From assembly GCF_031458235.1 (NCBI RefSeq), contig NZ_JAVDYB010000001.1, positions 2,873,001-2,937,000 on the forward strand: a stretch of 64,000 nucleotides of DNA, written 5' to 3'. The notes below the pieces were generated by a model, which saw only the letters and a list, made by a program, of their open reading frames with translations, did no database searches and was not told where the DNA came from. Source of the DNA: Catenuloplanes atrovinosus. Lineage in GTDB: Bacteria; Actinomycetota; Actinomycetes; Mycobacteriales; Micromonosporaceae. This document shows positions 1 through 64,000 of the stretch, one piece after another; position 1 is the first letter of the stretch; every line of letters begins with the position of its first letter. The position numbers and the translations under genes were made by a program.

Positions 1-3000
1 TGTGGCCGGTGAGCGTGGCGGACGGCATCGGGCGGCCGCCGTCGAGGCGGATCAGGCGGACGGTGCCGTCGTCGAGCGCGGCGGCCAGCATCCGGCCGTC
101 CGGGCGGAACGCGATGTCCTCGACCGAGCCGGGCAGGCTCACGATCTCCCGCTGCCGGCCGGAGGCGGGGTCCCACAGCCGTACGGTGCGGTCGTGGCCG
201 GCCGAGGCCAGCAGCGTGCCGCCCGGCTGGAACGCCACGTCGTTGACCGGCCCGGTGTGGCCGCGCAGCACCGCGGCCGCACGGGGCCGGCCGGGCTCGG
301 GGACGTCCCACAGCCGCACGGTCCGGTCGTACCCGCCGGTCGCGATCGTGCGCCCGTCGTCGCCGACGGCCACGCCGTAGACCGAGCTGGTGTGGCCGAC
401 CAGGCGGAACGCGGTCACGTCCCACAGCCGGGCGGTACGGTCCGCGCCGGTGGAGACGATGGTGTGCCCGTCCGGGCTGACCGCGACCGAGGTGACCGCG
501 GTGGTGTGGCCGGGCAGCGCGGCGAGTTCACGCGGGCCGCCCGGGTCGTCGATCGACCACAGGCGTACGACCGCGTCGGCGCCGCCGGAGACGAGCGTCC
601 GGCCGCCGGGTGCGAACGCCAGGGCCCGGACCGCGTCCGTGTGGCCGGTCAGCGCCGCGGTCTGCCGGGGCCGTGCCGGGTCGCGGACGTCCCACAGCCG
701 TACGGTGTGGTCCTCGCCGCCGGTGGCGAGCGTGCGACCGTCCGCCGTGACCGCCACCGCGGCGATCCCGGAGATCGGCAGCGCGACCGGCGGGCGCGCG
801 GCGCCGGGATGGCGCGCGTCCCAGCGGTGGACCGTGCCGTCCGGGCCGGCGGTGGCGAGCGTGGCCTGGCCGGCCGCGGTGACCACCGGCGGGCCGACCA
901 GCCCGCGCACGTCCGCGAGCGGTCGCGGCCGGGCCACGTCGCGCAGGTCCCACGCGCGGGTGCTGCCGTCCTCGCCGGCCGCGGTCAGCGTGGTCCCGTC
1001 CGCCGCGAACGCGAGCGCCCTGATCGGCGCGTGGTGCGGCGGCAGCACGGCGACCGGTGTGGCGCGGTTCGGGTCGTCCACGTCCCACAGCTGCACGGTG
1101 CGGTCGTCGCGGCCGGCGGCCAGCAGCCGCCCGTCCGGGCTGAACGCGCTGGCCCGCACGTCGCCGGCGTCGCCGAGCCGGGTCGCGTACGGCGTCGCGA
1201 AGCTGCTCAGCACGCGGCTGCGCGCCTCCACGGCGGGGGAGAGGCGGTAGGCGGCCAGCCCGAGCAGCGCCGCCAGCCCCGGGTTGGTCGTGCGCAGCGC
1301 CTCGGCCCGGTCCGCGGCCCGCTGCGCGGTGGCGGCGTCGCGCTGCCGGGCGGCCGACTGCTGGGACCGGACCGCGACCGCGGTGGCGCCGGTGGTGAGC
1401 AGGCACAGCGCGGTCAGCGCCACGACCAGCCGGCGCAGGCGGCGGCTCCCGCGCTGCGCCACGTCGAGCTCCGCGGCCCGCGCGGCGAGGCTGGCGTCCA
1501 GGAACGCGGTCTCGTCCGGGTTCAGCGCGCCGCCGCCCCCGGCCGCCGCCCACTCGCGGGCGACGTCCAGCGGCGTGCCCCGGTAGAGCACGCCCGGGTC
1601 CCGGCCCATCGACCGCCACAGCGTGGCCGCCTCGGTCAGCCGCCGGTGTACGCGCAGCCCGTCCCGGTCCCGGTTGAGCCAGTCGTGCAGGCGCGGCCAG
1701 CAGCGGATCAGCGACTCGTGGGTGATCTCGATGGTGTCCCGGCCGACCGTGAGCAGCCGCAGCGCGGTGAGTCCGTCCACGACCGCCGCGGTGTCCGGGT
1801 CGGCGAGCCCGGCCTCGTCCCGGTGGATGGGGCGCTTGGTGTCCTCGGTGCCGTCGCCGAGCGCGGTCAGGCGGCACAGCAGCCGGCGCGCGGCGTCCTG
1901 CCTTGCCGGGCCGAGCGTGGCGTACCAGGCCTCGGCGGTGCGGGCGAGCGACGCGTCCAGTCCGCCCGCGGCCTCGTACCCGGCGAGCGTGAGGGTGTTG
2001 CCGCGGCGCCGCCGCCACGTCTCCAGCAGCGCGTGGGACAGCAGCGGCAGCGCGCCGGCCCGGCCGTGCGCGTGCGCGACCAGCGTGGTCAGCAGGCCGG
2101 ACTCGACCGCGCAGCCGGCCCGGACCGCGGGACCGGTGATCGCCTGGCGCAGCTCCTCCGGGCTCATCGGCCCGACCGTGACCGGCGCGTCGTCCAGCGC
2201 CTCCACCAGGTCCGGGAACGCGGTGCAGTGCGGGAGGAAGTCGGCGCGCACGCCCAGCACCACCCGGCAGCCGCTGTTGCCGGTCCGCGCGGCCGTGGTC
2301 AGTGCCGCCACGAACCGGGCCCGCTCACCGGCGTCCGCGCACAGCGTGAACACCTCCTCGAACTGATCCACGACCAGCAGCAGCTCGTCCTCCGGCCGCC
2401 CGGCCAGCGGCGCCCGGCCGGCGAACACCGGCCGCCCGGCCAGCACCTGCCGGACGGCGCGGTGCAGCGCGCGCGGTTCGGCGCGCAGCTCGGCCAGCAG
2501 CGCGCCGGGCGTGCCGCCGGTGAGCCGGGCCACCTGGACCGCGCACTCCTCCAGCGGATGCGCGCCCGGCGTGAACAGCACGCCCGGCCGGCGCGCCAGC
2601 AGGCCCGCGCGCAGCAGCGACGACTTGCCCGCGCCGGACGCGCCCCAGACCACGACCAGCCGGCGCTCGGTGAGCGTGCCGAGGAGCCGGTCGGCCAGCC
2701 GGTCGCGGCCGAAGAAGCGGTCCGCGTCCGCGGCCTGGAACGCGGCCAGTCCCACGTAGGGCGCGTTCCCGTCGTCCGCGGCCGGCGGCGCCGCGTCGGC
2801 GGCCAGCTCACGCCACCGGGCGGCCCACTCCTCCTCGTCGCCGTCGCAGGCCCGCACGTACGCGATGGTCACCGCCAGCGTCGGCAGCCGGCGCCCGGAC
2901 GCGGCCTCGGACAGCGTCGCCGCCGAGTAGTGCGCGCGCTGGGCGAGCCGCCGGTACGGCGGATTCCCCGCCTTGCGCCGCAGCCGGCGCAGCCCCTCCG

Positions 3001-3058
3001 CGAACTCGATCAGCAGGTCGTCGGTCCCGCCCTCCAGCGGTCGCTCGGCACGCGGCAT
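1..3058 (-). CDS. HTH / nSTAND1 NTPase / WD40-repeat protein, C-terminus off the window
   Basis: Reads leftward and leaves the window at position 1, so about 1019 residues are visible and the stop is not. Residues ~15-80 look like the helix-turn-helix module common at the start of such actinobacterial proteins. A P-loop NTPase of the nSTAND1 type follows, with Walker A GASGAGKS near residue 137 and a Walker B-like LLLVVDQFEEVF near residue 225. A single membrane helix lies near residues 540-560. WD40 blades then begin near residue 606: nine complete repeats with WD-type ends (for example DRTVRLWDV) and the start of a tenth. The family is thought to act as signal-sensing switches; the ligand and partner are unknown. 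The start chosen is the ATG at 3058, but an ATG two codons earlier (3064) is equally possible. It is divergent from the SARP gene. Confidence 0.85.
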   Translation of the reverse strand, partial: MPRAERPLEGGTDDLLIEFAEGLRRLRRKAGNPPYRRLAQRAHYSAATLSEAASGRRLPTLAVTIAYVRACDGDEEEWAARWRELAADAAPPAADDGNAPYVGLAAFQAADADRFFGRDRLADRLLGTLTERRLVVVWGASGAGKSSLLRAGLLARRPGVLFTPGAHPLEECAVQVARLTGGTPGALLAELRAEPRALHRAVRQVLAGRPVFAGRAPLAGRPEDELLLVVDQFEEVFTLCADAGERARFVAALTTAARTGNSGCRVVLGVRADFLPHCTAFPDLVEALDDAPVTVGPMSPEELRQAITGPAVRAGCAVESGLLTTLVAHAHGRAGALPLLSHALLETWRRRRGNTLTLAGYEAAGGLDASLARTAEAWYATLGPARQDAARRLLCRLTALGDGTEDTKRPIHRDEAGLADPDTAAVVDGLTALRLLTVGRDTIEITHESLIRCWPRLHDWLNRDRDGLRVHRRLTEAATLWRSMGRDPGVLYRGTPLDVAREWAAAGGGGALNPDETAFLDASLAARAAELDVAQRGSRRLRRLVVALTALCLLTTGATAVAVRSQQSAARQRDAATAQRAADRAEALRTTNPGLAALLGLAAYRLSPAVEARSRVLSSFATPYATRLGDAGDVRASAFSPDGRLLAAGRDDRTVQLWDVDDPNRATPVAVLPPHHAPIRALAFAADGTTLTAAGEDGSTRAWDLRDVARPRPLADVRGLVGPPVVTAAGQATLATAGPDGTVHRWDARHPGAARPPVALPISGIAAVAVTADGRTLATGGEDHTVRLWDVRDPARPRQTAALTGHTDAVRALAFAPGGRTLVSGGADAVVRLWSIDDPGGPRELAALPGHTTAVTSVAVSPDGHTIVSTGADRTARLWDVTAFRLVGHTSSVYGVAVGDDGRTIATGGYDRTVRLWDVPEPGRPRAAAVLRGHTGPVNDVAFQPGGTLLASAGHDRTVRLWDPASGRQREIVSLPGSVEDIAFRPDGRMLAAALDDGTVRLIRLDGGRPMPSATLTGH

Positions 3059-3253
3059 GGCCATCCCCCGATCCGGTCCCCCCGTAGACCGGCATCGATT
3101 CTCTTCCGCCCCCGGGCGCCGGGGCACCGGCCTGTCGTCAAGGCGACCGCGATGTTCGGAAATCGTTGTACGGCTTCGCGCCCCCGACGCCGGACAACGC
3201 GCCGGCGGCTAGAAACGAGGGTGACGACGCGTGACACACGTGAGGGGGACGTG

Positions 3254-4045
3254 ATGGAGACGTGGCGACTGACCGTGACCGTGCTCGGGCCGCTGACCGT
3301 GACGCGCGCGGGCCGGCCGGTGCCGGTGACCGCGCCGCGGCTGCGGACGGTGCTGGCCATGCTGGCGATGTCGGCCGGCACCGTGGTGTCGGTGGCGCGG
3401 CTGGCCGAGGCGGTCTGGGGCGAGCGGCTGCCGGGCGACGCGCGGCGCGCGGTCCAGCTGTACGTCACCCGGCTGCGCGAGCTGCTCGGGCACGACGCGA
3501 TCGAGACCGCGCCGGACGGTTACCGGCTGTGTGCGCGCCCGCACGACGTGGACGCGCTGCGCTTCCTGCGGCTGACCGAGAGCCCGGTGACCACCCGGGC
3601 CGCGCTCGCGCTCTGGCGGGGAGCGCCGTTCGACGGCGTCCGCTCCGACTGGTTGCACGGCGTTGAGGCGCCCCGGCTGGTCGAGCGCTACCTGGACGCG
3701 CTGGAGCGCCGGATCGCGCAGGACCTGGACGCCGGCCGGCCCGGCGCGGTCCTGTCCGAGCTGCGCGGCCTGACCGCCCGGCACCCGCTGCACGAGCCGT
3801 TCTGGGAGCTGCTGATGCACGCGCTGTACCGGTGCGGGCGGCAGGCGGACGCGCTGGCCGCGTACCGCAGCGCGCACCGGCGGCTGGACGAGGAGGTCGG
3901 CGTGCCGCCCGGCCCGGCCCTGCGCGACCTGCACCGGCGCATCCTCACCGCGGACCCGTCGATCGCACCGCCGGCCGATGCCGGCCGCCGCCGGTCCGCG
4001 GTCGCGCTCAGGACAGGCCCATCGCCGGCCGGGGCTCCCGGATGA
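3254..4045 (+). CDS. SARP-type regulator (winged helix + BTAD)
   Basis: A 263-residue protein of the AfsR/SARP class. Residues 1-95 form an OmpR-like winged-helix DNA-binding domain (VLGPLTVTRAG, RLAEAVWGERLPGDARRAVQLYVTRLRELL). Residues ~100-250 form the bacterial transcriptional activation domain, ending EEVGVPPGPALRDLHRRIL. There is no NTPase or TPR extension, so it is the short SARP form. Such proteins usually activate specialised-metabolite genes. The ATG at 3254 follows a GAGGGGGA ribosome site; a GTG one codon upstream is the alternative. Its 3' end overlaps by 38 bp the convergent FAD monooxygenase gene, its only obvious candidate partner here. Confidence 0.85.
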   Translation: METWRLTVTVLGPLTVTRAGRPVPVTAPRLRTVLAMLAMSAGTVVSVARLAEAVWGERLPGDARRAVQLYVTRLRELLGHDAIETAPDGYRLCARPHDVDALRFLRLTESPVTTRAALALWRGAPFDGVRSDWLHGVEAPRLVERYLDALERRIAQDLDAGRPGAVLSELRGLTARHPLHEPFWELLMHALYRCGRQADALAAYRSAHRRLDEEVGVPPGPALRDLHRRILTADPSIAPPADAGRRRSAVALRTGPSPAGAPG

Positions 4046-5138
4046 GCAGCTTGGCGGCCTGCCCGACGACCACCCGGCGTACCCCGTGGTTGAAGGGGCT
4101 GGACGGCACGAAGCCCTCGCCCTTGACGTGCGCGATGAGCTGGTGGGTACGGATGGTCGGGCGCATCCGGCGCTCCCACCGGCGCAGCGCGCGGGCCACG
4201 GTCGGCTCCGCGGTCAGCGCGTCGCCGAGTTCGGCCGCCCCCATCATGCCGGTGCTGGCGCCCATGCCGGAGTAGAGCGTGAGGCACCAGGCGGCGTCGC
4301 CGAGCAGCAGCACCCGGCCGCGGTGCCAGTGCCGCATGCGCACCTGCTGCACGGAGTCGAAGAGGCGCTCCGGCGCGCTGCCGAGGCGGTCGAGCACCCA
4401 CGGCACCGGCCCGCCCATACCGGCGTACCGGGCCGCCAGCGCCTCGGCCGGGTCCTTGCGCAGTTCCGCGGCGACGTCCCGGGCCCGGTACGCGAACAGC
4501 GCGGTCGGCGGCCGGTCCCGGTACGGGAAGATCCACAGCGAGCGGCCGGGCTCGACCAGCGCGAGCTGGTCCGAGCCGGAGTAGCCCGGCACCGGCCCGT
4601 CCAGCGAGAACGTGCAGATCACCGAGTGGTTCGGCCGGAGGAAGCGCTCGTCCGGCCCGAACGCCAGCCGGCGGACCGTGGAGCGCAGCCCGTCCGCGCC
4701 CACGACCAGGTCGAACCGCTCCGGGCCGGCGCCGAGGTCCACGTGGACCGCGTCGCCGGCCTGCCGTATGGAGCGCGGCCCGGTGCCGAACCGGATCTCG
4801 GTGTCCGGGCTCAGCCCGTCCCAGAGCGCGGCCTCCACGTCGCCGCGCATGGTGCCCTCGGGCTGGCCGGGCTGGTCCAGGAAGCCGACGCTGCGCCGGC
4901 GCACGCCCGCGGCGTCGACCGCCCAGGTGCGGTGGTCGGCCGGCGTGCGCAGGTGCATGGCGTCGAAGACGCCCAGCCGGGACGCGGCCTTCTTGCCCGC
5001 GGGGAAGAGGCCGACGAAGTATCCGCCGGTGCGGCGCGCGGGGGCGCGCTCCACGATCACCGGCGTCCAGCCGGCACCGGACAGCGCGATCGCCGCGGCC
5101 ATGCCGGCGACGCCGAGACCCACCACAAGAGCTCTCAC
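4008..5138 (-). CDS. FAD-dependent monooxygenase (PHBH/TetX-like)
   Basis: A 376-residue group A flavoprotein hydroxylase. The N-terminal Rossmann motif GLGVAG (residues 7-12) binds the ADP part of FAD. The DG motif appears as LVVGADGLRSTVR near residue 150, and the GD motif as VLLLGDAAWCLTLYSGMG near residue 285. In the GD motif the usual His after GDAA is Trp and the usual Pro is Leu, so the flavin pocket may differ from classical members. These enzymes hydroxylate or epoxidise aromatic or polyketide-like substrates using NAD(P)H and oxygen; the substrate is unknown. The start is a GTG. Convergent with the SARP gene and divergent from the lacI-type gene. Confidence 0.85.
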   Translation of the reverse strand: MRALVVGLGVAGMAAAIALSGAGWTPVIVERAPARRTGGYFVGLFPAGKKAASRLGVFDAMHLRTPADHRTWAVDAAGVRRRSVGFLDQPGQPEGTMRGDVEAALWDGLSPDTEIRFGTGPRSIRQAGDAVHVDLGAGPERFDLVVGADGLRSTVRRLAFGPDERFLRPNHSVICTFSLDGPVPGYSGSDQLALVEPGRSLWIFPYRDRPPTALFAYRARDVAAELRKDPAEALAARYAGMGGPVPWVLDRLGSAPERLFDSVQQVRMRHWHRGRVLLLGDAAWCLTLYSGMGASTGMMGAAELGDALTAEPTVARALRRWERRMRPTIRTHQLIAHVKGEGFVPSSPFNHGVRRVVVGQAAKLLIREPRPAMGLS

Positions 5139-5343
5139 GAGCGCCAGTCAAACGGAGCGAGCCGCCAGATCCAAATCATAACGTTTCGATCGCGACCGTC
5201 AGTGACCGCGGGCGATGCGTGGCGGAACGTCCCAATTCCGAGAGAGCGTTCTCCCGGACTTTCTACAGAGCTTGAAATTAGGCGTGGTTCGTTACCTGCG
5301 CGTTATTGACGTGGTCCAGCTCACTCGGGTTGACTCCCCCCAC

Positions 5344-5367
5344 GGAACCGCTTCCGCAACCGGTTCC
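5344..5367. promoter_or_regulatory. Two abutting LacI-type operator candidates
   Basis: GGAACCGCTTCC (5344-5355) and GCAACCGGTTCC (5356-5367) lie end to end. Each is a 12 bp quasi-palindrome with a central CG, the classic LacI-family half-site geometry, and their centres are 12 bp apart. The outer halves also form a larger inverted repeat, GGAACCG / CGGTTCC. They lie 46-69 bp before the lacI-type start codon, so autorepression is likely (inference). No equal site was found before the downstream transporter genes. Confidence 0.55.
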
Positions 5368-5412
5368 GAACGAGCCGTTAACCGCGGCGATACAGCCCGG
5401 GAGGTGAGTGGA

Positions 5413-6411
5413 TTGACGATCACCATCGCGGACGTGGCCGCGGCGGCGGGCGTCAGCAAGACCACCGTCTCCCGCGTGCTGAACGGCAAGGGCGACCTCG
5501 ACGCGCAGACCGCGGACCGGGTCCGGCGGGTGATCGCCGACCTCGGTTACGTGCCCAGCGCCCGCGCGGTCGGCCTGGCCCGCGGCCGCACCCGGATCGT
5601 CGGCATGCTCGTGCCGTCGCTGACCTGGCCCTGGATGGGCGAGGTGCTGCAGGGCGCGGTCGACGCGATGGAGGCGGCGGGCTACGGCCTGCTGCTCTTC
5701 ACGGTCAACCGCGGTGAGGATTCGATGCGGCAGTTCGCGCAGCAGGTCTCCGCCAAGGCGTTCGACGGCCTGCTGGTCGTCGAGCCGGACGGCCAGACCG
5801 ACTACATCGCGGAGCTGTACGCGGGCGGCCTGCCGGTCGTGCTCATCGACGACCGGGCCGCGCGCCGGCCGATGTTCCCCTCGGTCGGCACCACCAACCG
5901 GCGCGGCGCCCGCTCCGCCGGCGAGCACCTGATCGCGCTCGGCCGGCACCGGCCGCTCGTGATCACCGGGAAGACGTACTTCGGCTGCACGCACGAGCGG
6001 GTGGCCGGGTTCGCCGAGGCCTACGCGGACGCCGGGATCGCCATCGACCCGGACCTCGTCTTCGAGGGCGACTTCACCTACGGGTGCGGCCGGGAGGCCG
6101 TGCTGCGCAGCGCCGGCAAGGGGTTCGACGCCGTGTTCGCGCACAACGACCTGTCCGCCACCGGCGCGATGCAGGCCGTGATCGAGTCCGGGCGGACCGT
6201 ACCCGGTGATGTGGCGGTCGTGGGTTTCGACGACCTGCCGCTGGCCGCGCACGCGCAGCCGCCGCTGAGCTCCGTGCACCAGCCGCTGCGGGAGATGGGC
6301 GACGCCGCCGCCCGCATGCTGCTGGCGCACTTCGCGGGCGAGCCGCTGCCCGCGAGCCCCGTCACCATCCCGACCACCTTCGTGACCCGCGAGTCCACCA
6401 CCGCCCGATAA
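5413..6411 (+). CDS. LacI-family transcriptional repressor
   Basis: 332 residues, the normal LacI length. The N-terminal HTH reads [23 protein letters not shown], followed by the hinge helix region and a periplasmic-binding-protein-like effector domain ([21 protein letters not shown]). Its C-terminal part contains the usual [12 protein letters not shown]. The open frame extends further upstream, but the HTH must sit at the N-terminus. The TTG at 5413 is 8 nt after GGAGG, whereas the GTG at 5404 touches that site, so TTG is preferred. The gene heads the ABC importer cluster in the same direction and probably controls it in response to a sugar-like ligand. Confidence 0.9.
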
Positions 6412-6514
6412 ATCACCAAAAACCAGGATCGGCCGCGACGGTACGCACGCCGTGGCGCGATCCCGCACGCCCAGGCACCGGGCATCATCACTGAGAAGAC
6501 AGGGAGCAGGACCG

Positions 6515-8194
6515 ATGCGTCCGATCAGATCCATCGCCATAGCGCTCACCGGCGTGCTGGCGGCCGCCGCGCTCGCCGCCTGCGGCGAGAGCCCGAACGC
6601 GAACCGCGCGAACGGGCAGGCCGCCACCGTCCTCAACGTCGGCATGCCGAACGGCCCGCAGACGGAGAACCACAACCCGTTCCTGGAGTCGTCCTCCGGC
6701 GCGATCCTCGGCTACCGCTGGCAGATCTACGAGCCGCTGGCGCTGGCCAACGTGATCCGGCCGACCGACAAGCCGAAGCCGTGGCTGGCCCAGGAGTACA
6801 GCTGGAGCGCGGACCTCAAGACGCTGACCGTCACCGCGCGCGAGGGCGCGACCTGGTCCGACGGGCAGAAGTTCACCGCCGAGGACATCGCGTTCACGTA
6901 CGACCTGATCGGCAAGACGGACGGGATCAACCGGTTCGCGCTGCCGATCGTCTCCGCCACCGCGAACGGCAACCAGGCGTCGATCGTCTTCGAGCGCCCG
7001 CAGTTCGTCAACGAGGCCCGGATTCTGCGTGACATCCCGATCGTGCCGAAGCACATCTGGTCCACCATCGCGGACCCGGCCACCGACATCATCAAGAACC
7101 CGGTCGGCACCGGGCCGTACACGCTGAAGACCTTCACCCCGCAGACCACCACGCTGGCGGTGCGCACCGAGGGCTACTGGCAGCAGCTGCCGCAGGTCAA
7201 GGAGCTGCGCTACACGTCGTACAACGACAACAACGCGCAGACCACCGCGCTGGCCAACGGCGAGTCGGAGTGGAGCTTCGTCTTCATCCCGAACTACGAG
7301 ACGGTCTACATCGCCAAGGACCCGGAGAACAACAAGATCTTCCCGGCGCCGGTGATCGGCATCCACGCGCTGTACATCAACACCACGGTCAAGCCGTTCG
7401 ACGACCCGGTGCTGCGCCGCGCGATGAACATGGTGGTCAACCGGAACGACATCTTCGTGCAGGCGTCGGCCGGCTACTTCCACCCGGAGATCACCTCGGT
7501 GACCGGCATCCCGACGCCGGCCGGTGACCCGTACATCGCACCGGAGTACAAGGGCCAGACGCACAAGGTCGACGTCGACGGCGCGAAGGCGCTGCTGACC
7601 GGCGCGGGCTACACGTACGAGGGCACCACGCTGAAGGACAAGTCGGGCAAGCCGGTCAAGATCAAGCTGACCGACCCGGCGCCGTGGTCCGACTACATCA
7701 CCAGCCTGGAGATCGTGAAGGACAACCTGTCGCAGATCGGCATCGAGGCCACGCTGGACAAGGCCACCCAGGACGCCTGGCAGAAGTCGGTCGAGGAGGG
7801 CACGTTCGAGGCCACGTTCCGCTGGACCAACGGCGGCGCGACCCCGTACGACATGTACCAGACGATCATGGACGGCAAGCTGCTCAAGCCGGTCGGTGAG
7901 GTCTCCCAGAACGGCAACTTCGGCCGGTTCGACAACCCGGAGGCCACGGCCGCGCTGGAGGCGTACGCGAACGCGACCGACGACGCGTCCCGCACCACCG
8001 CGATGAACACGCTGCAGAAGATCTTCGTCGAGCAGATGCCGGCGATCCCGGTCGGCGCGGACAACGCGGGCGGCGCGTACAACGTCAAGAACTGGGTCGG
8101 CTGGCCGACCGCCGAGGACCCGTACGCCCCGGCCCAGCCCACGCAGCCCAACGCGGTCGACGTGATCCTGCACCTCAAGCCCGCCGGCGCCTGA
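6515..8194 (+). CDS. ABC importer substrate-binding lipoprotein, family 5 (DppA/OppA-like)
   Basis: 559 residues. A lipoprotein signal ends at LAAC with the lipidated Cys23. The mature part has family 5 marks: a [21 protein letters not shown] stretch near residue 135, [11 protein letters not shown] near residue 195, and the [16 protein letters not shown] helix. Family 5 proteins bind oligopeptides, nickel or opines; in bacteria with LacI-linked clusters they often bind oligosaccharides, so the LacI gene upstream favours a sugar ligand (inference). The ATG follows AGGGAGCAGG; an ATG-less upstream extension was rejected because it would bury the signal peptide. A strong hairpin separates it from the ATPase gene. 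Confidence 0.9.
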
Positions 8195-8211
8195 GTCCTT
8201 CGAGAACCGCT

Positions 8212-8246
8212 GTCCCCCCGGGCGCGCCACCGCCGCCCGGGGGGAC
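8212..8246 (+). terminator. Intercistronic 13 bp hairpin
   Basis: GTCCCCCCGGGCG (8212-8224) pairs perfectly with CGCCCGGGGGGAC (8234-8246) around a 9 nt loop. It lies between the binding-protein gene and the first ATPase gene. There is no T-run, so it probably slows decay of the upstream message or causes partial termination, giving more binding protein than transporter. Confidence 0.7.
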
Positions 8247-8271
8247 GGCACCACATGTTGAGGAGCCCGGC

Positions 8272-9339
8272 ATGACGCTGAGCGACACCTCGGCGGCGCG
8301 CACCGGTGAAGCGGTGCTGGCGGCCGAGGGACTGACCAAACACTTCCCGGTGCGACGAGGCCTCGCCGACCTGCTCGCCCGCAGGTCACGCGTGGTGCAC
8401 GCGGTGGACGACGTGACGCTCACGCTGCGCCGCGGCCGGGTGACCGCGCTCGTCGGCGAGTCCGGTTCCGGCAAGTCCACCGTGGCCCGCCTGCTCTCCC
8501 AGCTCTACTCCCGCACGTCCGGCGACATCCGGCTGCACGGCCGGATCAGCACCGTCCGGGGCGGCCGGGCCTTCCGCGCGTACGCCCGGCGGGTTCAAAT
8601 GATCTTCCAGGACCCGTTCGCGTCGCTGAACCCGGTGCACACGATCCGGTACCACCTCACCCGCGCGCTGCGCATCCACGGCAACGGCGGCCGCTCCCGC
8701 GCGGAACTGGAGCAGGCGCTGCACGCGCTGCTCACCCGGGTCAGCCTCACGCCGCCGGAACGCTACCTGGACAAGTTCCCGCACGAGCTCTCCGGCGGCC
8801 AGCGGCAGCGCGTGGCGATCGCCCGCGCGCTCGGCGCCGACCCGGAGGTGCTGCTCGCCGACGAGCCCGTCTCCATGCTGGACGTCTCCATCCGGCTCGG
8901 CGTGCTCAACCTGCTGCGCGACCTGAAGGAGCGCCTGCACCTGGCGATCCTCTACATCACGCACGACATCGCGTCGGCCCGCTACTTCGCCGACGAGACG
9001 CTGGTCATGTACGCGGGCCGGATGGTCGAGGGCGGCGACAGCGAGACCGTCACCCAGCGGCCGGCCCACCCGTACACCCGGCTGCTGATCGAGTCGGCGC
9101 CGGACCCGGACACCATCCAGGGCTCCGCGCAAGCGGCGGCCGAGCACACGCCGGAGGACCGGGCCGGTGGCGAACCGCCGAGCCTGATCGCGCCGCCGAC
9201 CGGCTGCCGGTTCCACCCGCGCTGCCCGGCCGTCATGCCGCGCTGCTCGGTGGAGCTGCCGCCGCGGCTGACCGTGGGCGACGCGGACGGCCACTGGGCC
9301 GCGTGCTGGCTCTACGCCCCGGACGAGGTGGGCAAGTGA
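8272..9339 (+). CDS. ABC importer ATPase (DppF/OppF-like)
   Basis: 355 residues. Walker A is GESGSGKST near residue 65, the Q-loop is [12 protein letters not shown], the signature is [15 protein letters not shown], Walker B is [14 protein letters not shown], and the switch His is in YITHDIASA. The C-terminal Cys-containing oligopeptide-transporter domain ([15 protein letters not shown]) is present, as in the Opp/Dpp family. It energises uptake together with the second ATPase of the cluster. The ATG follows GAGGAG. Its stop codon overlaps the GTG of the next gene. Confidence 0.92.
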
Positions 9340-10316
9340 AGAACATCCTGCAACGCGTGGCGTTCTACCTGTTCACCGCGTGGGCCGCGATAACCCTGAA
9401 CTTCTTCATCCCGCGGCTCATCCCGGGCGACCCGGTCCGCTCGATGATCTCCCGCTACCAGGGTCAGCTCAACGCGGACGCGATCCAGTCGCTGTACATC
9501 CTGTTCGGCCTGGACGAGCAGAAGTCGCTCTGGCAGCAGTACCTGGACTACTGGGCGCAGCTGTTCCGCGGCGACCTCGGCCTGTCGTTCACGTTCTTCC
9601 CCGCGCCGGTCTCCCAGGTGATCGGCGACAGCATCGGCTGGACCGTGGCGCTGGTCGGCATCACCACCGTGATCAGCTTCGCGATCGGCACGCTGCTCGG
9701 CGTGCTGGCCGGCTGGCGGCGCGGCTCCTGGGTCGACGGCCTGCTGCCGGCCACCACGTTCCTCTCCTCGATCCCGTACTTCTGGCTGGGCCTGATCGCG
9801 ATCACGCTGCTCGCCGGGCCGGGCAGCTTCTTCCCGTCGTCCGGCGGCTACGAGCCCGGCCTCGTCCCGGCGTGGGACCAGTGGTTCATCGGCAGCGCGC
9901 TGCAGCACAGCATCCTGCCCGCGTTCACGATCCTGATCTCGTCGGTCTCCGGCTGGATCCTGTCGATGCGCAACATGATGGTCACCGTCGCGGCCGAGGA
10001 CTACATCACGGTGGCGCACGCCAAGGGGCTGCCGGAGCGCCGGGTGGCGCTCGCCTACGCGGCCCGCAACGCGCTGCTGCCGAACGTGTCCGGCTTCGCG
10101 CTGTCGCTGGGCTTCATCGTCGGCGGCACGCTGCTCGTCGAGATCGTCTTCTCGTACCCCGGCCTGGGTTTCCAGCTGTTCCAGGCGGTCGGCGCGAAGG
10201 ACTATCCGCTGATGCAGGGCGTGTTCCTGGTGATCACGCTGTCCGTGCTGGCCGCGAACCTGCTGGCCGACCTGGCCTACCTCGCACTCGACCCGCGTAC
10301 CAGAAGGGAGGGCTGA
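9336..10316 (+). CDS. ABC importer permease (DppB-like)
   Basis: 326 residues with the DppB/OppB pattern: an N-terminal helix, a long periplasmic stretch with [11 protein letters not shown], then five more membrane helices. The cytoplasmic coupling loop is [30 protein letters not shown], the EAA-type motif that contacts the ATPases. The chosen start is the GTG at 9336, which overlaps the previous stop (GTGA) and has a GAGGTGGG site before it. The open frame extends further upstream but lies inside the ATPase gene. Translation is very likely coupled. Confidence 0.92.
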
Positions 10317-10320
10317 CGTC

Positions 10321-11366
10321 ATGACCACCCCTACCGCGGTAGCGGTCACCCCCGCGAAGCGTCAGAGCTTCCGGTTCATCGCGAACCGCAAGGCCGCCAC
10401 CGGCGTCGTCATCGTCGGCTTCTTCGTGCTGCTGGCGATCATCGGGCCGTGGATCGCGCCGTACGACGCGTCCGCGCGCTCCGCCGACCTGCTGCAACCG
10501 CCGTCGAGCGCGCACTGGTTCGGCACCACCCACCTCGGGCAGGACGTGTTCAGCCAGATCCTGGTCGGCACGCGCGGCGTGGTCTTCGTCGGCTTCCTGG
10601 CCGGCGCGATCGCCACCGTGCTGTCCGTGGTGGTCGGCGTCACCGCCGGCTACCTCGGCGGGACCGCGGACGACTCGCTCTCCGCGCTGTCCAACGTCTT
10701 CCTGGTCATCCCGGCGCTGCCGCTGATCATCATCATCACGTCGCTGCTGGAGCGCAGCACCGACCTGATGATCGCGCTGGTCATCGGCCTCACCTCGTGG
10801 GCCTGGAACGCGCGCGTGCTGCGCGCCCAGACGCTGTCGCTGCGCCGCCGCGACTACGTGGAGGCCGCGCGCGCCACCGGCGAGTCCACCTGGCGGGTGA
10901 TCTTCTTCGAGATCCTGCCGAACCTCACCGCGATCATCGCGTCCGGTTTCGTCGGCACCGTGATCTTCGCGGTGATGTCCGAGATCACGCTCGCGTTCAT
11001 CGGCATCACCACGGTGTCCGAGTGGAACTGGGGCACGATCCTGTTCTGGGCGCAGGGCCAGCAGGCGCTCGCGTCCGGCGCCTGGTGGTGGTTCGTGCCG
11101 GCCGGCCTCGCGATCGCGATCCTCGGCACCGCGCTGTCGCTGGTCAACTTCGGCATCGACGAGTTCGTCAGCCCTCGGCTCCGGTCCGCCGGGAAGAGCA
11201 AGATCAAGACCGCGACCGGCGCCACGGTACGCATGCGGGTCGGCTTCACGCCGGTGCTGCGCACCACGCCGCTCGGCGAGACGCCGGTGTCGCCGCACCG
11301 CCCGGCCGTACCGCTGGAGCAGGTGCCGCCGGCCGCCCATGCATCGCTCGGAGAGAAGGAGCCGGC

Positions 11367-11370
<4 letters not shown>
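10321..11370 (+). CDS. ABC importer permease (DppC-like)
   Basis: 349 residues. The N-terminal DppC domain helix (VVIVGFFVLLAIIGPWIAPYD) is followed by a loop with HWFGTTHLGQDVFSQ, and five more helices. The EAA loop is DYVEAARATGESTWRVIFFE. After the last helix there is a hydrophilic tail of about 60 residues (from ~290 on), longer than usual for DppC. The ATG is 4 nt after the dppB-like stop and has GGGAGGG before it. The end overlaps the GTG of the second ATPase. Confidence 0.92.
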
Positions 11371-12431
<1,061 letters not shown>

Positions 12432-12437
12432 CCCGCC

Positions 12438-12470
12438 GGGCCCGCGTGCTCCCGCACGGCACGCGGGCCC
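12438..12470 (+). terminator. Hairpin after the family-5 ABC operon
   Basis: GGGCCCGCGTGC (12438-12449) pairs perfectly with GCACGCGGGCCC (12459-12470) around a 9 nt loop. It sits 7 nt after the last ATPase stop. No U-run follows, as is common in high-GC actinobacteria. It separates the transporter transcript from the acylase gene, which may therefore have its own promoter; CATAAT at 12578-12583 is a possible -10. Confidence 0.7.
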
Positions 12471-12619
12471 GGCCTACGTCTATATCATCCATCGACAAGT
12501 ATCAGCGGCGTTTCGTGCCGTACCGCCGGGGTGTTTCTCAGGGTTTCTCCCGGGCATCGATCTTCGTGCGCTCTGGTCATAATGGACGGCGGCCGATCGG
12601 TGACACGGAGGGACCCCGC

Positions 12620-14893
12620 ATGCTCGGACGACGGACGGCACGGTCGGTGGTGGCGGTCGCCACCGCGTCCGCGCTGGTGATGACCGCGCTCCCCGCGGTG
12701 GCGGGCGGCTCGGGGGCCGTGCTGCGGCGCACCGGGTTCGGCGTCCCGCACGTGCTCGCCGGCTCCTACCACGCGGCCGGCGTCGGCGCGGGCTACGCGT
12801 TCGCCGAGGACAACCTGTGCCTGCTCGCCCAGGAGATCGTCACGCTCGACGGCGAGCGGGCGCGCTGGTTCGGGCCCGGTGACGGCAACCTCGAGGCCGA
12901 CCTCTACCACCGGTGGATCAACCAGACCGGCGTGGTCGAGGCGGCGCTGGCGTCCCGCACCGGCCCGTCCCGCAACGCGCGCGACCTGGCCCGCGGCTAC
13001 GCCGACGGCTACAACCGCTACCTGGCCGAGACCGGCGTGGACGCGCTGCCCGAGTCGGCCTGCACCGGCGCCGGCTGGGTGCGCCCGATCACCGAGCTGG
13101 ACATCTGGCGGCGCGTGCTGCAGATCGCGGACATGGGCGGCGCCGAGGGCGTCACCGACCTGATCGCGGCCGCGCAGCCGCCCGGCACGCCGGCCGTCGC
13201 GTCCCGCACCGCCCCGACCGGCCTGCCCGACGTGCTCGGCGGCGGCATCGGCAGCAACGCGGTCGGCCTCGGCGCGGACGCCACCACCGGCCGCACCGGC
13301 ATGCTGCTGGCCAACCCGCACTTCCCGTGGCAGGGCTCGCGCCGCTTCCACCAGGTGCACATCACCATCCCCGGCGAGCTGAACGTCTCCGGGGTCTCGC
13401 TGCCCGGCCTGCCCGGCGTGGCGATCGGTCACACCGACCGGGTCGCCTGGACGCACACGGTCTCCACCGCGGTCACCGTCACGCTGCACCGGCTCGCGCT
13501 CACCCCCGGCGACCCCACGCGGTACGTGGTGGACGGCCAGACCCGCGCGCTGCGCCGCGACCCGGTCACCGTCACCGTGCGGCAGGACGACGGCACGCTC
13601 ACCACGGTCACGCAGCCGGTGTGGAGCACGCCGGACGGCCCGATCGTCGCGGTCCCCGGCGCGCTGCCCTGGGACACCGCGCAGGCGTTCCAGCTGCGCA
13701 GCGCGAACGCGGGCAACCTCCGCACGGTCGACCAGTGGATCGGCATGGCCAAGGCGCGCGACGTGCGGCAGCTCCGCGACGTCCAGGCCCGCCTGCTCGC
13801 CTCGCCGTGGGTGAACACCACCGCGGCCGACGTCACCGGCACCGCGTTCTACGGCGACCTCCAGGTCGTCCCGCACGTGACGAACGCGCAGGAGGAGCGC
13901 TGCGGCCTCGGCGACCTCGACGGCATCCCGGTGCTCGACGGCTCCCGCGGCGACTGCGCCTGGGGCACCGACGCGGACGCGCCGGTGCCCGGCCTGTTCG
14001 GCGCCGGCAACCTGCCCACGCTGTTCCGCCGCGACGTCGTCAGCAACATGAACGACAGCCCGTGGCTGGCCAACCCGGCCGCGCCGCTCACCGGCTACCC
14101 CGCGATCGTGGGGAGCGTGGGGACCGAGCGGTCGTACCGGACGCGGATGGGCCTTCAGCTGATCGCGGAGGGGATCGCGGACTCCGGCTTCACGCTCCCC
14201 GAACTGCAGGCCATGCAGCTGAACAACCGGAACCTCACGGCCGAGCGCGGCCTGCCGTCCGTGCGGTCCTGGTGCGACTCCGCCGCGCCCGCGCCGTCCG
14301 CGCCCGCGTCCGACGGCCGCGCGGTCGACCTCACCGCGGCCTGTGCCGCGCTGGCCGGGTGGAACGGCCGCGGCGACCTGGACGCCCGCGGTGCCGCGCT
14401 GTGGCGGGTGTTCGTGCTCCGGTTGCGTACCAGCCCGTGGACCGTCCCGTTCGACCCGGCCGACCCGGTCGGCACGCCGCGCGGCTTCGACGCCACCCGG
14501 CCCGGCGTGATCACCGCGCTCGCGGACGCGGTGCGGGCGTTCGCCGCGGCCGGCGTCCCGGTCGACGTGCGCCTCGGCGACGCGCAGCGGTACGAGGGCA
14601 TCGGCGTGCACGGCTGCGACGGCCGCGAGGGCTGCTTCAACGTCATCACCGCGGACGTCACCCGGCCGGCGACCGGCGTCCAGCACGGGTCGAGCTTCAT
14701 CATGGCGACCGAACTGACCCGCTCCGGCCCGCGCACCCGCACGCTGCTCACGTACGGCCAGTCCGCGAACCCGACCTCCCCGCACCACACCGACCAGACC
14801 CTGCTCTACGTCGACAAGGAGTGGGTCACGGAGCGCTTCACCGAGCGGGAGATCGCCTCCGACCCGCACCTCACGGTCCGCCACCTGCCCTGA
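12620..14893 (+). CDS. Secreted penicillin-acylase/AHL-acylase family Ntn hydrolase
   Basis: 757 residues. A Sec signal peptide ends near residue 28 (LPAVAG). The family self-cleaves to make alpha and beta chains, and the beta chain starts at the catalytic Ser; here that is Ser212 in GGGIG-SNAVG. Supporting motifs are NPHFPW, SLPGLPGVAIGHTDRVAWTHTV and NMNDSPWLANP, which are closest to AHL acylases and related amidases (AhlM/QuiP type) rather than true penicillin G acylases. It probably hydrolyses an amide bond in an acylated extracellular compound, such as a homoserine lactone or lipopeptide. The ATG follows CGGAGGGA. It lies behind the ABC importer, perhaps feeding it with released product. 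Confidence 0.9.
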   Translation: MLGRRTARSVVAVATASALVMTALPAVAGGSGAVLRRTGFGVPHVLAGSYHAAGVGAGYAFAEDNLCLLAQEIVTLDGERARWFGPGDGNLEADLYHRWINQTGVVEAALASRTGPSRNARDLARGYADGYNRYLAETGVDALPESACTGAGWVRPITELDIWRRVLQIADMGGAEGVTDLIAAAQPPGTPAVASRTAPTGLPDVLGGGIGSNAVGLGADATTGRTGMLLANPHFPWQGSRRFHQVHITIPGELNVSGVSLPGLPGVAIGHTDRVAWTHTVSTAVTVTLHRLALTPGDPTRYVVDGQTRALRRDPVTVTVRQDDGTLTTVTQPVWSTPDGPIVAVPGALPWDTAQAFQLRSANAGNLRTVDQWIGMAKARDVRQLRDVQARLLASPWVNTTAADVTGTAFYGDLQVVPHVTNAQEERCGLGDLDGIPVLDGSRGDCAWGTDADAPVPGLFGAGNLPTLFRRDVVSNMNDSPWLANPAAPLTGYPAIVGSVGTERSYRTRMGLQLIAEGIADSGFTLPELQAMQLNNRNLTAERGLPSVRSWCDSAAPAPSAPASDGRAVDLTAACAALAGWNGRGDLDARGAALWRVFVLRLRTSPWTVPFDPADPVGTPRGFDATRPGVITALADAVRAFAAAGVPVDVRLGDAQRYEGIGVHGCDGREGCFNVITADVTRPATGVQHGSSFIMATELTRSGPRTRTLLTYGQSANPTSPHHTDQTLLYVDKEWVTERFTEREIASDPHLTVRHLP

Positions 14894-14917
14894 TCGCCGC
14901 CCGTCCCGGTGGGCCGG

Positions 14918-15040
14918 TCAGCGCAGCCGGATCAGGCCCGCGGGGGTCGGGGTGAAGCCGCAGCCGCGGTAGAAGGCGTCCAGGTGGGGGTCGTAGTCGA
15001 CGTGGAGCCAGGTGGGCCGCCGGGAACCGTCCGGCGTGGC
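14918..15040 (-). pseudogene. C-terminal fragment of a GNAT acetyltransferase
   Basis: About 35 codons before a TGA at 14918-14920 read RRPTWLHVDYDPHLDAFYRGC and then GFTPTPAGLIRLR. This is the last strand-helix-strand of a GNAT N-acetyltransferase (the -ALDAFYRGCGF- acceptor-side motif). No acetyl-CoA binding motif or start is found upstream, where a different gene (lipoprotein at 15086) begins on the other strand. It is therefore a remnant left by a deletion or replacement. The upper boundary is approximate. Confidence 0.6.
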
Positions 15041-15085
15041 CGGTCGTCGAAGTCGGCGGATGGGCGGGACGAGCGGGAGGTATTC

Positions 15086-16030
15086 GTGCGGACACGGATC
15101 GCGGCCGGCACGGCGGTGCTGGCGATCATGTCGATGGGCGCGTGCGCGTCGCCGGGGGAGCGGGCGGGCGGTGGGCAGCCGAGTCCGGCGGCGTCGCTCG
15201 GGTCCTCGTGGGAGTCGTGCGCCGCGGCCGGCGCGCCGCGGCCGATCCCGCCGGAGCGGGGATCGGGCATGATCCCGCCGATCAACTCGGACCAGGGCGG
15301 CGGGCCGCGGCTGCCGGAGGACTTCACGCCGGTCGCGGTGACCGTGTGCGACGGCGAGGAGCGGCGCGGCGACGACCCGGCCGCGGTCGCGGCGCTCGCG
15401 GCGGCGCTGCGGCTGCCCGACCTGCCGGGTACGGCGGAGGCGTGCACGCTGGAGGCGCTGATCCTGCCCTGGTTCGTGCTGCACGACGCGAACGGCGCCT
15501 GGATCCGCCCCGGCGTTCCGTTCGACGAGTGCCGCAAGCCGCGCCGCGAGGTGCTGGACGCGCTGGACCCGTTCCGGGGCGGGCCGCCGGCGATCCCGCC
15601 CGGTTCGGCGCTGTCCGTGCGCACCGGCTGCTCCGACACGCACGCCGACATGATCGCGGTGACGTCCGGCCGGGGCACGGACGCGGAGCCCGCCGGGCCG
15701 CCCGCCGCCGACGCGGACCTGCGGCTCTGCCTGTACCAGGTGGACGAGTCCGAACTGGGCAGCGGCAAGCCGGCGGGCACGCTGCGGGCCGGCGCGGTGC
15801 TCACCGCGCAGGCCTGGTCCGCGGTGCGCGCCGCGTTCCCGCCCGCCGCGAAGGCCGCGCCGTGCACCGCGCGGTCGACGTCGTTCGCGCTGCTGCAGCC
15901 CGTGTCCGGGGCCGGCCCGGCGACCTACGTGGAGCTGTCCGGCTGCGGCCGCACCATGCGCGACGGCGCCGGCCTCGCCGCCGGCGACCCGCGGCTGACC
16001 GCGGCGATCGAGCAGGCCGCGACGGGCTAG
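15086..16030 (+). CDS. Predicted secreted lipoprotein of unknown function
   Basis: 314 residues. The N-terminus is a lipoprotein signal with lipobox MGAC and Cys20 as the likely lipidated residue, followed by a Gly/Ser/Pro-rich spacer. The mature part has eight or more further cysteines spread in the pattern expected of disulphides (for example ESCAAAG, VTVCDGEE, EACTLEAL, RTGCSD). No domain is recognised. The GTG start is 5 nt after GCGGGAGG. It directly replaces the missing part of the GNAT fragment on the opposite strand, and ends 16 bp before the convergent SnoaL-like gene. Confidence 0.75.
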   Translation: MRTRIAAGTAVLAIMSMGACASPGERAGGGQPSPAASLGSSWESCAAAGAPRPIPPERGSGMIPPINSDQGGGPRLPEDFTPVAVTVCDGEERRGDDPAAVAALAAALRLPDLPGTAEACTLEALILPWFVLHDANGAWIRPGVPFDECRKPRREVLDALDPFRGGPPAIPPGSALSVRTGCSDTHADMIAVTSGRGTDAEPAGPPAADADLRLCLYQVDESELGSGKPAGTLRAGAVLTAQAWSAVRAAFPPAAKAAPCTARSTSFALLQPVSGAGPATYVELSGCGRTMRDGAGLAAGDPRLTAAIEQAATG

Positions 16031-16046
16031 GGCATCGGGCCCGAGG

Positions 16047-16481
16047 TCAGGAGATCTGCCGCATCAGGGTGATCATGTCGGGGGCGACCCACTCCTCCGC
16101 GATCAGGTCGCCCTCGATGCGGTAGATCTCCACGCTGGTGAACTCGATCGGCCGGTGCGTCGCGCCGATGCCCTGGAACGGCCCGCCGTGCGTGCCGCGG
16201 AACCGGACCCGCAGCGCGACCTGATCGCCCTGCTCGATCGCGTCCTCGACGGTGATGCTCAGGTCCGGGAACGCGGCCAGCATCTGCCGCACCCCGACCG
16301 CCCAGGCGTCCCGGCCGTGCAACGGCTCCGGCACGCCGGGCAGGTGCGCGATGAAATTCTCGGTCAGCAAGTGCGCGGCGGCGTCCGCGCCGTCCCGGGT
16401 CAGCGTGTCGAACGCGCGGGCGAGCAGCGTGCCATTGGGTCCCATCGGCCGATTGTGCGGTGCGCGCGCCGGGTTGTCCAC
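16047..16481 (-). CDS. SnoaL-like / ester cyclase family protein
   Basis: 144 residues (132 if the internal ATG at 16445 is used). It has the NTF2-like alpha+beta cone fold sequence of the SnoaL/ester-cyclase group: DAAAHLLTENFIAHLPGVPEPLHGRDAW, FPDLSITVEDAIEQGDQVALRVRFRGTH, then EFTSVEIYRIEGDLIAEEWVAPD. Family members are often annotated as polyketide cyclases but many have unknown small-molecule roles. It lies 16 nt after the stop of the ROK gene on the same strand, so it may be co-transcribed with it. Neither start has a clear ribosome site. Confidence 0.75.
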   Translation of the reverse strand: MDNPARAPHNRPMGPNGTLLARAFDTLTRDGADAAAHLLTENFIAHLPGVPEPLHGRDAWAVGVRQMLAAFPDLSITVEDAIEQGDQVALRVRFRGTHGGPFQGIGATHRPIEFTSVEIYRIEGDLIAEEWVAPDMITLMRQIS

Positions 16482-16497
16482 GACGGACGGTGCGCCC

Positions 16498-17685
16498 TCA
16501 CGCGTCCGGGGCGGTCAGGAAGTGGTCGCTGATCATGCGGGTGGCGCCGAGGTAGGCCGCGTCCGCGCCGAGTTCGGACAGCACGACCGGCATGTCGCCG
16601 GTGGCCAGCGGCAGGGACGAGCGGTAGACGACGCCGCGGATCTCGGCCAGCAGCGCGTGGCCCATGCCGGCCAGGCCGCCGCCGATCACGATCATGCCGG
16701 GGTTGAAGAAGCTGACCAGCCCGGCGAGGACCTGGCCGACGCGGCGGCCGCCGTCGCGTACCAGTGTCATGGCGAACTGGTCGCCCGCGGCCAGCGCGTC
16801 CGCGACGTCACGCGCGGTGAGCGTGCCGGCCGAGGCGAGCCGCATGGCGAGGATGTCCGAGCGGCCGGAGCGCGCGGCGGCGGTGGCGTCGCGGGCCAGC
16901 GCGGCGCCGCCGAAGTGCGCCTCGAGGCAGCCGGTGTTGCCGCAGACGCACAGCGGTGGCGGGCCGCCGGACATGACCGCGGTGTGCCCGATGTCGCCGG
17001 CGCAGCCGTTGGCGCCGCGGTAGACCGTGCCGCCGACCACGATGCCCGCGCCGATGCCCGCGCCGATCTTGACGAACAGGAAGTCGTCGAACGGGCGCGC
17101 GATGCCGGCGTGCTTCTCGCCCAGCGCCATCAGGTTGACGTCGTTGTCGACCAGCACCGGGCAGTCCAGCTCCGCGGCGAGGTGGTCGCGGACCGGGTGC
17201 CGGTCCCAGCCGGGCAGGAACGGCGGGGACACGGGTACGCCGTGCGCGAAGCTGACCGGCCCCGGGATGCCGACGCCCGCGCCGCACAGGAAGCCGCCCG
17301 CCTCGGCGCGCACCTTCACGGCCAGCTCGACCGCGCGGCCGAGCACGGCGGACGGGCCGCGGCGCAGGTCGACCTGCTCGGTCACGCGCGCCACCGGGCG
17401 CAGTGCGCCGTCGGTGAGCGTCACCTCGAGCGAGGTGGCGCCGAGCGCGATGCTCAGGAAGCGCATGCCGGCCGCCAGGCGGACGATCGACGATCGCCGG
17501 CCGCCCCGGGACGCGGCCGGTTCGCCGCCCTCGATCAGTCCGCGGTCCGCGAGGCGGGTGACCTCGACGGCGGCCTTGGACCGGGACAGGCCGACCGCGT
17601 CCCCGAGCTCGGCCCGGGAACGCTCGCCGTCGTCGCGGAGCAGCCGGAGGAGTCGCGCCTGGTGCGGGTTCTCCGGACCGTCCAC
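16498..17685 (-). CDS. ROK-family transcriptional repressor (first of two)
   Basis: 395 residues. An N-terminal winged HTH (RLLRLLRDDGERSRAELGDAVGLSRSKAAVEVTRL) precedes a ROK sugar-kinase-like domain with GVGIPGPVS, the Asn-Asp pair in VLVDNDVNLMALGE, the phosphate loop VKIGAGIGAGIVVGG, and the zinc-binding CVCGNTGCLEAH. ROK repressors sense sugars. The GTG at 17685 follows GGGGTGA; a TTG at 17718 is an alternative. It is divergent from the TIM-barrel gene and a close paralogue of the ROK at 19097 (shared GVPVSPP-PGWDR-PVR and the same gene end). Confidence 0.88.
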   Translation of the reverse strand: MDGPENPHQARLLRLLRDDGERSRAELGDAVGLSRSKAAVEVTRLADRGLIEGGEPAASRGGRRSSIVRLAAGMRFLSIALGATSLEVTLTDGALRPVARVTEQVDLRRGPSAVLGRAVELAVKVRAEAGGFLCGAGVGIPGPVSFAHGVPVSPPFLPGWDRHPVRDHLAAELDCPVLVDNDVNLMALGEKHAGIARPFDDFLFVKIGAGIGAGIVVGGTVYRGANGCAGDIGHTAVMSGGPPPLCVCGNTGCLEAHFGGAALARDATAAARSGRSDILAMRLASAGTLTARDVADALAAGDQFAMTLVRDGGRRVGQVLAGLVSFFNPGMIVIGGGLAGMGHALLAEIRGVVYRSSLPLATGDMPVVLSELGADAAYLGATRMISDHFLTAPDA

Positions 17686-17735
17686 GTGGTCACCCCACTT
17701 TCGATTGGGCGGAGACAAAGATACCGCTAAGTCAA

Positions 17736-17792
17736 CGGAAAGTTGTGTTGGTAAGGGTCTTTCTTTTCCTGTGACGGCGCGCTAACTTTCCG
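17736..17792. promoter_or_regulatory. Inverted repeat in the ROK/TIM-barrel divergent region
   Basis: CGGAAAGTT (17736-17744) and its exact complement AACTTTCCG (17784-17792) face each other across 39 nt, in the unusually AT-rich part of the divergent intergenic region. CGCTAA also occurs beside both arms (CCGCTAAGT and GCGCTAACT). It is a reasonable operator for one or both ROK proteins and could loop to cover both promoters. No clean -35/-10 pair was identified. Confidence 0.45.
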
Positions 17793-17978
17793 GGCAGGAC
17801 GTAACACGGACGACACACGGGAGCGCCGGAACAGCCTCGGCGCCCGCACCACCCATGGGTCCACAGTCGGCGTTCGGCGGCGCTCGACCCGCACACCCAG
17901 CCCTTCCTTCCACGCGTACGACGTGACCCGACCTCGGCTCGGGCGATGCCCCCTGCCGTTCTCGAGAGGTGAAGAAGC

Positions 17979-19079
17979 ATGGACGAGGTGCAGCAGAGCC
18001 GTACGAACCCGACCCGGCGCCGGATCCTCGGCGCGTCCGCGGCGGCCGCCGCCGTGATCGGCGGGGCCGGCGGCTCCGTGCTGGCGACCGGCAGCCCCGC
18101 GCTCGCCGGAGGGAACCGGCGCGGCCGGCTGCGGGCGGAGCCGCTGATCCCGGCCCGCAACCGCGGCATCATCCTGTACAGCGTGCGCGACCGGATCACG
18201 GCCGCGCCGGACGACAGCGGCGTGCCGTACGGCTTCGAGCGCGTGCTCGCCCGGCTGGCCGAGCTCGGCTACAAGGAGATCGAGTTCGCCGGCTACCACC
18301 AGCACGAGTCGATCCTGGGCCGGCAGATCACGCCGCAGGAGATCCGCAAGATCCTCGACGACAACGGCCTGGTCGCGAACGGCACGCACACGCAGATCAA
18401 CGCGGCCACGTTCACGCAGCAGATGGACATCGCGCAGACGCTCGGCATGCGGAACATCGGCACCGGCGCGGACCCGACGAACAGCTCCTACACCAAGGAC
18501 TGGGACGCGGCCGCCGACCTGTGGAACGAGCTGGGCCGTCAGGCCGCCCGCCGCGGGCTGCGCCTCTACACGCACAACCACGACTCGGCGTACGGGTTCC
18601 TGCTCGACGCCGGCCCGAAGGACGCGAACGGCAACCCCACGCGCTCCACCGGCCGGCGCAAGCTGGAGTACTTCTTCGAGAAGACCGATCCGCGGCACGT
18701 CTTCTTCGAGATGGACATCTACTGGGCGTACGTGGCCCGGCACAAGCACCACACGTTCGTCGACGCGCGCGGCACCGAGCGGCGCAGCCTCTTCGACCCG
18801 ATCATCACGGTCGCGGAGCGCACCACCCGCTTCCCGCTGTTCCACGCGAAGGACGGCGTCAAGGACAGCACCAGGCCGGACGGGTACGTGATGGTGCCGC
18901 TCGGCCTCGGCGCGATCAACTTCCAGCAGTTCTTCCAGACGATCGGTGAGCCGGACTTCCACCACGCCAACTGGGAGGACGACACCGCCCCCGGTGGCGC
19001 CGCGAATCCCGGCCGGTCGCTGCAGTACGCGGACATCAGCTACGACAACATGTCCGAGCTGACGATCTACAAGCGCTGA
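17979..19079 (+). CDS. Tat-exported TIM-barrel sugar isomerase/epimerase-like protein
   Basis: 366 residues. A twin-arginine signal (TRRRILGAS, then a hydrophobic Ala-rich stretch to PALAGG) is followed by an AP-endonuclease-2/xylose-isomerase-like TIM barrel: GIILYSVRDRI, ELGYKEIEFAGY, GLVANGTHTQ, LYTHNHD, VFFEMDIYWA, and FHAKDGV. The His/Glu/Asp/His residues at strand ends fit a metal centre. Exported members in sugar-oxidation clusters are candidates for acting on 3-keto-glycosides. The ATG at 17979 follows GAGAGGTGAAG. It is probably the first gene of an operon with the ROK and ribose-type ABC genes. Confidence 0.88.
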   Translation: MDEVQQSRTNPTRRRILGASAAAAAVIGGAGGSVLATGSPALAGGNRRGRLRAEPLIPARNRGIILYSVRDRITAAPDDSGVPYGFERVLARLAELGYKEIEFAGYHQHESILGRQITPQEIRKILDDNGLVANGTHTQINAATFTQQMDIAQTLGMRNIGTGADPTNSSYTKDWDAAADLWNELGRQAARRGLRLYTHNHDSAYGFLLDAGPKDANGNPTRSTGRRKLEYFFEKTDPRHVFFEMDIYWAYVARHKHHTFVDARGTERRSLFDPIITVAERTTRFPLFHAKDGVKDSTRPDGYVMVPLGLGAINFQQFFQTIGEPDFHHANWEDDTAPGGAANPGRSLQYADISYDNMSELTIYKR

Positions 19080-19096
19080 ACGTCGAAGAGGGTGGA

Positions 19097-20281
19097 GTGA
19101 CAGTGCGACCCGACGAGGCCCTGCACCTGCGGTTGCTGCGGCTGCTGCGCGACCACGGCGCGATCTCCCGCGCCGAACTCGCGGACCGGCTGCGCATCCC
19201 GCGTCCCCGGCTGCTCACGGAGCTGGACCGGCTCGCCGCCGCCGGCTTCGTCAGCGAGGCCGGCATGGCCGCGTCCCGGGGCGGGCGCCGCTCCACCCTC
19301 GTCGAGCTGCACCCGCGGCTGCGGTTCGCCGCGGTCGACCTGGGCGCCAGTTCGATCGACATCGAGGTGGTCAACGGGCGGCTGGAGCCGGTCGCGGCGT
19401 ACGCGGAGGCCGCCGACATCCGCTCCGGGCCGAGGGCGATCCTGCAGCGCGTCAACGAACTGCTGGCCAAGGCGAGGACCGACGGCGTGTACGAGCGGCT
19501 GGACGCGATCGGCATCGGCGTGCCCGGCCCGGTCAGCTACCGCGACGGCGTGCCGGTCTCCCCGCCCATCATGCCGGGCTGGGACCGCTACCCGGTGCGG
19601 GAGCTGCTGGCCCGCGAGCACGGCTGCCCGGCCGTGGTGGACAACGACGTGAACATCATGGCGCTGGGCGAGCGGCACGGCGGCGTCGCGCACAGCATCG
19701 ACGACTTCCTGTACGTGAAGATCGGCACCGGGATCGGCTGCGGCATCTTCCTCTCCGGCGAGGTCTACCGCGGTACGGACGGATGCGCCGGCGACATCGG
19801 GCACATCATGGCCGAGCCGCACGGCCCGGTCTGTTCCTGCGGCAACTCCGGCTGCCTGGAGGCGCTGTTCAGCGGCGCCGCGCTGGCCCGGGACGCGCTC
19901 GCCGCCGGCCGGTCCGGCGCCTCGCCCGCGCTGGCCGAGCGGCTGGCCACGTCCGGCACGCTCTCCGCGCGGGACGTGGGGCTGGCCGCGGCCGAGGGCG
20001 ACATCACCAGCATCGGGCTGATCCGCGACGGCGGCCGGCGAGTCGGTTCCGTGCTCGCCGGGCTGGTCAGCTTCGCGAACCCCTCCATGATCGTGATCGG
20101 CGGCGGCCTGGCCCAGCTCGGGCACGTGCTGCTCGCCGAGATCCGCAGCGTGGTGTACCGCCGCTCGCTGCCGCTCGCCACCGGGAACCTGCCGGTGGTG
20201 CTGTCCGAGCTGGCCTCTCGCGCGGGCGTCACCGGTGCCGCCGTGCTGGCCAGCGACGTCGCGTTCGAACAGGCTTCGTGA
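19097..20281 (+). CDS. ROK-family transcriptional repressor (second of two)
   Basis: 394 residues with the same plan as the ROK at 16498: an N-terminal HTH (LRLLRLLRDHGAISRAELADRLRIPRPRLLTELDRL), GIGVPGPVSYRDGVPVSPP, VVDNDVNIMALGE, the loop VKIGTGIGCGIFLSG and zinc motif CSCGNSGCLEAL. The two proteins share most of their sequence, so they arose by duplication. It lies 17 nt after the TIM-barrel gene and its TGA overlaps the ATG of the ABC ATPase, tying it to that transporter. Start may be the GTG at 19097 or the GTG two codons later (19103), which has the better-placed GGTGGAG. Confidence 0.9.
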   Translation: MTVRPDEALHLRLLRLLRDHGAISRAELADRLRIPRPRLLTELDRLAAAGFVSEAGMAASRGGRRSTLVELHPRLRFAAVDLGASSIDIEVVNGRLEPVAAYAEAADIRSGPRAILQRVNELLAKARTDGVYERLDAIGIGVPGPVSYRDGVPVSPPIMPGWDRYPVRELLAREHGCPAVVDNDVNIMALGERHGGVAHSIDDFLYVKIGTGIGCGIFLSGEVYRGTDGCAGDIGHIMAEPHGPVCSCGNSGCLEALFSGAALARDALAAGRSGASPALAERLATSGTLSARDVGLAAAEGDITSIGLIRDGGRRVGSVLAGLVSFANPSMIVIGGGLAQLGHVLLAEIRSVVYRRSLPLATGNLPVVLSELASRAGVTGAAVLASDVAFEQAS

Positions 20282-21927
20282 TGGGCGATCAGGTGACCGA
20301 ATTCCCGAAGAGCGGCGCGGATGACTCCGTGATCCTGCGACTGACCGATGTCGTCAAGACGTTCCCCGGCGTGCGCGCGCTGGACGGGGTGCAGCTCGAG
20401 GTGCGCGCGGGCGAGGTGCACTGCCTGCTCGGGCAGAACGGCGCCGGCAAGTCCACGCTGATCAAGGTGCTGTCCGGCGCGCACCGCCCGGACAGCGGGC
20501 ACATCGAGTGGCTCGGCAAGCCCGCCGAGTTCGCGAACCCACAGGCCGCGATGCGCGCCGGGATCGCCACCATCTACCAGGAGCTGGACCTGGTGGACGG
20601 GCTGTCGGTGGCGGAGAACGCGTTCCTCGGGCACGAGCCGCGCCGCCTCGGGTTCGTCCGCCGCGGTGAGACGGCCCGCCGTACCACCGAGATCCTGCGC
20701 CGGCTCGGGCACGCGGAGATCCCGGCGCGCCGCCCGGTGCACCGGCTGCCGTCGGCCGGCAAGCAGATCGTCAGCATGGCGCGCGCGCTCTCCCACGACG
20801 CCCGGCTGATCATCATGGACGAGCCGAGCGCGGTGCTGGCGCACGACGAGGTCGGCAACCTGTTCCGGATCATCCGCGAGCTGACCGCGGCCGGCATCGC
20901 GGTCGTCTACATCTCGCACCGGATGGAGGAGATCCGCGAGATCGGCGACCGGGTCACCGTGCTCAAGGACGGCCGCACCACCGCGGCCGGCCTGCCCGCC
21001 CGCGAGACGCCCACCCGCGACCTGGTCACCCGGATGACCGGCCGGACCATCGAGTACGTCTTCCCGGACCGGCCCGCGCCGGTGACCGGCGCGGCGCCGC
21101 TGCTGGAGGTGCGCGGGCTGACCCGGCACGGCGAGTTCGCGGACGTGTCGCTGACCGTGCGCCCCGGCGAGATCGTCGGCATCGCGGGCCTGGTCGGCTC
21201 CGGCCGCTCCGAGCTGCTGGAGACCATCTTCGGCGCGCGCCGCGCGGAGGCCGGCACGGTCACCCTGGACGGGCGCCGGCTGCGGCCGGGCAGCGTCGGC
21301 GCGGCGGTCCGGGCCGGCGTCGGCATGGCGCCGGAGGAGCGCAAGAGCCAGGCACTGCTGCTCGACGAGCCGATCTACCGCAACGTGACGCTGGCCGGGT
21401 TCGGCCGCTTCGCCGCCGCCGGGTTCACCCGGGCCGGGCGCGAGGCCGCCTCGGCCCGCGCGGTCGCCGAGCGCCTCGACCTGCGGCCGCCGGACGTGCG
21501 CCGCCCGGTCCGCCAGCTCTCCGGCGGCAACCAGCAGAAGGTCGTGGTCGGCCGCTGGCTGGTCGGCACCGGCCCGCGCAACGGCGGCCCCGGTCAGGAC
21601 CACGACCGCTTCGGGGGTACGCCGACGCGCCTGCTCCTGCTGGACGAGCCCACCCGCGGCGTGGACGTGGGCGCGCGCTCCGACCTCTACCAGCTGATCC
21701 GCGACCTGGCCACGGCCGGGCTCGGCGTGCTGCTGGTCTCCAGCGAGGTGCCGGAGGTGCTCGGTCTCGCCGACCGGGTGCTGATCATGCGCGAGGGCAG
21801 CGTGATCCACGAGGCGCCCGGCGGCGAGCTGGACGAGGAAGCGGTACTGGACATGATCATGGCGGGCTCGCTCACCACCGAGACGCTCGCGGCCGAGACG
21901 GACACCACCGAGGGGGAGGCGGCATGA
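20281..21927 (+). CDS. Sugar ABC importer ATPase, tandem (RbsA/MglA-like)
   Basis: 548 residues with two ABC domains. Domain 1 has GQNGAGKST, the degenerate signature LPSAGKQIVSMARAL usual for this family, and LIIMDEPSAVL. Domain 2 has the P-loop-like GLVGSGRSE, LSGGNQQKVVVGRWL and LLLLDEPTRGVD. Between the second signature and Walker B there is an extra ~20 residues rich in Gly, Pro and Asp (residues ~428-448) that usual RbsA proteins lack. It powers uptake of a monosaccharide-like ligand with the next two gene products. The ATG overlaps the ROK stop (TGATG), and its own stop overlaps the permease ATG. Confidence 0.92.
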   Translation: MGDQVTEFPKSGADDSVILRLTDVVKTFPGVRALDGVQLEVRAGEVHCLLGQNGAGKSTLIKVLSGAHRPDSGHIEWLGKPAEFANPQAAMRAGIATIYQELDLVDGLSVAENAFLGHEPRRLGFVRRGETARRTTEILRRLGHAEIPARRPVHRLPSAGKQIVSMARALSHDARLIIMDEPSAVLAHDEVGNLFRIIRELTAAGIAVVYISHRMEEIREIGDRVTVLKDGRTTAAGLPARETPTRDLVTRMTGRTIEYVFPDRPAPVTGAAPLLEVRGLTRHGEFADVSLTVRPGEIVGIAGLVGSGRSELLETIFGARRAEAGTVTLDGRRLRPGSVGAAVRAGVGMAPEERKSQALLLDEPIYRNVTLAGFGRFAAAGFTRAGREAASARAVAERLDLRPPDVRRPVRQLSGGNQQKVVVGRWLVGTGPRNGGPGQDHDRFGGTPTRLLLLDEPTRGVDVGARSDLYQLIRDLATAGLGVLLVSSEVPEVLGLADRVLIMREGSVIHEAPGGELDEEAVLDMIMAGSLTTETLAAETDTTEGEAA

Positions 21928-22979
21928 AGGCCACGACGACGGCGGATCCGGGCACGCGCCCGGCCGCTACCAGGGACGGCGGCGACGTGCTGCGCCGCTG
22001 GTGGAGCAGCGAGGGCAACGAGTTCGCCGGGCGCAACCTCGCGCTGATCGGCGTGCTCGTGGTGCTGGTCGCGCTGGGCGTGCTGACCCGGCCGGACCTC
22101 TACGGCGACCCGGAGTGGGTGCGCAACAACATCTTCACCATCCTCCAGCAGGCGTCCGCGATCGGCGTGGTCACGGTCGGCATGACCTTCGTGATCATCG
22201 GCGGCGGCATCGACCTGTCGGTCGGCGCGATCATGGCACTGGCCGGTGTCTGGGCCACCACGGTCGCCACCCAGAGCTACGGCGCGGGCGGCATGATCTT
22301 CACGGCGATCGCGGTCGGCGTCGGCACCGGCGTGGTCAACGGGCTGCTCATCTCGTACGGCCGGCTGGTGCCGTTCATCGCCACGCTGGCCATGATGGTC
22401 GCGGCCCGCGGCCTGGCCGCCTCGATCTCCGGCAAGCAGACGCAGATCTCGCAGAACGCCACGATCAACGGCATCGCGTCGACCGAGGTGCTCGGCGTAC
22501 CGCTGCTGGTGATCATCCTTGCCGTGGTGGTCGCGGCCGGCTGGGTGCTGCTCAACCGCACCACGTTCGGCCGGCGCACGGTCGCGGTCGGCGGCAACCC
22601 GGAGGCGGCCCGGCTCGCCGGCATCAACGTCCGGTGGCACACGCTGCTGCTCTACGCGCTGTCCGGCCTCTGCTGCGGCATCGGCGCGCTGATGCTGACC
22701 GCGCAGGCGAACTCCGCGCAGGCGGCCATGGGCAACCTGTACGAGCTGGACGCGATCGCCGCGGCGATCATCGGTGGCACGCTGCTCTCCGGCGGCCGCG
22801 GCACCATCGTCGGCGCCCTCTTCGGGGTGCTGGTGTTCTCCACGATCACGAACCTGTTCGCGATCAACAACCTCTCCACCGAGTCGCAGAACATGATCAA
22901 GGGCGGCATCATCGTGGCCGCCGTGCTGATCCAGCAGTTCCGCTTCGGCTCGCTGACCCGACTGTTCTCCCGCGGCTGA
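21924..22979 (+). CDS. Sugar ABC importer permease (RbsC-like)
   Basis: 351 residues, hydrophobic throughout with about eight to ten membrane helices. The RbsC mark [21 protein letters not shown] is at residues ~90-110, and the coupling region [26 protein letters not shown] near residue 215. The C-terminal part contains [24 protein letters not shown], typical of this family. It forms the membrane channel for the RbsA-like ATPase. The ATG overlaps the ATPase stop (ATGA), so translation is coupled. An intercistronic hairpin separates it from the binding-protein gene. Confidence 0.92.
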
Positions 22980-22999
22980 CGTCGACGAGCACATTGGCG

Positions 23000-23019
23000 G
23001 CCGTCGATGTTGCGACGGC
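23000..23019 (+). terminator. Small intercistronic hairpin before the binding-protein gene
   Basis: GCCGTCG pairs with CGACGGC around a 6 nt loop (ATGTTG). It lies in the 83 nt gap between permease and binding-protein genes. It may protect or separately process the binding-protein message, which is usually needed in excess. No T-run is present, so full termination is unlikely. Confidence 0.45.
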
Positions 23020-23062
23020 GGCCGGGCACCGCACATTCTGAATCCACGAGAGCGAGGACGAC

Positions 23063-24109
23063 ATGATGAAGGACGCCTCCCGCCGCCGGCTGCTGTTCGG
23101 CGGCGCCGCGATCGGCGCGGGCACGCTGCTGGCGGCCTGCACCAGCAACGAGCAGACCCCGAACACCGCGCAGACCCGCGGCCCGGACGGGGCGAACCCG
23201 AACGCGTCCCCCGGCAAGGCCGTCACCATCGGCTTCTCCGCGCCGGCCGCGGACCACGGCTGGATGGCCGCGATCACCAACAACGCGAAGGCGCAGGCCG
23301 GCGCGTACGGCGACGTGACCTTCACCAGCGTGGAGGCGGGCGCGGACGCGGCCGCCCAGCGCGCCGCGCTGGACACGCTCATCTCGCAGAAGCCGGACGC
23401 GATCGTCATGCTGCCGCACGACGGCAAGGAGCTGACCGCGTCCGGGATCAAGGCCATGCAGGCCGGCATCCCGGTGATCAACCTGGACCGCGCGTTCACC
23501 CAGGCGCTCGCGTACCGCGTGATGATCAAGGGTGACAACTACGGCATGGGCGTGTCGGCCGGCAACTACGTGGTCGCGCAGATGAAGGCGAAGGGCGTGA
23601 CCAGCCCGATCATCGGCGAGATCGCCGGCATCGACTCGCTGGAGCTGACCCAGGAGCGCTCGCAGGGCTTCAAGGACGCGCTCGCCGCGGCCGGCTTCAC
23701 GGTCGCGAACCGGCGCGCCGCCGAGTTCACGGTCGACTCCGGCCAGCGCGAGGCCACCAACCTGCTCCAGGCGCTGCCGCGGATGGACGCGCTCTGGAAC
23801 CACGACGACGACCAGGGCGTGGGCGTGCTCGCCGCGGTCCAGCAGGCGAACCGCAACGAGTTCATCATGGTCGGCGGCGCCGGCTCGAAGGCCGCGATCG
23901 AGGCGATCCAGGCCGACAACAGCGTGCTGAAGGCCACGGTCACGTACAGCCCGTCGATGGCCTCGTCGGCGATCTCGCTGGCCCGGCTGGTCGCGCAGGG
24001 CCGCGGCCTGTCCGACCTGGTGGAGCTGGCCGTGCCGAAGGACATCACGCTGGCGTCCGAAACGATCACCAAGGAGAACGCGGCGAACTACCTTCAGCTT
24101 GGGTTCTGA
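23063..24109 (+). CDS. Sugar ABC importer substrate-binding lipoprotein (RbsB-like)
   Basis: 348 residues. The signal has a twin-arginine-like RRRLLFGG and a lipobox LLAAC with Cys26, so it may be Tat-exported before lipidation. The mature part is a type I periplasmic binding protein: TIGFSAPAADHGWMAAITNNAK, DTLISQKPDAIVMLPHDG, PVINLDRAF, VVAQMKAKG and ALWNHDDDQGVGVL. The last is the second-lobe ligand-contact strand. The Trp and Asp residues fit a pyranose or cyclitol ligand, which is not identified. Two ATG codons are adjacent at the start, after GAGCGAGGA. Confidence 0.9.
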   Translation: MMKDASRRRLLFGGAAIGAGTLLAACTSNEQTPNTAQTRGPDGANPNASPGKAVTIGFSAPAADHGWMAAITNNAKAQAGAYGDVTFTSVEAGADAAAQRAALDTLISQKPDAIVMLPHDGKELTASGIKAMQAGIPVINLDRAFTQALAYRVMIKGDNYGMGVSAGNYVVAQMKAKGVTSPIIGEIAGIDSLELTQERSQGFKDALAAAGFTVANRRAAEFTVDSGQREATNLLQALPRMDALWNHDDDQGVGVLAAVQQANRNEFIMVGGAGSKAAIEAIQADNSVLKATVTYSPSMASSAISLARLVAQGRGLSDLVELAVPKDITLASETITKENAANYLQLGF

Positions 24110-24140
24110 CACACACTTCTTCACAGACAGGGAGCTATCC

Positions 24141-25307
24141 GTGGGCGAGCTGCGCATCGGGATGGTCGGCTACGCGTTCATGGGCGAGGCACACTCGCAG
24201 GCGTGGCGGACCGTGAACCGCGTCTACGACCTGCCCGTACGCGCCCGCATGTCGCTGATCGCGGGGCGGGACAAGGCGAACGTGGCCGCGGCCGCGGACC
24301 GGCTCGGGTGGGACGAGCACACCACCGACTGGCGTGACCTGATCAACCGGGACGACATCGACCTGGTCGACATCTGCACGCCGGGCGACTCGCACGCGGA
24401 GATCGCGTGCGCCGCGCTCGCCGCCGGCAAGCACGTACTCTGCGAGAAGCCCCTGGCCAACACGGTCGAGGAGGCCCGGGCGATGGTCGCCGCGGCGGAC
24501 GCCGCCCGGGCACAGGGCGTGCGCGCCATGTGCGGGTTCACCTACCGCCGCGTACCGGCGGTCACGTTCATGCGGCGGCTGATCGCGGAGGGCCGGCTCG
24601 GCGAGCTGCGCCACGTCCGCGCGGTCTACCTCCAGGACTGGATCACCGACCCGGAGTTCCCGCTGGTCTGGCGCCTGCAGAAGGACAAGGCCGGGTCGGG
24701 AGCGCTGGGTGACATCGGCGCGCACATCATCGACATGACGCAGTTCGTCACCGGCCAGGCCATCACCGGCCTGTCCGGCCTGACCGAGACGTTCGTGACC
24801 GAACGGCCGCTGCCGTCCGGTGACGGCGCGGCCCTCGGCGCGGCGACCGCGGGTGCATCGAGCAAGGGCCCGGTCACCGTGGACGACGCGGCGCTGTTCG
24901 TGGCCCGGCTGTCCGGCGGGGCGGTCGCCACGTTCGAGGCCACCCGGATGGCGACCGGCCGCAAGAACGGGCTGCGCATCGAGGTGAACGGCGCGAAGGG
25001 CTCGCTGGCGTTCGACCTGGAACGACTCAACGAGCTGGAGTACTACGACGGCACGCTGCCGGGCACGGAGCTGGGATTCCGGCGGATCCTGGTCACCGAG
25101 CCCGACCACCCGTACCTGTCCGCGTGGTGGCCGACCGGGCACCTGATCGGGTACGAGCACGGATTCACGCACCAGGCCCGCGACCTCCTCGAGGCGATCG
25201 GCACCGGCACCGACCCGGAGCCGTCGTTCGCCGACGCGCTCGGCGTGCAGCTCGTGCTGGACGCGGTCGAGCGGTCGGCCGGCTCGGGAGCGTGGGTCCA
25301 GGTCTAG
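24141..25307 (+). CDS. Gfo/Idh/MocA-family sugar/cyclitol dehydrogenase
   Basis: 388 residues. The N-terminal Rossmann fold starts RIGMVGYAFMGEAHSQAW and carries the family's catalytic motif EKPLA (CEKPLANT near residue 100). The C-terminal alpha/beta domain contains GSGALGDIGAHIIDMTQF, whose Asp and His are the usual catalytic pair. Members oxidise or reduce hydroxyls of sugars and inositols with NAD(P). It lies 31 nt after the binding protein and before the ThuA/sugar-dehydrogenase gene, suggesting it oxidises the imported sugar. The GTG at 24141 follows ACAGGGAGC. Confidence 0.9.
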   Translation: MGELRIGMVGYAFMGEAHSQAWRTVNRVYDLPVRARMSLIAGRDKANVAAAADRLGWDEHTTDWRDLINRDDIDLVDICTPGDSHAEIACAALAAGKHVLCEKPLANTVEEARAMVAAADAARAQGVRAMCGFTYRRVPAVTFMRRLIAEGRLGELRHVRAVYLQDWITDPEFPLVWRLQKDKAGSGALGDIGAHIIDMTQFVTGQAITGLSGLTETFVTERPLPSGDGAALGAATAGASSKGPVTVDDAALFVARLSGGAVATFEATRMATGRKNGLRIEVNGAKGSLAFDLERLNELEYYDGTLPGTELGFRRILVTEPDHPYLSAWWPTGHLIGYEHGFTHQARDLLEAIGTGTDPEPSFADALGVQLVLDAVERSAGSGAWVQV

Positions 25308-25313
25308 CAGGCT

Positions 25314-25385
25314 CCTCGGGCCGCGCCGCGAGGGGCCGGCACGCGGTTGCGCCCCGCGTGACGGCGAGAAGGGCGCGGCCCGAGG
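25314..25385 (+). terminator. Branched stem structure after the sugar operon
   Basis: A 14 bp perfect stem is formed by CCTCGGGCCGCGCC (25314-25327) and its complement at 25372-25385, followed by CTTTC. The 44 nt between contains an inner 7 bp hairpin, CACGCGG (25340-25346) with CCGCGTG (25354-25360). It begins 7 nt after the dehydrogenase stop and most likely ends that transcript. A structured leader element for the next gene is the alternative. Confidence 0.6.
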
Positions 25386-25517
25386 CTTTCATGGCACCAC
25401 AGCAGGACCTTGGCGGACGTGGCACCGCGCCAGGGGTGAGGCACAACCCCCGTGCCCGTGGCGGGGCGTTCCGGGCCGGCACCGGCCCGAAGCGCCTCAC
25501 TGACCCCGGAGGAACAC

Positions 25518-28500
25518 ATGACAAGATCCGTCCGTCGGTGGCTGGCGGCCGCGGCAGGCCTGGCCATCGCCCTACCGCTCGCGGCACCGCCCGCGTCCGC
25601 CGCACCACCGCCCCACCCCGACACCCTGATCACCACGGAGAACGGGCCGGCGTCCCTGCGGTCCGACGCGCGTAAGCCCGGCTCGTACCGGGTGCTGGCC
25701 TTCACCAAGACGGCCGGTGAGCGCCGCGCGTCCATCCCGGCCGCCGTCGCCGCGCTGAAGCTGCTGGGCATCGCGAACGGCTTCCGGGTGGACGAGACCG
25801 CGAACGCGGACGCGTTCACCGCGGCCAACCTGTCCCGCTACCGGGCCGTGGTCTTCCTGAACACCACCGGCGACGTGCTGAACGACACGCAGCAGTCCGC
25901 GTTCGAGCAGTACTTCACGAACGGCGGCGGCTACCTCGGCGTGCACGCGGCCGCGGAGACCGAGCCGGACTGGGAGTTCTACCGCGACCTGGTCGGCACG
26001 TCCGTGGAGGCCGCGCTGCCGGCCGAGGACGCCACCATCGACGTGGCGGACCGCGCCCACCCGGCCACCGAGCGGCTCGCCCGGAAGGTCACGCTCTCCG
26101 AGGAGTGGTACAACTTCGAGTCCAGCGTGCGCGGCACCGCGCACGTGCTGGCCACCCTGGACGAGTCCACGGTCACCGGCGGGACCATGGGGCACGACCA
26201 CCCGATCTCCTGGTGCCGCGACTACCAGGGCGGGCGCACGTTCTACACCGGACTGGGCCACTCCACCCGCTCCTACCTGGACGGCTCGTTCCGGCGGCAC
26301 CTGCTCGGCGGCCTGCAGTGGGCGGCCGGCGTGGTCGAGGGTGACTGCGGCGCCACGGTCGTCGGCAACTACGAGAAGGTCGTGCTCAACGATGAGCCGG
26401 GCGAGCCGATGTCGCTGGCCGTGCTGCCGGACGGCCGGGTGCTGCACAACACCCGCAACGGCCAGATCCGGCTGTACGACCCGGCGACCGGCGCCAGCCC
26501 GGTGATCAACACGCTGGAGGTGTACCAGCACGACGAGGACGGCCTGCAGTCGGTCGCGCTCGACCCGCAGTTCGCCACGAACCGGTGGGTGTACATCTAC
26601 TACGCGCCACGGCTGGACACGCCCACCACGGACGCGCCGGTGACCAGCAACGACCCGTCGGTGTGGGAGCCGTTCAAGGGCTACAACCAGCTGTCCCGGG
26701 TGAAGTTCGTGGAGACGCCCACGCCGCACCTGGACATGAGCACGGAGCAACAGATCCTGCGCGTGGACGTGGACCGCGGCGTCTGCTGCCACGTCGGCGG
26801 TGAGATCAAGTTCGACGGTGCCGGGCTGCTCTACCTGGTCACCGGCGACGACACCAACGCGGGCGGCTCGGACGGGTACACGCCGATCAACGAGTCGCCG
26901 ACGCAGGGGCCCGGCTACGACGCGCAGCGCTCCTCCGGCAACACCAACGACCTGCGCGGCAAGGTGCTGCGGGTCCGGGTGGAGGACGACGGCACGTACA
27001 CCGTGCCGAGCGGCAACCTGTTCGACGAGAGCCGGGACACGGAGGGCAAGACCCGTCCGGAGATCTTCCTGATGGGCCTGCGCAACCCGTTCCGGTTCGA
27101 CGTGGACGCGCGCGGCTACGTCTACGTGGGCGACTACTCGCCGGACTCGCAGGTGCCGTCCGCCACCCGCGGGCCGGAGGGGACCGGGCGGTGGATCGCC
27201 ACCAACGAGGCCGGCAACTACGGCTGGCCGTACTGCTACTCGCCGTCGCTGCCTTACATCGACTACGACTTCGCCACCAAGCAGTCGAAGGGCGCGTTCA
27301 ACTGCGCGGCGGCGGTCAACGACTCGCCGCGCAACACCGGCCTGACCACGCTGCCGCCGGTGGCGCAGCCGGACTTCTGGTACACGTTCCAGGCGCGCAC
27401 GCCGTGCCCGGGCTCGTACCTGTCGAATCCGCCGACCACGTGCGACTTCAAGTGGCCGGTGATCGGCACCGGTGGCGTCGGGCCGATGGGCGGCCCGATC
27501 TACACCTACGACGCGCAGTCCACGTCCGAGGGCAAGTTCCCGGAGTACTACGACGACGCCGTGGTCTTCGGCGAGTTCACCCGCGACAAGATCTTCATGA
27601 TGCGGACGGACGGCAACGGGAACCTGACCGGCGTCGAGCAGTTCCTGCCCGGGTTCGTCTTCGACAACCCGATGGACATGGAGTTCGGCCCGGACGGCAG
27701 CCTCTACCTGCTCGAGTACGGCGACGGCTTCTTCCGGCCCAACCCGGACGCGGCGCTGTCCGTGATCCGCTACGCCAAGGGCACCCGGGCGCCGGTGGCC
27801 GCGCTCGAGGCCACGCCGGACAACGGGCCCGCGCCGCTGACCGTGCAGTTCTCCTCCGAGGGTACGTACGACCCGGATCCGGGCGAGTCCATCTCGTACG
27901 CGTGGGACTTCACCTCCGACGGCACGGTCGACTCCGCGGACCCGAACCCCACGTTCACGTACACGGCCAACGGCGTCTACACCGCGCGGCTCACGGTGAC
28001 CGACTCCAGCGGCAAGACCGCGCAGCTCACCCACCAGATCGTGGTCGGCAACACGCGGCCCACGGTCACGGTCACCTCGCCGATCTCCGGAACCTTCTTC
28101 AACTGGGGCGACACGGTTCCCTGGACCGTGACCGTCACCGACCCGGAGGACGGCCCGATCGACTGTTCCCGCGTCACGGTCTCGTTCGTGCTCGGCCACG
28201 ACACGCACGGCCACGGCATGAGCGACGCCAACGGCTGCTCCGGATCGTTCGTCTCCCCGGCGGACGGCGCGGACCACGCCGGCGGCTACCTGTACGGCGC
28301 GGTCAGCGCGAAGTACACGGACCTGGGCGCGAACGGGCAGCCACCGCTGGAGGCGGTCAACCAGGTGGTGCTGCAGACCTGGCGGCAGCAGGCCGAGTTC
28401 GCCCAGCAGCAGCTCGGCGTGACGGTGGCGTCCACCAACGACACCGGCGGCGGCAACCACCTGACCGGGTTCGATCCGAACGAGTACATCGCGTTCGACC

Positions 28501-28790
28501 CGATCAACCTGGGCGGGGTCAGCACGGTCACACTCCGGTACGCGGGCGGCACCGCCGCCACCGCCGGGCAGCCGCGCGCCACCGTGACGCTGCGGCTGGA
28601 CGCGCCGGACGGCCCGATCGTCGGCAGCGCCACGCTCGCCGCGACCGCGTCCAACACCACCTGGGCGTCGCAGACCGTCCCGGTCTCCGCGGCACCCGGC
28701 TCACATCGGCTCTACCTGGTCGCCGGCGGCGTCGAGGGCGGGCCCACCACCGGCCTGTTCAACCTGAACTGGGCCGAGTTCGCTCCATAG
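25518..28790 (+). CDS. Secreted ThuA - sugar dehydrogenase - PKD - carbohydrate-binding protein
   Basis: 1090 residues. A Sec signal peptide ends PPASAA near residue 29. A ThuA-like domain covers residues ~55-275 (VLAFTKTAGERRAS, GGGYLGVHAAAETEPDWEFY, GHDHPISWCRDYQGGRTFYTGLGH). A six-bladed soluble glucose/sorbosone dehydrogenase-type propeller covers ~290-750 (LAVLPDGRVLHNTRNGQI, RGKVLRVR, EIFLMGLRNPFRFDVD, GNYGWPYC). A PKD domain follows at ~757-845 (YDPDPGESISYAWDFTSDGT). A beta-sandwich segment and a CBM6-like module (~945-1090) end the protein. The design fits an extracellular polysaccharide-bound oxidoreductase whose cofactor (PQQ or none) is not proven. ATG after GGAGGA. Confidence 0.88.
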   Translation: MTRSVRRWLAAAAGLAIALPLAAPPASAAPPPHPDTLITTENGPASLRSDARKPGSYRVLAFTKTAGERRASIPAAVAALKLLGIANGFRVDETANADAFTAANLSRYRAVVFLNTTGDVLNDTQQSAFEQYFTNGGGYLGVHAAAETEPDWEFYRDLVGTSVEAALPAEDATIDVADRAHPATERLARKVTLSEEWYNFESSVRGTAHVLATLDESTVTGGTMGHDHPISWCRDYQGGRTFYTGLGHSTRSYLDGSFRRHLLGGLQWAAGVVEGDCGATVVGNYEKVVLNDEPGEPMSLAVLPDGRVLHNTRNGQIRLYDPATGASPVINTLEVYQHDEDGLQSVALDPQFATNRWVYIYYAPRLDTPTTDAPVTSNDPSVWEPFKGYNQLSRVKFVETPTPHLDMSTEQQILRVDVDRGVCCHVGGEIKFDGAGLLYLVTGDDTNAGGSDGYTPINESPTQGPGYDAQRSSGNTNDLRGKVLRVRVEDDGTYTVPSGNLFDESRDTEGKTRPEIFLMGLRNPFRFDVDARGYVYVGDYSPDSQVPSATRGPEGTGRWIATNEAGNYGWPYCYSPSLPYIDYDFATKQSKGAFNCAAAVNDSPRNTGLTTLPPVAQPDFWYTFQARTPCPGSYLSNPPTTCDFKWPVIGTGGVGPMGGPIYTYDAQSTSEGKFPEYYDDAVVFGEFTRDKIFMMRTDGNGNLTGVEQFLPGFVFDNPMDMEFGPDGSLYLLEYGDGFFRPNPDAALSVIRYAKGTRAPVAALEATPDNGPAPLTVQFSSEGTYDPDPGESISYAWDFTSDGTVDSADPNPTFTYTANGVYTARLTVTDSSGKTAQLTHQIVVGNTRPTVTVTSPISGTFFNWGDTVPWTVTVTDPEDGPIDCSRVTVSFVLGHDTHGHGMSDANGCSGSFVSPADGADHAGGYLYGAVSAKYTDLGANGQPPLEAVNQVVLQTWRQQAEFAQQQLGVTVASTNDTGGGNHLTGFDPNEYIAFDPINLGGVSTVTLRYAGGTAATAGQPRATVTLRLDAPDGPIVGSATLAATASNTTWASQTVPVSAAPGSHRLYLVAGGVEGGPTTGLFNLNWAEFAP

Positions 28791-28981
28791 CTCCATAGTG
28801 ATCATTCGCCTACCGTATGTAACACGCGGGTCGTAGAGTCCCACCCGCCACATACCCCCGTCCGTCGCGTTCCCGGGTCCCCGGGGCGTCGCCCGAAGAC
28901 CGCCGACCGACGGCGACCCCCGGGTGGTGCCACCCCGGTGGCGCGGCGGGCGGGGCCACACCACCATCGGAGGTCGGTACC

Positions 28982-30106
28982 GTGTCCTTCGTCCCCGCCC
29001 GCACCGGCGTCTGGCTCATGGGTGCCAGAGGCTCCGTCGCCACCACCGCCGTCACCGGCGCGCTCGCGCTCCGCGCCGGCCTGGCCGGCACCGACGGCTG
29101 CGTCACCGAGCTTCCCGCGCTCGCCCGCCCCTGGCTCCCGCCCATCCCGTCGCTGGTCTTCGGCGGGCACGACATCGCCGACACGCCGCTGCCGAAGAAG
29201 GCCGAGGCGCTCGGCGCCGCCGGCGTGCTCCCCGCGCACCTCGCGTCCGCGCTCACCGCGGAGCTGTCCGAGGTGGACGCGGCCGTGCTGCCGCTGCCGC
29301 CGTCCGTGGACGGGATCGCGCGCGACCTCGTGGCCTTCCGGGAGGCCCACGGCCTCGACCGGGTGGTCGTGATCAACGTGGCGAGCACGGAGCCGGTACC
29401 CTCGGACGATCTGCTGAACGCGGACGCCGAGACGCTGCCGCCCAGCTCCCGCGCCGCGTGGGCCGCGTTCCTCGCCGGGTGCGCCTACGTCGACTTCACG
29501 CCGTCCACCGGCGCCCGGCTGCCCGCGCTGGACGCGCTCGCCCGGGAGCACGGCGTCCCCTACGCCGGCAACGACGGCAAGACCGGCGAGACGCTGGTCA
29601 AGTCCGTGCTCGCGCCCATGTTCGCCGCCCGCAACCTGCGCGTGCGCAGCTGGTCCGGGCTCAACCTGCTCGGCGGCGGCGACGGCGCCCGGCTCGCCGA
29701 CCCGGCCGCGAACGCCGCCAAGACCGCCAGCAAGCAGCGCGTCCTCGCGGACACGCTCGGCTACCAGCCGCAGGGCACCACCCGCATCGACTACGTCGAG
29801 ACGCTCGGCGACTTCAAGGCCGCCTGGGACCTGATCAGCTTCTCCGGTTTCCTCGGCACCACCATGCGGATGGAGTTCACCTGGCACGGCTGCGACTCCG
29901 CGCTGGCCGCGCCGCTGATCCTCGACCTGGCCCGGCTGACGGCCGCGGCCCACGCGGCCGGCCGTTCCGGCCCGCTCCCGGAACTCGCGTTCTTCTTCAA
30001 GGACCCGATCGGTACGGCGCCGGCCGCGCTGGCCGACCAGTGGTCGCTGCTGACCTCCTTCGTCGAGGACCTCTCCGGCTCCTTCCCCGGCGCGGGAGAG
30101 GTCTGA
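28982..30106 (+). CDS. Inositol-3-phosphate synthase-like protein of an Ebo-type cluster
   Basis: 374 residues. The NAD-binding N-terminus GVWLMGARGSVATTAVTG and the central GNDGKTGETLVKSVLAPMF with downstream SWSGLNLLGGGDG and SKQRVLADTLGY identify the myo-inositol-1-phosphate synthase family. Family members convert glucose 6-phosphate to inositol 3-phosphate with an internal NAD redox cycle. It is the first gene of an eight-gene coupled operon. In cyanobacterial Ebo clusters the equivalent place is held by the dehydroquinate-synthase-like EboD, so a cyclitol-forming step seems conserved by function, not family (inference). The GTG start follows GGAGG; its stop overlaps the next ATG (TGATG). 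Confidence 0.88.
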   Translation: MSFVPARTGVWLMGARGSVATTAVTGALALRAGLAGTDGCVTELPALARPWLPPIPSLVFGGHDIADTPLPKKAEALGAAGVLPAHLASALTAELSEVDAAVLPLPPSVDGIARDLVAFREAHGLDRVVVINVASTEPVPSDDLLNADAETLPPSSRAAWAAFLAGCAYVDFTPSTGARLPALDALAREHGVPYAGNDGKTGETLVKSVLAPMFAARNLRVRSWSGLNLLGGGDGARLADPAANAAKTASKQRVLADTLGYQPQGTTRIDYVETLGDFKAAWDLISFSGFLGTTMRMEFTWHGCDSALAAPLILDLARLTAAAHAAGRSGPLPELAFFFKDPIGTAPAALADQWSLLTSFVEDLSGSFPGAGEV

Positions 30107-31050
30107 TGGCGCGCCTCGCCGACCTGATCGACCTGGTACGCGCGCCGGCGGCCCTCTCCGTCCCGGGCGATCTGATCGCCGGTGCGAGCGCCGCGGGGGC
30201 GCTCACCCCGGCGACCGGGGCACTGGCCGGGGCCTCCGTCTGTCTCTACTGGGCCGGCATGGCCGCCAACGACTGGGCCGACCGCGACCTCGACGCGGTG
30301 GAGCGTCCCGAGCGGCCCATTCCGTCCGGGCGGGTACGCCCGGCCACCGCGGCCGGGCTGGCCGCGGGGCTCACCGCGGCCGGCCTCGGGATCGCCGCGC
30401 TGGGCGGGGGCCGGCGCTCGCTCGGCGTCGCGGTGCCGCTGGCGGCCGCGATCTGGGCCTACGACCTGCGCGCCAAGAACACGGCGGCCGGCCCGGCGGT
30501 GATGGCGGCCTGCCGCGCGCTGAACGTCCTGCTCGGCGCGACCACCGGGCGGACGCTGACGGGCCCGCTCCGGCGGGCGCTGCCGACGGCCGCGGCCGTG
30601 GCGGCGCACACCTACACGGTCACCGCGCTCTCCCGGCGCGAGGTCTCCGGCGCGACCCCCACGCTGCCCGCCGCCACGCTCGCGGCGACGGGCGCGCTCG
30701 GCGCGGCGATAGCCGCCGGGCCCGCACCGCGTGCCGTCGGTGCCGGGTCCTCGCCGGTGGCCGGCAGCGTCACGCCGGCGCCCCGGAAGGCGGGCGGATC
30801 GCCGTCCCGGGCGGCCGTGGTGGGCGCGCTGGCCGGGCAGTACCTCGCCGGATACGGTGCCGCGCAGGCCCGGGCGGTGGCGAGTCCCACCCCGGCCGCG
30901 GTCCGGGCGGCGGTCGGAGCCGGGATCACGGGACTGCCGGCGCTGCAGGGGGCACTCACCGCCCGCGCCGGGAGTCCGGTCGCCGGTCTGCTGGTCGCCG
31001 CCGCGGCGCCGCTGGCCCGCATGCTCGCGCGGAAGGTGTCGCCGACATGA
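30106..31050 (+). CDS. UbiA-family prenyltransferase (EboC counterpart)
   Basis: 314 residues with seven to nine hydrophobic helices. The first Asp-rich motif is NDWADRDLDAVERPERPIPSGR near residues 48-69, which binds the Mg-diphosphate of the prenyl donor. The second conserved region is YDLRAKNTAAGPAVMAACRALN near residue 125. This matches the actinobacterial SCO3242-type prenyltransferases that sit next to EboA genes. It should attach a polyprenyl chain to a small acceptor, probably a product of the synthase encoded just before it. The ATG overlaps the synthase stop. The polyprenyl synthetase at the operon's end is the likely donor source. Confidence 0.88.
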   Translation: MARLADLIDLVRAPAALSVPGDLIAGASAAGALTPATGALAGASVCLYWAGMAANDWADRDLDAVERPERPIPSGRVRPATAAGLAAGLTAAGLGIAALGGGRRSLGVAVPLAAAIWAYDLRAKNTAAGPAVMAACRALNVLLGATTGRTLTGPLRRALPTAAAVAAHTYTVTALSRREVSGATPTLPAATLAATGALGAAIAAGPAPRAVGAGSSPVAGSVTPAPRKAGGSPSRAAVVGALAGQYLAGYGAAQARAVASPTPAAVRAAVGAGITGLPALQGALTARAGSPVAGLLVAAAAPLARMLARKVSPT

Positions 31051-32102
31051 GCGCGCCGGCACCGCGGTTCGGCTACGGCACCAACGGGTTCGCGAACCAT
31101 CGGCTGGCGGACGCGCTGCGGGTGATCGCGGATCTCGGCTACCAGGGTGTGGCGCTGACGCTGGACCACGACCACCTCGATCCGTACGCGCCGGATCTCG
31201 CGGCCCGGGTGGGGGAGACCGCGGACCTGCTGCGCGACCTCGGGCTCGCGGTGGTGATCGAGACGGGAGCGCGCTACCTGCTCGATCCGAGGCGCAAGCA
31301 CGCGCCGACGCTGCTGCACGACGATCGCGCGCTGCGGATCGACTTCCTCCGCCGGGCGGTGGCGGTCGGTGCCGACCTGGGCGCGGAGGCGGTCTCGTTC
31401 TGGGCCGGGGTGCGGCCGCCCGGCGTACCCCCGGAGCTGGCCTGGCAGCGGCTGGTGAACGGGTGCGCCGAGGCGGGGGAGGCAGCGGCGGCGGCCGGGA
31501 TTCCGCTCGGGTTCGAGCCGGAGCCGGGCATGCTGGTCGAGGACATCGCCGGCTGGCGGCGGCTGCGGGACGCCCTCGGCGCGCCGGGCTGGTTCGGCAT
31601 GACGCTCGACATCGGGCACTGCCGGTGCCTGGAGCCCCTGGACGTGGCCGACTGCGTCACCGAGGTGGCGGAACACCTGGTCAACGTGCAGATCGACGAC
31701 ATGCGCCGGGGCGTGCACGAGCACCTCGAGTTCGGCACCGGCGAGATCGACTTCCCGCCGGTGCTGCGCGCGCTCGCGGACGGCGGCTACCGCGGCCTCG
31801 TTGCGGTCGAGCTGCCCCGCCACTCCCACGCCGCCCCCACGATCGCCGCCGATTCGCTCACCTTCCTGCGCTCCGCCTGGACGACCGCGACCGACCCGAA
31901 TGCACCTAGCTTCCTAGGAAGCGGTAGGCGGGGTGCGGGCGAGCACCGCGAATCCGCAGCCGGCGCCGCGGCGATCGCGGGCAGTGCGGTGACGGCCGGC
32001 GCGGGCACCCACGGTGCGGCCGGCGCGGGCACCGACGGTGCGGCCGGTGCGGGCACCGACGGTGCGGATGTGGACGGCGCGAGGGACAGGAGGACGGCAT
32101 GA
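31047..32102 (+). CDS. TIM-barrel sugar phosphate isomerase/epimerase-like protein with repeat tail
   Basis: 351 residues. Residues 1-285 form an AP-endonuclease-2-like TIM barrel: GYGTNGFANHRL, LGYQGVALTLDHDHLD, VVIETGARYLLDP, LGFEPEPGMLVED, GMTLDIGHCR, VNVQIDDMRRGVHEHLEFG and VAVELPRHSHAAP. Glu, Asp and His residues at the strand ends would hold a metal. The last ~65 residues are low-complexity Gly/Ala/Thr, partly coded by a 24 bp tandem repeat, and are not part of the fold. It probably isomerises or cleaves the cyclitol or sugar head group in the Ebo-like pathway. Both ends overlap neighbours by ATGA. Confidence 0.85.
   Translation: MSAPAPRFGYGTNGFANHRLADALRVIADLGYQGVALTLDHDHLDPYAPDLAARVGETADLLRDLGLAVVIETGARYLLDPRRKHAPTLLHDDRALRIDFLRRAVAVGADLGAEAVSFWAGVRPPGVPPELAWQRLVNGCAEAGEAAAAAGIPLGFEPEPGMLVEDIAGWRRLRDALGAPGWFGMTLDIGHCRCLEPLDVADCVTEVAEHLVNVQIDDMRRGVHEHLEFGTGEIDFPPVLRALADGGYRGLVAVELPRHSHAAPTIAADSLTFLRSAWTTATDPNAPSFLGSGRRGAGEHRESAAGAAAIAGSAVTAGAGTHGAAGAGTDGAAGAGTDGADVDGARDRRTA
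31909..31922. repeat. 14 bp perfect palindrome inside the TIM-barrel gene
   Basis: GCTTCCTAGGAAGC is a perfect palindrome lying exactly where the conserved barrel ends and the low-complexity tail begins. CTAG-rich sequence is otherwise rare in this DNA. It could mark an insertion or recombination point, or be chance. Confidence 0.35.
32001..32072 (+). repeat. Three copies of a 24 bp in-frame repeat
   Basis: The unit GCGGGCACC(C/G)ACGGTGCGGC-CGG(C/T) recurs at 32001, 32025 and 32049, the last copy diverging at its end. It codes AGTHGAAG, AGTDGAAG, AGTDGADV in the tail of the TIM-barrel protein. Being a multiple of 3, it can expand or shrink without a frameshift. Confidence 0.7.
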
Positions 32103-32749
32103 CGATCACTCCGCGGGAGATCACCCTGGAGAAGCTGCGGGTCGCGCTGCGGGACGTACCCGGGCGGGAATGGCTGGACGACGCGGAACGCGCGGTCACG
32201 AGCGACCCCGCCGCGATCGCACGCCTCTTCCCGGCCGCGGGCCGGCGCACCGGCCGGGAGCCGCTGCCCGGCGTGCCCGGCTGGAGCGTGGACGCCGCCG
32301 CCCGCGCGGTGCTGCTGGCCGCGCTGCTGGCCGCCCCGGCCGGCCCGGCCGAGATCGCGGAGCTGTACCGCTACGGCGACAGCCGGGAGAAGCAGGCGAT
32401 CCTCGCGGCCTGCTCGCTGCTCCCGGACGCCCCCGACGAGCAGGTGATCCCGCTGCTGCGGGACGCGCTGCGCACCAACGACGCCCGGCTGGTCGCGGCC
32501 GCGCTGGGCCCGGCGGCGGATCGGCTGGACGACGCGACGTGGCGGCAGGGCGTGCTGAAGTGCGTGTTCATGGGTGTGCCGCTGACGGTCGTGCACGGGC
32601 TGCGCGACCGGGCGGACGACGGCCTGGCCGACATGCTGGCCGCGCTCGCGGAGGAGCGCGCGGCCGCGGGGCGTGACTTCCCGGCGGACGCGGCGGACCT
32701 GCTCCGCGAGGTGCGGCGGGCCGGGACGACGAGCGAGAGGAGACGGTGA
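32099..32749 (+). CDS. eboA: EboA-domain protein
   Basis: 216 residues, mostly alpha-helical. It carries the EboA family sequence: YRYGDSREKQAILAACSLL, then LRDALRTNDARLVAAALGP, then WRQGVLKCVFMGVPLTVVHGL, and a basic tail. The molecular role is unknown; in cyanobacteria the ebo genes are needed to move a scytonemin precursor to the periplasm. The HEAT-like helical pairs suggest a scaffold or adaptor (inference). ATGA overlaps the isomerase stop, and its own stop overlaps the EboB start. Confidence 0.88.
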   Translation: MTITPREITLEKLRVALRDVPGREWLDDAERAVTSDPAAIARLFPAAGRRTGREPLPGVPGWSVDAAARAVLLAALLAAPAGPAEIAELYRYGDSREKQAILAACSLLPDAPDEQVIPLLRDALRTNDARLVAAALGPAADRLDDATWRQGVLKCVFMGVPLTVVHGLRDRADDGLADMLAALAEERAAAGRDFPADAADLLREVRRAGTTSERRR

Positions 32750-33600
32750 TGCGGATCTTCGACCCGCACATTCACATGACGTCGCGGACCACGGACGACT
32801 ACGCGGCGATGGCCGCGGCCGGCGTGGTCGCGGTGGTGGAGCCGGCGTTCTGGCTGGGGCAGCCGCGGACCGGGCCGGGCTCGTTCGCGGACTACTTCGA
32901 CTCGCTGGTCGGGTGGGAGCCGTACCGTGCCTCGCAGTTCGGGGTGCGGCACCACGCGACGATCGCGCTGAACCCCAAGGAGGCCAACGATCCCCGCTGC
33001 CGGCCGGTGCTCGACCTGGTGCCGCGCTACCTGGCGAAGGACGGCGTGGTCGCGGTGGGGGAGATCGGCTACGACTCGATGACCCCGGAGGAGGACGACG
33101 CGTTCGCCCGGCAGCTCGCCATGGCCGTCGACTTCGGGCTGCCCGCGCTGGTGCACACGCCGCACCGGGACAAGGCGCGCGGCACGCTGCGCAGCCTGGA
33201 CGTGGTCGCGGAGTCCGGCCTCGCACCGGAGCGGGTGGTGATCGACCACCTGAACGAGGTGACGGTCAAGGTGGTCAAGGACGCCGGATGCTGGGCCGGG
33301 TTCTCCATCTACCCGGACACGAAGATGTCGCCGCCGCGGATGGTGGAGATCCTCCGGGAGTACGGGCTGGACCGCATGCTGGTCAACAGCGCCGCGGACT
33401 GGGGGAAGTCGGACCCGCTGCTGACCGTGCGCACCGCGGAGGCGATGCTGGCGGCCGGGTTCACCGACGACGACGTGGACCGCGTGCTGTGGCGGAACCC
33501 GGCCGAGTTCTACGGCCAGTCCGGCCGCCTCGACCTGTCGGACCTCACCCCCTCCGACGGTACGTACCAGGGCAGCTCGATCCTGCGGGGAGGCTCCTGA
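32749..33600 (+). CDS. eboB: TatD-like metal-dependent hydrolase (EboB)
   Basis: 283 residues of an amidohydrolase-type TIM barrel. The metal ligands appear in IFDPHIHM (strand 1), VAVGEIGYDS (strand 4), LPALVHTPHRDK (strand 5), VVIDHLNE (strand 6) and LVNSAADWG (strand 8). This is the TatD pattern, but the substrate of EboB is not a known DNA end. It may hydrolyse an ester or lactone intermediate of the pathway. The start ATG follows GAGAGGAG by 7 nt and overlaps the eboA stop by one base; the GTG immediately before it (32746) is an alternative. Confidence 0.88.
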   Translation: MRIFDPHIHMTSRTTDDYAAMAAAGVVAVVEPAFWLGQPRTGPGSFADYFDSLVGWEPYRASQFGVRHHATIALNPKEANDPRCRPVLDLVPRYLAKDGVVAVGEIGYDSMTPEEDDAFARQLAMAVDFGLPALVHTPHRDKARGTLRSLDVVAESGLAPERVVIDHLNEVTVKVVKDAGCWAGFSIYPDTKMSPPRMVEILREYGLDRMLVNSAADWGKSDPLLTVRTAEAMLAAGFTDDDVDRVLWRNPAEFYGQSGRLDLSDLTPSDGTYQGSSILRGGS

Positions 33601-33601
33601 C

Positions 33602-34759
33602 ATGCGGCTGCGGCACGCCGACGGCACCACCGTGCACCTCGGATACTGCACGAACGTCCACCCGGCCGAGGACCTGCCCGGCATCGTCGCGCAGTTCGAC
33701 AGCTACGCCGTGCCGATCCGGGAGCGCCTCGGCGTGCCGGTGCTGGGCCTGGGCCTGTGGCTCGCCGCTCCGGTGGCGGCGGGCCTGGCCGCGGACCGGG
33801 CGGCCGTGCACCGGCTGCGGTCCGAGCTGGCCGCGCGCGGCCTCGAGGTGGTGACCCTCAACGGCTTCCCCTACCAGGCGTTCCAGGCCCCGGTGGTCAA
33901 GCACGCGGTCTATCATCCGGACTGGTCCCGGCCGGACCGGCTGCGGTACACGATGGACCTGGCCGAGGTGCTGGCCCAGCTGCTGCCGGACGACGCCCGC
34001 CGCGGCTCCGTCTCGACGCTGCCGCTGGCCTGGCGCACGCCGTGGGACGAGGACACGCGCCGGCGCTGCCGCGACAACCTGGACGCGCTCGCCGGCGGCC
34101 TGGCCGCGCTGGAACGCCGCTCCGGCCGTACCGTGCGGGTGGCGTTCGAGCCCGAGCCCGGCTGCGTGGTCGAGTCGACCGCGCAGGCCGTCACGCACCT
34201 GCGGGAGGTGGACACCGAGCGGCTCGGCGTCTGCCTCGACCTCGCACACCTGGCGTGCGCCTGGGAGGAGCCGCGCGAGGCGGTCGCCCGGCTGGACGCG
34301 GCGGGCGTGCCGATCGTGAAGGTGCAGGTGTCGGCCGCGCTGGAGAGCGCCGATCCGCGCGCGGACGAGGCGGTGCTGCGCGGCTACGTCGAGCCGCGCT
34401 TCCTGCACCAGACCCGGTCCCGGGCCGGCCGCGCCACCGACGACCTCGACGAGGCGCTGTCCACGGTGGACGACGGCCCGTGGCGCGTGCACTACCACGT
34501 GCCGCTGCACGCGGACCCGATCCCGCCGCTGCGCGCCACCACCGGCGTGCTGGCCGACGCGCTGACCGTGCTGGCCGGCGGCGACACCGCCCGCTGCGAC
34601 CACCTGGACGTGGAGACGTACACCTGGGGCGTGCTGCCGCCGGAGCGGCGGCCGTCCACACCGGACGAGCTGGCGGGCGGCATCGCGGCCGAGCTGGCGT
34701 ACGCGCGGGACCTGCTCACGACGCTCGGACTGGCACACACCGTGGAGGCGAACCGATGA
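33602..34759 (+). CDS. eboE: EboE, TIM-barrel metabolite traffic protein
   Basis: 385 residues. It starts with the family mark VHLGYCTNVHPAEDLPGI and continues as a xylose-isomerase-like barrel: VLGLGLWLAA, VVTLNGFPYQAFQAPVVKHAVYHPDW, VAFEPEPGCVVES, GVCLDLAHLACAWEEP, VKVQVSAALES, and HYHVPLHAD. The His, Glu and Asp residues suggest a metal-dependent isomerase or eliminase. In cyanobacterial and Pseudomonas ebo clusters this is the most diagnostic member. It starts 1 nt after the eboB stop with GGGGAGG before it, and overlaps the next gene by ATGA. Confidence 0.9.
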   Translation: MRLRHADGTTVHLGYCTNVHPAEDLPGIVAQFDSYAVPIRERLGVPVLGLGLWLAAPVAAGLAADRAAVHRLRSELAARGLEVVTLNGFPYQAFQAPVVKHAVYHPDWSRPDRLRYTMDLAEVLAQLLPDDARRGSVSTLPLAWRTPWDEDTRRRCRDNLDALAGGLAALERRSGRTVRVAFEPEPGCVVESTAQAVTHLREVDTERLGVCLDLAHLACAWEEPREAVARLDAAGVPIVKVQVSAALESADPRADEAVLRGYVEPRFLHQTRSRAGRATDDLDEALSTVDDGPWRVHYHVPLHADPIPPLRATTGVLADALTVLAGGDTARCDHLDVETYTWGVLPPERRPSTPDELAGGIAAELAYARDLLTTLGLAHTVEANR

Positions 34760-36150
34760 CCACCCCGCTGCTGGTGCTGGACGTGGTGGGCCTGACGCCC
34801 CGCCTGCTGGCGCACATGCCGCGACTGTCCGCGCTCGGCTTCCAGGCCGAGCTCGGCACCGTGCTGCCGGCCGTCACCTGCTCCGCGCAGTCGACGTTCC
34901 TGACCGGCCGGCTGCCGTCCGAGCACGGCATCGTCGGCAACGGCTGGTACTTCCGCGACCTCGGCGAGGTCTTCCTGTGGCGGCAGCACAACCGGCTGGT
35001 CCAGGGCGAGAAGCTGTGGGACGCCGCGCGCGCGGCGTCGCCCGGTTACACGGTCGCGAACGTGTGCTGGTGGTACGCGATGGGCGCGGACGTCGACTGG
35101 ACCGTGACGCCGCGGCCGATCTACTACTCGGACGGCCGCAAGGAGCCGGACTGCTACACGTACCCGCCGGAGCTGCACGACGAGCTGACCGGCGCGCTCG
35201 GCACGTTCCCGCTGTTCACCTACTGGGGCCCGAACGCCGGGATCGCCTCCTCGGCCTGGATCTGCCGCGCCGCCGAGCAGATCATGACCACCCACCGGCC
35301 GGACCTGACGCTGGTCTACGTGCCGCACCTCGACTACGACCTGCAGCGCTTCGGCCCGTCCTCGCCCCAGGCCGCGGCCGCGGCCCGCGCGATGGACGAC
35401 CTGCTGGCGCCGCTGCTGGACGCGGCCGCCGCGCGGAACACAACCGTGGTGGCGCTGTCCGAGTACGGCATCACGGACGCGCACCGCCCGGTGGACGTCA
35501 ACCGGCTGCTGCGCCGCGAGGGACTCCTGCACGTTTACACGCAGGACGGCATGGAATACCTGGACCCGTGGACCTCCGCCGCGTTCGCCGTCGCCGACCA
35601 CCAGATCGCGCACGTCTACGTCCGCGACCCGGCCGACCGTGAGCGGGTCCGGGCGCTGTGCGCCGCGCTGCCCGGCGTCGACGTGGTGCTGGACGACGCC
35701 GGCAAGCGGGAGCACGGCCTCGACCACGAGCGCGCCGGAGACCTCGTGCTGATCGCGGACCGGGACGCCTGGTTCACCTACTACTACTGGCTGGACGACG
35801 CGCGCGCGCCCGACTTCGCCCGGCTCGTCGAGATCCACCGCAAGCCCGGGTACGACCCGGCCGAGCTGTTCTTCGACCCGGCCGCCCCGGGCGCGGCCAA
35901 GCTGCGCGCCGCCGCCGCGCTGGCCCGCAAGAAGACCGGCTTCCGGTACCTGATGAACCCGATCGGCCTGGACGCCGGCGCCCGCGCGGTCCGCGGCTCG
36001 CACGGCCGGCTCCCGGAGGACCCGCGGGACGGCCCGGTGCTGCTCTGCTCCGACCGCGCGCTGACCCGCGACCGCGTGGAGGCGGTCGAGGTGAAGGATT
36101 TGCTGTTGCGCGCGGCCGGTATCACCCATGACGCTGTGTCTATCGATTGA
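34756..36150 (+). CDS. Type I phosphodiesterase/nucleotide pyrophosphatase-family protein (EboF counterpart)
   Basis: 464 residues of the alkaline-phosphatase superfamily. The nucleophile region is TCSAQSTFLTGRLPSEHGIVGNGW near residues 38-61. Downstream metal regions are VYVPHLDYDLQRFGP near residue 195 and ALSEYGITDAHRPVDVNR near residue 235, with GLDHERAGDLVLIAD near residue 320. The SDHG box of ordinary members reads SEYG here. It has no signal peptide, so it acts in the cytoplasm. A role in removing a phosphate or nucleotide from the prenylated product is likely. A gap of 24 nt separates it from the polyprenyl synthetase gene. Confidence 0.85.
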   Translation: MTTPLLVLDVVGLTPRLLAHMPRLSALGFQAELGTVLPAVTCSAQSTFLTGRLPSEHGIVGNGWYFRDLGEVFLWRQHNRLVQGEKLWDAARAASPGYTVANVCWWYAMGADVDWTVTPRPIYYSDGRKEPDCYTYPPELHDELTGALGTFPLFTYWGPNAGIASSAWICRAAEQIMTTHRPDLTLVYVPHLDYDLQRFGPSSPQAAAAARAMDDLLAPLLDAAAARNTTVVALSEYGITDAHRPVDVNRLLRREGLLHVYTQDGMEYLDPWTSAAFAVADHQIAHVYVRDPADRERVRALCAALPGVDVVLDDAGKREHGLDHERAGDLVLIADRDAWFTYYYWLDDARAPDFARLVEIHRKPGYDPAELFFDPAAPGAAKLRAAAALARKKTGFRYLMNPIGLDAGARAVRGSHGRLPEDPRDGPVLLCSDRALTRDRVEAVEVKDLLLRAAGITHDAVSID

Positions 36151-36174
36151 ACACCTGACGTAGAAGGGTCGTGG

Positions 36175-37218
36175 ATGTCGGCCGACGTCGTCGCGAACGC
36201 GAGCGGGCTCCGGGAACGCTGCGAGACCGCGCTCGCGGACTGGCTGGACCGGCAGCGCCCGGACTGGCCGGACCTGGCCGTCTTCGAGACGATGCGCCGC
36301 TTCGTGCTGCACGGGGGCAAGCGGCTGCGGCCGATGTTCTGCTACTGGGGCTGGCGCGGCGCGGGCGGCGACGACGGCCCCGGGATCGTGTCCGCCGCCG
36401 CCGCGCTGGAGCTGTTCCACGCGTTCGCGCTGATCCACGACGACATCATGGACGGCAGCGACCTGCGCCGCGGCGAGCCGTCCGTGCACCGGCGGCTCGC
36501 CGACGAGCACCACCGGCGCGGCTGGCGCGGCTCGTCCGGCGCCTACGGCGCGGGCGCCGCGCTGCTCGTCGGCGACCTGCTCGCCGCGTGGGCGGACGAG
36601 CTGTTCGCCTCCGCCGACCCGCACCGCCGGGGCGCCGCGCTGTTCGCCCGCATGCGCACCGAGGTGATCGCCGGTCAGTACCTCGACCTGCGCGCCGGGG
36701 TTGGGGCCGGCTCGGTCGCGGACGCGCTCACCGTGGTCCGGATGAAGGCCGCCCGCTACACGGTCACCCGCCCGCTCCAGATCGGCGCCGCGCTGGCCGG
36801 CGCCGGCGACGAGCTGCTGACCTCCTACCGCGCGTTCGGCGACCCGCTCGGCGACGCGTTCCAGCTCCGCGACGACGTGCTCGGCGTGTTCGGCGACCCG
36901 GCCGTCACCGGCAAGCCCGCGCTCGACGACCTCCGCGAGGGCAAGCAGACCGTGATGCTGGCGCTCGCCCGCGAGCACGCCGCCCCGGACCAGGCGGCCA
37001 CCCTCGATCGCCTGGTGGGCAACCCGGCGCTGGACGAGCGGGCCGCCGCCGTGCTCCGCGAGATCATCGTGGACACCGGCGCGCTCGCCCGCACGGAACG
37101 CATGATCCGCATCCGCGCGGACGCGGCCCGCGACGCGCTCGCCGCCGCCCCCATCACGCCCGAGGCCTTCGCCGCGCTCGCCGAACTCGCCGACCAGGCC
37201 GTCCACCGTCTCTCCTGA
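36175..37218 (+). CDS. Polyprenyl diphosphate synthase (trans-isoprenyl type)
   Basis: 347 residues. The first Asp-rich motif is LIHDDIMDGSDLRRGEPS near residues 86-103, preceded by the GGKRLRP substrate loop. The second is GDAFQLRDDVLGVFGD near residue 225, with DDxxG in place of DDxxD, a common actinobacterial form. It condenses IPP with an allylic diphosphate; the residues before the first motif are HAFAL, which allow a long chain (C20 or more, tentative). Placed last in the Ebo-like operon, it probably supplies the donor for the UbiA enzyme. An ATG start follows AGAAGGG; a terminator hairpin follows the stop. Confidence 0.9.
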   Translation: MSADVVANASGLRERCETALADWLDRQRPDWPDLAVFETMRRFVLHGGKRLRPMFCYWGWRGAGGDDGPGIVSAAAALELFHAFALIHDDIMDGSDLRRGEPSVHRRLADEHHRRGWRGSSGAYGAGAALLVGDLLAAWADELFASADPHRRGAALFARMRTEVIAGQYLDLRAGVGAGSVADALTVVRMKAARYTVTRPLQIGAALAGAGDELLTSYRAFGDPLGDAFQLRDDVLGVFGDPAVTGKPALDDLREGKQTVMLALAREHAAPDQAATLDRLVGNPALDERAAAVLREIIVDTGALARTERMIRIRADAARDALAAAPITPEAFAALAELADQAVHRLS

Positions 37219-37229
37219 CGAACCCATCA

Positions 37230-37256
37230 GCCGGTACGCGCCGGGCGCGTACCGGC
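37230..37256. terminator. Terminator hairpin after the Ebo-like operon
   Basis: GCCGGTACGCGC (37230-37241) pairs perfectly with GCGCGTACCGGC (37245-37256) around a 3 nt loop, 11 nt after the polyprenyl synthetase stop. It lies between convergent genes and could serve both strands. Confidence 0.75.
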
Positions 37257-37354
37257 CCCGGGCGCTTCGCGGTCCGGTGGCGGGCCGGCTCGGTGGCCTC
37301 GATCCGTGGCCGCTGCCGTCCCGCGGCCCGCCGCCGGGCCGCCCGGTGGCCCGG

Positions 37355-39130
37355 TCAGGGCGTCTCGCCGGTGCGGATCAGCTCCGCGCCGTAGAACTCG
37401 CCGTGGATGAGCAGCGTGTCGCCGCGGCACTCGTACCGGGACGGGTCGGCGCTGGCGGTGAGCGACCCGGACGTGTCGACCTCGCCGTTGACCAGCAGCC
37501 GCGACGTGCCGGTGGCGACCGTGCCGGACGCGGTCAGCTCGCCGTCCGCCGTGCGGTAGTGGCCGGTGATCCGGCCGTCGACGATGTGCTCCCACCGGTC
37601 GCCGAGCACGGTGGCCCGAAACGGGGAGCCGGTGTAGACCACCTCGTAGGTGCCGTCCGCCCGGTAGGTGTCGATACCGGTGTCGTAGCCGGTGAAGTCG
37701 GTCGGCACGCCGTCGATGGTGTTCTCGATGACGTACTTCCGCTGCTTCCACACGCCGACGACGCACGGGTCCAGGCCCGGGCTGATCGACGGCGTGGGGG
37801 AGGGGTCGGCCGGGAGCGGCCAGCCGCCCCGGACCGCGGCGTGCACGCCCAGCGAGGCGACCAGCACGACGAGGAGGACACCGGTCGCGGCGACGGTGAC
37901 GGTCACGGCCCGCTGCCGGGAGAGCCCGGCGCCGCCGGCGGCCGGTGCCGAAGGGGCGGAGACGGGCGGCGCCGTGCCACCGGACACCGGCGCGGCCGGG
38001 ACCCGCCCGCCCGGCGGCCCGGCGGTCCCGGGCGCGGGCGGCGGGGGCGGTGCCCACGGCCCACCGGCCGCCGCGTACAGCGCGCCCTCCGCGACCACCA
38101 GCTCCGGCTGGTCGAGCAGCGTCGGCCGTACCCCCAGGGTCTGGAACAGCAGCGAGGCGGCGAGCGGCACGCGGCTCGCGCCGCCGACCAGGAACACGCC
38201 GGCCGGCGCGCCGCCGCCCGCGCCGGCCACCACCCGGCGGGTGGCGACCAGCGTGCGCTCCAGGATCGGCCGGGCGGCCTGGTCGAGCTGCTCCCGGCCG
38301 AGCGGCGCCTCCTCGTCGACGATCGGCACGTGCAGCACCGTGGACGTGGTGCGGGAGAGGACCTCCTTGGCGGTGCGGGCGCCCTCCCACAGCGTGCGGC
38401 GGGCGCGCCGGTCCGCGCGGGTGACCGGGGCCGCCAGCCGCTGCCAGGCCGCCGGGTCGCGGCGGGCGTACGTGCGGGCCAGCAGCTCCACTACGGCGGC
38501 GTCCACGTCCGTACCGCCGGTGTCGTCCAGACCCTCCGAGGCGACCACCCGCGGGCCGTGCGGCGCGGCCTGGACCACCGACACGTCGAACGTGCCCGCG
38601 CCGAAGTCGTAGATCACCACCCGGCCGCCGGGCGGGATGCGCGCCGCGGCCCGGTGCACCACGTAGCCGGCCGCCGCGATCGGCTCCGGTACCAGCGTGA
38701 CCTCGGGGAAGACGGTGCGGGCCGCGGACTCCAGGCGCTGCCGGCGCCGCGCGGCCCAGGCGGCCGGGTGGGTGAGCACGACCGCGGTGACCGGCCGCCC
38801 GGCGACGCGGCGCGCCTCCGCGGCCACGTGCCCGAGCACGGCCGCGATCACCGCCTCGGTGGCCGGCTGCGCGGCGCCGAGCAGCATCGTCTCCTCGTCG
38901 ATGTGCCGCTTCGGGTGTGGCTCGAACCCGGCCGGATCGGTCTGCGCGGCGTGCAGCGCGTCGCGGCCGACGATCAGGCGCCCGGACGGATCGGCCCAGA
39001 CGCCGGACGGCAGCAGCGGCGAGCCGTCGAAGATCAACGGCGTGGGCGGGCGGCCCTCGACCGCGAGCATGGCCACGGTGTGCGAGGTGCCGAGATCGAT
39101 GCCGAGCCGGACGGCCGTCACATCGGACAC
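37355..39130 (-). CDS. Membrane-anchored Hsp70-like protein
   Basis: 591 residues from the GTG at 39130 (a TTG at 39151 is the alternative). Residues 1-~365 form an Hsp70/actin-type ATPase domain: GIDLGTSHTVAML, LVPEPIAAAGYVV, VVIYDFGAGTFDVSVVQ and VFLVGGASRVPLAASLL. There is no DnaK peptide-binding domain; instead there is a Pro/Gly-rich linker (~370-420), one membrane helix near 425-445, and an outside domain of ~140 residues with VVGVWKQRKYVIENTIDGVPTDF and two Cys. It may pass a cytoplasmic ATP state to an external domain. No DnaJ or GrpE partner is nearby. Convergent with the Ebo-like operon. Confidence 0.82.
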   Translation of the reverse strand: MSDVTAVRLGIDLGTSHTVAMLAVEGRPPTPLIFDGSPLLPSGVWADPSGRLIVGRDALHAAQTDPAGFEPHPKRHIDEETMLLGAAQPATEAVIAAVLGHVAAEARRVAGRPVTAVVLTHPAAWAARRRQRLESAARTVFPEVTLVPEPIAAAGYVVHRAAARIPPGGRVVIYDFGAGTFDVSVVQAAPHGPRVVASEGLDDTGGTDVDAAVVELLARTYARRDPAAWQRLAAPVTRADRRARRTLWEGARTAKEVLSRTTSTVLHVPIVDEEAPLGREQLDQAARPILERTLVATRRVVAGAGGGAPAGVFLVGGASRVPLAASLLFQTLGVRPTLLDQPELVVAEGALYAAAGGPWAPPPPPAPGTAGPPGGRVPAAPVSGGTAPPVSAPSAPAAGGAGLSRQRAVTVTVAATGVLLVVLVASLGVHAAVRGGWPLPADPSPTPSISPGLDPCVVGVWKQRKYVIENTIDGVPTDFTGYDTGIDTYRADGTYEVVYTGSPFRATVLGDRWEHIVDGRITGHYRTADGELTASGTVATGTSRLLVNGEVDTSGSLTASADPSRYECRGDTLLIHGEFYGAELIRTGETP

Positions 39131-39155
39131 GGTACGGAACCGCCGCCACAATCAC

Positions 39156-39184
39156 TTGCACATTTAAGTCAATCCCGTTACGGT
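39156..39184 (+). promoter_or_regulatory. Sigma-70-type promoter for the DoxX gene
   Basis: TTGCAC (39156-39161) and TACGGT (39179-39184) are spaced by exactly 17 nt, matching the actinobacterial housekeeping consensus well. The region is clearly AT-richer than its surroundings. The predicted start site is about 35 nt before the ATG at 39226. Confidence 0.55.
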
Positions 39185-39225
39185 TCGCTTCACTGCTTAA
39201 CTCATCTCCGGGTGCTTGGGGAATC

Positions 39226-39606
39226 ATGAACATCGTTCTGTGGGTCATCGCCGGACTGCTCGCGGCCGCATTCCTGATGTCGGGCGCGATGAAGGTGGTC
39301 CAGTCGCGGGAGAAGCTGATCGCGTCCGGCATGGGCTGGGCCGAGGACTTCCCGCCCGGCGGGATCACCGCGATCGGCATCCTGGAGGTGCTGGGCGCGA
39401 TCGGGCTGATCCTGCCGGCCGTGACCGGCGTCGCACCGATCCTGGTGCCCTTCGCCGCCACCGGGCTGGCGCTGGTCATGGCGGGCGCGATGGTGGTGCA
39501 CGCCCGTCGCCGTGAGCTGCCGATGCTGGCGGTCAACGCGGTGCTGCTGATCCTGGCGGCCGTGGTCGCCTGGGGCCGATTCGGGCCGTACGCGTTCTCC
39601 GCGTGA
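39226..39606 (+). CDS. DoxX-family membrane protein
   Basis: 126 residues with four membrane helices: VLWVIAGLLAAAFLMSGAMKV, GITAIGILEVLGAIGLILPAV, LVPFAATGLALVMAGAMVV and MLAVNAVLLILAAVVAW. The SGAMKVVQ after helix 1 and the GxxE in helix 2 are DoxX family features. The family includes terminal quinol-oxidase subunits and redox partners, but small actinobacterial members have no proven role. The frame extends upstream, but the ATG begins right before the first helix. A 10 bp hairpin follows the stop. Confidence 0.85.
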   Translation: MNIVLWVIAGLLAAAFLMSGAMKVVQSREKLIASGMGWAEDFPPGGITAIGILEVLGAIGLILPAVTGVAPILVPFAATGLALVMAGAMVVHARRRELPMLAVNAVLLILAAVVAWGRFGPYAFSA

Positions 39607-39614
39607 CCAGTTTT

Positions 39615-39641
39615 CCGGGCCGTGCGCTGGTCACGGCCCGG
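39615..39641 (+). terminator. Terminator hairpin after the DoxX gene
   Basis: CCGGGCCGTG (39615-39624) pairs perfectly with CACGGCCCGG (39632-39641) around a 7 nt loop. It starts 8 nt after the DoxX stop, with a TTTT just before it, and precedes the aminopeptidase leader. Confidence 0.75.
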
Positions 39642-39740
39642 ATTCGCGCGAAGTGACGATTGATGGGCATGCCTCGATGGCGATTCGGCGATAGGGTCCC
39701 TGGCGGGGAATCAGCGAATCGACATGCATGGGGGGCATGG

Positions 39741-41843
39741 ATGTTGCGACGAACGACCCTGATCGGCACCGTGATCGTGGCGATGCTGCTCGCCGGCGCG
39801 CAGGGCGCGGCGGCACACGGCGGCGGGTTCACACCCGGCGCGCCCGGCCTCGGCGATCCGTATTTCCCGCTCGACGGCAACGGCGGATACGACGTCCGCC
39901 ACTACGACCTCGACGTGCGCTACACGCCGGCCACCGACGTGCTGGCCGGCACCGCGACGATCAGCGCGCGGGCGACCCAGAACCTCTCCGCCTTCAACCT
40001 CGACTTCGAGGGCCTGACCATCCGGTCGCTGACCGTCGACGGCGCGCCCGCGCGGTTCACCCGCGACGGTGCCGAGCTGACCGTCGTGCCCCGCCGCGGC
40101 CTGCCGAAGAACCGGTCGTTCACCGTGGTGGTGCGCTACGACGGCGTGCCGCAGACGATCAACGACCCGATCCTCGGCACGGCCGGCGTCTTCCACACCG
40201 ACGACGGCATGGTCATCGCCGGCCAGCCGGACGTGGCCGCCACCTGGTTCCCGGTCAACGACCACCCGACCGACAAGGCGTCCTACACGATCAAGCTGAC
40301 CGTGCCGAAGGGCCTCGAGGCGGTGGCGAACGGCGCGCTCACCGGCACCCGCACCCGCGGCGACTGGACCACGTGGACCTGGGACGCGCGCGAGCCGATG
40401 GCGTCCTACCTGGTCACGGCCAACGTCGGCGAGTTCCGCATGAACGAGTACCGGTCCGGTGGCGTCCGCTACTGGGACGCGGTCGACCCCGACCTCTACA
40501 CCCCGCCCGCGGCGCCGAGCAGCGGCGAGAGCTTCGCGCTCAGCGGCGGCGGCGAGCCCGGCTACCGGCGGCTCACCCGCACGCTGGACGTGCCGGCCGG
40601 CGGCGCCACGCTCGGCTTCGACGCCACCGTCGCCATCGAGGGCGGCTGGGACTTCTTCCTGGTCGAGGCGCGCACACCCGGCCAGGACGACTGGACCACG
40701 CTGCCGGACGCGAACGGCCACACCTCGACCGAGACGCACCTCGTCTGCGCGTACGCGCCGGTCCTGCACCCGTTCCTGCTGCACTACGTGACGCCCGGCG
40801 AGGAGGGCGCGTGCGCGTCCGCGACCGGCACCACCGGCGAGTGGCACGCCGCGACCGGAAGCGGCGGCGGCGTGCAGGAGTGGTCGGTCGACCTCGGCCG
40901 CTGGGCCGGCGGTCAGGTCGAGGTCTCCCTGACCTACGTCAACGACGACTTCGTGACCTCGCCCGGGGTGTTCATCGACGACGTGGTGGTCTCCACCGGG
41001 CAGGGCAGCACCGGCTTCGAGGCCGACGGCGACGTGTTCGACGGCTGGACGCCCGGCGGCCCGCCGGAGGGCTCCCCGCCTAACCCGGCACAGTGGACCG
41101 TCGGTGACGCCGACGACATCACCACCACCGGCGACATCATCGACGCCTCGTTCGCCCGCCAGCCGGAGATCGTCGACTTCCTGTCGGACACGTTCGGGCC
41201 GTACCCGTTCCGGACCTCCGGCGGCATCGTCGACGACCTGCCCGGGCTCGGCTTCGCGCTGGAGACGCAGACGCGCCCGATCTACTCCACGGCCTTCTTC
41301 AGCAGCGTGGAGAGCGGCGCCGACGTGATCGTGCACGAGCTGGCCCACCAGTGGTACGGCGACAGCGTCGCGCTCGCCCGCTGGCAGGACATCTGGCTCA
41401 ACGAGGGCTTCGCGTCGTACGCGGAGTGGCTGTGGTCGGAGCGCGAGGGCAACGGCACGACGAAGGAGATCTTCGCGAACTACGCGGCGATCCCGGCCGA
41501 GTCGGAGTTCTGGCGGACCACGATCGGTGACCCGGGGCCGGAGCGGCTGTTCGACGGCGCGGTCTACACGCGCGGCGCGATGACGCTGCAGGCGCTGCGC
41601 GACCGGGTCGGCGACGCCGCGTTCTTCCGGATCCTGCGCGGCTGGGCGACGACGCGGGCCGGCGGCAACGTCACCACGCCGGAGTTCATCGCGTACGCGG
41701 AGCGCGTCTCCGGGCAGCAGCTCGACGACCTGTTCCAGGCGTGGCTGTTCACGCCCGCCAAGCCCGCCATCCCCGAGCCGGCGGCGCGGGCGGCGGGCTC
41801 GGCGGAGATCCCCGAGCTGCTGCGGCCGCTGCCGCGCCGCTGA
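39741..41843 (+). CDS. Secreted M1-family metallo-aminopeptidase with inserted domain
   Basis: 700 residues. A Sec signal peptide ends near residue 24 (GAAAHGG). The N-terminal saddle-like domain (DVRHYDLDVRYTPATDVLAGTATI) covers ~35-245. The gluzincin core has HELAHQWYG at 532-540 and NEGFASYAEW with the third zinc ligand near residue 555. Between them, residues ~250-450 hold an extra beta-sandwich-like segment (GGWDFFLVEARTPGQDDWTTL, VFIDDVVVSTGQG, FEADGDVFDGW) that replaces the usual short link and resembles the immune-inhibitor-A/MAM-like sandwich. It removes N-terminal residues from peptides outside the cell. The ATG follows GGGGGG; the upstream extension is rejected because it would precede the signal. 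Confidence 0.88.
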   Translation: MLRRTTLIGTVIVAMLLAGAQGAAAHGGGFTPGAPGLGDPYFPLDGNGGYDVRHYDLDVRYTPATDVLAGTATISARATQNLSAFNLDFEGLTIRSLTVDGAPARFTRDGAELTVVPRRGLPKNRSFTVVVRYDGVPQTINDPILGTAGVFHTDDGMVIAGQPDVAATWFPVNDHPTDKASYTIKLTVPKGLEAVANGALTGTRTRGDWTTWTWDAREPMASYLVTANVGEFRMNEYRSGGVRYWDAVDPDLYTPPAAPSSGESFALSGGGEPGYRRLTRTLDVPAGGATLGFDATVAIEGGWDFFLVEARTPGQDDWTTLPDANGHTSTETHLVCAYAPVLHPFLLHYVTPGEEGACASATGTTGEWHAATGSGGGVQEWSVDLGRWAGGQVEVSLTYVNDDFVTSPGVFIDDVVVSTGQGSTGFEADGDVFDGWTPGGPPEGSPPNPAQWTVGDADDITTTGDIIDASFARQPEIVDFLSDTFGPYPFRTSGGIVDDLPGLGFALETQTRPIYSTAFFSSVESGADVIVHELAHQWYGDSVALARWQDIWLNEGFASYAEWLWSEREGNGTTKEIFANYAAIPAESEFWRTTIGDPGPERLFDGAVYTRGAMTLQALRDRVGDAAFFRILRGWATTRAGGNVTTPEFIAYAERVSGQQLDDLFQAWLFTPAKPAIPEPAARAAGSAEIPELLRPLPRR

Positions 41844-41852
41844 TCGACCGGT

Positions 41853-41884
41853 AACGGGCCGGGCTCCGCGGAGCCCGGCCCGTT
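41853..41884. terminator. Bidirectional 16 bp palindromic terminator
   Basis: AACGGGCCGGGCTCCG and its exact complement abut to make a 32 bp perfect palindrome, with AA at one end and TT at the other. It lies between the convergent aminopeptidase and isomerase genes, close to both stops, and would terminate both. Confidence 0.85.
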
Positions 41885-41897
41885 CCGCTTCAGCGGA

Positions 41898-42902
41898 TCA
41901 GCGCGAGGAGAAGGCCGCGTCGAACGCGGACTCCGGCGCGTCGAACGCGAGGCCCCGCACGAAGCGCAGTGCCTCGGGCGCGCCGACCAGGCGGTCCATG
42001 CCGGCGTCCTCCCACTCGATCGAGATCGGGCCCTGGTATCCGATCGCGTTCAGCGCACGGAAGCAGTCCTCCCACGGCACGTCGCCGCGGCCGGTGGAGA
42101 CGAAGTCCCAGCCGCGCCGCAGGTCGGCCCACGGCAGGTGCGAGGAGAGCCGGCCGCGCCGCCCGTCGCCGGTGCGGACCTTGGCGTCCTTGCAGTCCAC
42201 GTGGTAGATCCGGTCGGCGAAGTCCAGGATGAAGTTCACCGGGTCCAGCTCCTGCCACACGAAGTGCGACGGGTCCCAGTTGAGGCCGAACGCGGGCCGG
42301 TTGCCGATCGCCTCCAGCGCGCGCTTCGTCGTCCAGTAGTCGTAGGCGATCTCGGACGGGTGCACCTCGTGCGCGAACCGCACGCCCACCTCGTCGAAGA
42401 CGTCCAGGATCGGGTTCCACCGGTCCGCGAAGTCCTGGTAGCCACGCTCGATCATCGCGGCCGGGACCGGCGGGAACATGGCGAGCGTGTGCCAGATCGA
42501 CGAGCCGGTGAAGCCGACCACGGTCTTCACGCCGAGCTTCGCCGCCGCCCGCGCGGTGTCCGCGATCTCCGCGGCCGCGCGCCGGCGCACGCCCTCCGGC
42601 TCGCCGTCGCCCCAGATCCGGGCCGGCAGGATGTCCTGGTGCCGCTCGTCGATCGGGTGGTCGCAGACGGCCTGCCCGACCAGGTGGTTGGAGATCGCGA
42701 AGACCTGCAGGTTGTGCTTGGCGAGCTGTTCCCGCTTGCGGTCCACGTACGACTCGTCGGACAGCGCCTTGTCCACCTCGAAGTGGTCACCCCAGCAGGC
42801 GATCTCCAGCCCGTCGTAGCCCCACTCGGAGGCGAGCCGGCACACCTCCTCGAACGGCAGATCCGCCCACTGCCCGGTGAACAACGTGATCGGTCGCGCC
42901 AT
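41898..42902 (-). CDS. TIM-barrel sugar isomerase/epimerase-like protein
   Basis: 334 residues of the AP-endonuclease-2 TIM-barrel family: [103 protein letters not shown], and [11 protein letters not shown]. The Glu/Asp/His/Glu set at strand ends is the normal metal site. Such proteins often pair with Gfo/Idh/MocA dehydrogenases in sugar or inositol breakdown, but none is adjacent here. It has no signal peptide, unlike the one at 17979. The ATG at 42902 follows GAGGGAGA. Confidence 0.87.
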
Positions 42903-43123
42903 GTGTCTGTCTCCCTCGGTGCCCGCGGTGACGGTCCTGTGCGTGGCGGACCGCGGCACGGCGGCAGGGCCGGGCGGCGGTCAGCCGGTCGGCGCGAGGG
43001 GAAGGCCGCAACCGGACCCGCCGCGGCGACCTCGCACCGGACCGACGGTCTCCAGCACCCCGGGCGGGTTGCGCCTCCCGCCCGAGCCGTCGGCCCGCGA
43101 GGCGACCCGCGGATCCGGCCTCC

Positions 43124-43152
43124 ACCCTAGGCGACCGTCCCCGCACAGACCA
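43124..43152 (-). promoter_or_regulatory. Possible promoter for the TIM-barrel gene
   Basis: On the minus strand TGGTCT and TAGGGT are spaced by 17 nt in the 283 bp gap before the isomerase gene. The -10 is good and the -35 is weak. It would give a leader of about 215 nt. The rest of this gap shows no gene. Confidence 0.3.
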
Positions 43153-43185
43153 GCCCCGCGCGGCCGATCGGCGGGTGGCGGCCGG

Positions 43186-43707
43186 TCAGCGCGTCGTGGC
43201 CGGGATGATGCGGAAGTCGCGCTGGAACACGAGGTTGTGCAGATCCCCGGCGACGATGGCGCGCATGGTCGGGATCTGGTCGCGGGCGTCCTCGGCGGAG
43301 AAGACGTTGAGCGGCCACTCGCCCACGGTGACGCCGCGCAGGTGCGGGTGGTGGAAGCCCCTGCCGTAGTGGGCGCGCAGCATCAGCGCGGGCAGGCCGG
43401 CGTCCCGCTGTTCCGGCCAGCTGAGCGTCCACTCGGCCGCCGGGCCGGTGCCGTCGTCCCGCACGCCGGTGGCCGCGACGGTGCCGGTGCCGAGCAGCAG
43501 TTCCTCGTCGACCTCGCGCAGCACCTGCTCCGCCGCGGGGCCGAGCACGTCCACGGTGGCGGCGAAGACCTTCTCCTTCCCGGCCCGGTCGGTGGCGGTG
43601 CCGTGCGTACCGTCGCGGAGATCCGCGAAGTGGCGCAGCAGCGCCTCGTGAACGGTGGCCATGTCGGTGCTCCCTGCGATGTCGGTGGACGGGGTTCCGT
43701 GCGTCAT
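43186..43707 (-). CDS. Conserved-looking protein of unknown function, coupled to tetR
   Basis: 173 residues. No domain is recognised. The first half is helical (VHEALLRHFADLRDGTHG, EKVFAATVDVLGPAAEQVLREVDEELLLGTG), the second is beta-rich with EWTLSWPEQRDAGLPALMLRAHYGRGFHHPHLRGVTVGEWPLNVFS. No signal or membrane segment is present. Its ATG overlaps the tetR-type stop (ATGA), so it is translationally coupled to the regulator and may be a ligand-handling or co-repressor partner (inference). An internal ATG near residue 16 is possible as start. Confidence 0.7.
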   Translation of the reverse strand: MTHGTPSTDIAGSTDMATVHEALLRHFADLRDGTHGTATDRAGKEKVFAATVDVLGPAAEQVLREVDEELLLGTGTVAATGVRDDGTGPAAEWTLSWPEQRDAGLPALMLRAHYGRGFHHPHLRGVTVGEWPLNVFSAEDARDQIPTMRAIVAGDLHNLVFQRDFRIIPATTR

Positions 43708-44462
43708 CGGCCGGCCTCGTCCACCAGCGAGGCGACGCCGCGGAGGATGAGGTCGAGGCCGAGCGCGAAGTCGGTGTCGTCGATCCAGTCCGGGTTCGCG
43801 CCGAACGCGCCGCCGGCCGCGGCGGCGGCCAGCGCCGGGTAGTCCTCCGGGTCGAGCACCTCGGCCAGCACCGCGCCGTACGCCTCCGGGCCGCCCAGCC
43901 CCTCCTGCGGGCCCAGGCTGACCGCGAGCCCGGCCTGGGCGGCGGCGTACCCGGTGAGCGTGGTGACGATCGGGATGCGGGCGCCGGCGGGCAGTCCGGT
44001 CGCGTCCAGCGCGGCCAGCGCGCGGTCCAGCCAGCGCAGCGCGCGCGGCCCGGCCGGTGGCGTGCGGCGGGTGAGCTCGAGCTGCCACGGGCGGCCGATC
44101 AGGTAGTCGCGGTGCGCGCGGGTCCACGCCGTCAGGTAGTCGCGCCAGGACTGGCCCTTGCCCGGCGCGGGCGGGTCGGGCACGGCCGCGTCCGCCATCA
44201 GCACCAGCAGCTCGTCCTTGCTGCCCACGTACCGGTAGAGCGACATCGGCGCGACGCCGAGCCGCTCGGCGACGCTGCTCATCCGCACGCCGGCCAGCCC
44301 GTCCACGTCCGCGATCGCGATCGCGGCGGCGACGATGCCGGGGACGTCGAGGCTGGGGCGCGGGCCGCGGCGGGAGCCGGTGTCGCGGCCCCACATGCGC
44401 GCCACCACCGGCGGGATCGTCCCCATCTGCACCGTCCTGCCCTCATTGGCTGTTCGCGTCAT
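43704..44462 (-). CDS. TetR/AcrR-family repressor
   Basis: 252 residues from the ATG at 44462; a start at the GTG/ATG near 44432-44426 would remove 10-12 residues. The HTH spans ~38-85 (AAIAIADVDGLAGVRMSSVAERLGVAPMSLYRYVGSKDELL). The C-terminal ligand domain resembles the TetR class with LIGRPWQLELTRRTPPAGPRALRWLDRALAAL. It is divergent from the DUF418 membrane-protein gene, with only 69 bp between the starts, the usual layout for a repressor of its neighbour. Arms CTGCGT and ACGCAG in that gap could belong to an operator. Confidence 0.87.
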   Translation of the reverse strand: MTRTANEGRTVQMGTIPPVVARMWGRDTGSRRGPRPSLDVPGIVAAAIAIADVDGLAGVRMSSVAERLGVAPMSLYRYVGSKDELLVLMADAAVPDPPAPGKGQSWRDYLTAWTRAHRDYLIGRPWQLELTRRTPPAGPRALRWLDRALAALDATGLPAGARIPIVTTLTGYAAAQAGLAVSLGPQEGLGGPEAYGAVLAEVLDPEDYPALAAAAAGGAFGANPDWIDDTDFALGLDLILRGVASLVDEAGR

Positions 44463-44531
44463 CAGTCTAGAGAAGTCATCTGCGTATGTCGTACTGTGTA
44501 GCTTCAACGCAGTTAACGGGGAGGGTGTCGG

Positions 44532-45683
44532 ATGGCACGATCGGTTGACGTCGACGCGGTGCGGGGCTTCGCGCTGTTCGGGATCTTCGTGGTGAACGTG
44601 ACCTTCATGGCCTCGGGCTACCCGGGCAACCTGGCCGACGATCCGCGCTTCGCGTCGTTCGCGGACGAGGCGGTGCGCACGCTGTCGTCCGTGTTCGTCG
44701 ACATGAAGTTCTACGTGCTGTTCTCGTTCCTGTTCGGCTACAGCTTCGCGATGCAGCTGCGCTCCGCCGGCCCCGCGTTCCCCGCCCGGATGCTGCGCCG
44801 GATCGCGGGCCTGTTCGTCCTCGGCGCGCTGCACACGGTGTTCCTGTACGGCGGGGACATCCTCACCACGTACGCCGTCGCCTGTCTGATCCTGTTCCTG
44901 ATGCGGCACGTGCGGGACGTGACCGCGATCCGCACCGCCGTGATCATCTACGCCGTCGTGGTGGCCGGCCTGGTGACCAGCGCGCTCACGCTGGACGCGT
45001 CCGCGTTCCTGCCGGGCGCCGCGGAGGCGCAGGCCACCGCGGCCGCGCAGACGCGCGAGATGGCCACCGGCGGCTGGGGCACGCGCATCGGGCACAACCT
45101 CGCCGGCCTGCCGCTGCTGCTGATCCAGGCCGTGTCGCTGCAGGGCCCGACCGCGCTGGCGCTGTTCCTGCTCGGCATGGTCGCCGGCCGCCGTGACCGG
45201 CTGGCCCACATCCGCGGCGACGAACCGGTGCTGCGCCGCCTCCAACTGATCGGCTTCCCGGTCGGGCTGACCGGCGGCCTGATCTACGCGCTCGGCGGCG
45301 GCAACTCCGGCACGCTCGCCGTGGCCGCCAGCGTCGTGACCGCCCCACTGCTGTCCGCCGCGTACGTGGCAACCCTCCTACGGATCATGCACACCCCACG
45401 CGGCACCGCCGTGCGCGCCGCGCTGGCCCCGGCCGGCCGGATGGCGCTGACCAACTACCTCGGACAGTCCGTGATCGGCCTGCTCCTCTTCACCGGCATC
45501 GGCCTCGGCCTGGCCGGCACGTTCTCACCGCCCGCGCTGCTGCTCCTGGCCGCCGCGGTCTTCGCCGCCCAGGCCGCCGCCAGCACCCTGTGGCTGCGCC
45601 ACTTCCGCTACGGCCCGGCCGAATGGGCCCTGCGCTGGCTCACCCACGCCCACCGCCCCTCCCTCTCCGGCACCCCCACCTGA
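44532..45683 (+). CDS. DUF418-family membrane protein
   Basis: 383 residues. The start SVDVDAVRGFALFGIFVVNVTFM is the YeiB/DUF418 N-terminal mark, followed by about nine to ten membrane helices and the C-terminal DUF418 region with GRMALTNYLGQSVIGLLLFTGIGLGL and LRHFRYGPAEWALRWLT. The family belongs with acyltransferase-3-like membrane proteins, but the function is unknown; in many bacteria it sits under TetR control and is linked to drug or lipid export. The ATG follows GGGGAGGG. It ends at the edge of the repeat-filled non-coding block. Confidence 0.88.
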   Translation: MARSVDVDAVRGFALFGIFVVNVTFMASGYPGNLADDPRFASFADEAVRTLSSVFVDMKFYVLFSFLFGYSFAMQLRSAGPAFPARMLRRIAGLFVLGALHTVFLYGGDILTTYAVACLILFLMRHVRDVTAIRTAVIIYAVVVAGLVTSALTLDASAFLPGAAEAQATAAAQTREMATGGWGTRIGHNLAGLPLLLIQAVSLQGPTALALFLLGMVAGRRDRLAHIRGDEPVLRRLQLIGFPVGLTGGLIYALGGGNSGTLAVAASVVTAPLLSAAYVATLLRIMHTPRGTAVRAALAPAGRMALTNYLGQSVIGLLLFTGIGLGLAGTFSPPALLLLAAAVFAAQAAASTLWLRHFRYGPAEWALRWLTHAHRPSLSGTPT

Positions 45684-45707
45684 CCCTCACCCCCGCCTCC
45701 GCCGTGC

Positions 45708-45850
45708 GCGGGTCGCTGGCCGCGTGTGCGGGTCGCTGGCCGCCGTGTGCGGGTCGCTGGCCGCGTGTGCGGGTCGCTGGCCGCCGTGTGCGGGTCGCTG
45801 GCCGCGTGTGCGGGTCGCTGGCCGCCGTGCGCGGGTCGCTCGCCGCGTCG
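45708..45850. repeat. Seven-unit alternating 20/21 bp tandem repeat
   Basis: The core GCGGGTCGCTGGCC occurs seven times (the last with one change), alternately followed by GCGTGT and GCCGTGT. This makes a 41 bp higher-order unit, as if a two-unit block had been amplified. It starts 24 bp after the DUF418 stop and runs into the first hairpin. Confidence 0.85.
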
Positions 45851-45914
45851 ATCTAGGGCGGATTCGCGTGATTGGAGATCATCCCGCCGGAATGCGCCCT
45901 AGATCGACGCGGCG
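45841..45914. repeat. Long hairpin element, copy 1
   Basis: A 20 bp perfect stem is made by CGCCGCGTCGATCTAGGGCG (45841-45860) and its complement at 45895-45914. One mismatch inward, ATTC (45862-45865) pairs with GAAT (45890-45893), leaving a 24 nt loop. It shares stem core, mismatch place and loop length with the second copy. Confidence 0.85.
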
Positions 45915-45994
45915 CGACGCCACGCGGCGCCACGCGACGCAACACGGCGCGGCGCGACGCCGGCTGCGGCGGCGCCCAGCGCGGCGCGTCGCCA

Positions 45995-46060
45995 CCGCCG
46001 ATCTAGGGCGGATTCGCGGGATCGAAGATCGAAGTGCCGGAATACGCCCTAGATCGGCGG
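45995..46060. repeat. Long hairpin element, copy 2
   Basis: A 16 bp perfect stem is made by CCGCCGATCTAGGGCG (45995-46010) and its complement at 46045-46060, then one mismatch, ATTC/GAAT pairing, and a 24 nt loop. Relative to copy 1 a T-A pair has become C-G on both arms, a compensatory change. Confidence 0.85.
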
Positions 46061-46272
46061 GGAGAGAGGCAGGGCGCGGCGGACGTCAGTGCGGGTCGGA
46101 CGGTGCACCGCGCGAAGGGCGGGGCACGGGCCGGGACGAGGGCGGCGGAACGGGTCGCGTGGCAGGCGTCGGCCGGGCGGCGTGGTGTGCGGGCGTGACC
46201 GGCATGGGAAGACGAGCGGCGGGCGGTCGAGCACCGGGAGGTTGAGCACCGGATCGCGAAACGCCGATAGGC

Positions 46273-46602
46273 GGGCGCGGCCGGAACGGGGGCGCCGGGC
46301 TGATCGCGGGCACGCGGTCAGCCCGGCGGCGGGGTGCGGGACGCCACCGGCCACGGGTAGGCGATCGCCGCGCGGTCGGGCGCCGGAGGTGGGGCGCGGC
46401 CGGGTCGGGTGTGCCCGGGCGATCGCGGCGCCACGTGGTCAGCCCGGCGGCGGGGTGCGGGACGGGACCGGCCACGGGTAGGCGATCGCCGTGCGGTCGG
46501 GCGCCGGAGGTGGGGCGCGGCCGGGACGGGGGTGCCGGGGCGATCGCGGCGCCACGTGGTCAGCCCGGCGGCGGGGTGCGGGACGCCACCGGCCACGGAC
46601 GG
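46273..46602. repeat. 121 bp tandem repeat, about 2.7 copies
   Basis: The segment GTCAGCCCGGCGGCGGGGTG starts at 46317, 46438 and 46559, exactly 121 bp apart. The first two units are complete and differ at only a few positions; the third is cut after about 44 bp and a partial unit precedes the first. No reading frame is kept (121 is not a multiple of 3), so it is non-coding. Confidence 0.85.
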
Positions 46603-46682
46603 CGAGCGCCGGGCCGTCCCGCGCTCGGACCGCGAAGCGCCCGAGGCGGGGACGCGCCCGGCGCGTACCGTGGGAAGGGTTT

Positions 46683-47915
46683 TCAAGGGTCGATGCGCTG
46701 GTTCTTGCCGATCACCACGATGCCGTTGTCGGAGACCGTGAAGCGCTGGCGGTCGCGTTCCAGGTCGACGCCGATCTCGGCGCCTTCCGGGATGCGGACG
46801 TTCTTGTCGATGATGGCGTTGCGGATGACGGCGTGGCGGCCGACGTCGACGCCGTCGAGGAGGACGGAGCCGGTGACGTTGGCCCAGGAGTGGACGCGGA
46901 CGCCGGGGGAGAGGATCGAGTTCTCCACCAGGGAGCCGGAGACGACCACGCCGGGGGAGATCATGGAGCCGACGGCGCGGCCGATGCGTTCCTCCCAGCC
47001 GTGCACGAACTTGGCGGGCGGGTACGGCGCGTGGTCGGTCAGGATCGGCCACTTGGAATTGTAGAGATTGAAGACCGGGTGGATCGCGATCAGATCCATG
47101 CTGGCCTCGTAGTACGAGTCGAGCGTGCCCACGTCCCGCCAGTAGGCGCGGTCGCGCTCGGTGCTGCCGGGCACCTCGTTGTCACGGAAATCGTAGACGT
47201 TCGCGGTGCCGCGCGTGACGAAGTTCGGGATGATGTTGCCGCCCATGTCGTGTTTGCTGGACAGGTCCATGCCGTCCGCGGTCACGGCCTCGCAGAGCGC
47301 CTTGGTGGTGAAGACGTAGTTGCCCATCGACGCGTAGATCTCGTCGGGTGCGTCGGGGAGGCCGACCGCGTCCGTGGGCTTCTCCCGGAACGCGGAGATG
47401 CGCCGGCCGCTCTCGTCGACCTCGATCACGCCGAACTGGTTCGCCATCGACAGCGGCTGGCGGATGCCGGCCACGGTCACGTCCGCGCCGGAGTCGATGT
47501 GGTCCTGCACCATCTGCTGCGGGTCCATCCGGTAGATGTGGTCCGCGCCGAAGACGATGACGTAGTCCGGGTTCTCGTCGTTGATCAGGTTCAGGCTCTG
47601 GTAGATCGCGTCGGCCGATCCGGCGAACCAGCGGGGGCCCAGCCGCTGCTGCGCCGGTACCGGCGTGACGTAGTTGCCGAGCAGGTTGGACATCCGCCAG
47701 GTCTGGGTGATGTGCCGGTCCAGCGAGTGCGATTTGTACTGGGTCAACACGACGATCTTGAGGAATCCGGCGTTCGCCAGGTTCGACAGGACGAAGTCGA
47801 TGAGCCGGTAGATGCCCCCGAAGGGCACGCCGGGCTTGGCCCGGTCGGCGGTGAGCGGCATGAGCCGCTTGCCCTCACCTCCGGCCAGGACGATGGCAAG
47901 GACCTTGGGCGTCAT
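46683..47915 (-). CDS. glgC: Glucose-1-phosphate adenylyltransferase (ADP-glucose pyrophosphorylase)
   Basis: 410 residues. Nucleotidyltransferase motif [28 protein letters not shown] is at the start (residues 7-34), [10 protein letters not shown] near residue 130 holds the catalytic Asp, and the C-terminal left-handed beta-helix follows ([22 protein letters not shown]). It makes ADP-glucose from ATP and glucose 1-phosphate, the first committed step of glycogen synthesis. It is divergent from glgM with 65 bp between, the same layout as in Mycobacterium tuberculosis (Rv1213/Rv1212c). Confidence 0.95.
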
Positions 47916-47971
47916 GAAAGGACGTTATCCAGGCCGGGACCGCTCCGCCAGCCGAGCACGCAATCTTTGAT

Positions 47972-47977
47972 TAGGGT
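47972..47977 (+). promoter_or_regulatory. -10 element placing the glgM transcript start at or near its start codon
   Basis: TAGGGT lies 3 nt before the ATG at 47981 and 6 nt before the in-frame GTG at 47984. A start site 6-7 nt after the -10 falls on the GTG, so a leaderless message starting with GTG is likely. No Shine-Dalgarno is visible. Confidence 0.45.
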
Positions 47978-47980
47978 GCG

Positions 47981-49174
47981 ATGGTGGGCACAGACCGGTT
48001 TAGAGTTGACCTTCTCACGCGGGAGTACCCGCCCGCCGTCTACGGCGGCGCCGGCGTGCACGTGGAGTACCTTGCGGCGGCGCTGCGCGCGCTGACCCGG
48101 GTCGGCGTGCACTGCTTCGGCGCCCCCCGGCCGGACGCGTCGGCCTATGCCGACCTGGCCGAGCTCAAGGACGCCAACCCGGCGCTCCAGGTGCTCGGCG
48201 TCGACCTGGCGATCGCGGCCGGCGTGGCCGGCACGGACCTCGTGCACAGCCACACGTGGTACGCGAACCTCGCCGGCCACCTGGCGAAGCTGCTGCACGG
48301 CGTGCCGCACGTGGTCACCACGCACAGCCTGGAGCCGTTGCGCCCGTGGAAGGCCGAGCAGCTCGGCGGCGGCTACGCGCTGTCCTCGTGGGCGGAGCGG
48401 ACGGCGCTGGAGGCGGCCGACGCGATCATCGCGGTCTCCGACGGCATGCGGCGCGACGTGCTCGCCGCCTATCCGGCGGTCGACCCCGCGCGGGTACGGG
48501 TGGTGCACAACGGCATCGACACCGCGCAGTACGCGCCGGACCCCGCCACCGACGTGCTGGAGCGGCTCGGCATCGCGACCGGCGTGCCGACGCTGACGTT
48601 CGTCGGCCGGATCACCCGGCAGAAGGGCCTGCCGCACCTGCTGCGCGCGGCCCGGCAACTCGATCCGGCCGCGCAGCTGGTGTTCCTGGCCGGCGCGCCG
48701 GACACGCCGGAGATCGCGGCGGAGGTGTCCGCGCTCGTCGACGAGCTGCGCACCAGCCGGGACAACGTGGTCTGGATCCCGGAGATGCTGGCCAAGCCGG
48801 AGGTCATCCAGATCCTGACGCACAGCACGGTGTTCGTCTGCCCGTCCGTCTACGAGCCGATGGGCATCGTGAACCTGGAGGCGATGGCCTGCGAGACCGC
48901 GGTGGTGGCCACCGCGACCGGCGGCATCCCCGAGGTGGTCGAGGACGGCGTGACCGGCCTGCTGGTGCCGATCGAGCAGGTGAGCGACGGCAGCGGCACG
49001 CCGGTCGACCCGATCCGCTTCGAGTCCGACCTCGCCGCGGCGATCAACGCGCTGCTGGGCGACCCGGAGCGCGCGGACCGGATGGGCCGGGCCGGCCGCC
49101 AGCGCGCGGTGGACCACTTCTCCTGGCCGGCGATCGCGGAGGCCACCATGGAGGTCTACCGCTCGGTGCTGTGA
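47981..49174 (+). CDS. glgM: ADP-glucose-dependent glycosyltransferase GlgM (maltose-1-phosphate/glycogen synthase, GT4)
   Basis: 397 residues, a GT-B fold GT4 enzyme. The acceptor loop LLTREYPPAVYGGAGVHVEYLAAAL is at the N-terminus, VFVGRITRQKGLPHLL begins the C-terminal domain, and the EX7E motif is EPMGIVNLE. The length and the divergent glgC neighbour match Rv1212c, which joins ADP-glucose to glucose 1-phosphate to give maltose 1-phosphate, the substrate of GlgE. It was formerly called glgA in actinobacteria. glgE and glgB follow 1.6 kb downstream on the same strand. The GTG at 47984 may be the true start of a leaderless transcript. Confidence 0.92.
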   Translation: MVGTDRFRVDLLTREYPPAVYGGAGVHVEYLAAALRALTRVGVHCFGAPRPDASAYADLAELKDANPALQVLGVDLAIAAGVAGTDLVHSHTWYANLAGHLAKLLHGVPHVVTTHSLEPLRPWKAEQLGGGYALSSWAERTALEAADAIIAVSDGMRRDVLAAYPAVDPARVRVVHNGIDTAQYAPDPATDVLERLGIATGVPTLTFVGRITRQKGLPHLLRAARQLDPAAQLVFLAGAPDTPEIAAEVSALVDELRTSRDNVVWIPEMLAKPEVIQILTHSTVFVCPSVYEPMGIVNLEAMACETAVVATATGGIPEVVEDGVTGLLVPIEQVSDGSGTPVDPIRFESDLAAAINALLGDPERADRMGRAGRQRAVDHFSWPAIAEATMEVYRSVL

Positions 49175-49175
49175 C

Positions 49176-50135
49176 CTAGAGCCGGTAGTGGGCGGCGGCG
49201 CCGCGTACCTCGGCCGCGATCCGGGCGCGCAGGTCCGCGGGCGCGAGCACCTCGACCGCGGCGCCGAGGCCGAGCAGCGCGCTGACCGCCCACTCCAGGC
49301 TCTCGAACGGGACCGTCACCTCCACCCGGGCGGCGGCGGTCCCGGCGGGCAGCCGGTCGTGGCCGTGCACCGGCAGGCACTCGCGCAGCCGGGACAGCGC
49401 GTGCCCGGCCACCCGCAGCGTGACCTCGACCGCGGTCCGCTCGCGCTCCAGGTCGGCGCGCGCGTCGGCCCAGCTGGCCGCCAGGTCGAAGCGGGCCGGT
49501 CGGCGGACCGGCGTCTCCAGCGTCTCCACGGACCGGACCCGGGACACCCGGTACGTCCGGCGGGCGCCGTCGCGCAGCGCGACCAGGTACCAGACGCCAG
49601 CCGCCAGGACCAGGCCGAGCGGGTCGACCTCGCGGGTCGCGGTGTCGCCCGACCGGGTGGTGTAGACGATCCGGGCGCGCCGGTCCGACCACACCGCGGT
49701 GGCGAGCGCGGTCAGGCACGGCACCGGCTCGGCCGTGCCGAAGAACCGCACCGGGTCCAGGTGGAAGCGCGCCGCGGTGGCGGAGGCGCGGTCGCGGGCC
49801 TCGCCGGTCAGCCCGGCCCACACCTTGACCCGCGCGCCCTCGAGCAGTTCGCCGAGGCCGAGCTGGGCGGCCGGCCCGGCCAGCCCGAGGAACGCGAGCG
49901 CGCCCGCCTCGTCCAGCCCCAGCCCGGTCAGCCGGGTGCGGTAGCCGCCGTCCAGCCGGTATCCGCCGGCCGGGCCGCGCGTGGACCGGATCGGCACGCC
50001 GGACGCGGCCAGCGCCTCCGCGTCGCGCTGGACCGTGCGCTCGCTGACCTCCAGCAGCCGGGCGAGCTCCGCGCCGGTGGCCTGCCCGCGCACCTGCAGG
50101 TGCAGCAGCAGTGACATCATCCGGGAGGCGCGCAC
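49176..50135 (-). CDS. HTH-WYL (YafY-type) transcriptional regulator
   Basis: 319 residues. The N-terminal winged HTH reads MMSLLLHLQVRGQATGAELARLLEVSERTVQRDAEAL followed by the wing RSTRGPAGGYRL. A WYL-type domain covers ~140-230 (IVYTTRSGDTATREVDPLGLVLAAGVWYLVALRDG, YRVSRVRSVE), and a WCX-like C-terminal domain ends with FESLEWAVSALLGLGAAVEVLAP. Such proteins sense nucleotides or small ligands. The stop is 1 bp from the glgM stop (convergent), and the gene diverges from the small hydrolase gene, its likely target. Confidence 0.88.
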   Translation of the reverse strand: MRASRMMSLLLHLQVRGQATGAELARLLEVSERTVQRDAEALAASGVPIRSTRGPAGGYRLDGGYRTRLTGLGLDEAGALAFLGLAGPAAQLGLGELLEGARVKVWAGLTGEARDRASATAARFHLDPVRFFGTAEPVPCLTALATAVWSDRRARIVYTTRSGDTATREVDPLGLVLAAGVWYLVALRDGARRTYRVSRVRSVETLETPVRRPARFDLAASWADARADLERERTAVEVTLRVAGHALSRLRECLPVHGHDRLPAGTAAARVEVTVPFESLEWAVSALLGLGAAVEVLAPADLRARIAAEVRGAAAHYRL

Positions 50136-50188
50136 GAAAGAGGTTATCCCGACATGCGGTGTCGGGAAAAGCGTGCAGGATGGTGCGC

Positions 50189-50761
50189 ATGACCGAGATC
50201 GTGCTGTTCCACCATGTGCAGGGCCTCACCCCGGGGGTACGGGCGCTCGCCGCCCGCTTCGAGGCCGCCGGCCACACCGTGCACCTGCCCGACCTGCTCG
50301 ACGGCCGCACCTTCGGCACGCTGGAGGAGGGCCTGGCCTACGCCCAGGAGATCGGCTTCTCGCGGATCGCCGAGCGGGGCCGGGTGGCCGCGGACGCGCT
50401 GCCCGAGGACGTCATCTACGCCGGGATCTCGCTCGGCGCGATGCCCGCTCAGATGCTGGCCCAGACGCGGCCCGGCGCGCGCGGCGCGCTGCTGCTGGAG
50501 GGCTGCCTGCCGAACGGTGAGTTCGGCGCCTGGCCGCGGAGCCTGCCGGTGCAGGTGCACGGCCGGGAGGACGATCCGATCTTCGCGGCCTCCGGCGACC
50601 TGGACGCTGCCCGCGAGCTGATCGGCGAGGCCGAGCACGGCGAGCTGTTCCTCTACCCGGGCAGCGCCCACCTGTTCACCGACGAGGGCCTGCCGGGCTA
50701 CGACGCGGACGCGACCGTGCTCGTCGTGGAGCGCGCGCTCGAGATGATCCGGAAAGCCTGA
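50189..50761 (+). CDS. Dienelactone-hydrolase-family protein
   Basis: 190 residues of an alpha/beta hydrolase. Sequence features: EIVLFHHVQGLTPGVRALAARFEAAGHTVHLPDLLDGRTF at the start, the nucleophile elbow region ISLGAMPAQML, with Ser in GISLGA where dienelactone hydrolase has Cys, and the Asp/His pair in HGREDDPIF and GSAHLFTDEGLPGYD. It probably hydrolyses a small ester or lactone. The ATG at 50189 follows AGGATGG; an ATG three codons earlier is possible. Divergent from the WYL regulator gene by about 50 bp. Confidence 0.85.
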   Translation: MTEIVLFHHVQGLTPGVRALAARFEAAGHTVHLPDLLDGRTFGTLEEGLAYAQEIGFSRIAERGRVAADALPEDVIYAGISLGAMPAQMLAQTRPGARGALLLEGCLPNGEFGAWPRSLPVQVHGREDDPIFAASGDLDAARELIGEAEHGELFLYPGSAHLFTDEGLPGYDADATVLVVERALEMIRKA

Positions 50762-50794
50762 TCTTCTCGGCGCGCGGAACGGGCGTGCCTGGAC

Positions 50795-50800
50795 TAGGTT
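50795..50800 (+). promoter_or_regulatory. -10 element for a leaderless glgE transcript
   Basis: TAGGTT ends 7 nt before the GTG at 50808, so the first transcribed base should be that start codon. No Shine-Dalgarno precedes the GTG, in agreement. Confidence 0.45.
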
Positions 50801-50807
50801 TGCTGGT

Positions 50808-52880
50808 GTGACCGGACGATTCCCCATCGAAGACGTCGCGCCCGCCGTTGACGGTGGGCGCTACCCGGCGAAAGCGGTCGTCGGCGAGCTGGTGCCGGTG
50901 ACGGTGACAGCGTACCGGGAGGGCCACCACGCGCTCGGGGTCGCCGTGGTGTGGCAGGGGCCCGACGGCGCGGAGCGTCCCTTCACGAGGCTGCGGCCGC
51001 TCGGCGCCGGCCTGGACCGGTGGCAGGGCGTCATCCGCCCGGACGCGCCGGGCGAGTGGACGTTCCGCGTCGAGGCGTTCGACGATCCGTACCTGACCTG
51101 GCACAACGCGGTCACGAAGAAGCTGGCCGCGGGCCAGGGCATCGCGGACCTGGCCAACGACCTGGCCGAGGGCGCGGCCCTGCTGACGGAGGCGGCCCGG
51201 CACCTGCCGCTCAACGCGGACAGCCGGGCCGGCATCCAGCTCACCGACCGGGGGTACGCGTACGGCCGCGGCTCGGTGATCCAGGAGTCCGGTGAGATCC
51301 CGGAGGCCGCGATCCCCACGCCGCGCGCGGAGCGGGCCCGGATCTTCGCGGCGGTCGAGGCGCTGCGCGACGAGGAGCTGACGCTTCAGGAGCGCACCAC
51401 GCCCGCGCTGCAGCTCGACGACCTGCTGTGGGACAAGCCGGTCCGCCGGTATACGACCGCCTCCGAGACGTACCGGCTGTGGGTCGATCGCCGCAAGGCG
51501 CTGTTCAGCTCGTGGTACGAGTTCTTCCCGCGGTCCGAGGGGGCGGTGCTGCCGCACCGCAGCGGCACGTTCCAGACCGCGGCGAAGCGGCTGCCCGCGG
51601 TCGCCGAGATGGGCTTCGACGTGCTCTACCTCCCGCCGATCCACCCGATCGGGCGGACCTGGCGCAAGGGCCGGAACAACTCGCTGATCGCGCGCGCGGA
51701 GGACGTCGGCTCGCCGTGGGCGATCGGCGCGGACGAGGGCGGCCACGACGCCATCCACCCCGACCTGGGTACGGCCGAGGACTTCCGCGAGTTCGTCACC
51801 ACCGCCAACGAGCTGGGCGTCGAGGTGGCGATGGACCTGGCGCTGCAGTGCTCGCCGGACCACCCGTGGGTCACCGAGCACCCGGAGTGGTTCACCCGGC
51901 GCCCGGACGGCACGATCGCGTACGCGGAGAACCCGCCGAAGAAGTACCAGGACATCTACCCGCTCAACTTCGACAACGACCCGGAGGGCATCCGGGCGGA
52001 GATGCTGCGGATCGTCCGGCACTGGATGGGCCAGGGCATCCGCGCGTTCCGGGTGGACAACCCGCACACCAAGCCGCTCGACTTCTGGTACTGGCTGATC
52101 GGCGAGGTCAAGCGCACCGACCCGGACGTGATCTTCCTGGCCGAGGCGTTCACCCGGCCGGCGATCATGCACGGGCTCGCGAAGATCGGGTTCACCCAGT
52201 CGTACACGTACTTCACCTGGCGGACCAGCGCCGAGGAGATGCGCGAGTACTGCGAGCAACTGGTCGCGGCCGCGGACTACATGACGCCGAACTTCTGGCC
52301 GAACACGCCGGACATCCTGCACGAGACGCTCCAGCACGGCGGCCCGCCGATGTTCAAGATCCGGGCGGTGCTGGCCAGCATGCTGTCACCGTCGTGGGGC
52401 ATGTACGCCGGGTACGAGCTGTTCGAGCACGAGCCGCGGCCCGGCGCGGAGGAGTACCTCGACAACGAGAAGTTCGAGCTGCGCCCGCGCGACTGGGAGC
52501 TGGCCGAACTGGAGGGCCGCTCGCTCCGGGCGTACCTGACCCGGCTGAACGAGATCCGCAAGGAGAACCCGGCGCTGCACTGGCTGCGGAACCTGCGATT
52601 CCACCACTGCGACAATCCGGGCATCCTGGTCTGGTCCAAGAAGGATCCCGACTCGGCGAACACCATCCTGGTGGCGTGCTCGTTCGACCCGCACGCGGTG
52701 CAGTGGGCCACGGTCGACCTGGACATGCCGGCGCTGGGCCTGGACCCCGGCGACCGCGTCCGGGTGCACGACCTGCTCAACGGCGCGAACCACGTCTGGG
52801 GCGCCTCCGGCAACGCGGTCCGGCTGGACCCGATCATCAACCCCGCCCACATCTTCACCGTCGAGCGGATCGGAGGGTGA
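50808..52880 (+). CDS. glgE: Maltosyltransferase GlgE
   Basis: 690 residues, a GH13_3 enzyme that transfers maltose from maltose 1-phosphate to alpha-1,4-glucan. The N-terminal sandwich holds [23 protein letters not shown]. The barrel holds [20 protein letters not shown], the nucleophile Asp in [14 protein letters not shown], the acid/base Glu in FLAEAFTRP and the transition-state Asp in [11 protein letters not shown]. All are GlgE hallmarks and separate it from TreS or plain amylases. glgB starts 5 nt after its stop, so the two are co-expressed. The GTG start has no ribosome site but a -10 at leaderless distance. Confidence 0.95.
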
Positions 52881-52885
52881 GCGCC

Positions 52886-54994
<2,109 letters not shown>

Positions 54995-55060
54995 CCGCTC
55001 CGGGGGTACGGACGAGGCACGGCGGAATCTTGTCGTACCTGTGTTCTAAGGTCTGCGGCC

Positions 55061-55531
55061 ATGGGACTCTTTGGAGAGTGGATGCGGGCCGCACCCGCCG
55101 ACCTCAAGCCGCTGCGCGGTGATCTCACCGCGGTGCGCAAGTTCATCGCCGACGGCGAGGGGCCCCGGTCCGGCACCGAGGGCGACTGGCCGGGCATCGA
55201 CTTCCTGCTCCGGCGCCGCGACTTCCCGGTCGACATCATCTACGGCGAGGAGCCGTTCGCCGCGCCGTCCGCGGAGGACAAGGAGTGGGACTCCGACCCG
55301 CCCTGCTATCTCACCCCCGCGCAGGTCCGCACGGCCGCCGCCGCGCTGCGCGACCTGACGGCGGAGGAGCTGATCCACGGCGTCACCGCGGCCGAGCTGC
55401 GCCGCGCGGGGCTGTACCACCTGTATACGCCCGCCCGCCTGCCCGAGCTGGCCGCCCGGCTGGCCGGCATGCGGGACTACTTCGTCCGCGCCGCCGCCTG
55501 CGGAGACGCCGTCATCTGCTGGCTGTCCTGA
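55061..55531 (+). CDS. DUF1877 (YfbM-like) protein
   Basis: 156 residues. The pattern DFLLRRRDFPVDIIYGEEPF, CYLTPAQVRTAAAALRDLTAEEL and LAARLAGMRDYFVRAAACGDAVICWLS is that of the DUF1877/YfbM family, whose role is unknown. No signal or membrane segment. It follows glgB by 66 bp with its own upstream region, so a direct link with glycogen is not evident. The ATG has no strong ribosome site. Confidence 0.82.
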   Translation: MGLFGEWMRAAPADLKPLRGDLTAVRKFIADGEGPRSGTEGDWPGIDFLLRRRDFPVDIIYGEEPFAAPSAEDKEWDSDPPCYLTPAQVRTAAAALRDLTAEELIHGVTAAELRRAGLYHLYTPARLPELAARLAGMRDYFVRAAACGDAVICWLS

Positions 55532-55570
55532 GCCGCCGACGCCCCCGGTGCCCACCCGGGCACCGGGTCC

Positions 55571-57004
55571 TCAGCCGACCGTGGTCCGCACCCGGCACTC
55601 CGCGTCGCCGTCGTCCCCGGCCGGCCAGAACGAGAAGGCGACCCGCACCGCGACGCCGCCCTCGGTGCGTACGCACGCGCTCTGCTCCGTGTGCGGCACC
55701 GGCTGCGCGTCGAGCGGCGTCATGTCCCAGGCGGTCACGTCCGCGCACCGGCCGCTGCCCGGCACCGGCGCGACCCCCTCGCTCAGCGGGGCGAACTCGT
55801 CCCGGCTGAGCTGTACGTCCGCGCCGTCCTGGCCGGCGAGCTGCGTGATCCCGCCGTCCGCGGCGATCGCGATCCGCAGCCCGGACGGGGGCAGCGCGGT
55901 CCGCACCTCGTCGCCCGGCGGTGCCACGGCCCGGCCGCCCGGCGTGGCGGTGGGGGTGGGCGGGGCCGCCGTCTTCCCGGGGGCGGCGGCGGGTGCGGTC
56001 GGCCGGCTGCCGGCCGTCGGTGTCGCGGGCTGGGATGACGGGCCTGCGCTCCCGGCCGGGGACGGCGCGGATCCGGTGCCGGCCGGGGTGGGAGCGGGAG
56101 TGCTGAGCGGCGGGGTGCTGGTCGCGGGATCCGCCCGATGGTCGCCGGTCGGCGCCAGGCCGGCGCGCCAGGCGAGGCTCGCCGCGGCCAGCAGCACGAT
56201 CGCCGCCGCGACCGCCGCCAATCGGCGCCTCGGCCAGGTGTAGCCTGGCGCGCCGCTGCCGCTGCCGTTGTCCGGCGCCGGTGTTCGTCCCACCAGTGGC
56301 GCGGCGCCCGTCATGTTCGATGCTCGGGCCGCCGGATCCGCTGTGGCGGGGGTGTCCTCGGCAGGCGGCGGCGCGACACGCGCGGGCGGAGGCGGGCTAC
56401 CCATCGGCAGCGGGTCTGCCGATCGAGACCCGGATGCCGGGGGTGCCGCAGAATCCACGGGTGCTGCGGAATCCGCGGGCGCCGCAGAACCTGGGCGTGC
56501 CGCAGGTTCCGCGGGTGCCGCGGAGCCCTCGGGTGCCGCTGAATCGGCACGCGCCCCGGCATCCACGGCTGCTCTGGAACCCGCCGGCGGCGCGGAACCC
56601 GCGGGCGGTGCGGAAACCGTGGGCGCCGCAGTGCCCGGGGGTGCCGCATTCGCGGTGGCCCGGGGTTCCGTGGTGGGGCCGGCCGTCGTGAGCGTGGCGG
56701 CCGGGCCGCCGCCGACCAGGGAGTTGTAGAGCCGCATGATGTCTTCGTCGTCCGGGTAGCGCCGGTGCGCGGCCAGCAGCAGCGCCCGGACCCGGCCGGT
56801 GCGGTAGGCCCGGGTGAGCAGGCGGTGCAGCAGGTCACCGCCGCGTACGTCGTCCATGTTGATCTGTGCGGCGGCGGCCAGGTCGAGGACGTCCTGCGCG
56901 GTCGTGCACGCCCTGGCGAGGCTCTCGTCGAGCAACACGACCCGCGATCGCGCGCGATCCCGTCCGGTACCGGCCGGCCCGGAGTCCTCTGGCGGTGTGG
57001 TCAT
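55571..57004 (-). CDS. Membrane protein with N-terminal effector-associated-like domain and Ala/Pro-rich stalk
   Basis: 477 residues. Residues ~20-95 (VLLDESLARACTTAQDVLDLAAAAQINMDD, LLHRLLTRAYRTGRVRALLLAAHRRYPDDEDI) resemble the small helical effector-associated domains (EAD) of bacterial conflict and signalling proteins. Residues ~100-255 are a low-complexity Ala/Pro/Ser stalk made of degenerate short repeats such as SAAPADSAAP. A membrane helix lies near 270-290. A second Pro/Thr-rich stretch and a ~110-residue outside domain with two Cys (GRCADVTAW, SACVRTEG) end the protein. Domain homology is a weak visual match. It is not clearly operonic. Confidence 0.7.
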   Translation of the reverse strand: MTTPPEDSGPAGTGRDRARSRVVLLDESLARACTTAQDVLDLAAAAQINMDDVRGGDLLHRLLTRAYRTGRVRALLLAAHRRYPDDEDIMRLYNSLVGGGPAATLTTAGPTTEPRATANAAPPGTAAPTVSAPPAGSAPPAGSRAAVDAGARADSAAPEGSAAPAEPAARPGSAAPADSAAPVDSAAPPASGSRSADPLPMGSPPPPARVAPPPAEDTPATADPAARASNMTGAAPLVGRTPAPDNGSGSGAPGYTWPRRRLAAVAAAIVLLAAASLAWRAGLAPTGDHRADPATSTPPLSTPAPTPAGTGSAPSPAGSAGPSSQPATPTAGSRPTAPAAAPGKTAAPPTPTATPGGRAVAPPGDEVRTALPPSGLRIAIAADGGITQLAGQDGADVQLSRDEFAPLSEGVAPVPGSGRCADVTAWDMTPLDAQPVPHTEQSACVRTEGGVAVRVAFSFWPAGDDGDAECRVRTTVG

Positions 57005-57134
57005 CGGTGCGCGCCCTCCCCGGCCTGCGTACCGCCGCGTTCACCGCCGAGGGTGCCACGCCCGCGCCGTCCCGGCCACCGTGCGCCGGGACTGCGTCGC
57101 CCGTGGAACGGCCGCGCGGCCGGGTCCGATCGGG

Positions 57135-57515
57135 TCAGGGACGGTCGACGATCTCCTGACCGAGCGGCCAGAACGCGGCCGGGACCAGCTTGAAGTTCGC
57201 GATGCCGAACGGGATGCCGATGATGGTCACGCACTGCGCGATGCCGGCGGAGATGTGGGCGAGCGCCAGCCACCAGCCGGCGACGATCACCCAGAGCACG
57301 TTGGCGAGGCCGGACGCGACGCCGGCGTTCGGCTTCGGGACGATGGTGCGGCCGAACGGCCAGAGCGAGTAGACGGCGAGCCGCAGCGAGGCCACGCCGA
57401 ACGGGATCGTCACGATCAGCGCGAAACAGATCAGCGCGGCGATGCCGTAGCCGATCGCGAGCAGGATGCCGCTACCGAAGATCAGCCACAGGACGTTGAG
57501 CAGAAAGCGGATCAT
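57135..57515 (-). CDS. YccF-domain membrane protein
   Basis: 126 residues with two repeated YccF units, each containing a membrane helix pair: LLNVLWLIFGSGILLAIGYG with TIPFGVASLRLAVYSLWPFGR, and LANVLWVIVAGWWLALAHI with GIPFGIANFKLVPAAFWPLG. The family is of unknown function. The ATG at 57515 begins immediately before the first helix; longer upstream frames are rejected. Divergent from the small gene at 57606. Confidence 0.88.
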   Translation of the reverse strand: MIRFLLNVLWLIFGSGILLAIGYGIAALICFALIVTIPFGVASLRLAVYSLWPFGRTIVPKPNAGVASGLANVLWVIVAGWWLALAHISAGIAQCVTIIGIPFGIANFKLVPAAFWPLGQEIVDRP

Positions 57516-57580
57516 GTGCTCGATTGTGGTACCCCGCGTCCACTCGCATCGACATCCATTGCCGCCCGAGTGACACCTCA

Positions 57581-57592
57581 CCGCACGTGCGG
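57581..57592. promoter_or_regulatory. 12 bp palindrome beside a -35-like hexamer
   Basis: CCGCACGTGCGG is a perfect palindrome directly followed by TTGACT, in the 90 bp gap between divergent yccF-like and unknown genes. It may be an operator for one of them. Confidence 0.35.
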
Positions 57593-57605
57593 TTGACTTG
57601 CCGGC

Positions 57606-58103
57606 ATGAACGACGACGCCGGCTCGGACCGGATCTGGGTGACCACCGTGCCGCCGCTGGAACCGGTGCACCTCAGCGTCCTCATCGGCGTGGACAACGG
57701 GGGCGACGCGGGGGAGCGGCTCGTCGCCGCGCTGCTCGACCGCGGCCATCAGGGCGACGACGGCGCGCTCTACCTGCTGCCGGACGACCTGGAGGCCGCG
57801 TACCGTCAGGACGGGGACGCGCTGACCGTGCGCCTGACCGCGCCGGCCGGGGTCCTGGACGAGCTGGTCGAGGACCACGACGACGCGGGGCTGCGCGCGG
57901 CGCGGGCCGCGGTCGGCGGGCGGGACGGCCGGGTCGCGCTGATCAGCCGCACCGTGACGTCCACGTTCCTGGCCGGCGTCGACCCGGACGAGCGCCCGCC
58001 GGTGCTGCTCATCGACGCCCCCGGCCCGGCCGGCCGGGACGCGCTGCTGGCGGCGGCCGGACGCGGGGACGCGACGATCGCGGTGGTGCCCACCGACGAC
58101 TGA
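57606..58103 (+). CDS. Small soluble protein of unknown function
   Basis: 165 residues, acidic, with no signal or membrane helix. Visible patterns are WVTTVPPLEPVHLSVLIGVDNGGDAGERLVAALLDRGHQGDD, LTAPAGVLDELVEDHDDAGLRAARAAV and PPVLLIDAPGPAGRDALLAA. No family is recognised. Codon use is like its neighbours. It ends 3 bp from the stop of the convergent hydrolase gene. ATG has no strong ribosome site. Confidence 0.65.
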   Translation: MNDDAGSDRIWVTTVPPLEPVHLSVLIGVDNGGDAGERLVAALLDRGHQGDDGALYLLPDDLEAAYRQDGDALTVRLTAPAGVLDELVEDHDDAGLRAARAAVGGRDGRVALISRTVTSTFLAGVDPDERPPVLLIDAPGPAGRDALLAAAGRGDATIAVVPTDD

Positions 58104-58106
58104 CCG

Positions 58107-58889
58107 CTAGGCCAGGAAGTCCAGGGTGACCTGAGCGAACAGCGGGGACATGAACAGGTTGTAGTGGGTCAGGCCGGGCAGGATGGCGAGCGCGTGACCG
58201 CCCTTCGGCCGGCCCGAGCCGTCCCAGCCGCCGTCCCGCAGACCGCCGTCCAGCAGCGCGAACACCTCGGCGAAGTGGCTGACCGGGGCCAGGTCGGCGT
58301 CCGCGGCCACGATCAGCGCGGGCACCTGGAGGCCGCGGACCTCGTCGGTGAAGTCGTAGTCCTGCGCCATCGCCTCGCCGATCTTGTCGAGCAGGCGGGG
58401 GAAGTCCTCCGGGCGCGGCGCCACCCGCTGGTACGTCTCGTACATCGGCGTGTCCTTCATGAACTCGGCCGCGGCGGCGCCGATCTGCGCCTGCTGGGCG
58501 AGGATCTCCGGGTCGGTGGCGTCCCGCCGGATGCCGGCCGAGGCGCTGACCAGGCGGCCGACCTTCTCCGGGTGCCGGATCGCCACCTGGAGCGCGACGC
58601 CGCCGCCCAGCGAGTACCCGACCACGGCGGGCCGGTCCAGGCCGAGGTGGCCGATCAGGGCGGCGACGTCGTCGGCCATGGTCCGGATGTCCAGCGGCCG
58701 GTCGATGTCCGCGGTCCGGCCGTGCCCCTGCAGGTCCGGCAGGATCACCCGGTGGTGCGCGGCCAGTCGCTGGAGCACCGGGCCGAACATCTCGCCGTTG
58801 CCGAGCCCGCCGTGCAGCAGCACCAGCGGGCTGCCCGCGCCGTGCTCCTCGAAGTACAGGTCGATCCCGTTGACCTCTGCGTACGCCAT
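58107..58889 (-). CDS. Alpha/beta hydrolase
   Basis: 260 residues. Oxyanion region [21 protein letters not shown], nucleophile elbow [14 protein letters not shown] (Ser near residue 96), acid region [14 protein letters not shown] and a C-terminal His in [10 protein letters not shown]. The cap segment is short. It resembles esterase/hydrolase members near haloperoxidase- and 3-oxoadipate-lactonase-like enzymes; the substrate is unknown. The ATG at 58889 follows AGGGAGGCACC and diverges from the sigma factor gene 84 bp away, which may control it. Confidence 0.87.
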
Positions 58890-58960
58890 GTGGTGCCTCC
58901 CTCGATCGCGTTCTACACCCCTATGACCGGGCGGGTGATGAGGACTCATCGGTGCCCGGA

Positions 58961-58966
58961 TAGATT
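58961..58966 (+). promoter_or_regulatory. -10 element for a leaderless sigma-factor transcript
   Basis: TAGATT ends 7 nt before the GTG at 58974, the spacing of a leaderless start. No Shine-Dalgarno is visible. The stretch TAGATTTTTC is strikingly AT-rich for this DNA. Confidence 0.45.
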
Positions 58967-58973
58967 TTTCGGT

Positions 58974-59975
58974 GTGACCGACGTGGCGATCGAGCTGGAG
59001 GCGTACCGGCCGGAGCTCACCGGCTACTGCTACCGCATGCTGGGCTCCGCGTTCGAGGCCGACGACGCGGTGCAGGACACGATGGTCCGCGCCTGGAAGG
59101 GCTTCGACCGGTTCGAGGGCCGGTCCGCGCTGCGCTCCTGGCTCTACCGGATCGCCACCAACGTCTGCCTCAGCATGCTCACCGGTGCGCAGCGGCGCGT
59201 CCGCCCGATGGACCTCGGCCCGGCCGGCTCCGGGCACGCGGAGTCGCCCGGCGCGCCGCTGGCGGACGCCACCTGGCTCGGCCCGATCCCGGACGACCCG
59301 GCCGTGGTCGTCACCGCGCGGGAGACGGTCCGGCTCGCGTTCGTGGCCGCGCTCCAGCACCTGCCGCCGAGGCAGCGCGCCGTGCTCATCCTGCGCGAGG
59401 TGCTGTCCTGGTCCGCCGCCGAGACCGCGGACCTGCTCGACATGACCGTGGCCGGCGTCAACAGCGCGCTCCAGCGCGCCCGCGCCACCATGGCCGCGCT
59501 CGACCCGCACGCCGCCGACCTGCGCGCGCCCGCCGACGAGACACAGAACGCGCTGCTGGAACGGTATGTGCGGGCCTTCGAGGCGTACGACCTGGACGCG
59601 CTCACCGCGCTGCTGCACGAGGACGCGACGCTGTCCATGCCGCCGGTGCCGCTCTGGCTGCGCGGCCCGGCCGACATCCGCGCCTGGATGTCCGGCACCG
59701 GCTCCGGCTGCCGCGGCTCCCGCCTGGTCCCCATCACGATCAACGGCCTTCCCGGGTACGGGCAGTACCGCGCATCCGCGTCCGGCCACGTACCGTGGTC
59801 GATCATCGCTCTGGAGATCGTCGACGGGCGCATCGCGGCCGTGACGAACTTCCTGGACACGGCACGGCTGTTCCCGCGCTTCGGCCTGCCGATGAGCTAC
59901 CGCACCGCGAAGGTCGCCAGGTCGTCGGCCGGATCGTCGTCCGGGACCGGTGCGCCGCCGAGCGCGCGCCGGTAG
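58974..59975 (+). CDS. ECF sigma factor with C-terminal SnoaL-like domain
   Basis: 333 residues. Sigma region 2 is at ~10-75 ([48 protein letters not shown]), sigma region 4 at ~120-175 ([41 protein letters not shown]). Residues ~190-325 form an NTF2/SnoaL-like domain ([29 protein letters not shown]). This is the SigG/SigJ-like fused class in which the extra domain replaces an anti-sigma partner. No anti-sigma gene is adjacent. The last 79 bp overlap the end of the convergent gene. The first codon is GTG. Confidence 0.88.
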
Positions 59976-61123
59976 GCGACCACGGAGCCGCCCGGGGCCG
60001 CGTCGCCGCCCTTGCGGACCACCAGCAGCAGCGTGACCTCCTCGCCGGCGCCGACGTTGCCGAGCCGGCACTGGACCGGGAAGCCGCTCAGCGACACCGG
60101 GCTCTCGGACGGTGCCGCGCCCCCGGTCAGCGGCACGGAACGGCCCTGCTCCGGCGGCACCGCCCACGGCGCCGCCGTGCGCAGCTCCAGGCAGGCGTCC
60201 CAGCCCTGTTCGCGGGCGGCGAGCGGGCCGCCCGGGTCAAGCGACAGCCACACGTCGTCCGCGACGACCGGGCCGCGGTTGCCGACCGTGATCGAGATGG
60301 TGCCCTCGCCGGTGGCGTCGTAGGTGAGGTTGCCGCTGCGTACCCACAGGTCGGCCCGGGGCCGGGCGGACGGGTTCAGCAGCGGTGAGAACGAGACCGA
60401 GGAGCCGCCGAACTCGCCGTTGCCGACGTACCAGAACTGCTGGTCCAGGTAGCGGGTCCACTCGGCCGGCTGATCCGCGTACGGCTGGAGATCGCCGACC
60501 GTGACCACGACCGTGCCGTCATCCGCTATCCGCGCCGCGGTCAGCCACTGCACGGTCGTGCCGGTCGTCATCGTCACCACGCCGAGCGGCACCACGTCCG
60601 CCCCCAGCCGGGTGAACGCGACCGCCGCCTCCGGCCCCGCCGACTCCTTGAGCACGCAGCGCAGCACCACGACCGCGTCCTGAGCGCCGTCCCCGTCCAG
60701 ATCCCCGTGCGTGATCGCCGTGGCCCACACCTTCCCGAGCGACGGCGAGTCGACCACCGTGACGCCGGCGGCCGGGCAGGTCCAGCCCTCCGGCACCTCC
60801 GGAAGCGCGAACCCGCGCAACTCCCCGACGCCGATCGGCCCGGGATCGGCTTCCGCGGCCGGCGTGGGTGTCGCTTCCGCCGTCGGGGTCGGCGACGCCG
60901 TCGTCAGCCCGGCCGGGACGACGCGCCCGGGCGCGTCCGGCAGCATGCCGGCGTAGACGATCGCGGGCGCGGCGATCAGCGCGGCCGTGAGCAGCACCGC
61001 GGCCACCATGCCGGTGCGCCGCCCGGCCCGGCGCGGCCGTCGCCCGGCCGCCGGAACGTGCGCGTCCAGGTTCTGATAGACGACGCCCAGCCCGCCGTCC
61101 CGCTCGTTCTCCCGCTGCCCCAT
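59897..61123 (-). CDS. Membrane-anchored protein with FG-GAP-like motif, function unknown
   Basis: 408 residues. A basic cytoplasmic start (~40 residues) leads to one membrane helix ([19 protein letters not shown]), a Thr/Pro/Ala-rich stalk (~75-95), then a large outside domain. It includes [18 protein letters not shown], a calcium-loop motif like those in FG-GAP/integrin-type repeats. Later it has [39 protein letters not shown], a CARDB/DUF11-like sandwich. It is likely a surface protein. The internal Met near residue 39 would cut off the basic start and is less likely. The 3' end overlaps the sigma factor gene. Confidence 0.75.
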
Positions 61124-61181
61124 CCCACGAGCGTGCCAGCCGTAGGTTGCGACCCGGTCGCGCCCACCCGGGAGTGTCGGA

Positions 61182-62063
61182 TTACCGCCACGACCGTACG
61201 GTGAGGACCGCGTCGGCGAACGCCTCCGGTGCCTCCTGCGGCAGATTGTGCCCGGCGTCGATCACCCGGTGCTCGTGCCGCGCGGTGAACAGGTCGGCCA
61301 GCTGGGCGGTGCCGCCCGGCTTCAGCGGGTCGCGCGCGCCGTCCAGCGTCACCGCCGGCACCGTGATCGGCGGCCGTCCGGCCAGCCGGCGCTCCAGGTC
61401 CTCGAGGCCCGGCTCCCCGGCGGCCAGGCCGAAGGCGTGCCGGTACGCGTGGACGACCACGTCGACGAAGTCGGGATTGCCGAAGGACGCGGCCGTCCGG
61501 GTGAACGTCGCGTCGTCGAACTCCCAGCCGGGCGACCACTGCCGCCACAGCATCCGGCACAGCTCCTCGCGGTGTTCGGCCAGGCTCTCGCGGCCGCGTT
61601 CGGTCTGGAACAGGTGCTGGTACCAGACCGCGTGCTCCATCGCCGGATCGAACGCGTGCCGCTGCCGCTCCACATCGATGACGTCGTAGCTGGCCATCGA
61701 CACCAGCCCCGCCACCCGCTCCGGCCACAGCGCCGTCGCCACACAGGACGCGAGCCCGCCCCAGTCGTAGCCGCCGAGAATCGCGGTGCCCAGGCCCAGC
61801 GCGTCCAGCAAGGCGAGAAGATCCGCGCCGAGCGCCGCCTGCTGCCCACTGCGCATCGTCGCCGCCGACCGGAACCGGGTGGGCCCGAAGCCGCGCTGAT
61901 AGGGCCGGACCACCCGGGCACCGTGCGCGGTGAGCAGCGCAACGACCTCGTCGTAGGCGTGCGCGTCATACGGAAACCCGTGCGCCAGGACGACCGGCCA
62001 CCCGTCCTCGGGCCCATCCTCCAGGACCGCCACCTCGAGCACGCCCGCCTCGATCATCCGCAC
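61182..62063 (-). CDS. Alpha/beta hydrolase, epoxide-hydrolase-like
   Basis: 293 residues. Oxyanion region VVLAHGFPYDAHAYDEVVALL, an RGFGPTRF motif, nucleophile region ILGGYDWGGLASCVATAL, in which Asp replaces Ser as in epoxide hydrolases and haloalkane dehalogenases, and the His in VIDAGHNLPQEAPEAFA. The Asp nucleophile and the NLPQEAPEAFA end favour an epoxide hydrolase. The start is uncertain: GTG at 62063 with GGTGGGA nearby, ATG at 62057, or a long extension up to 62228 that adds no conserved sequence. Confidence 0.82.
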   Translation of the reverse strand: MRMIEAGVLEVAVLEDGPEDGWPVVLAHGFPYDAHAYDEVVALLTAHGARVVRPYQRGFGPTRFRSAATMRSGQQAALGADLLALLDALGLGTAILGGYDWGGLASCVATALWPERVAGLVSMASYDVIDVERQRHAFDPAMEHAVWYQHLFQTERGRESLAEHREELCRMLWRQWSPGWEFDDATFTRTAASFGNPDFVDVVVHAYRHAFGLAAGEPGLEDLERRLAGRPPITVPAVTLDGARDPLKPGGTAQLADLFTARHEHRVIDAGHNLPQEAPEAFADAVLTVRSWR

Positions 62064-62302
62064 GCCGTCCCACCCTCCGTCGGACCTCGGGCAAACGTAG
62101 ATCCCCGGCCGGCGGACCGCCACTCGGCCGGCGCCGAAGGCATGAAACGCAATTTCCGTGGGTGCCAGTTTCATTTTCTCACTCGACCGGGTGGCAATCG
62201 GAACCGGAATCGAGTCGGTCGATCGCATTCGTTTCTGGAGTGAATAGATTATTCACGTTCCCACGCGGCGGCGGTGTTGCGCATGTGTGCTCTCATGCCC
62301 TC

Positions 62303-63058
62303 ATGCGAATCGTCCGCGAGGCGCCAGTCGCGATTGTGGCGGCAGTCGAGAGTCGAATCACCGCGGCGGAGATCGACCTACAGACAATCGGAGAGATCGG
62401 CCAGGCGATCAGCGCGCTCGGCACGGTGATCTCGGCGTTGGCACTGCTGGGCGTCATGCGCTCCCTGCAGTTCCAGCAGCGACAGACGCGCGCCTCCGAG
62501 GAGGAGGTCGTCCGCGCGATGCGTAACGACCTCATGCTCGTCGCACTGGAGAATCCCGGGTTTCTTCCCCTGTGGGGATTCCGGTCATCGCTGTCCGCGG
62601 GGGAGATGACGCAGCACGCCTACCTCGGTATGGTGTTCGGCTACTTCGAGAGCGCGCTGCGAAACGGCCGCATGGCGGAACTGGAATTGGAGAGGATGCT
62701 CTCCAACATGTTCCGCATGGACGTCGTCCGGGAGTTCTGGATGGAGGCTCGGATGGTGTACATCGAGTCCGGCGACGCGTCGGCCGTCAGTCTCGCCCGA
62801 ATCGCGGAACGACACTACCGGAACGTGGCGGAGTTGGCGGAGATTGAGGCCTCACCCGTCGGGCCGGTCAGACCACCCATCAGCGCCGACCTGGAGTTCG
62901 ACACGCTGGATGTGGCCGGGTTGCTCCCCGTTCCCGGCAAACGGCGCCGGCGGGTGTTGTCCACCTGCCTTCATCTGCTGCGCATCTCGATCTGGCTCGC
63001 GACCCGCGCACGGGTCAGGCGCGACCGGCGCCGTCGACCGAGCCGTGAAGGCTCTTGA
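62303..63058 (+). CDS. DUF6082-like membrane protein
   Basis: 251 residues. One membrane helix (AISALGTVISALALLGVM) is followed by RSLQFQQRQTRASEEEVVRAMRNDLMLVALENP, then a helical domain with YLGMVFGYFESALRNGRMAELELERML and VREFWMEARM. This fits the actinobacterial DUF6082 family of unknown function. The C-terminal ~60 residues are basic and hydrophobic. The ATG at 62303 is chosen because it precedes the helix; the frame is open further upstream. It overlaps the end of the convergent DUF397 gene by 44 bp. Confidence 0.72.
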   Translation: MRIVREAPVAIVAAVESRITAAEIDLQTIGEIGQAISALGTVISALALLGVMRSLQFQQRQTRASEEEVVRAMRNDLMLVALENPGFLPLWGFRSSLSAGEMTQHAYLGMVFGYFESALRNGRMAELELERMLSNMFRMDVVREFWMEARMVYIESGDASAVSLARIAERHYRNVAELAEIEASPVGPVRPPISADLEFDTLDVAGLLPVPGKRRRRVLSTCLHLLRISIWLATRARVRRDRRRRPSREGS

Positions 63059-63218
63059 CGAACGATGTCCAGGCCTCCGCGGTGAAGCGGAGAACCGGGC
63101 CGTGTCCGCCGTCCTTGGCGTCTCGGACGAACGTGCCGGACGGCGACGCCGCGACCTCCACGCAGTAGCCGTCCCGGCACGCCGAAGCGCGCAACCACGT
63201 GAGATGATCAACATCCAT
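63015..63218 (-). CDS. DUF397-domain small protein
   Basis: 67 residues: DHLTWLRASACRDGYCVEVA, then SGTFVRDAKDGGHGPVLRFTAEAWTSFV. This is a complete DUF397 domain with its two Cys. DUF397 genes usually lie next to an XRE-type helix-turn-helix regulator and act in its switch, but no such gene is next to this one here. The ATG at 63218 begins at the normal DUF397 N-terminus; the frame is open to 63260. Confidence 0.85.
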   Translation of the reverse strand: MDVDHLTWLRASACRDGYCVEVAASPSGTFVRDAKDGGHGPVLRFTAEAWTSFVKSLHGSVDGAGRA

Positions 63219-63364
63219 CAAGATCGCCAGTCCTTTTGCGCGAATTGTCCCTGTTAACAAACAGCCTCGCGCATCCTAAGGGCAGCCGTGCCGTTTCTGG
63301 CCAATCTGCAACCGTGTCGTCCGAGCGTGACTCCGCCGGGCGGGTCCGACGGGACGATCGCCGG

Positions 63365-64000
63365 TCAGCCCACCGGGAGTGGGGCCTGCCGCGCGCGTTC
63401 GAGATCCGTGTGTTCGGAGACCAGGGGGCCCACGTCCAGGATCAGGGCGACGTCCCCGTTCCCCAGGATGGTGGAGCCGCTGACGCACTTCAGATTGGAG
63501 AACAACGGGCCCAAGGGCTTGATCACGGTCTGGAACTCGCCGAGGAGGGAATCGACGACGAGGCCGGTGCGCTGGCCGGACTGCTCGACCACGACGACGT
63601 TCTGGCGGCGGGCGGGGTCGCCGGGGATGCCGAAGATCTGGCGGAGGCGGATGAACGGGAGCACCTCGCCGCGGAGGTTCATGCAGTCGCGGCCGCGTGG
63701 GCCCGGCGGCAGCTCCACGCACTCGGTGACCCGGTCGAGCGGGACGATGAACGAGGACGGGCCGACGCCGACCAGGAAGCCGTCGATGATGGCCAGCGTC
63801 AGCGGGAGCCGGATTCTGATCGTGGCGCCGTGGCCGCGGACGGACTCGACCTCGATGCTGCCGCGCAGCGCGGCCACGTTGCGGCGTACGACGTCCATGC
63901 CGACACCCCGGCCGGAGAGGTTGGAGATCTGGTCGGCGGTGGAGAAGCCGGGCTCGAAGATCAGGTCGTAGACCTCGGCGTCGGTCAGGGTGGCGGTGGC
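63365..64000 (-). CDS. cheA: Chemotaxis histidine kinase CheA, C-terminal part
   Basis: The last 211 residues are visible; the gene enters from the right edge. It begins in the HATPase domain (LIFEPGFSTADQISNLSGRGVGMDVVRRNV, the F- and G2-boxes, then GHGATIRIRLPLTLAI). The CheW-like regulatory domain follows (FLVGVGPSSFIVPLDRVTECVEL, LRGEVLPFIRLRQIFGIP, LVVDSLLGEFQTVIKPLG, ILGNGDVALILDV). CheA passes phosphate to CheY/CheB in response to chemoreceptors coupled through CheW. Its presence implies a chemotactic stage in this actinobacterium. Confidence 0.93.
   Translation of the reverse strand, partial: ATATLTDAEVYDLIFEPGFSTADQISNLSGRGVGMDVVRRNVAALRGSIEVESVRGHGATIRIRLPLTLAIIDGFLVGVGPSSFIVPLDRVTECVELPPGPRGRDCMNLRGEVLPFIRLRQIFGIPGDPARRQNVVVVEQSGQRTGLVVDSLLGEFQTVIKPLGPLFSNLKCVSGSTILGNGDVALILDVGPLVSEHTDLERARQAPLPVG

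Follow-up and report, generated by a model that had tools for sequence, protein, structure and literature searches.

What is built by an ebo gene cluster in which the ring-forming enzyme has been exchanged for an unrelated one? In the portions of the articles at hand, ebo genes are described from eustigmatophyte plastids, Cyanobacteria and Bacteroidota (PMC5133447; PMC6282210), with a range reaching from algal plastids to a Pseudomonas avoided by C. elegans and with a role in export of the scytonemin monomer in Nostoc (both PMC6282210). A preliminary description of a locus in Catenuloplanes atrovinosus, lying in a window of 64,000 nucleotides (contig NZ_JAVDYB010000001.1, positions 2,873,001 to 2,937,000; coordinates below count from its first letter), pointed to an Ebo-like operon with a myo-inositol-phosphate synthase (MIPS) where EboD would be expected. 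Our analysis establishes the MIPS-type ebo operon as a real, widespread and conserved actinobacterial variant. Its most likely function, to which we assign a probability of about one half, would be the building of a prenylated cyclitol membrane lipid, with reactions, order of steps, product and role all predicted from sequence.

Organization of the operon

Eight open reading frames, all on the + strand, occupy positions 28982..37218, and their coordinates bear out the small overlaps and gaps that had been reported:

28982..30106, + strand: MIPS, archaeal-type myo-inositol-phosphate synthase in the place of EboD (GTG start; PF07994, PF01658)
30106..31050, + strand: UbiA, SCO3242-family membrane prenyltransferase (NF045897), 1-nt overlap with MIPS (TGATG)
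31047..32102, + strand: TIM1, xylose-isomerase-like TIM barrel (PF01261), 4-nt overlap with UbiA
32099..32749, + strand: EboA (NF035938), 4-nt overlap with TIM1
32746..33600, + strand: EboB-like TatD-related metal-dependent hydrolase (PF01026), 4-nt overlap with EboA
33602..34759, + strand: EboE, TIM-barrel "metabolite traffic" protein (NF035939), 1-nt gap after EboB
34756..36150, + strand: EboF-like type I phosphodiesterase/nucleotide pyrophosphatase (PF01663), 4-nt overlap with EboE
36175..37218, + strand: polyprenyl (isoprenyl diphosphate) synthase, a facultative member (PF00348), 24-nt gap after EboF
37230..37256, + strand: 12-bp hairpin directly past the last stop codon, a possible terminator without a T-run

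Seven of the eight proteins exceed a Pfam gathering score, EboA being the exception. The terminator proposed after the last gene is upheld as regards its 12-bp stem (-31.5 kcal/mol, z -1.9, 4 of 200 shuffles folding equally well) but not by the consensus scan, which demands a T-run and returned none. A consensus scan likewise returned no canonical promoter.

The cyclase in the place of EboD

The NAD-binding and catalytic domains of the first protein both score over their cut-offs (PF07994, 134.3 bits; PF01658, 108.1 bits), and its best PDB match is the MIPS of Archaeoglobus fulgidus (E 8.5e-65). K247, K251, K279, K340 and N228, presumably active-site residues of MIPS, are invariant across 20 aligned rows, and K251, K340 and N228 align to positions altered in the A. 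fulgidus entries 3qvw, 3qvx and 3qw2. A duplicate of the mycothiol Ino1 is rejected by the curated model (TIGR03450, 34.7 bits vs. a cut-off of 638), by the PDB ranking and by a tree in which the operon-type MIPS are separate from 14 of the 17 other MIPS of the sampled genomes, including the other MIPS of this genome. The tree was built from 39 of the 42 loci sought, two of which (L101, L106) lie outside ebo clusters; three of the 17 rows labelled "ino1" grouped with other MIPS, so the "ino1" and MIPS labels are not single clades.

An EboD hidden beside the operon can also be rejected: the three matches of the genome to the sugar-phosphate cyclase family (PF01761) are at 1.06, 2.63 and 7.54 Mb, none of them near the operon, whose EboE is at 2.91 Mb. 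Across the loci of the best 80 of 371 EboB relatives, 26 have MIPS, 33 have EboD, 21 have neither and none has both, in agreement with the earlier proposal that MIPS takes the place of EboD. This swap is confounded with taxonomy, with 25 of the 26 MIPS loci but none of the 33 EboD loci being actinobacterial by taxon labels typed by hand from the record titles. Many of the 21 loci with neither cyclase are cut contigs or belong to Planctomycetota, and some, such as the actinobacterial L193 and L214, have full flanks. The exchange of EboD for an inositol-phosphate synthase suggests a product that combines a sugar-ring alcohol with an isoprenoid tail; as a natural replacement of the ring-forming enzyme by an unrelated one among the same partners, it lends independent support to a cyclitol.

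Spread and conservation of gene order

EboE exceeds its cut-off in 18 of 396 phylum genomes and 132 of 200 family genomes. The core order MIPS-UbiA-TIM1-EboA-EboB-EboE-EboF is kept by 45 of 48 MIPS-bearing loci. These loci come from 59 hand-picked stretches (19 from the phylum sample and 40 from the family sample, double and weak copies included), with genes called by our own script; the other three miss one or two genes in those calls. These frequencies and the shared order place the operon far beyond chance. Adjacency is especially tight for MIPS and UbiA (median gap -4 nt over 51 pairs). MIPS is present in 32 of the 40 fetched family stretches, and one MIPS-less copy (L023) retains UbiA, TIM1, EboA, EboB, EboE and EboF. 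ScyD/ScyE are rejected as general partners: searched with one query, 166 stretches, among them the 20 controls, yielded four cases, three from cyanobacteria and one from Streptomyces.

The prenyltransferase and its isoprenoid supply

The UbiA protein belongs to the family named after SCO3242 (NF045897, 368.8 bits vs. a cut-off of 260) and scores below the EboC model (121.9 bits vs. 250); the latter is a strict test, because the UbiA of the EboD-type cluster L107 likewise falls below it (76.4 bits). The preliminary description was right to count a UbiA enzyme in the set, but its type is that of SCO3242. With at most five candidates scored per genome, SCO3242-type enzymes over cut-off occur in 17 of the 396 phylum genomes, which are the EboE genomes minus the single one bearing EboD. 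The motif NDxxDxxxD (N55, D56, D59, D63) is invariant in 18 rows. In a profile search the best match, covering the first 126 positions, is the DGGGP synthase 6m31 of Methanocaldococcus jannaschii (E 4.9e-13), an enzyme that transfers a prenyl group to a phosphorylated polyol; with the single sequence, chlorophyll a synthase (1.7e-4) ranks above DGGGP synthase (4.6e-3), both weakly.

The polyprenyl synthase (PF00348, 169.3 bits) had been described as a dedicated supplier of the UbiA enzyme. It does lie behind EboF here, but it is not a core member, since it directly follows EboF in just 22 of the 45 standard-order loci; 23 of the 48 MIPS stretches are without a relative of it.

The remaining ebo proteins

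Profile searches sustain the earlier EboA and EboE assignments. EboE scores 415.4 bits (NF035939, cut-off 250), and EboA scores 141.6 bits with the EboA domain model (NF035938, cut-off 50). With the stricter family model NF035937, EboA reaches 62.5 bits against a cut-off of 320, below which the EboA of an EboD-type cluster also falls (150.4); no solved structural relative of EboA appeared in a profile search at E up to 1. The EboB-like protein matches TatD (PF01026, 44.9 bits), and its counterpart in an EboD-type cluster, a TatD family hydrolase, is 53-54% identical to it, in line with the earlier designation. Its matches include no curated EboB model, and its best profile match is A. fulgidus AF_1765 (3guw, E 3.7e-41), the best TatD relative standing at 1.9e-8. 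The phosphodiesterase (PF01663, 222.5 bits) is likewise supported as an EboF-like protein. At the site of D-H-G in the aligned phosphonoacetate hydrolase it carries E236-Y237-G238, and this E-Y-G mark is invariant in 16 rows that include one EboD-type and two haloarchaeal proteins.

TIM1 (PF01261, 128.5 bits) has MJ1311 (3wqo, E 7.7e-21) as its best profile match, followed by L-ribulose-5-phosphate 3-epimerase, and is predicted to be an isomerase, epimerase or dehydratase. Among the best 80 of 371 EboB relatives it accompanies 26 of 26 MIPS loci, none of the 33 EboD loci and 5 of the 21 with neither cyclase.

The upstream neighborhood

The operon is preceded by a run of genes on the same strand:

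19103..20281, + strand: ROK regulator (Pfam/NCBIfam)
20278..21927, + strand: sugar ABC importer ATPase (Pfam/NCBIfam)
21924..22979, + strand: sugar ABC importer permease (Pfam/NCBIfam)
23063..24109, + strand: sugar ABC importer binding protein (Pfam/NCBIfam)
24141..25307, + strand: Gfo/Idh/MocA oxidoreductase, a relative of levoglucosan dehydrogenase (NF052479, PDB 4h3v)
25518..28790 (longer reading frame from 25452), + strand: large protein with ThuA, glucose/sorbosone dehydrogenase (GSDH), PKD and CBM6 domains (Pfam)

The Gfo protein scores 368.4 bits with NF052479, under the cut-off of 650, and matches 4h3v at E 6.3e-165; the ThuA/GSDH protein may be secreted, to guess from its domains and N-terminus. 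A ThuA or GSDH relative is present in 31 of the 48 MIPS loci (17 are without both) against none of 20 control stretches, whose round-number positions were chosen by hand and not at random. A chance neighborhood can thus be rejected, with shared ancestry inflating the contrast. The corresponding counts are 19 vs. 1 for Gfo, 9 vs. 0 for ROK, 15 vs. 1 for the ATPase, 17 vs. 1 for the permease and 18 vs. 0 for the binding protein. ThuA has seven matches, probably six genes, in the 8.9 Mb of the genome. The preliminary description had not connected these recurrent neighbors with the operon.

Proposed function and alternatives

In the reaction scheme that we propose, MIPS would convert glucose 6-phosphate to inositol 3-phosphate, and an isoprenyl diphosphate would be supplied by the linked polyprenyl synthase or, where its gene is absent, by housekeeping enzymes. 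UbiA would then join the prenyl chain to a hydroxyl of the ring phosphate or a derivative, comparable to the action of DGGGP synthase on glycerol phosphate; EboF may remove or hydrolyse the phosphate, and the head group may undergo isomerisation, dehydration or hydrolysis by TIM1 (held by EboA), EboE and EboB. The lipid, residing in the membrane, would assist in bringing a metabolite out of the cell or presenting it there, in the way that Nostoc ebo does for the scytonemin monomer. The first step makes this version of ebo directly amenable to assay.

Several observations favor such a product: the conserved order, the mutual exclusion of MIPS and EboD among the best 80 of 371 EboB relatives, the UbiA profile nearest to DGGGP synthase, the adjacency of MIPS and UbiA, the polyprenyl synthase in 22 of 45 loci, the haloarchaeal MIPS clusters described below and the invariant MIPS residues. 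It is weakened by the taxonomic confounding of the swap, the 23 stretches without a polyprenyl synthase relative, the MIPS-less copy that keeps the rest, the single UbiA sequence nearer to chlorophyll a synthase and the upstream sugar-uptake and oxidation genes, which hint at a catabolic setting. Also counting against it is UbiA-297, the one EboC-type enzyme tested in the available part of PMC9235831, which comes from an ebo cluster and farnesylates the aromatic 8-hydroxyquinoline-2-carboxylic acid.

This preference for an aromatic acceptor leads to the alternative that survives best, though we consider it rather unlikely: UbiA would prenylate an aromatic or peptide-derived compound, MIPS would do no more than provide the cyclitol of a distinct head group or carrier, and the operon would be a general export aid for various natural products. 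The export of the scytonemin monomer by Nostoc ebo (PMC6282210, as available) agrees with it, as does the listing of SCO3242 and SCO3243 in the CDA cluster (the portion of PMC3610822 at hand); Streptomyces sp. NBC_01563 has its seven-gene core inside an NRPS region with fatty-acid-type genes. However, EboE is present in two-thirds of the family genomes (132/200), a sugar-binding-protein gene lies near 18 of 48 MIPS loci, and DGGGP synthase is the solved structure closest to the UbiA profile.

An improbable second alternative is sugar or cyclitol utilisation, in which the importer, Gfo, ThuA/GSDH and TIM barrels would take up and oxidise a substrate, the ebo-like genes would process it and the prenyl step would be a side branch. 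The recurrence of importer, Gfo and ThuA/GSDH beside loci of several families, the kinship of Gfo with the levoglucosan-dehydrogenase model and kin loci of the form ROK-ABC-SBP-Gfo-EboE-like without a MIPS or UbiA label (L137, L141, L148) are consistent with it, yet a membrane prenyltransferase and a prenyl synthase are ill-suited to catabolism, and importer genes occur in only 15 to 18 of the 48 MIPS loci. A different cyclitol phosphate, such as one with the five-membered ring known from aristeromycin biosynthesis, is a distinctly remote prospect as the product of the MIPS-like enzyme: the five-membered-cyclitol-phosphate synthase 6k96 is a relative, but its match (E 1.1e-11) is much poorer than that of the A. 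fulgidus MIPS, and K251, K340 and N228 are kept at the sites altered in the A. fulgidus entries.

Relation to known systems

With canonical eboABCDEF the operon shares EboA, EboB, EboE, EboF, a UbiA enzyme and the idea of an isoprenoid-cyclitol product; it differs in having MIPS for EboD, a SCO3242-type UbiA for EboC, the extra TIM1 and, in about half of the cases, a polyprenyl synthase. The prenylated cyclitol has already been put forward for ebo (PMC5133447, PMC6092422, in their available portions); that UbiA uses the MIPS product as its substrate is what we infer here. We found no description of the MIPS type in the literature searched, which left out most subscription journals and is weak evidence of absence, and for that literature the earlier statement that actinobacterial ebo has no known product stands; the word "inositol" does not occur in the main text of PMC5133447. 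The CDA cluster of Streptomyces coelicolor, as listed in PMC3610822 (in part), includes SCO3242, the namesake of the UbiA family NF045897, together with SCO3243, whose annotation is myo-inositol phosphate synthase; from the gene numbers we would guess that the seven core genes correspond to SCO3237-SCO3243.

The closest solved relatives of the operon MIPS and UbiA profile, the A. fulgidus MIPS and M. jannaschii DGGGP synthase, are both archaeal, and related MIPS clusters exist on haloarchaeal plasmids of Halocatena salina (L100) and Natronococcus sp. (L102). Three of the five haloarchaeal records among the matches listed were inspected, the third (L101) having a MIPS without ebo genes. The two plasmid clusters share with the operon MIPS, UbiA, EboB, EboF with E-Y-G and TIM barrels, and like it adjoin ABC importers and ThuA or PQQ sugar-dehydrogenase genes. 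In neither did tblastn (1e-3) pick up EboA or EboE, and the three TIM barrels scanned in L100 fall far under the EboE cut-off. Their UbiA proteins are EboC-like (EboC 178 and 197 bits vs. SCO3242 165 and 161), below both cut-offs. A bolder extension of the prenyl-cyclitol scheme, which we hold to be unlikely, is that the MIPS-type operon is a bacterial route, common with haloarchaea, to archaeal-style ether lipids in which an inositol head group replaces glycerol. The prenyl-inositol lipids would be a dedicated transmembrane carrier of metabolites, including lipopeptide-type products in Streptomyces, and the neighboring sugar dehydrogenase and importer would recycle the head group; were this true, the cyclase swap would show that ebo generally makes a prenyl-cyclitol carrier.

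TIM1, which was among the eight genes of the preliminary description but was left undiscussed there, is fused to EboA in nine loci, eight such fusions being found among the 45 loci of standard order. TIM barrel-EboA fusions in Actinobacteria had been noted earlier, as data not shown and without follow-up in the available part of PMC5133447; they offer a lead on the working partner of EboA.

A MIPS-type ebo operon

The eight-gene operon of Catenuloplanes atrovinosus is a real MIPS-type ebo operon, encoded in an 8.9-Mb genome of one contig. All eight genes announced in the preliminary description lie where it had placed them, with the spacing it had reported, and they follow an upstream set on the same strand:

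17979-28790, + strand: TIM barrel (TIMup), ROK regulator, sugar ABC importer, Gfo/Idh/MocA oxidoreductase, ThuA-GSDH-PKD-CBM6 protein
28982-37218, + strand: MIPS (myo-inositol-phosphate synthase), UbiA, TIM1, EboA, EboB, EboE and EboF (the seven-gene core), then polyprenyl synthase
31976-32067: 24-bp tandem repeat, 3.8 copies

The MIPS combines PF07994 and PF01658 (Pfam), and the UbiA belongs to the SCO3242 family (368.8 bits against a cut-off of 260), falling below the cut-off of the EboC model (121.9 against 250 bits; both NCBIfam). TIM1 is a xylose-isomerase-like TIM barrel (Pfam/NCBIfam). The EboA and EboE calls are borne out by profile searches (EboA-domain model, 141.6 against 50; EboE, 415.4 against 250; NCBIfam), and EboB as a TatD-like hydrolase, EboF as a type I phosphodiesterase and the polyprenyl synthase were likewise recovered (Pfam/NCBIfam). 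The terminator claimed after the last gene survives in part: a 12-bp hairpin lies 3' of the last stop, without a T-run. The tandem repeat encodes the low-complexity C-terminal tail of TIM1, directly ahead of EboA, and could be a worn-down linker from a former TIM1-EboA fusion.

The family identities, and the gene order, motifs and cyclase exchange described below, are observed; reactions, product and role are inferred, and the best reading of the operon is a prenyl-cyclitol lipid route. The product of MIPS would pass to UbiA, acting with a prenyl diphosphate, and then to EboF, TIM1/EboA, EboE and EboB; the resulting prenyl-cyclitol lipid would aid the traffic of a metabolite. The idea of such a product predates our finding, and the operon genes already have NCBI family names. 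Yurchenko et al., who named ebo, put forward an isoprenoid-cyclitol product (PMC5133447), elsewhere termed an unknown prenylated cyclitol (PMC6092422), and ebo is reported to act in export of the scytonemin monomer (PMC6282210).

Distribution and gene order

Of 396 genomes sampled from the phylum, 18 have an EboE above its cut-off, as do 132 of 200 from the family. The 18 phylum-sample genomes hold 19 such loci: 17 with MIPS (the window counted), one with EboD, the sugar-phosphate cyclase of canonical ebo (genome G381), and one with neither (L023, an additional copy carried by G128). SCO3242-type UbiA exceeds its cut-off in 17 of the 396, namely the EboE genomes minus G381. In a nineteenth genome (G279) the ebo copy (L040, G279:C21) is decaying: EboE and UbiA are fragmented and score below the cut-offs, one UbiA fragment has an internal stop, and the locus lacks MIPS.

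MIPS is present in 48 of 59 fetched stretches: 16 of the 19 taken from the phylum sample and 32 of the 40 taken from the family sample. The preliminary description had proposed a synteny count, and this gives the exact order MIPS-UbiA-TIM1-EboA-EboB-EboE-EboF in 37 of the 48 MIPS loci and the same order with TIM1 and EboA fused in eight; three lack one or two gene calls. Adjacent core genes are separated by median gaps of -4 to 0 nt, and a polyprenyl synthase lies directly 3' of EboF in 22 of the 45 loci of standard order. TIM1-EboA is a single protein in nine loci (L038, L108, L127, L128, L130, L132, L142, L143, L144), a lead on the partner of EboA; a passage of Yurchenko et al. mentions TIM barrel-EboA fusions in Actinobacteria without follow-up there (PMC5133447).

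MIPS in place of EboD

A scan with an EboB alignment yielded 80 named loci from many phyla (the best 80 of 371 relatives), whose gene content was determined by tblastn. Within these best 80, MIPS occurs in 26, EboD in 33, both in none and neither in 21. TIM1 accompanies MIPS in 26/26 and EboD in 0/33, and is present in 5/21 of the neither type; SCO3242-type UbiA occurs in 25 of the 26 MIPS loci. Of the 33 EboD loci, 29 encode an EboC- or archaeal-like UbiA, and tblastn found no UbiA in the other four. Because MIPS and EboD are mutually exclusive here, the central inference of the finding is strengthened. Taxonomy is a confounder in this best-80 set, 25/26 MIPS loci and 0/33 EboD loci being actinobacterial; the confounding is not complete. 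G381 carries EboD within the same phylum, a deltaproteobacterial bin (L179) has MIPS, a TIM barrel, EboB and UbiA, and ebo-type partners also accompany MIPS on three plasmids, one from Gemmatirosa (L105) and two haloarchaeal (L100, L102). In an EboD-type Ketogulonicigenium locus outside the 80 (L107), the TIM barrel beside EboB belongs to the TIMup group, not to TIM1.

Protein relationships and motifs

The closest solved relative of the operon MIPS is the A. fulgidus MIPS (8.5e-65); Ino1 1gr0 matches at 1.4e-7 and the five-membered-ring synthase 6k96 at 1.1e-11. A less likely rival to the main reading is that the enzyme makes a different cyclitol ring. K247, K251, K279, K340 and N228 are invariant across 20 rows, including two haloarchaea. 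In a tree of 57 rows, operon MIPS separate from 14 of the 17 other MIPS of the sampled genomes, the other three grouping among non-actinobacterial MIPS. In G268 (L022) the operon MIPS is the sole PF01658 match and thus may be the only inositol-phosphate synthase of that genome. InoA of the operon SCO3899/3900 has been named as the MIPS of inositol biosynthesis (PMC7581861). On a Halomarina sp. BND7 plasmid (L101), a MIPS closely resembling the operon type lies near glycosyltransferase genes, and no ebo genes accompany it. A Hymenobacter volaticus plasmid (L106:7779-14405) has a different cluster of MIPS, HD-domain protein, two Gfo/Idh/MocA proteins, YcaO-like protein and a TIM barrel that shares 50% identity with TIM1.

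A rival reading assigns UbiA an aromatic acceptor and the operon a general export role. As a single sequence, UbiA ranks chlorophyll a synthase (1.7e-4) above DGGGP synthase (4.6e-3); its profile has DGGGP synthase 6m31 as top solved relative (4.9e-13, first 126 positions). N55, D56, D59 and D63 are invariant across 18 rows. The closest solved relative of TIM1 is MJ1311 (7.7e-21), followed by sugar epimerases and xylose isomerases, and that of EboB is A. fulgidus AF_1765 (3.7e-41); a search of solved structures gave weak relatives only for EboE and none for EboA. An E-Y-G triplet of EboF, invariant in 16 rows, aligns with the D-H-G of phosphonoacetate hydrolase, whose D and H we take to be metal ligands. 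Residues at -5 and -4 ahead of the first DDxxD are a rule for chain length in polyprenyl synthases; here, F and A occupy them in 23/26 rows listed (of the rest, one has other residues and two were matched at a different site), which suggests a chain of about C20.

Genomic associations

On a Streptomyces sp. NBC_01563 plasmid (L279, 328000-377900), the seven core genes lie among NRPS genes, in a region that also has ACP, ketosynthase, fatty-acid-type, MbtH, TauD/TfdA oxygenase and ABC transporter genes, resembling the listing of SCO3242 and SCO3243 within the CDA cluster (PMC3610822). A ScyD/ScyE-family protein (243 bits against a cut-off of 80) lies directly upstream of MIPS on a Streptomyces camelliae plasmid (L103:3221-4423); elsewhere in 166 stretches searched, its relatives occur only in three cyanobacterial loci.

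The upstream set bears on another rival, a sugar or cyclitol utilisation system. Its parts recur beside the operon in several actinobacterial families, and were compared with 20 control stretches hand-placed at round-number positions in operon-carrying genomes. Relatives of the ThuA or GSDH (glucose/sorbosone dehydrogenase) domains of the 1,090-residue protein occur in 31/48 MIPS loci against 0/20 controls, the Gfo oxidoreductase in 19/48 against 1/20, the importer's binding protein in 18/48 against 0/20, its ATPase in 15/48 and permease in 17/48 (1/20 each), and ROK in 9/48 and TIMup in 7/48 (0/20). In the best 80 of 371 EboB loci, a ThuA/GSDH relative above 34% identity lies near 17/26 MIPS, 3/33 EboD and 1/21 other loci. 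The nearest model to the Gfo protein is levoglucosan dehydrogenase, with a score below cut-off, and both haloarchaeal clusters (L100, L102) lie close to ABC importers and to genes for ThuA or a PQQ sugar dehydrogenase. EboE relatives can occur in sugar-uptake clusters. Three loci (L137, L141 and L148, the last stopping just beyond its EboE-like gene) have ROK, ABC, binding-protein and Gfo genes and then an EboE-like gene; no gene there is labelled MIPS or UbiA. Further upstream in the window, at 6452-14893, oligopeptide-type ABC transporter genes are followed by a 1,184-residue penicillin-amidase-family ORF.
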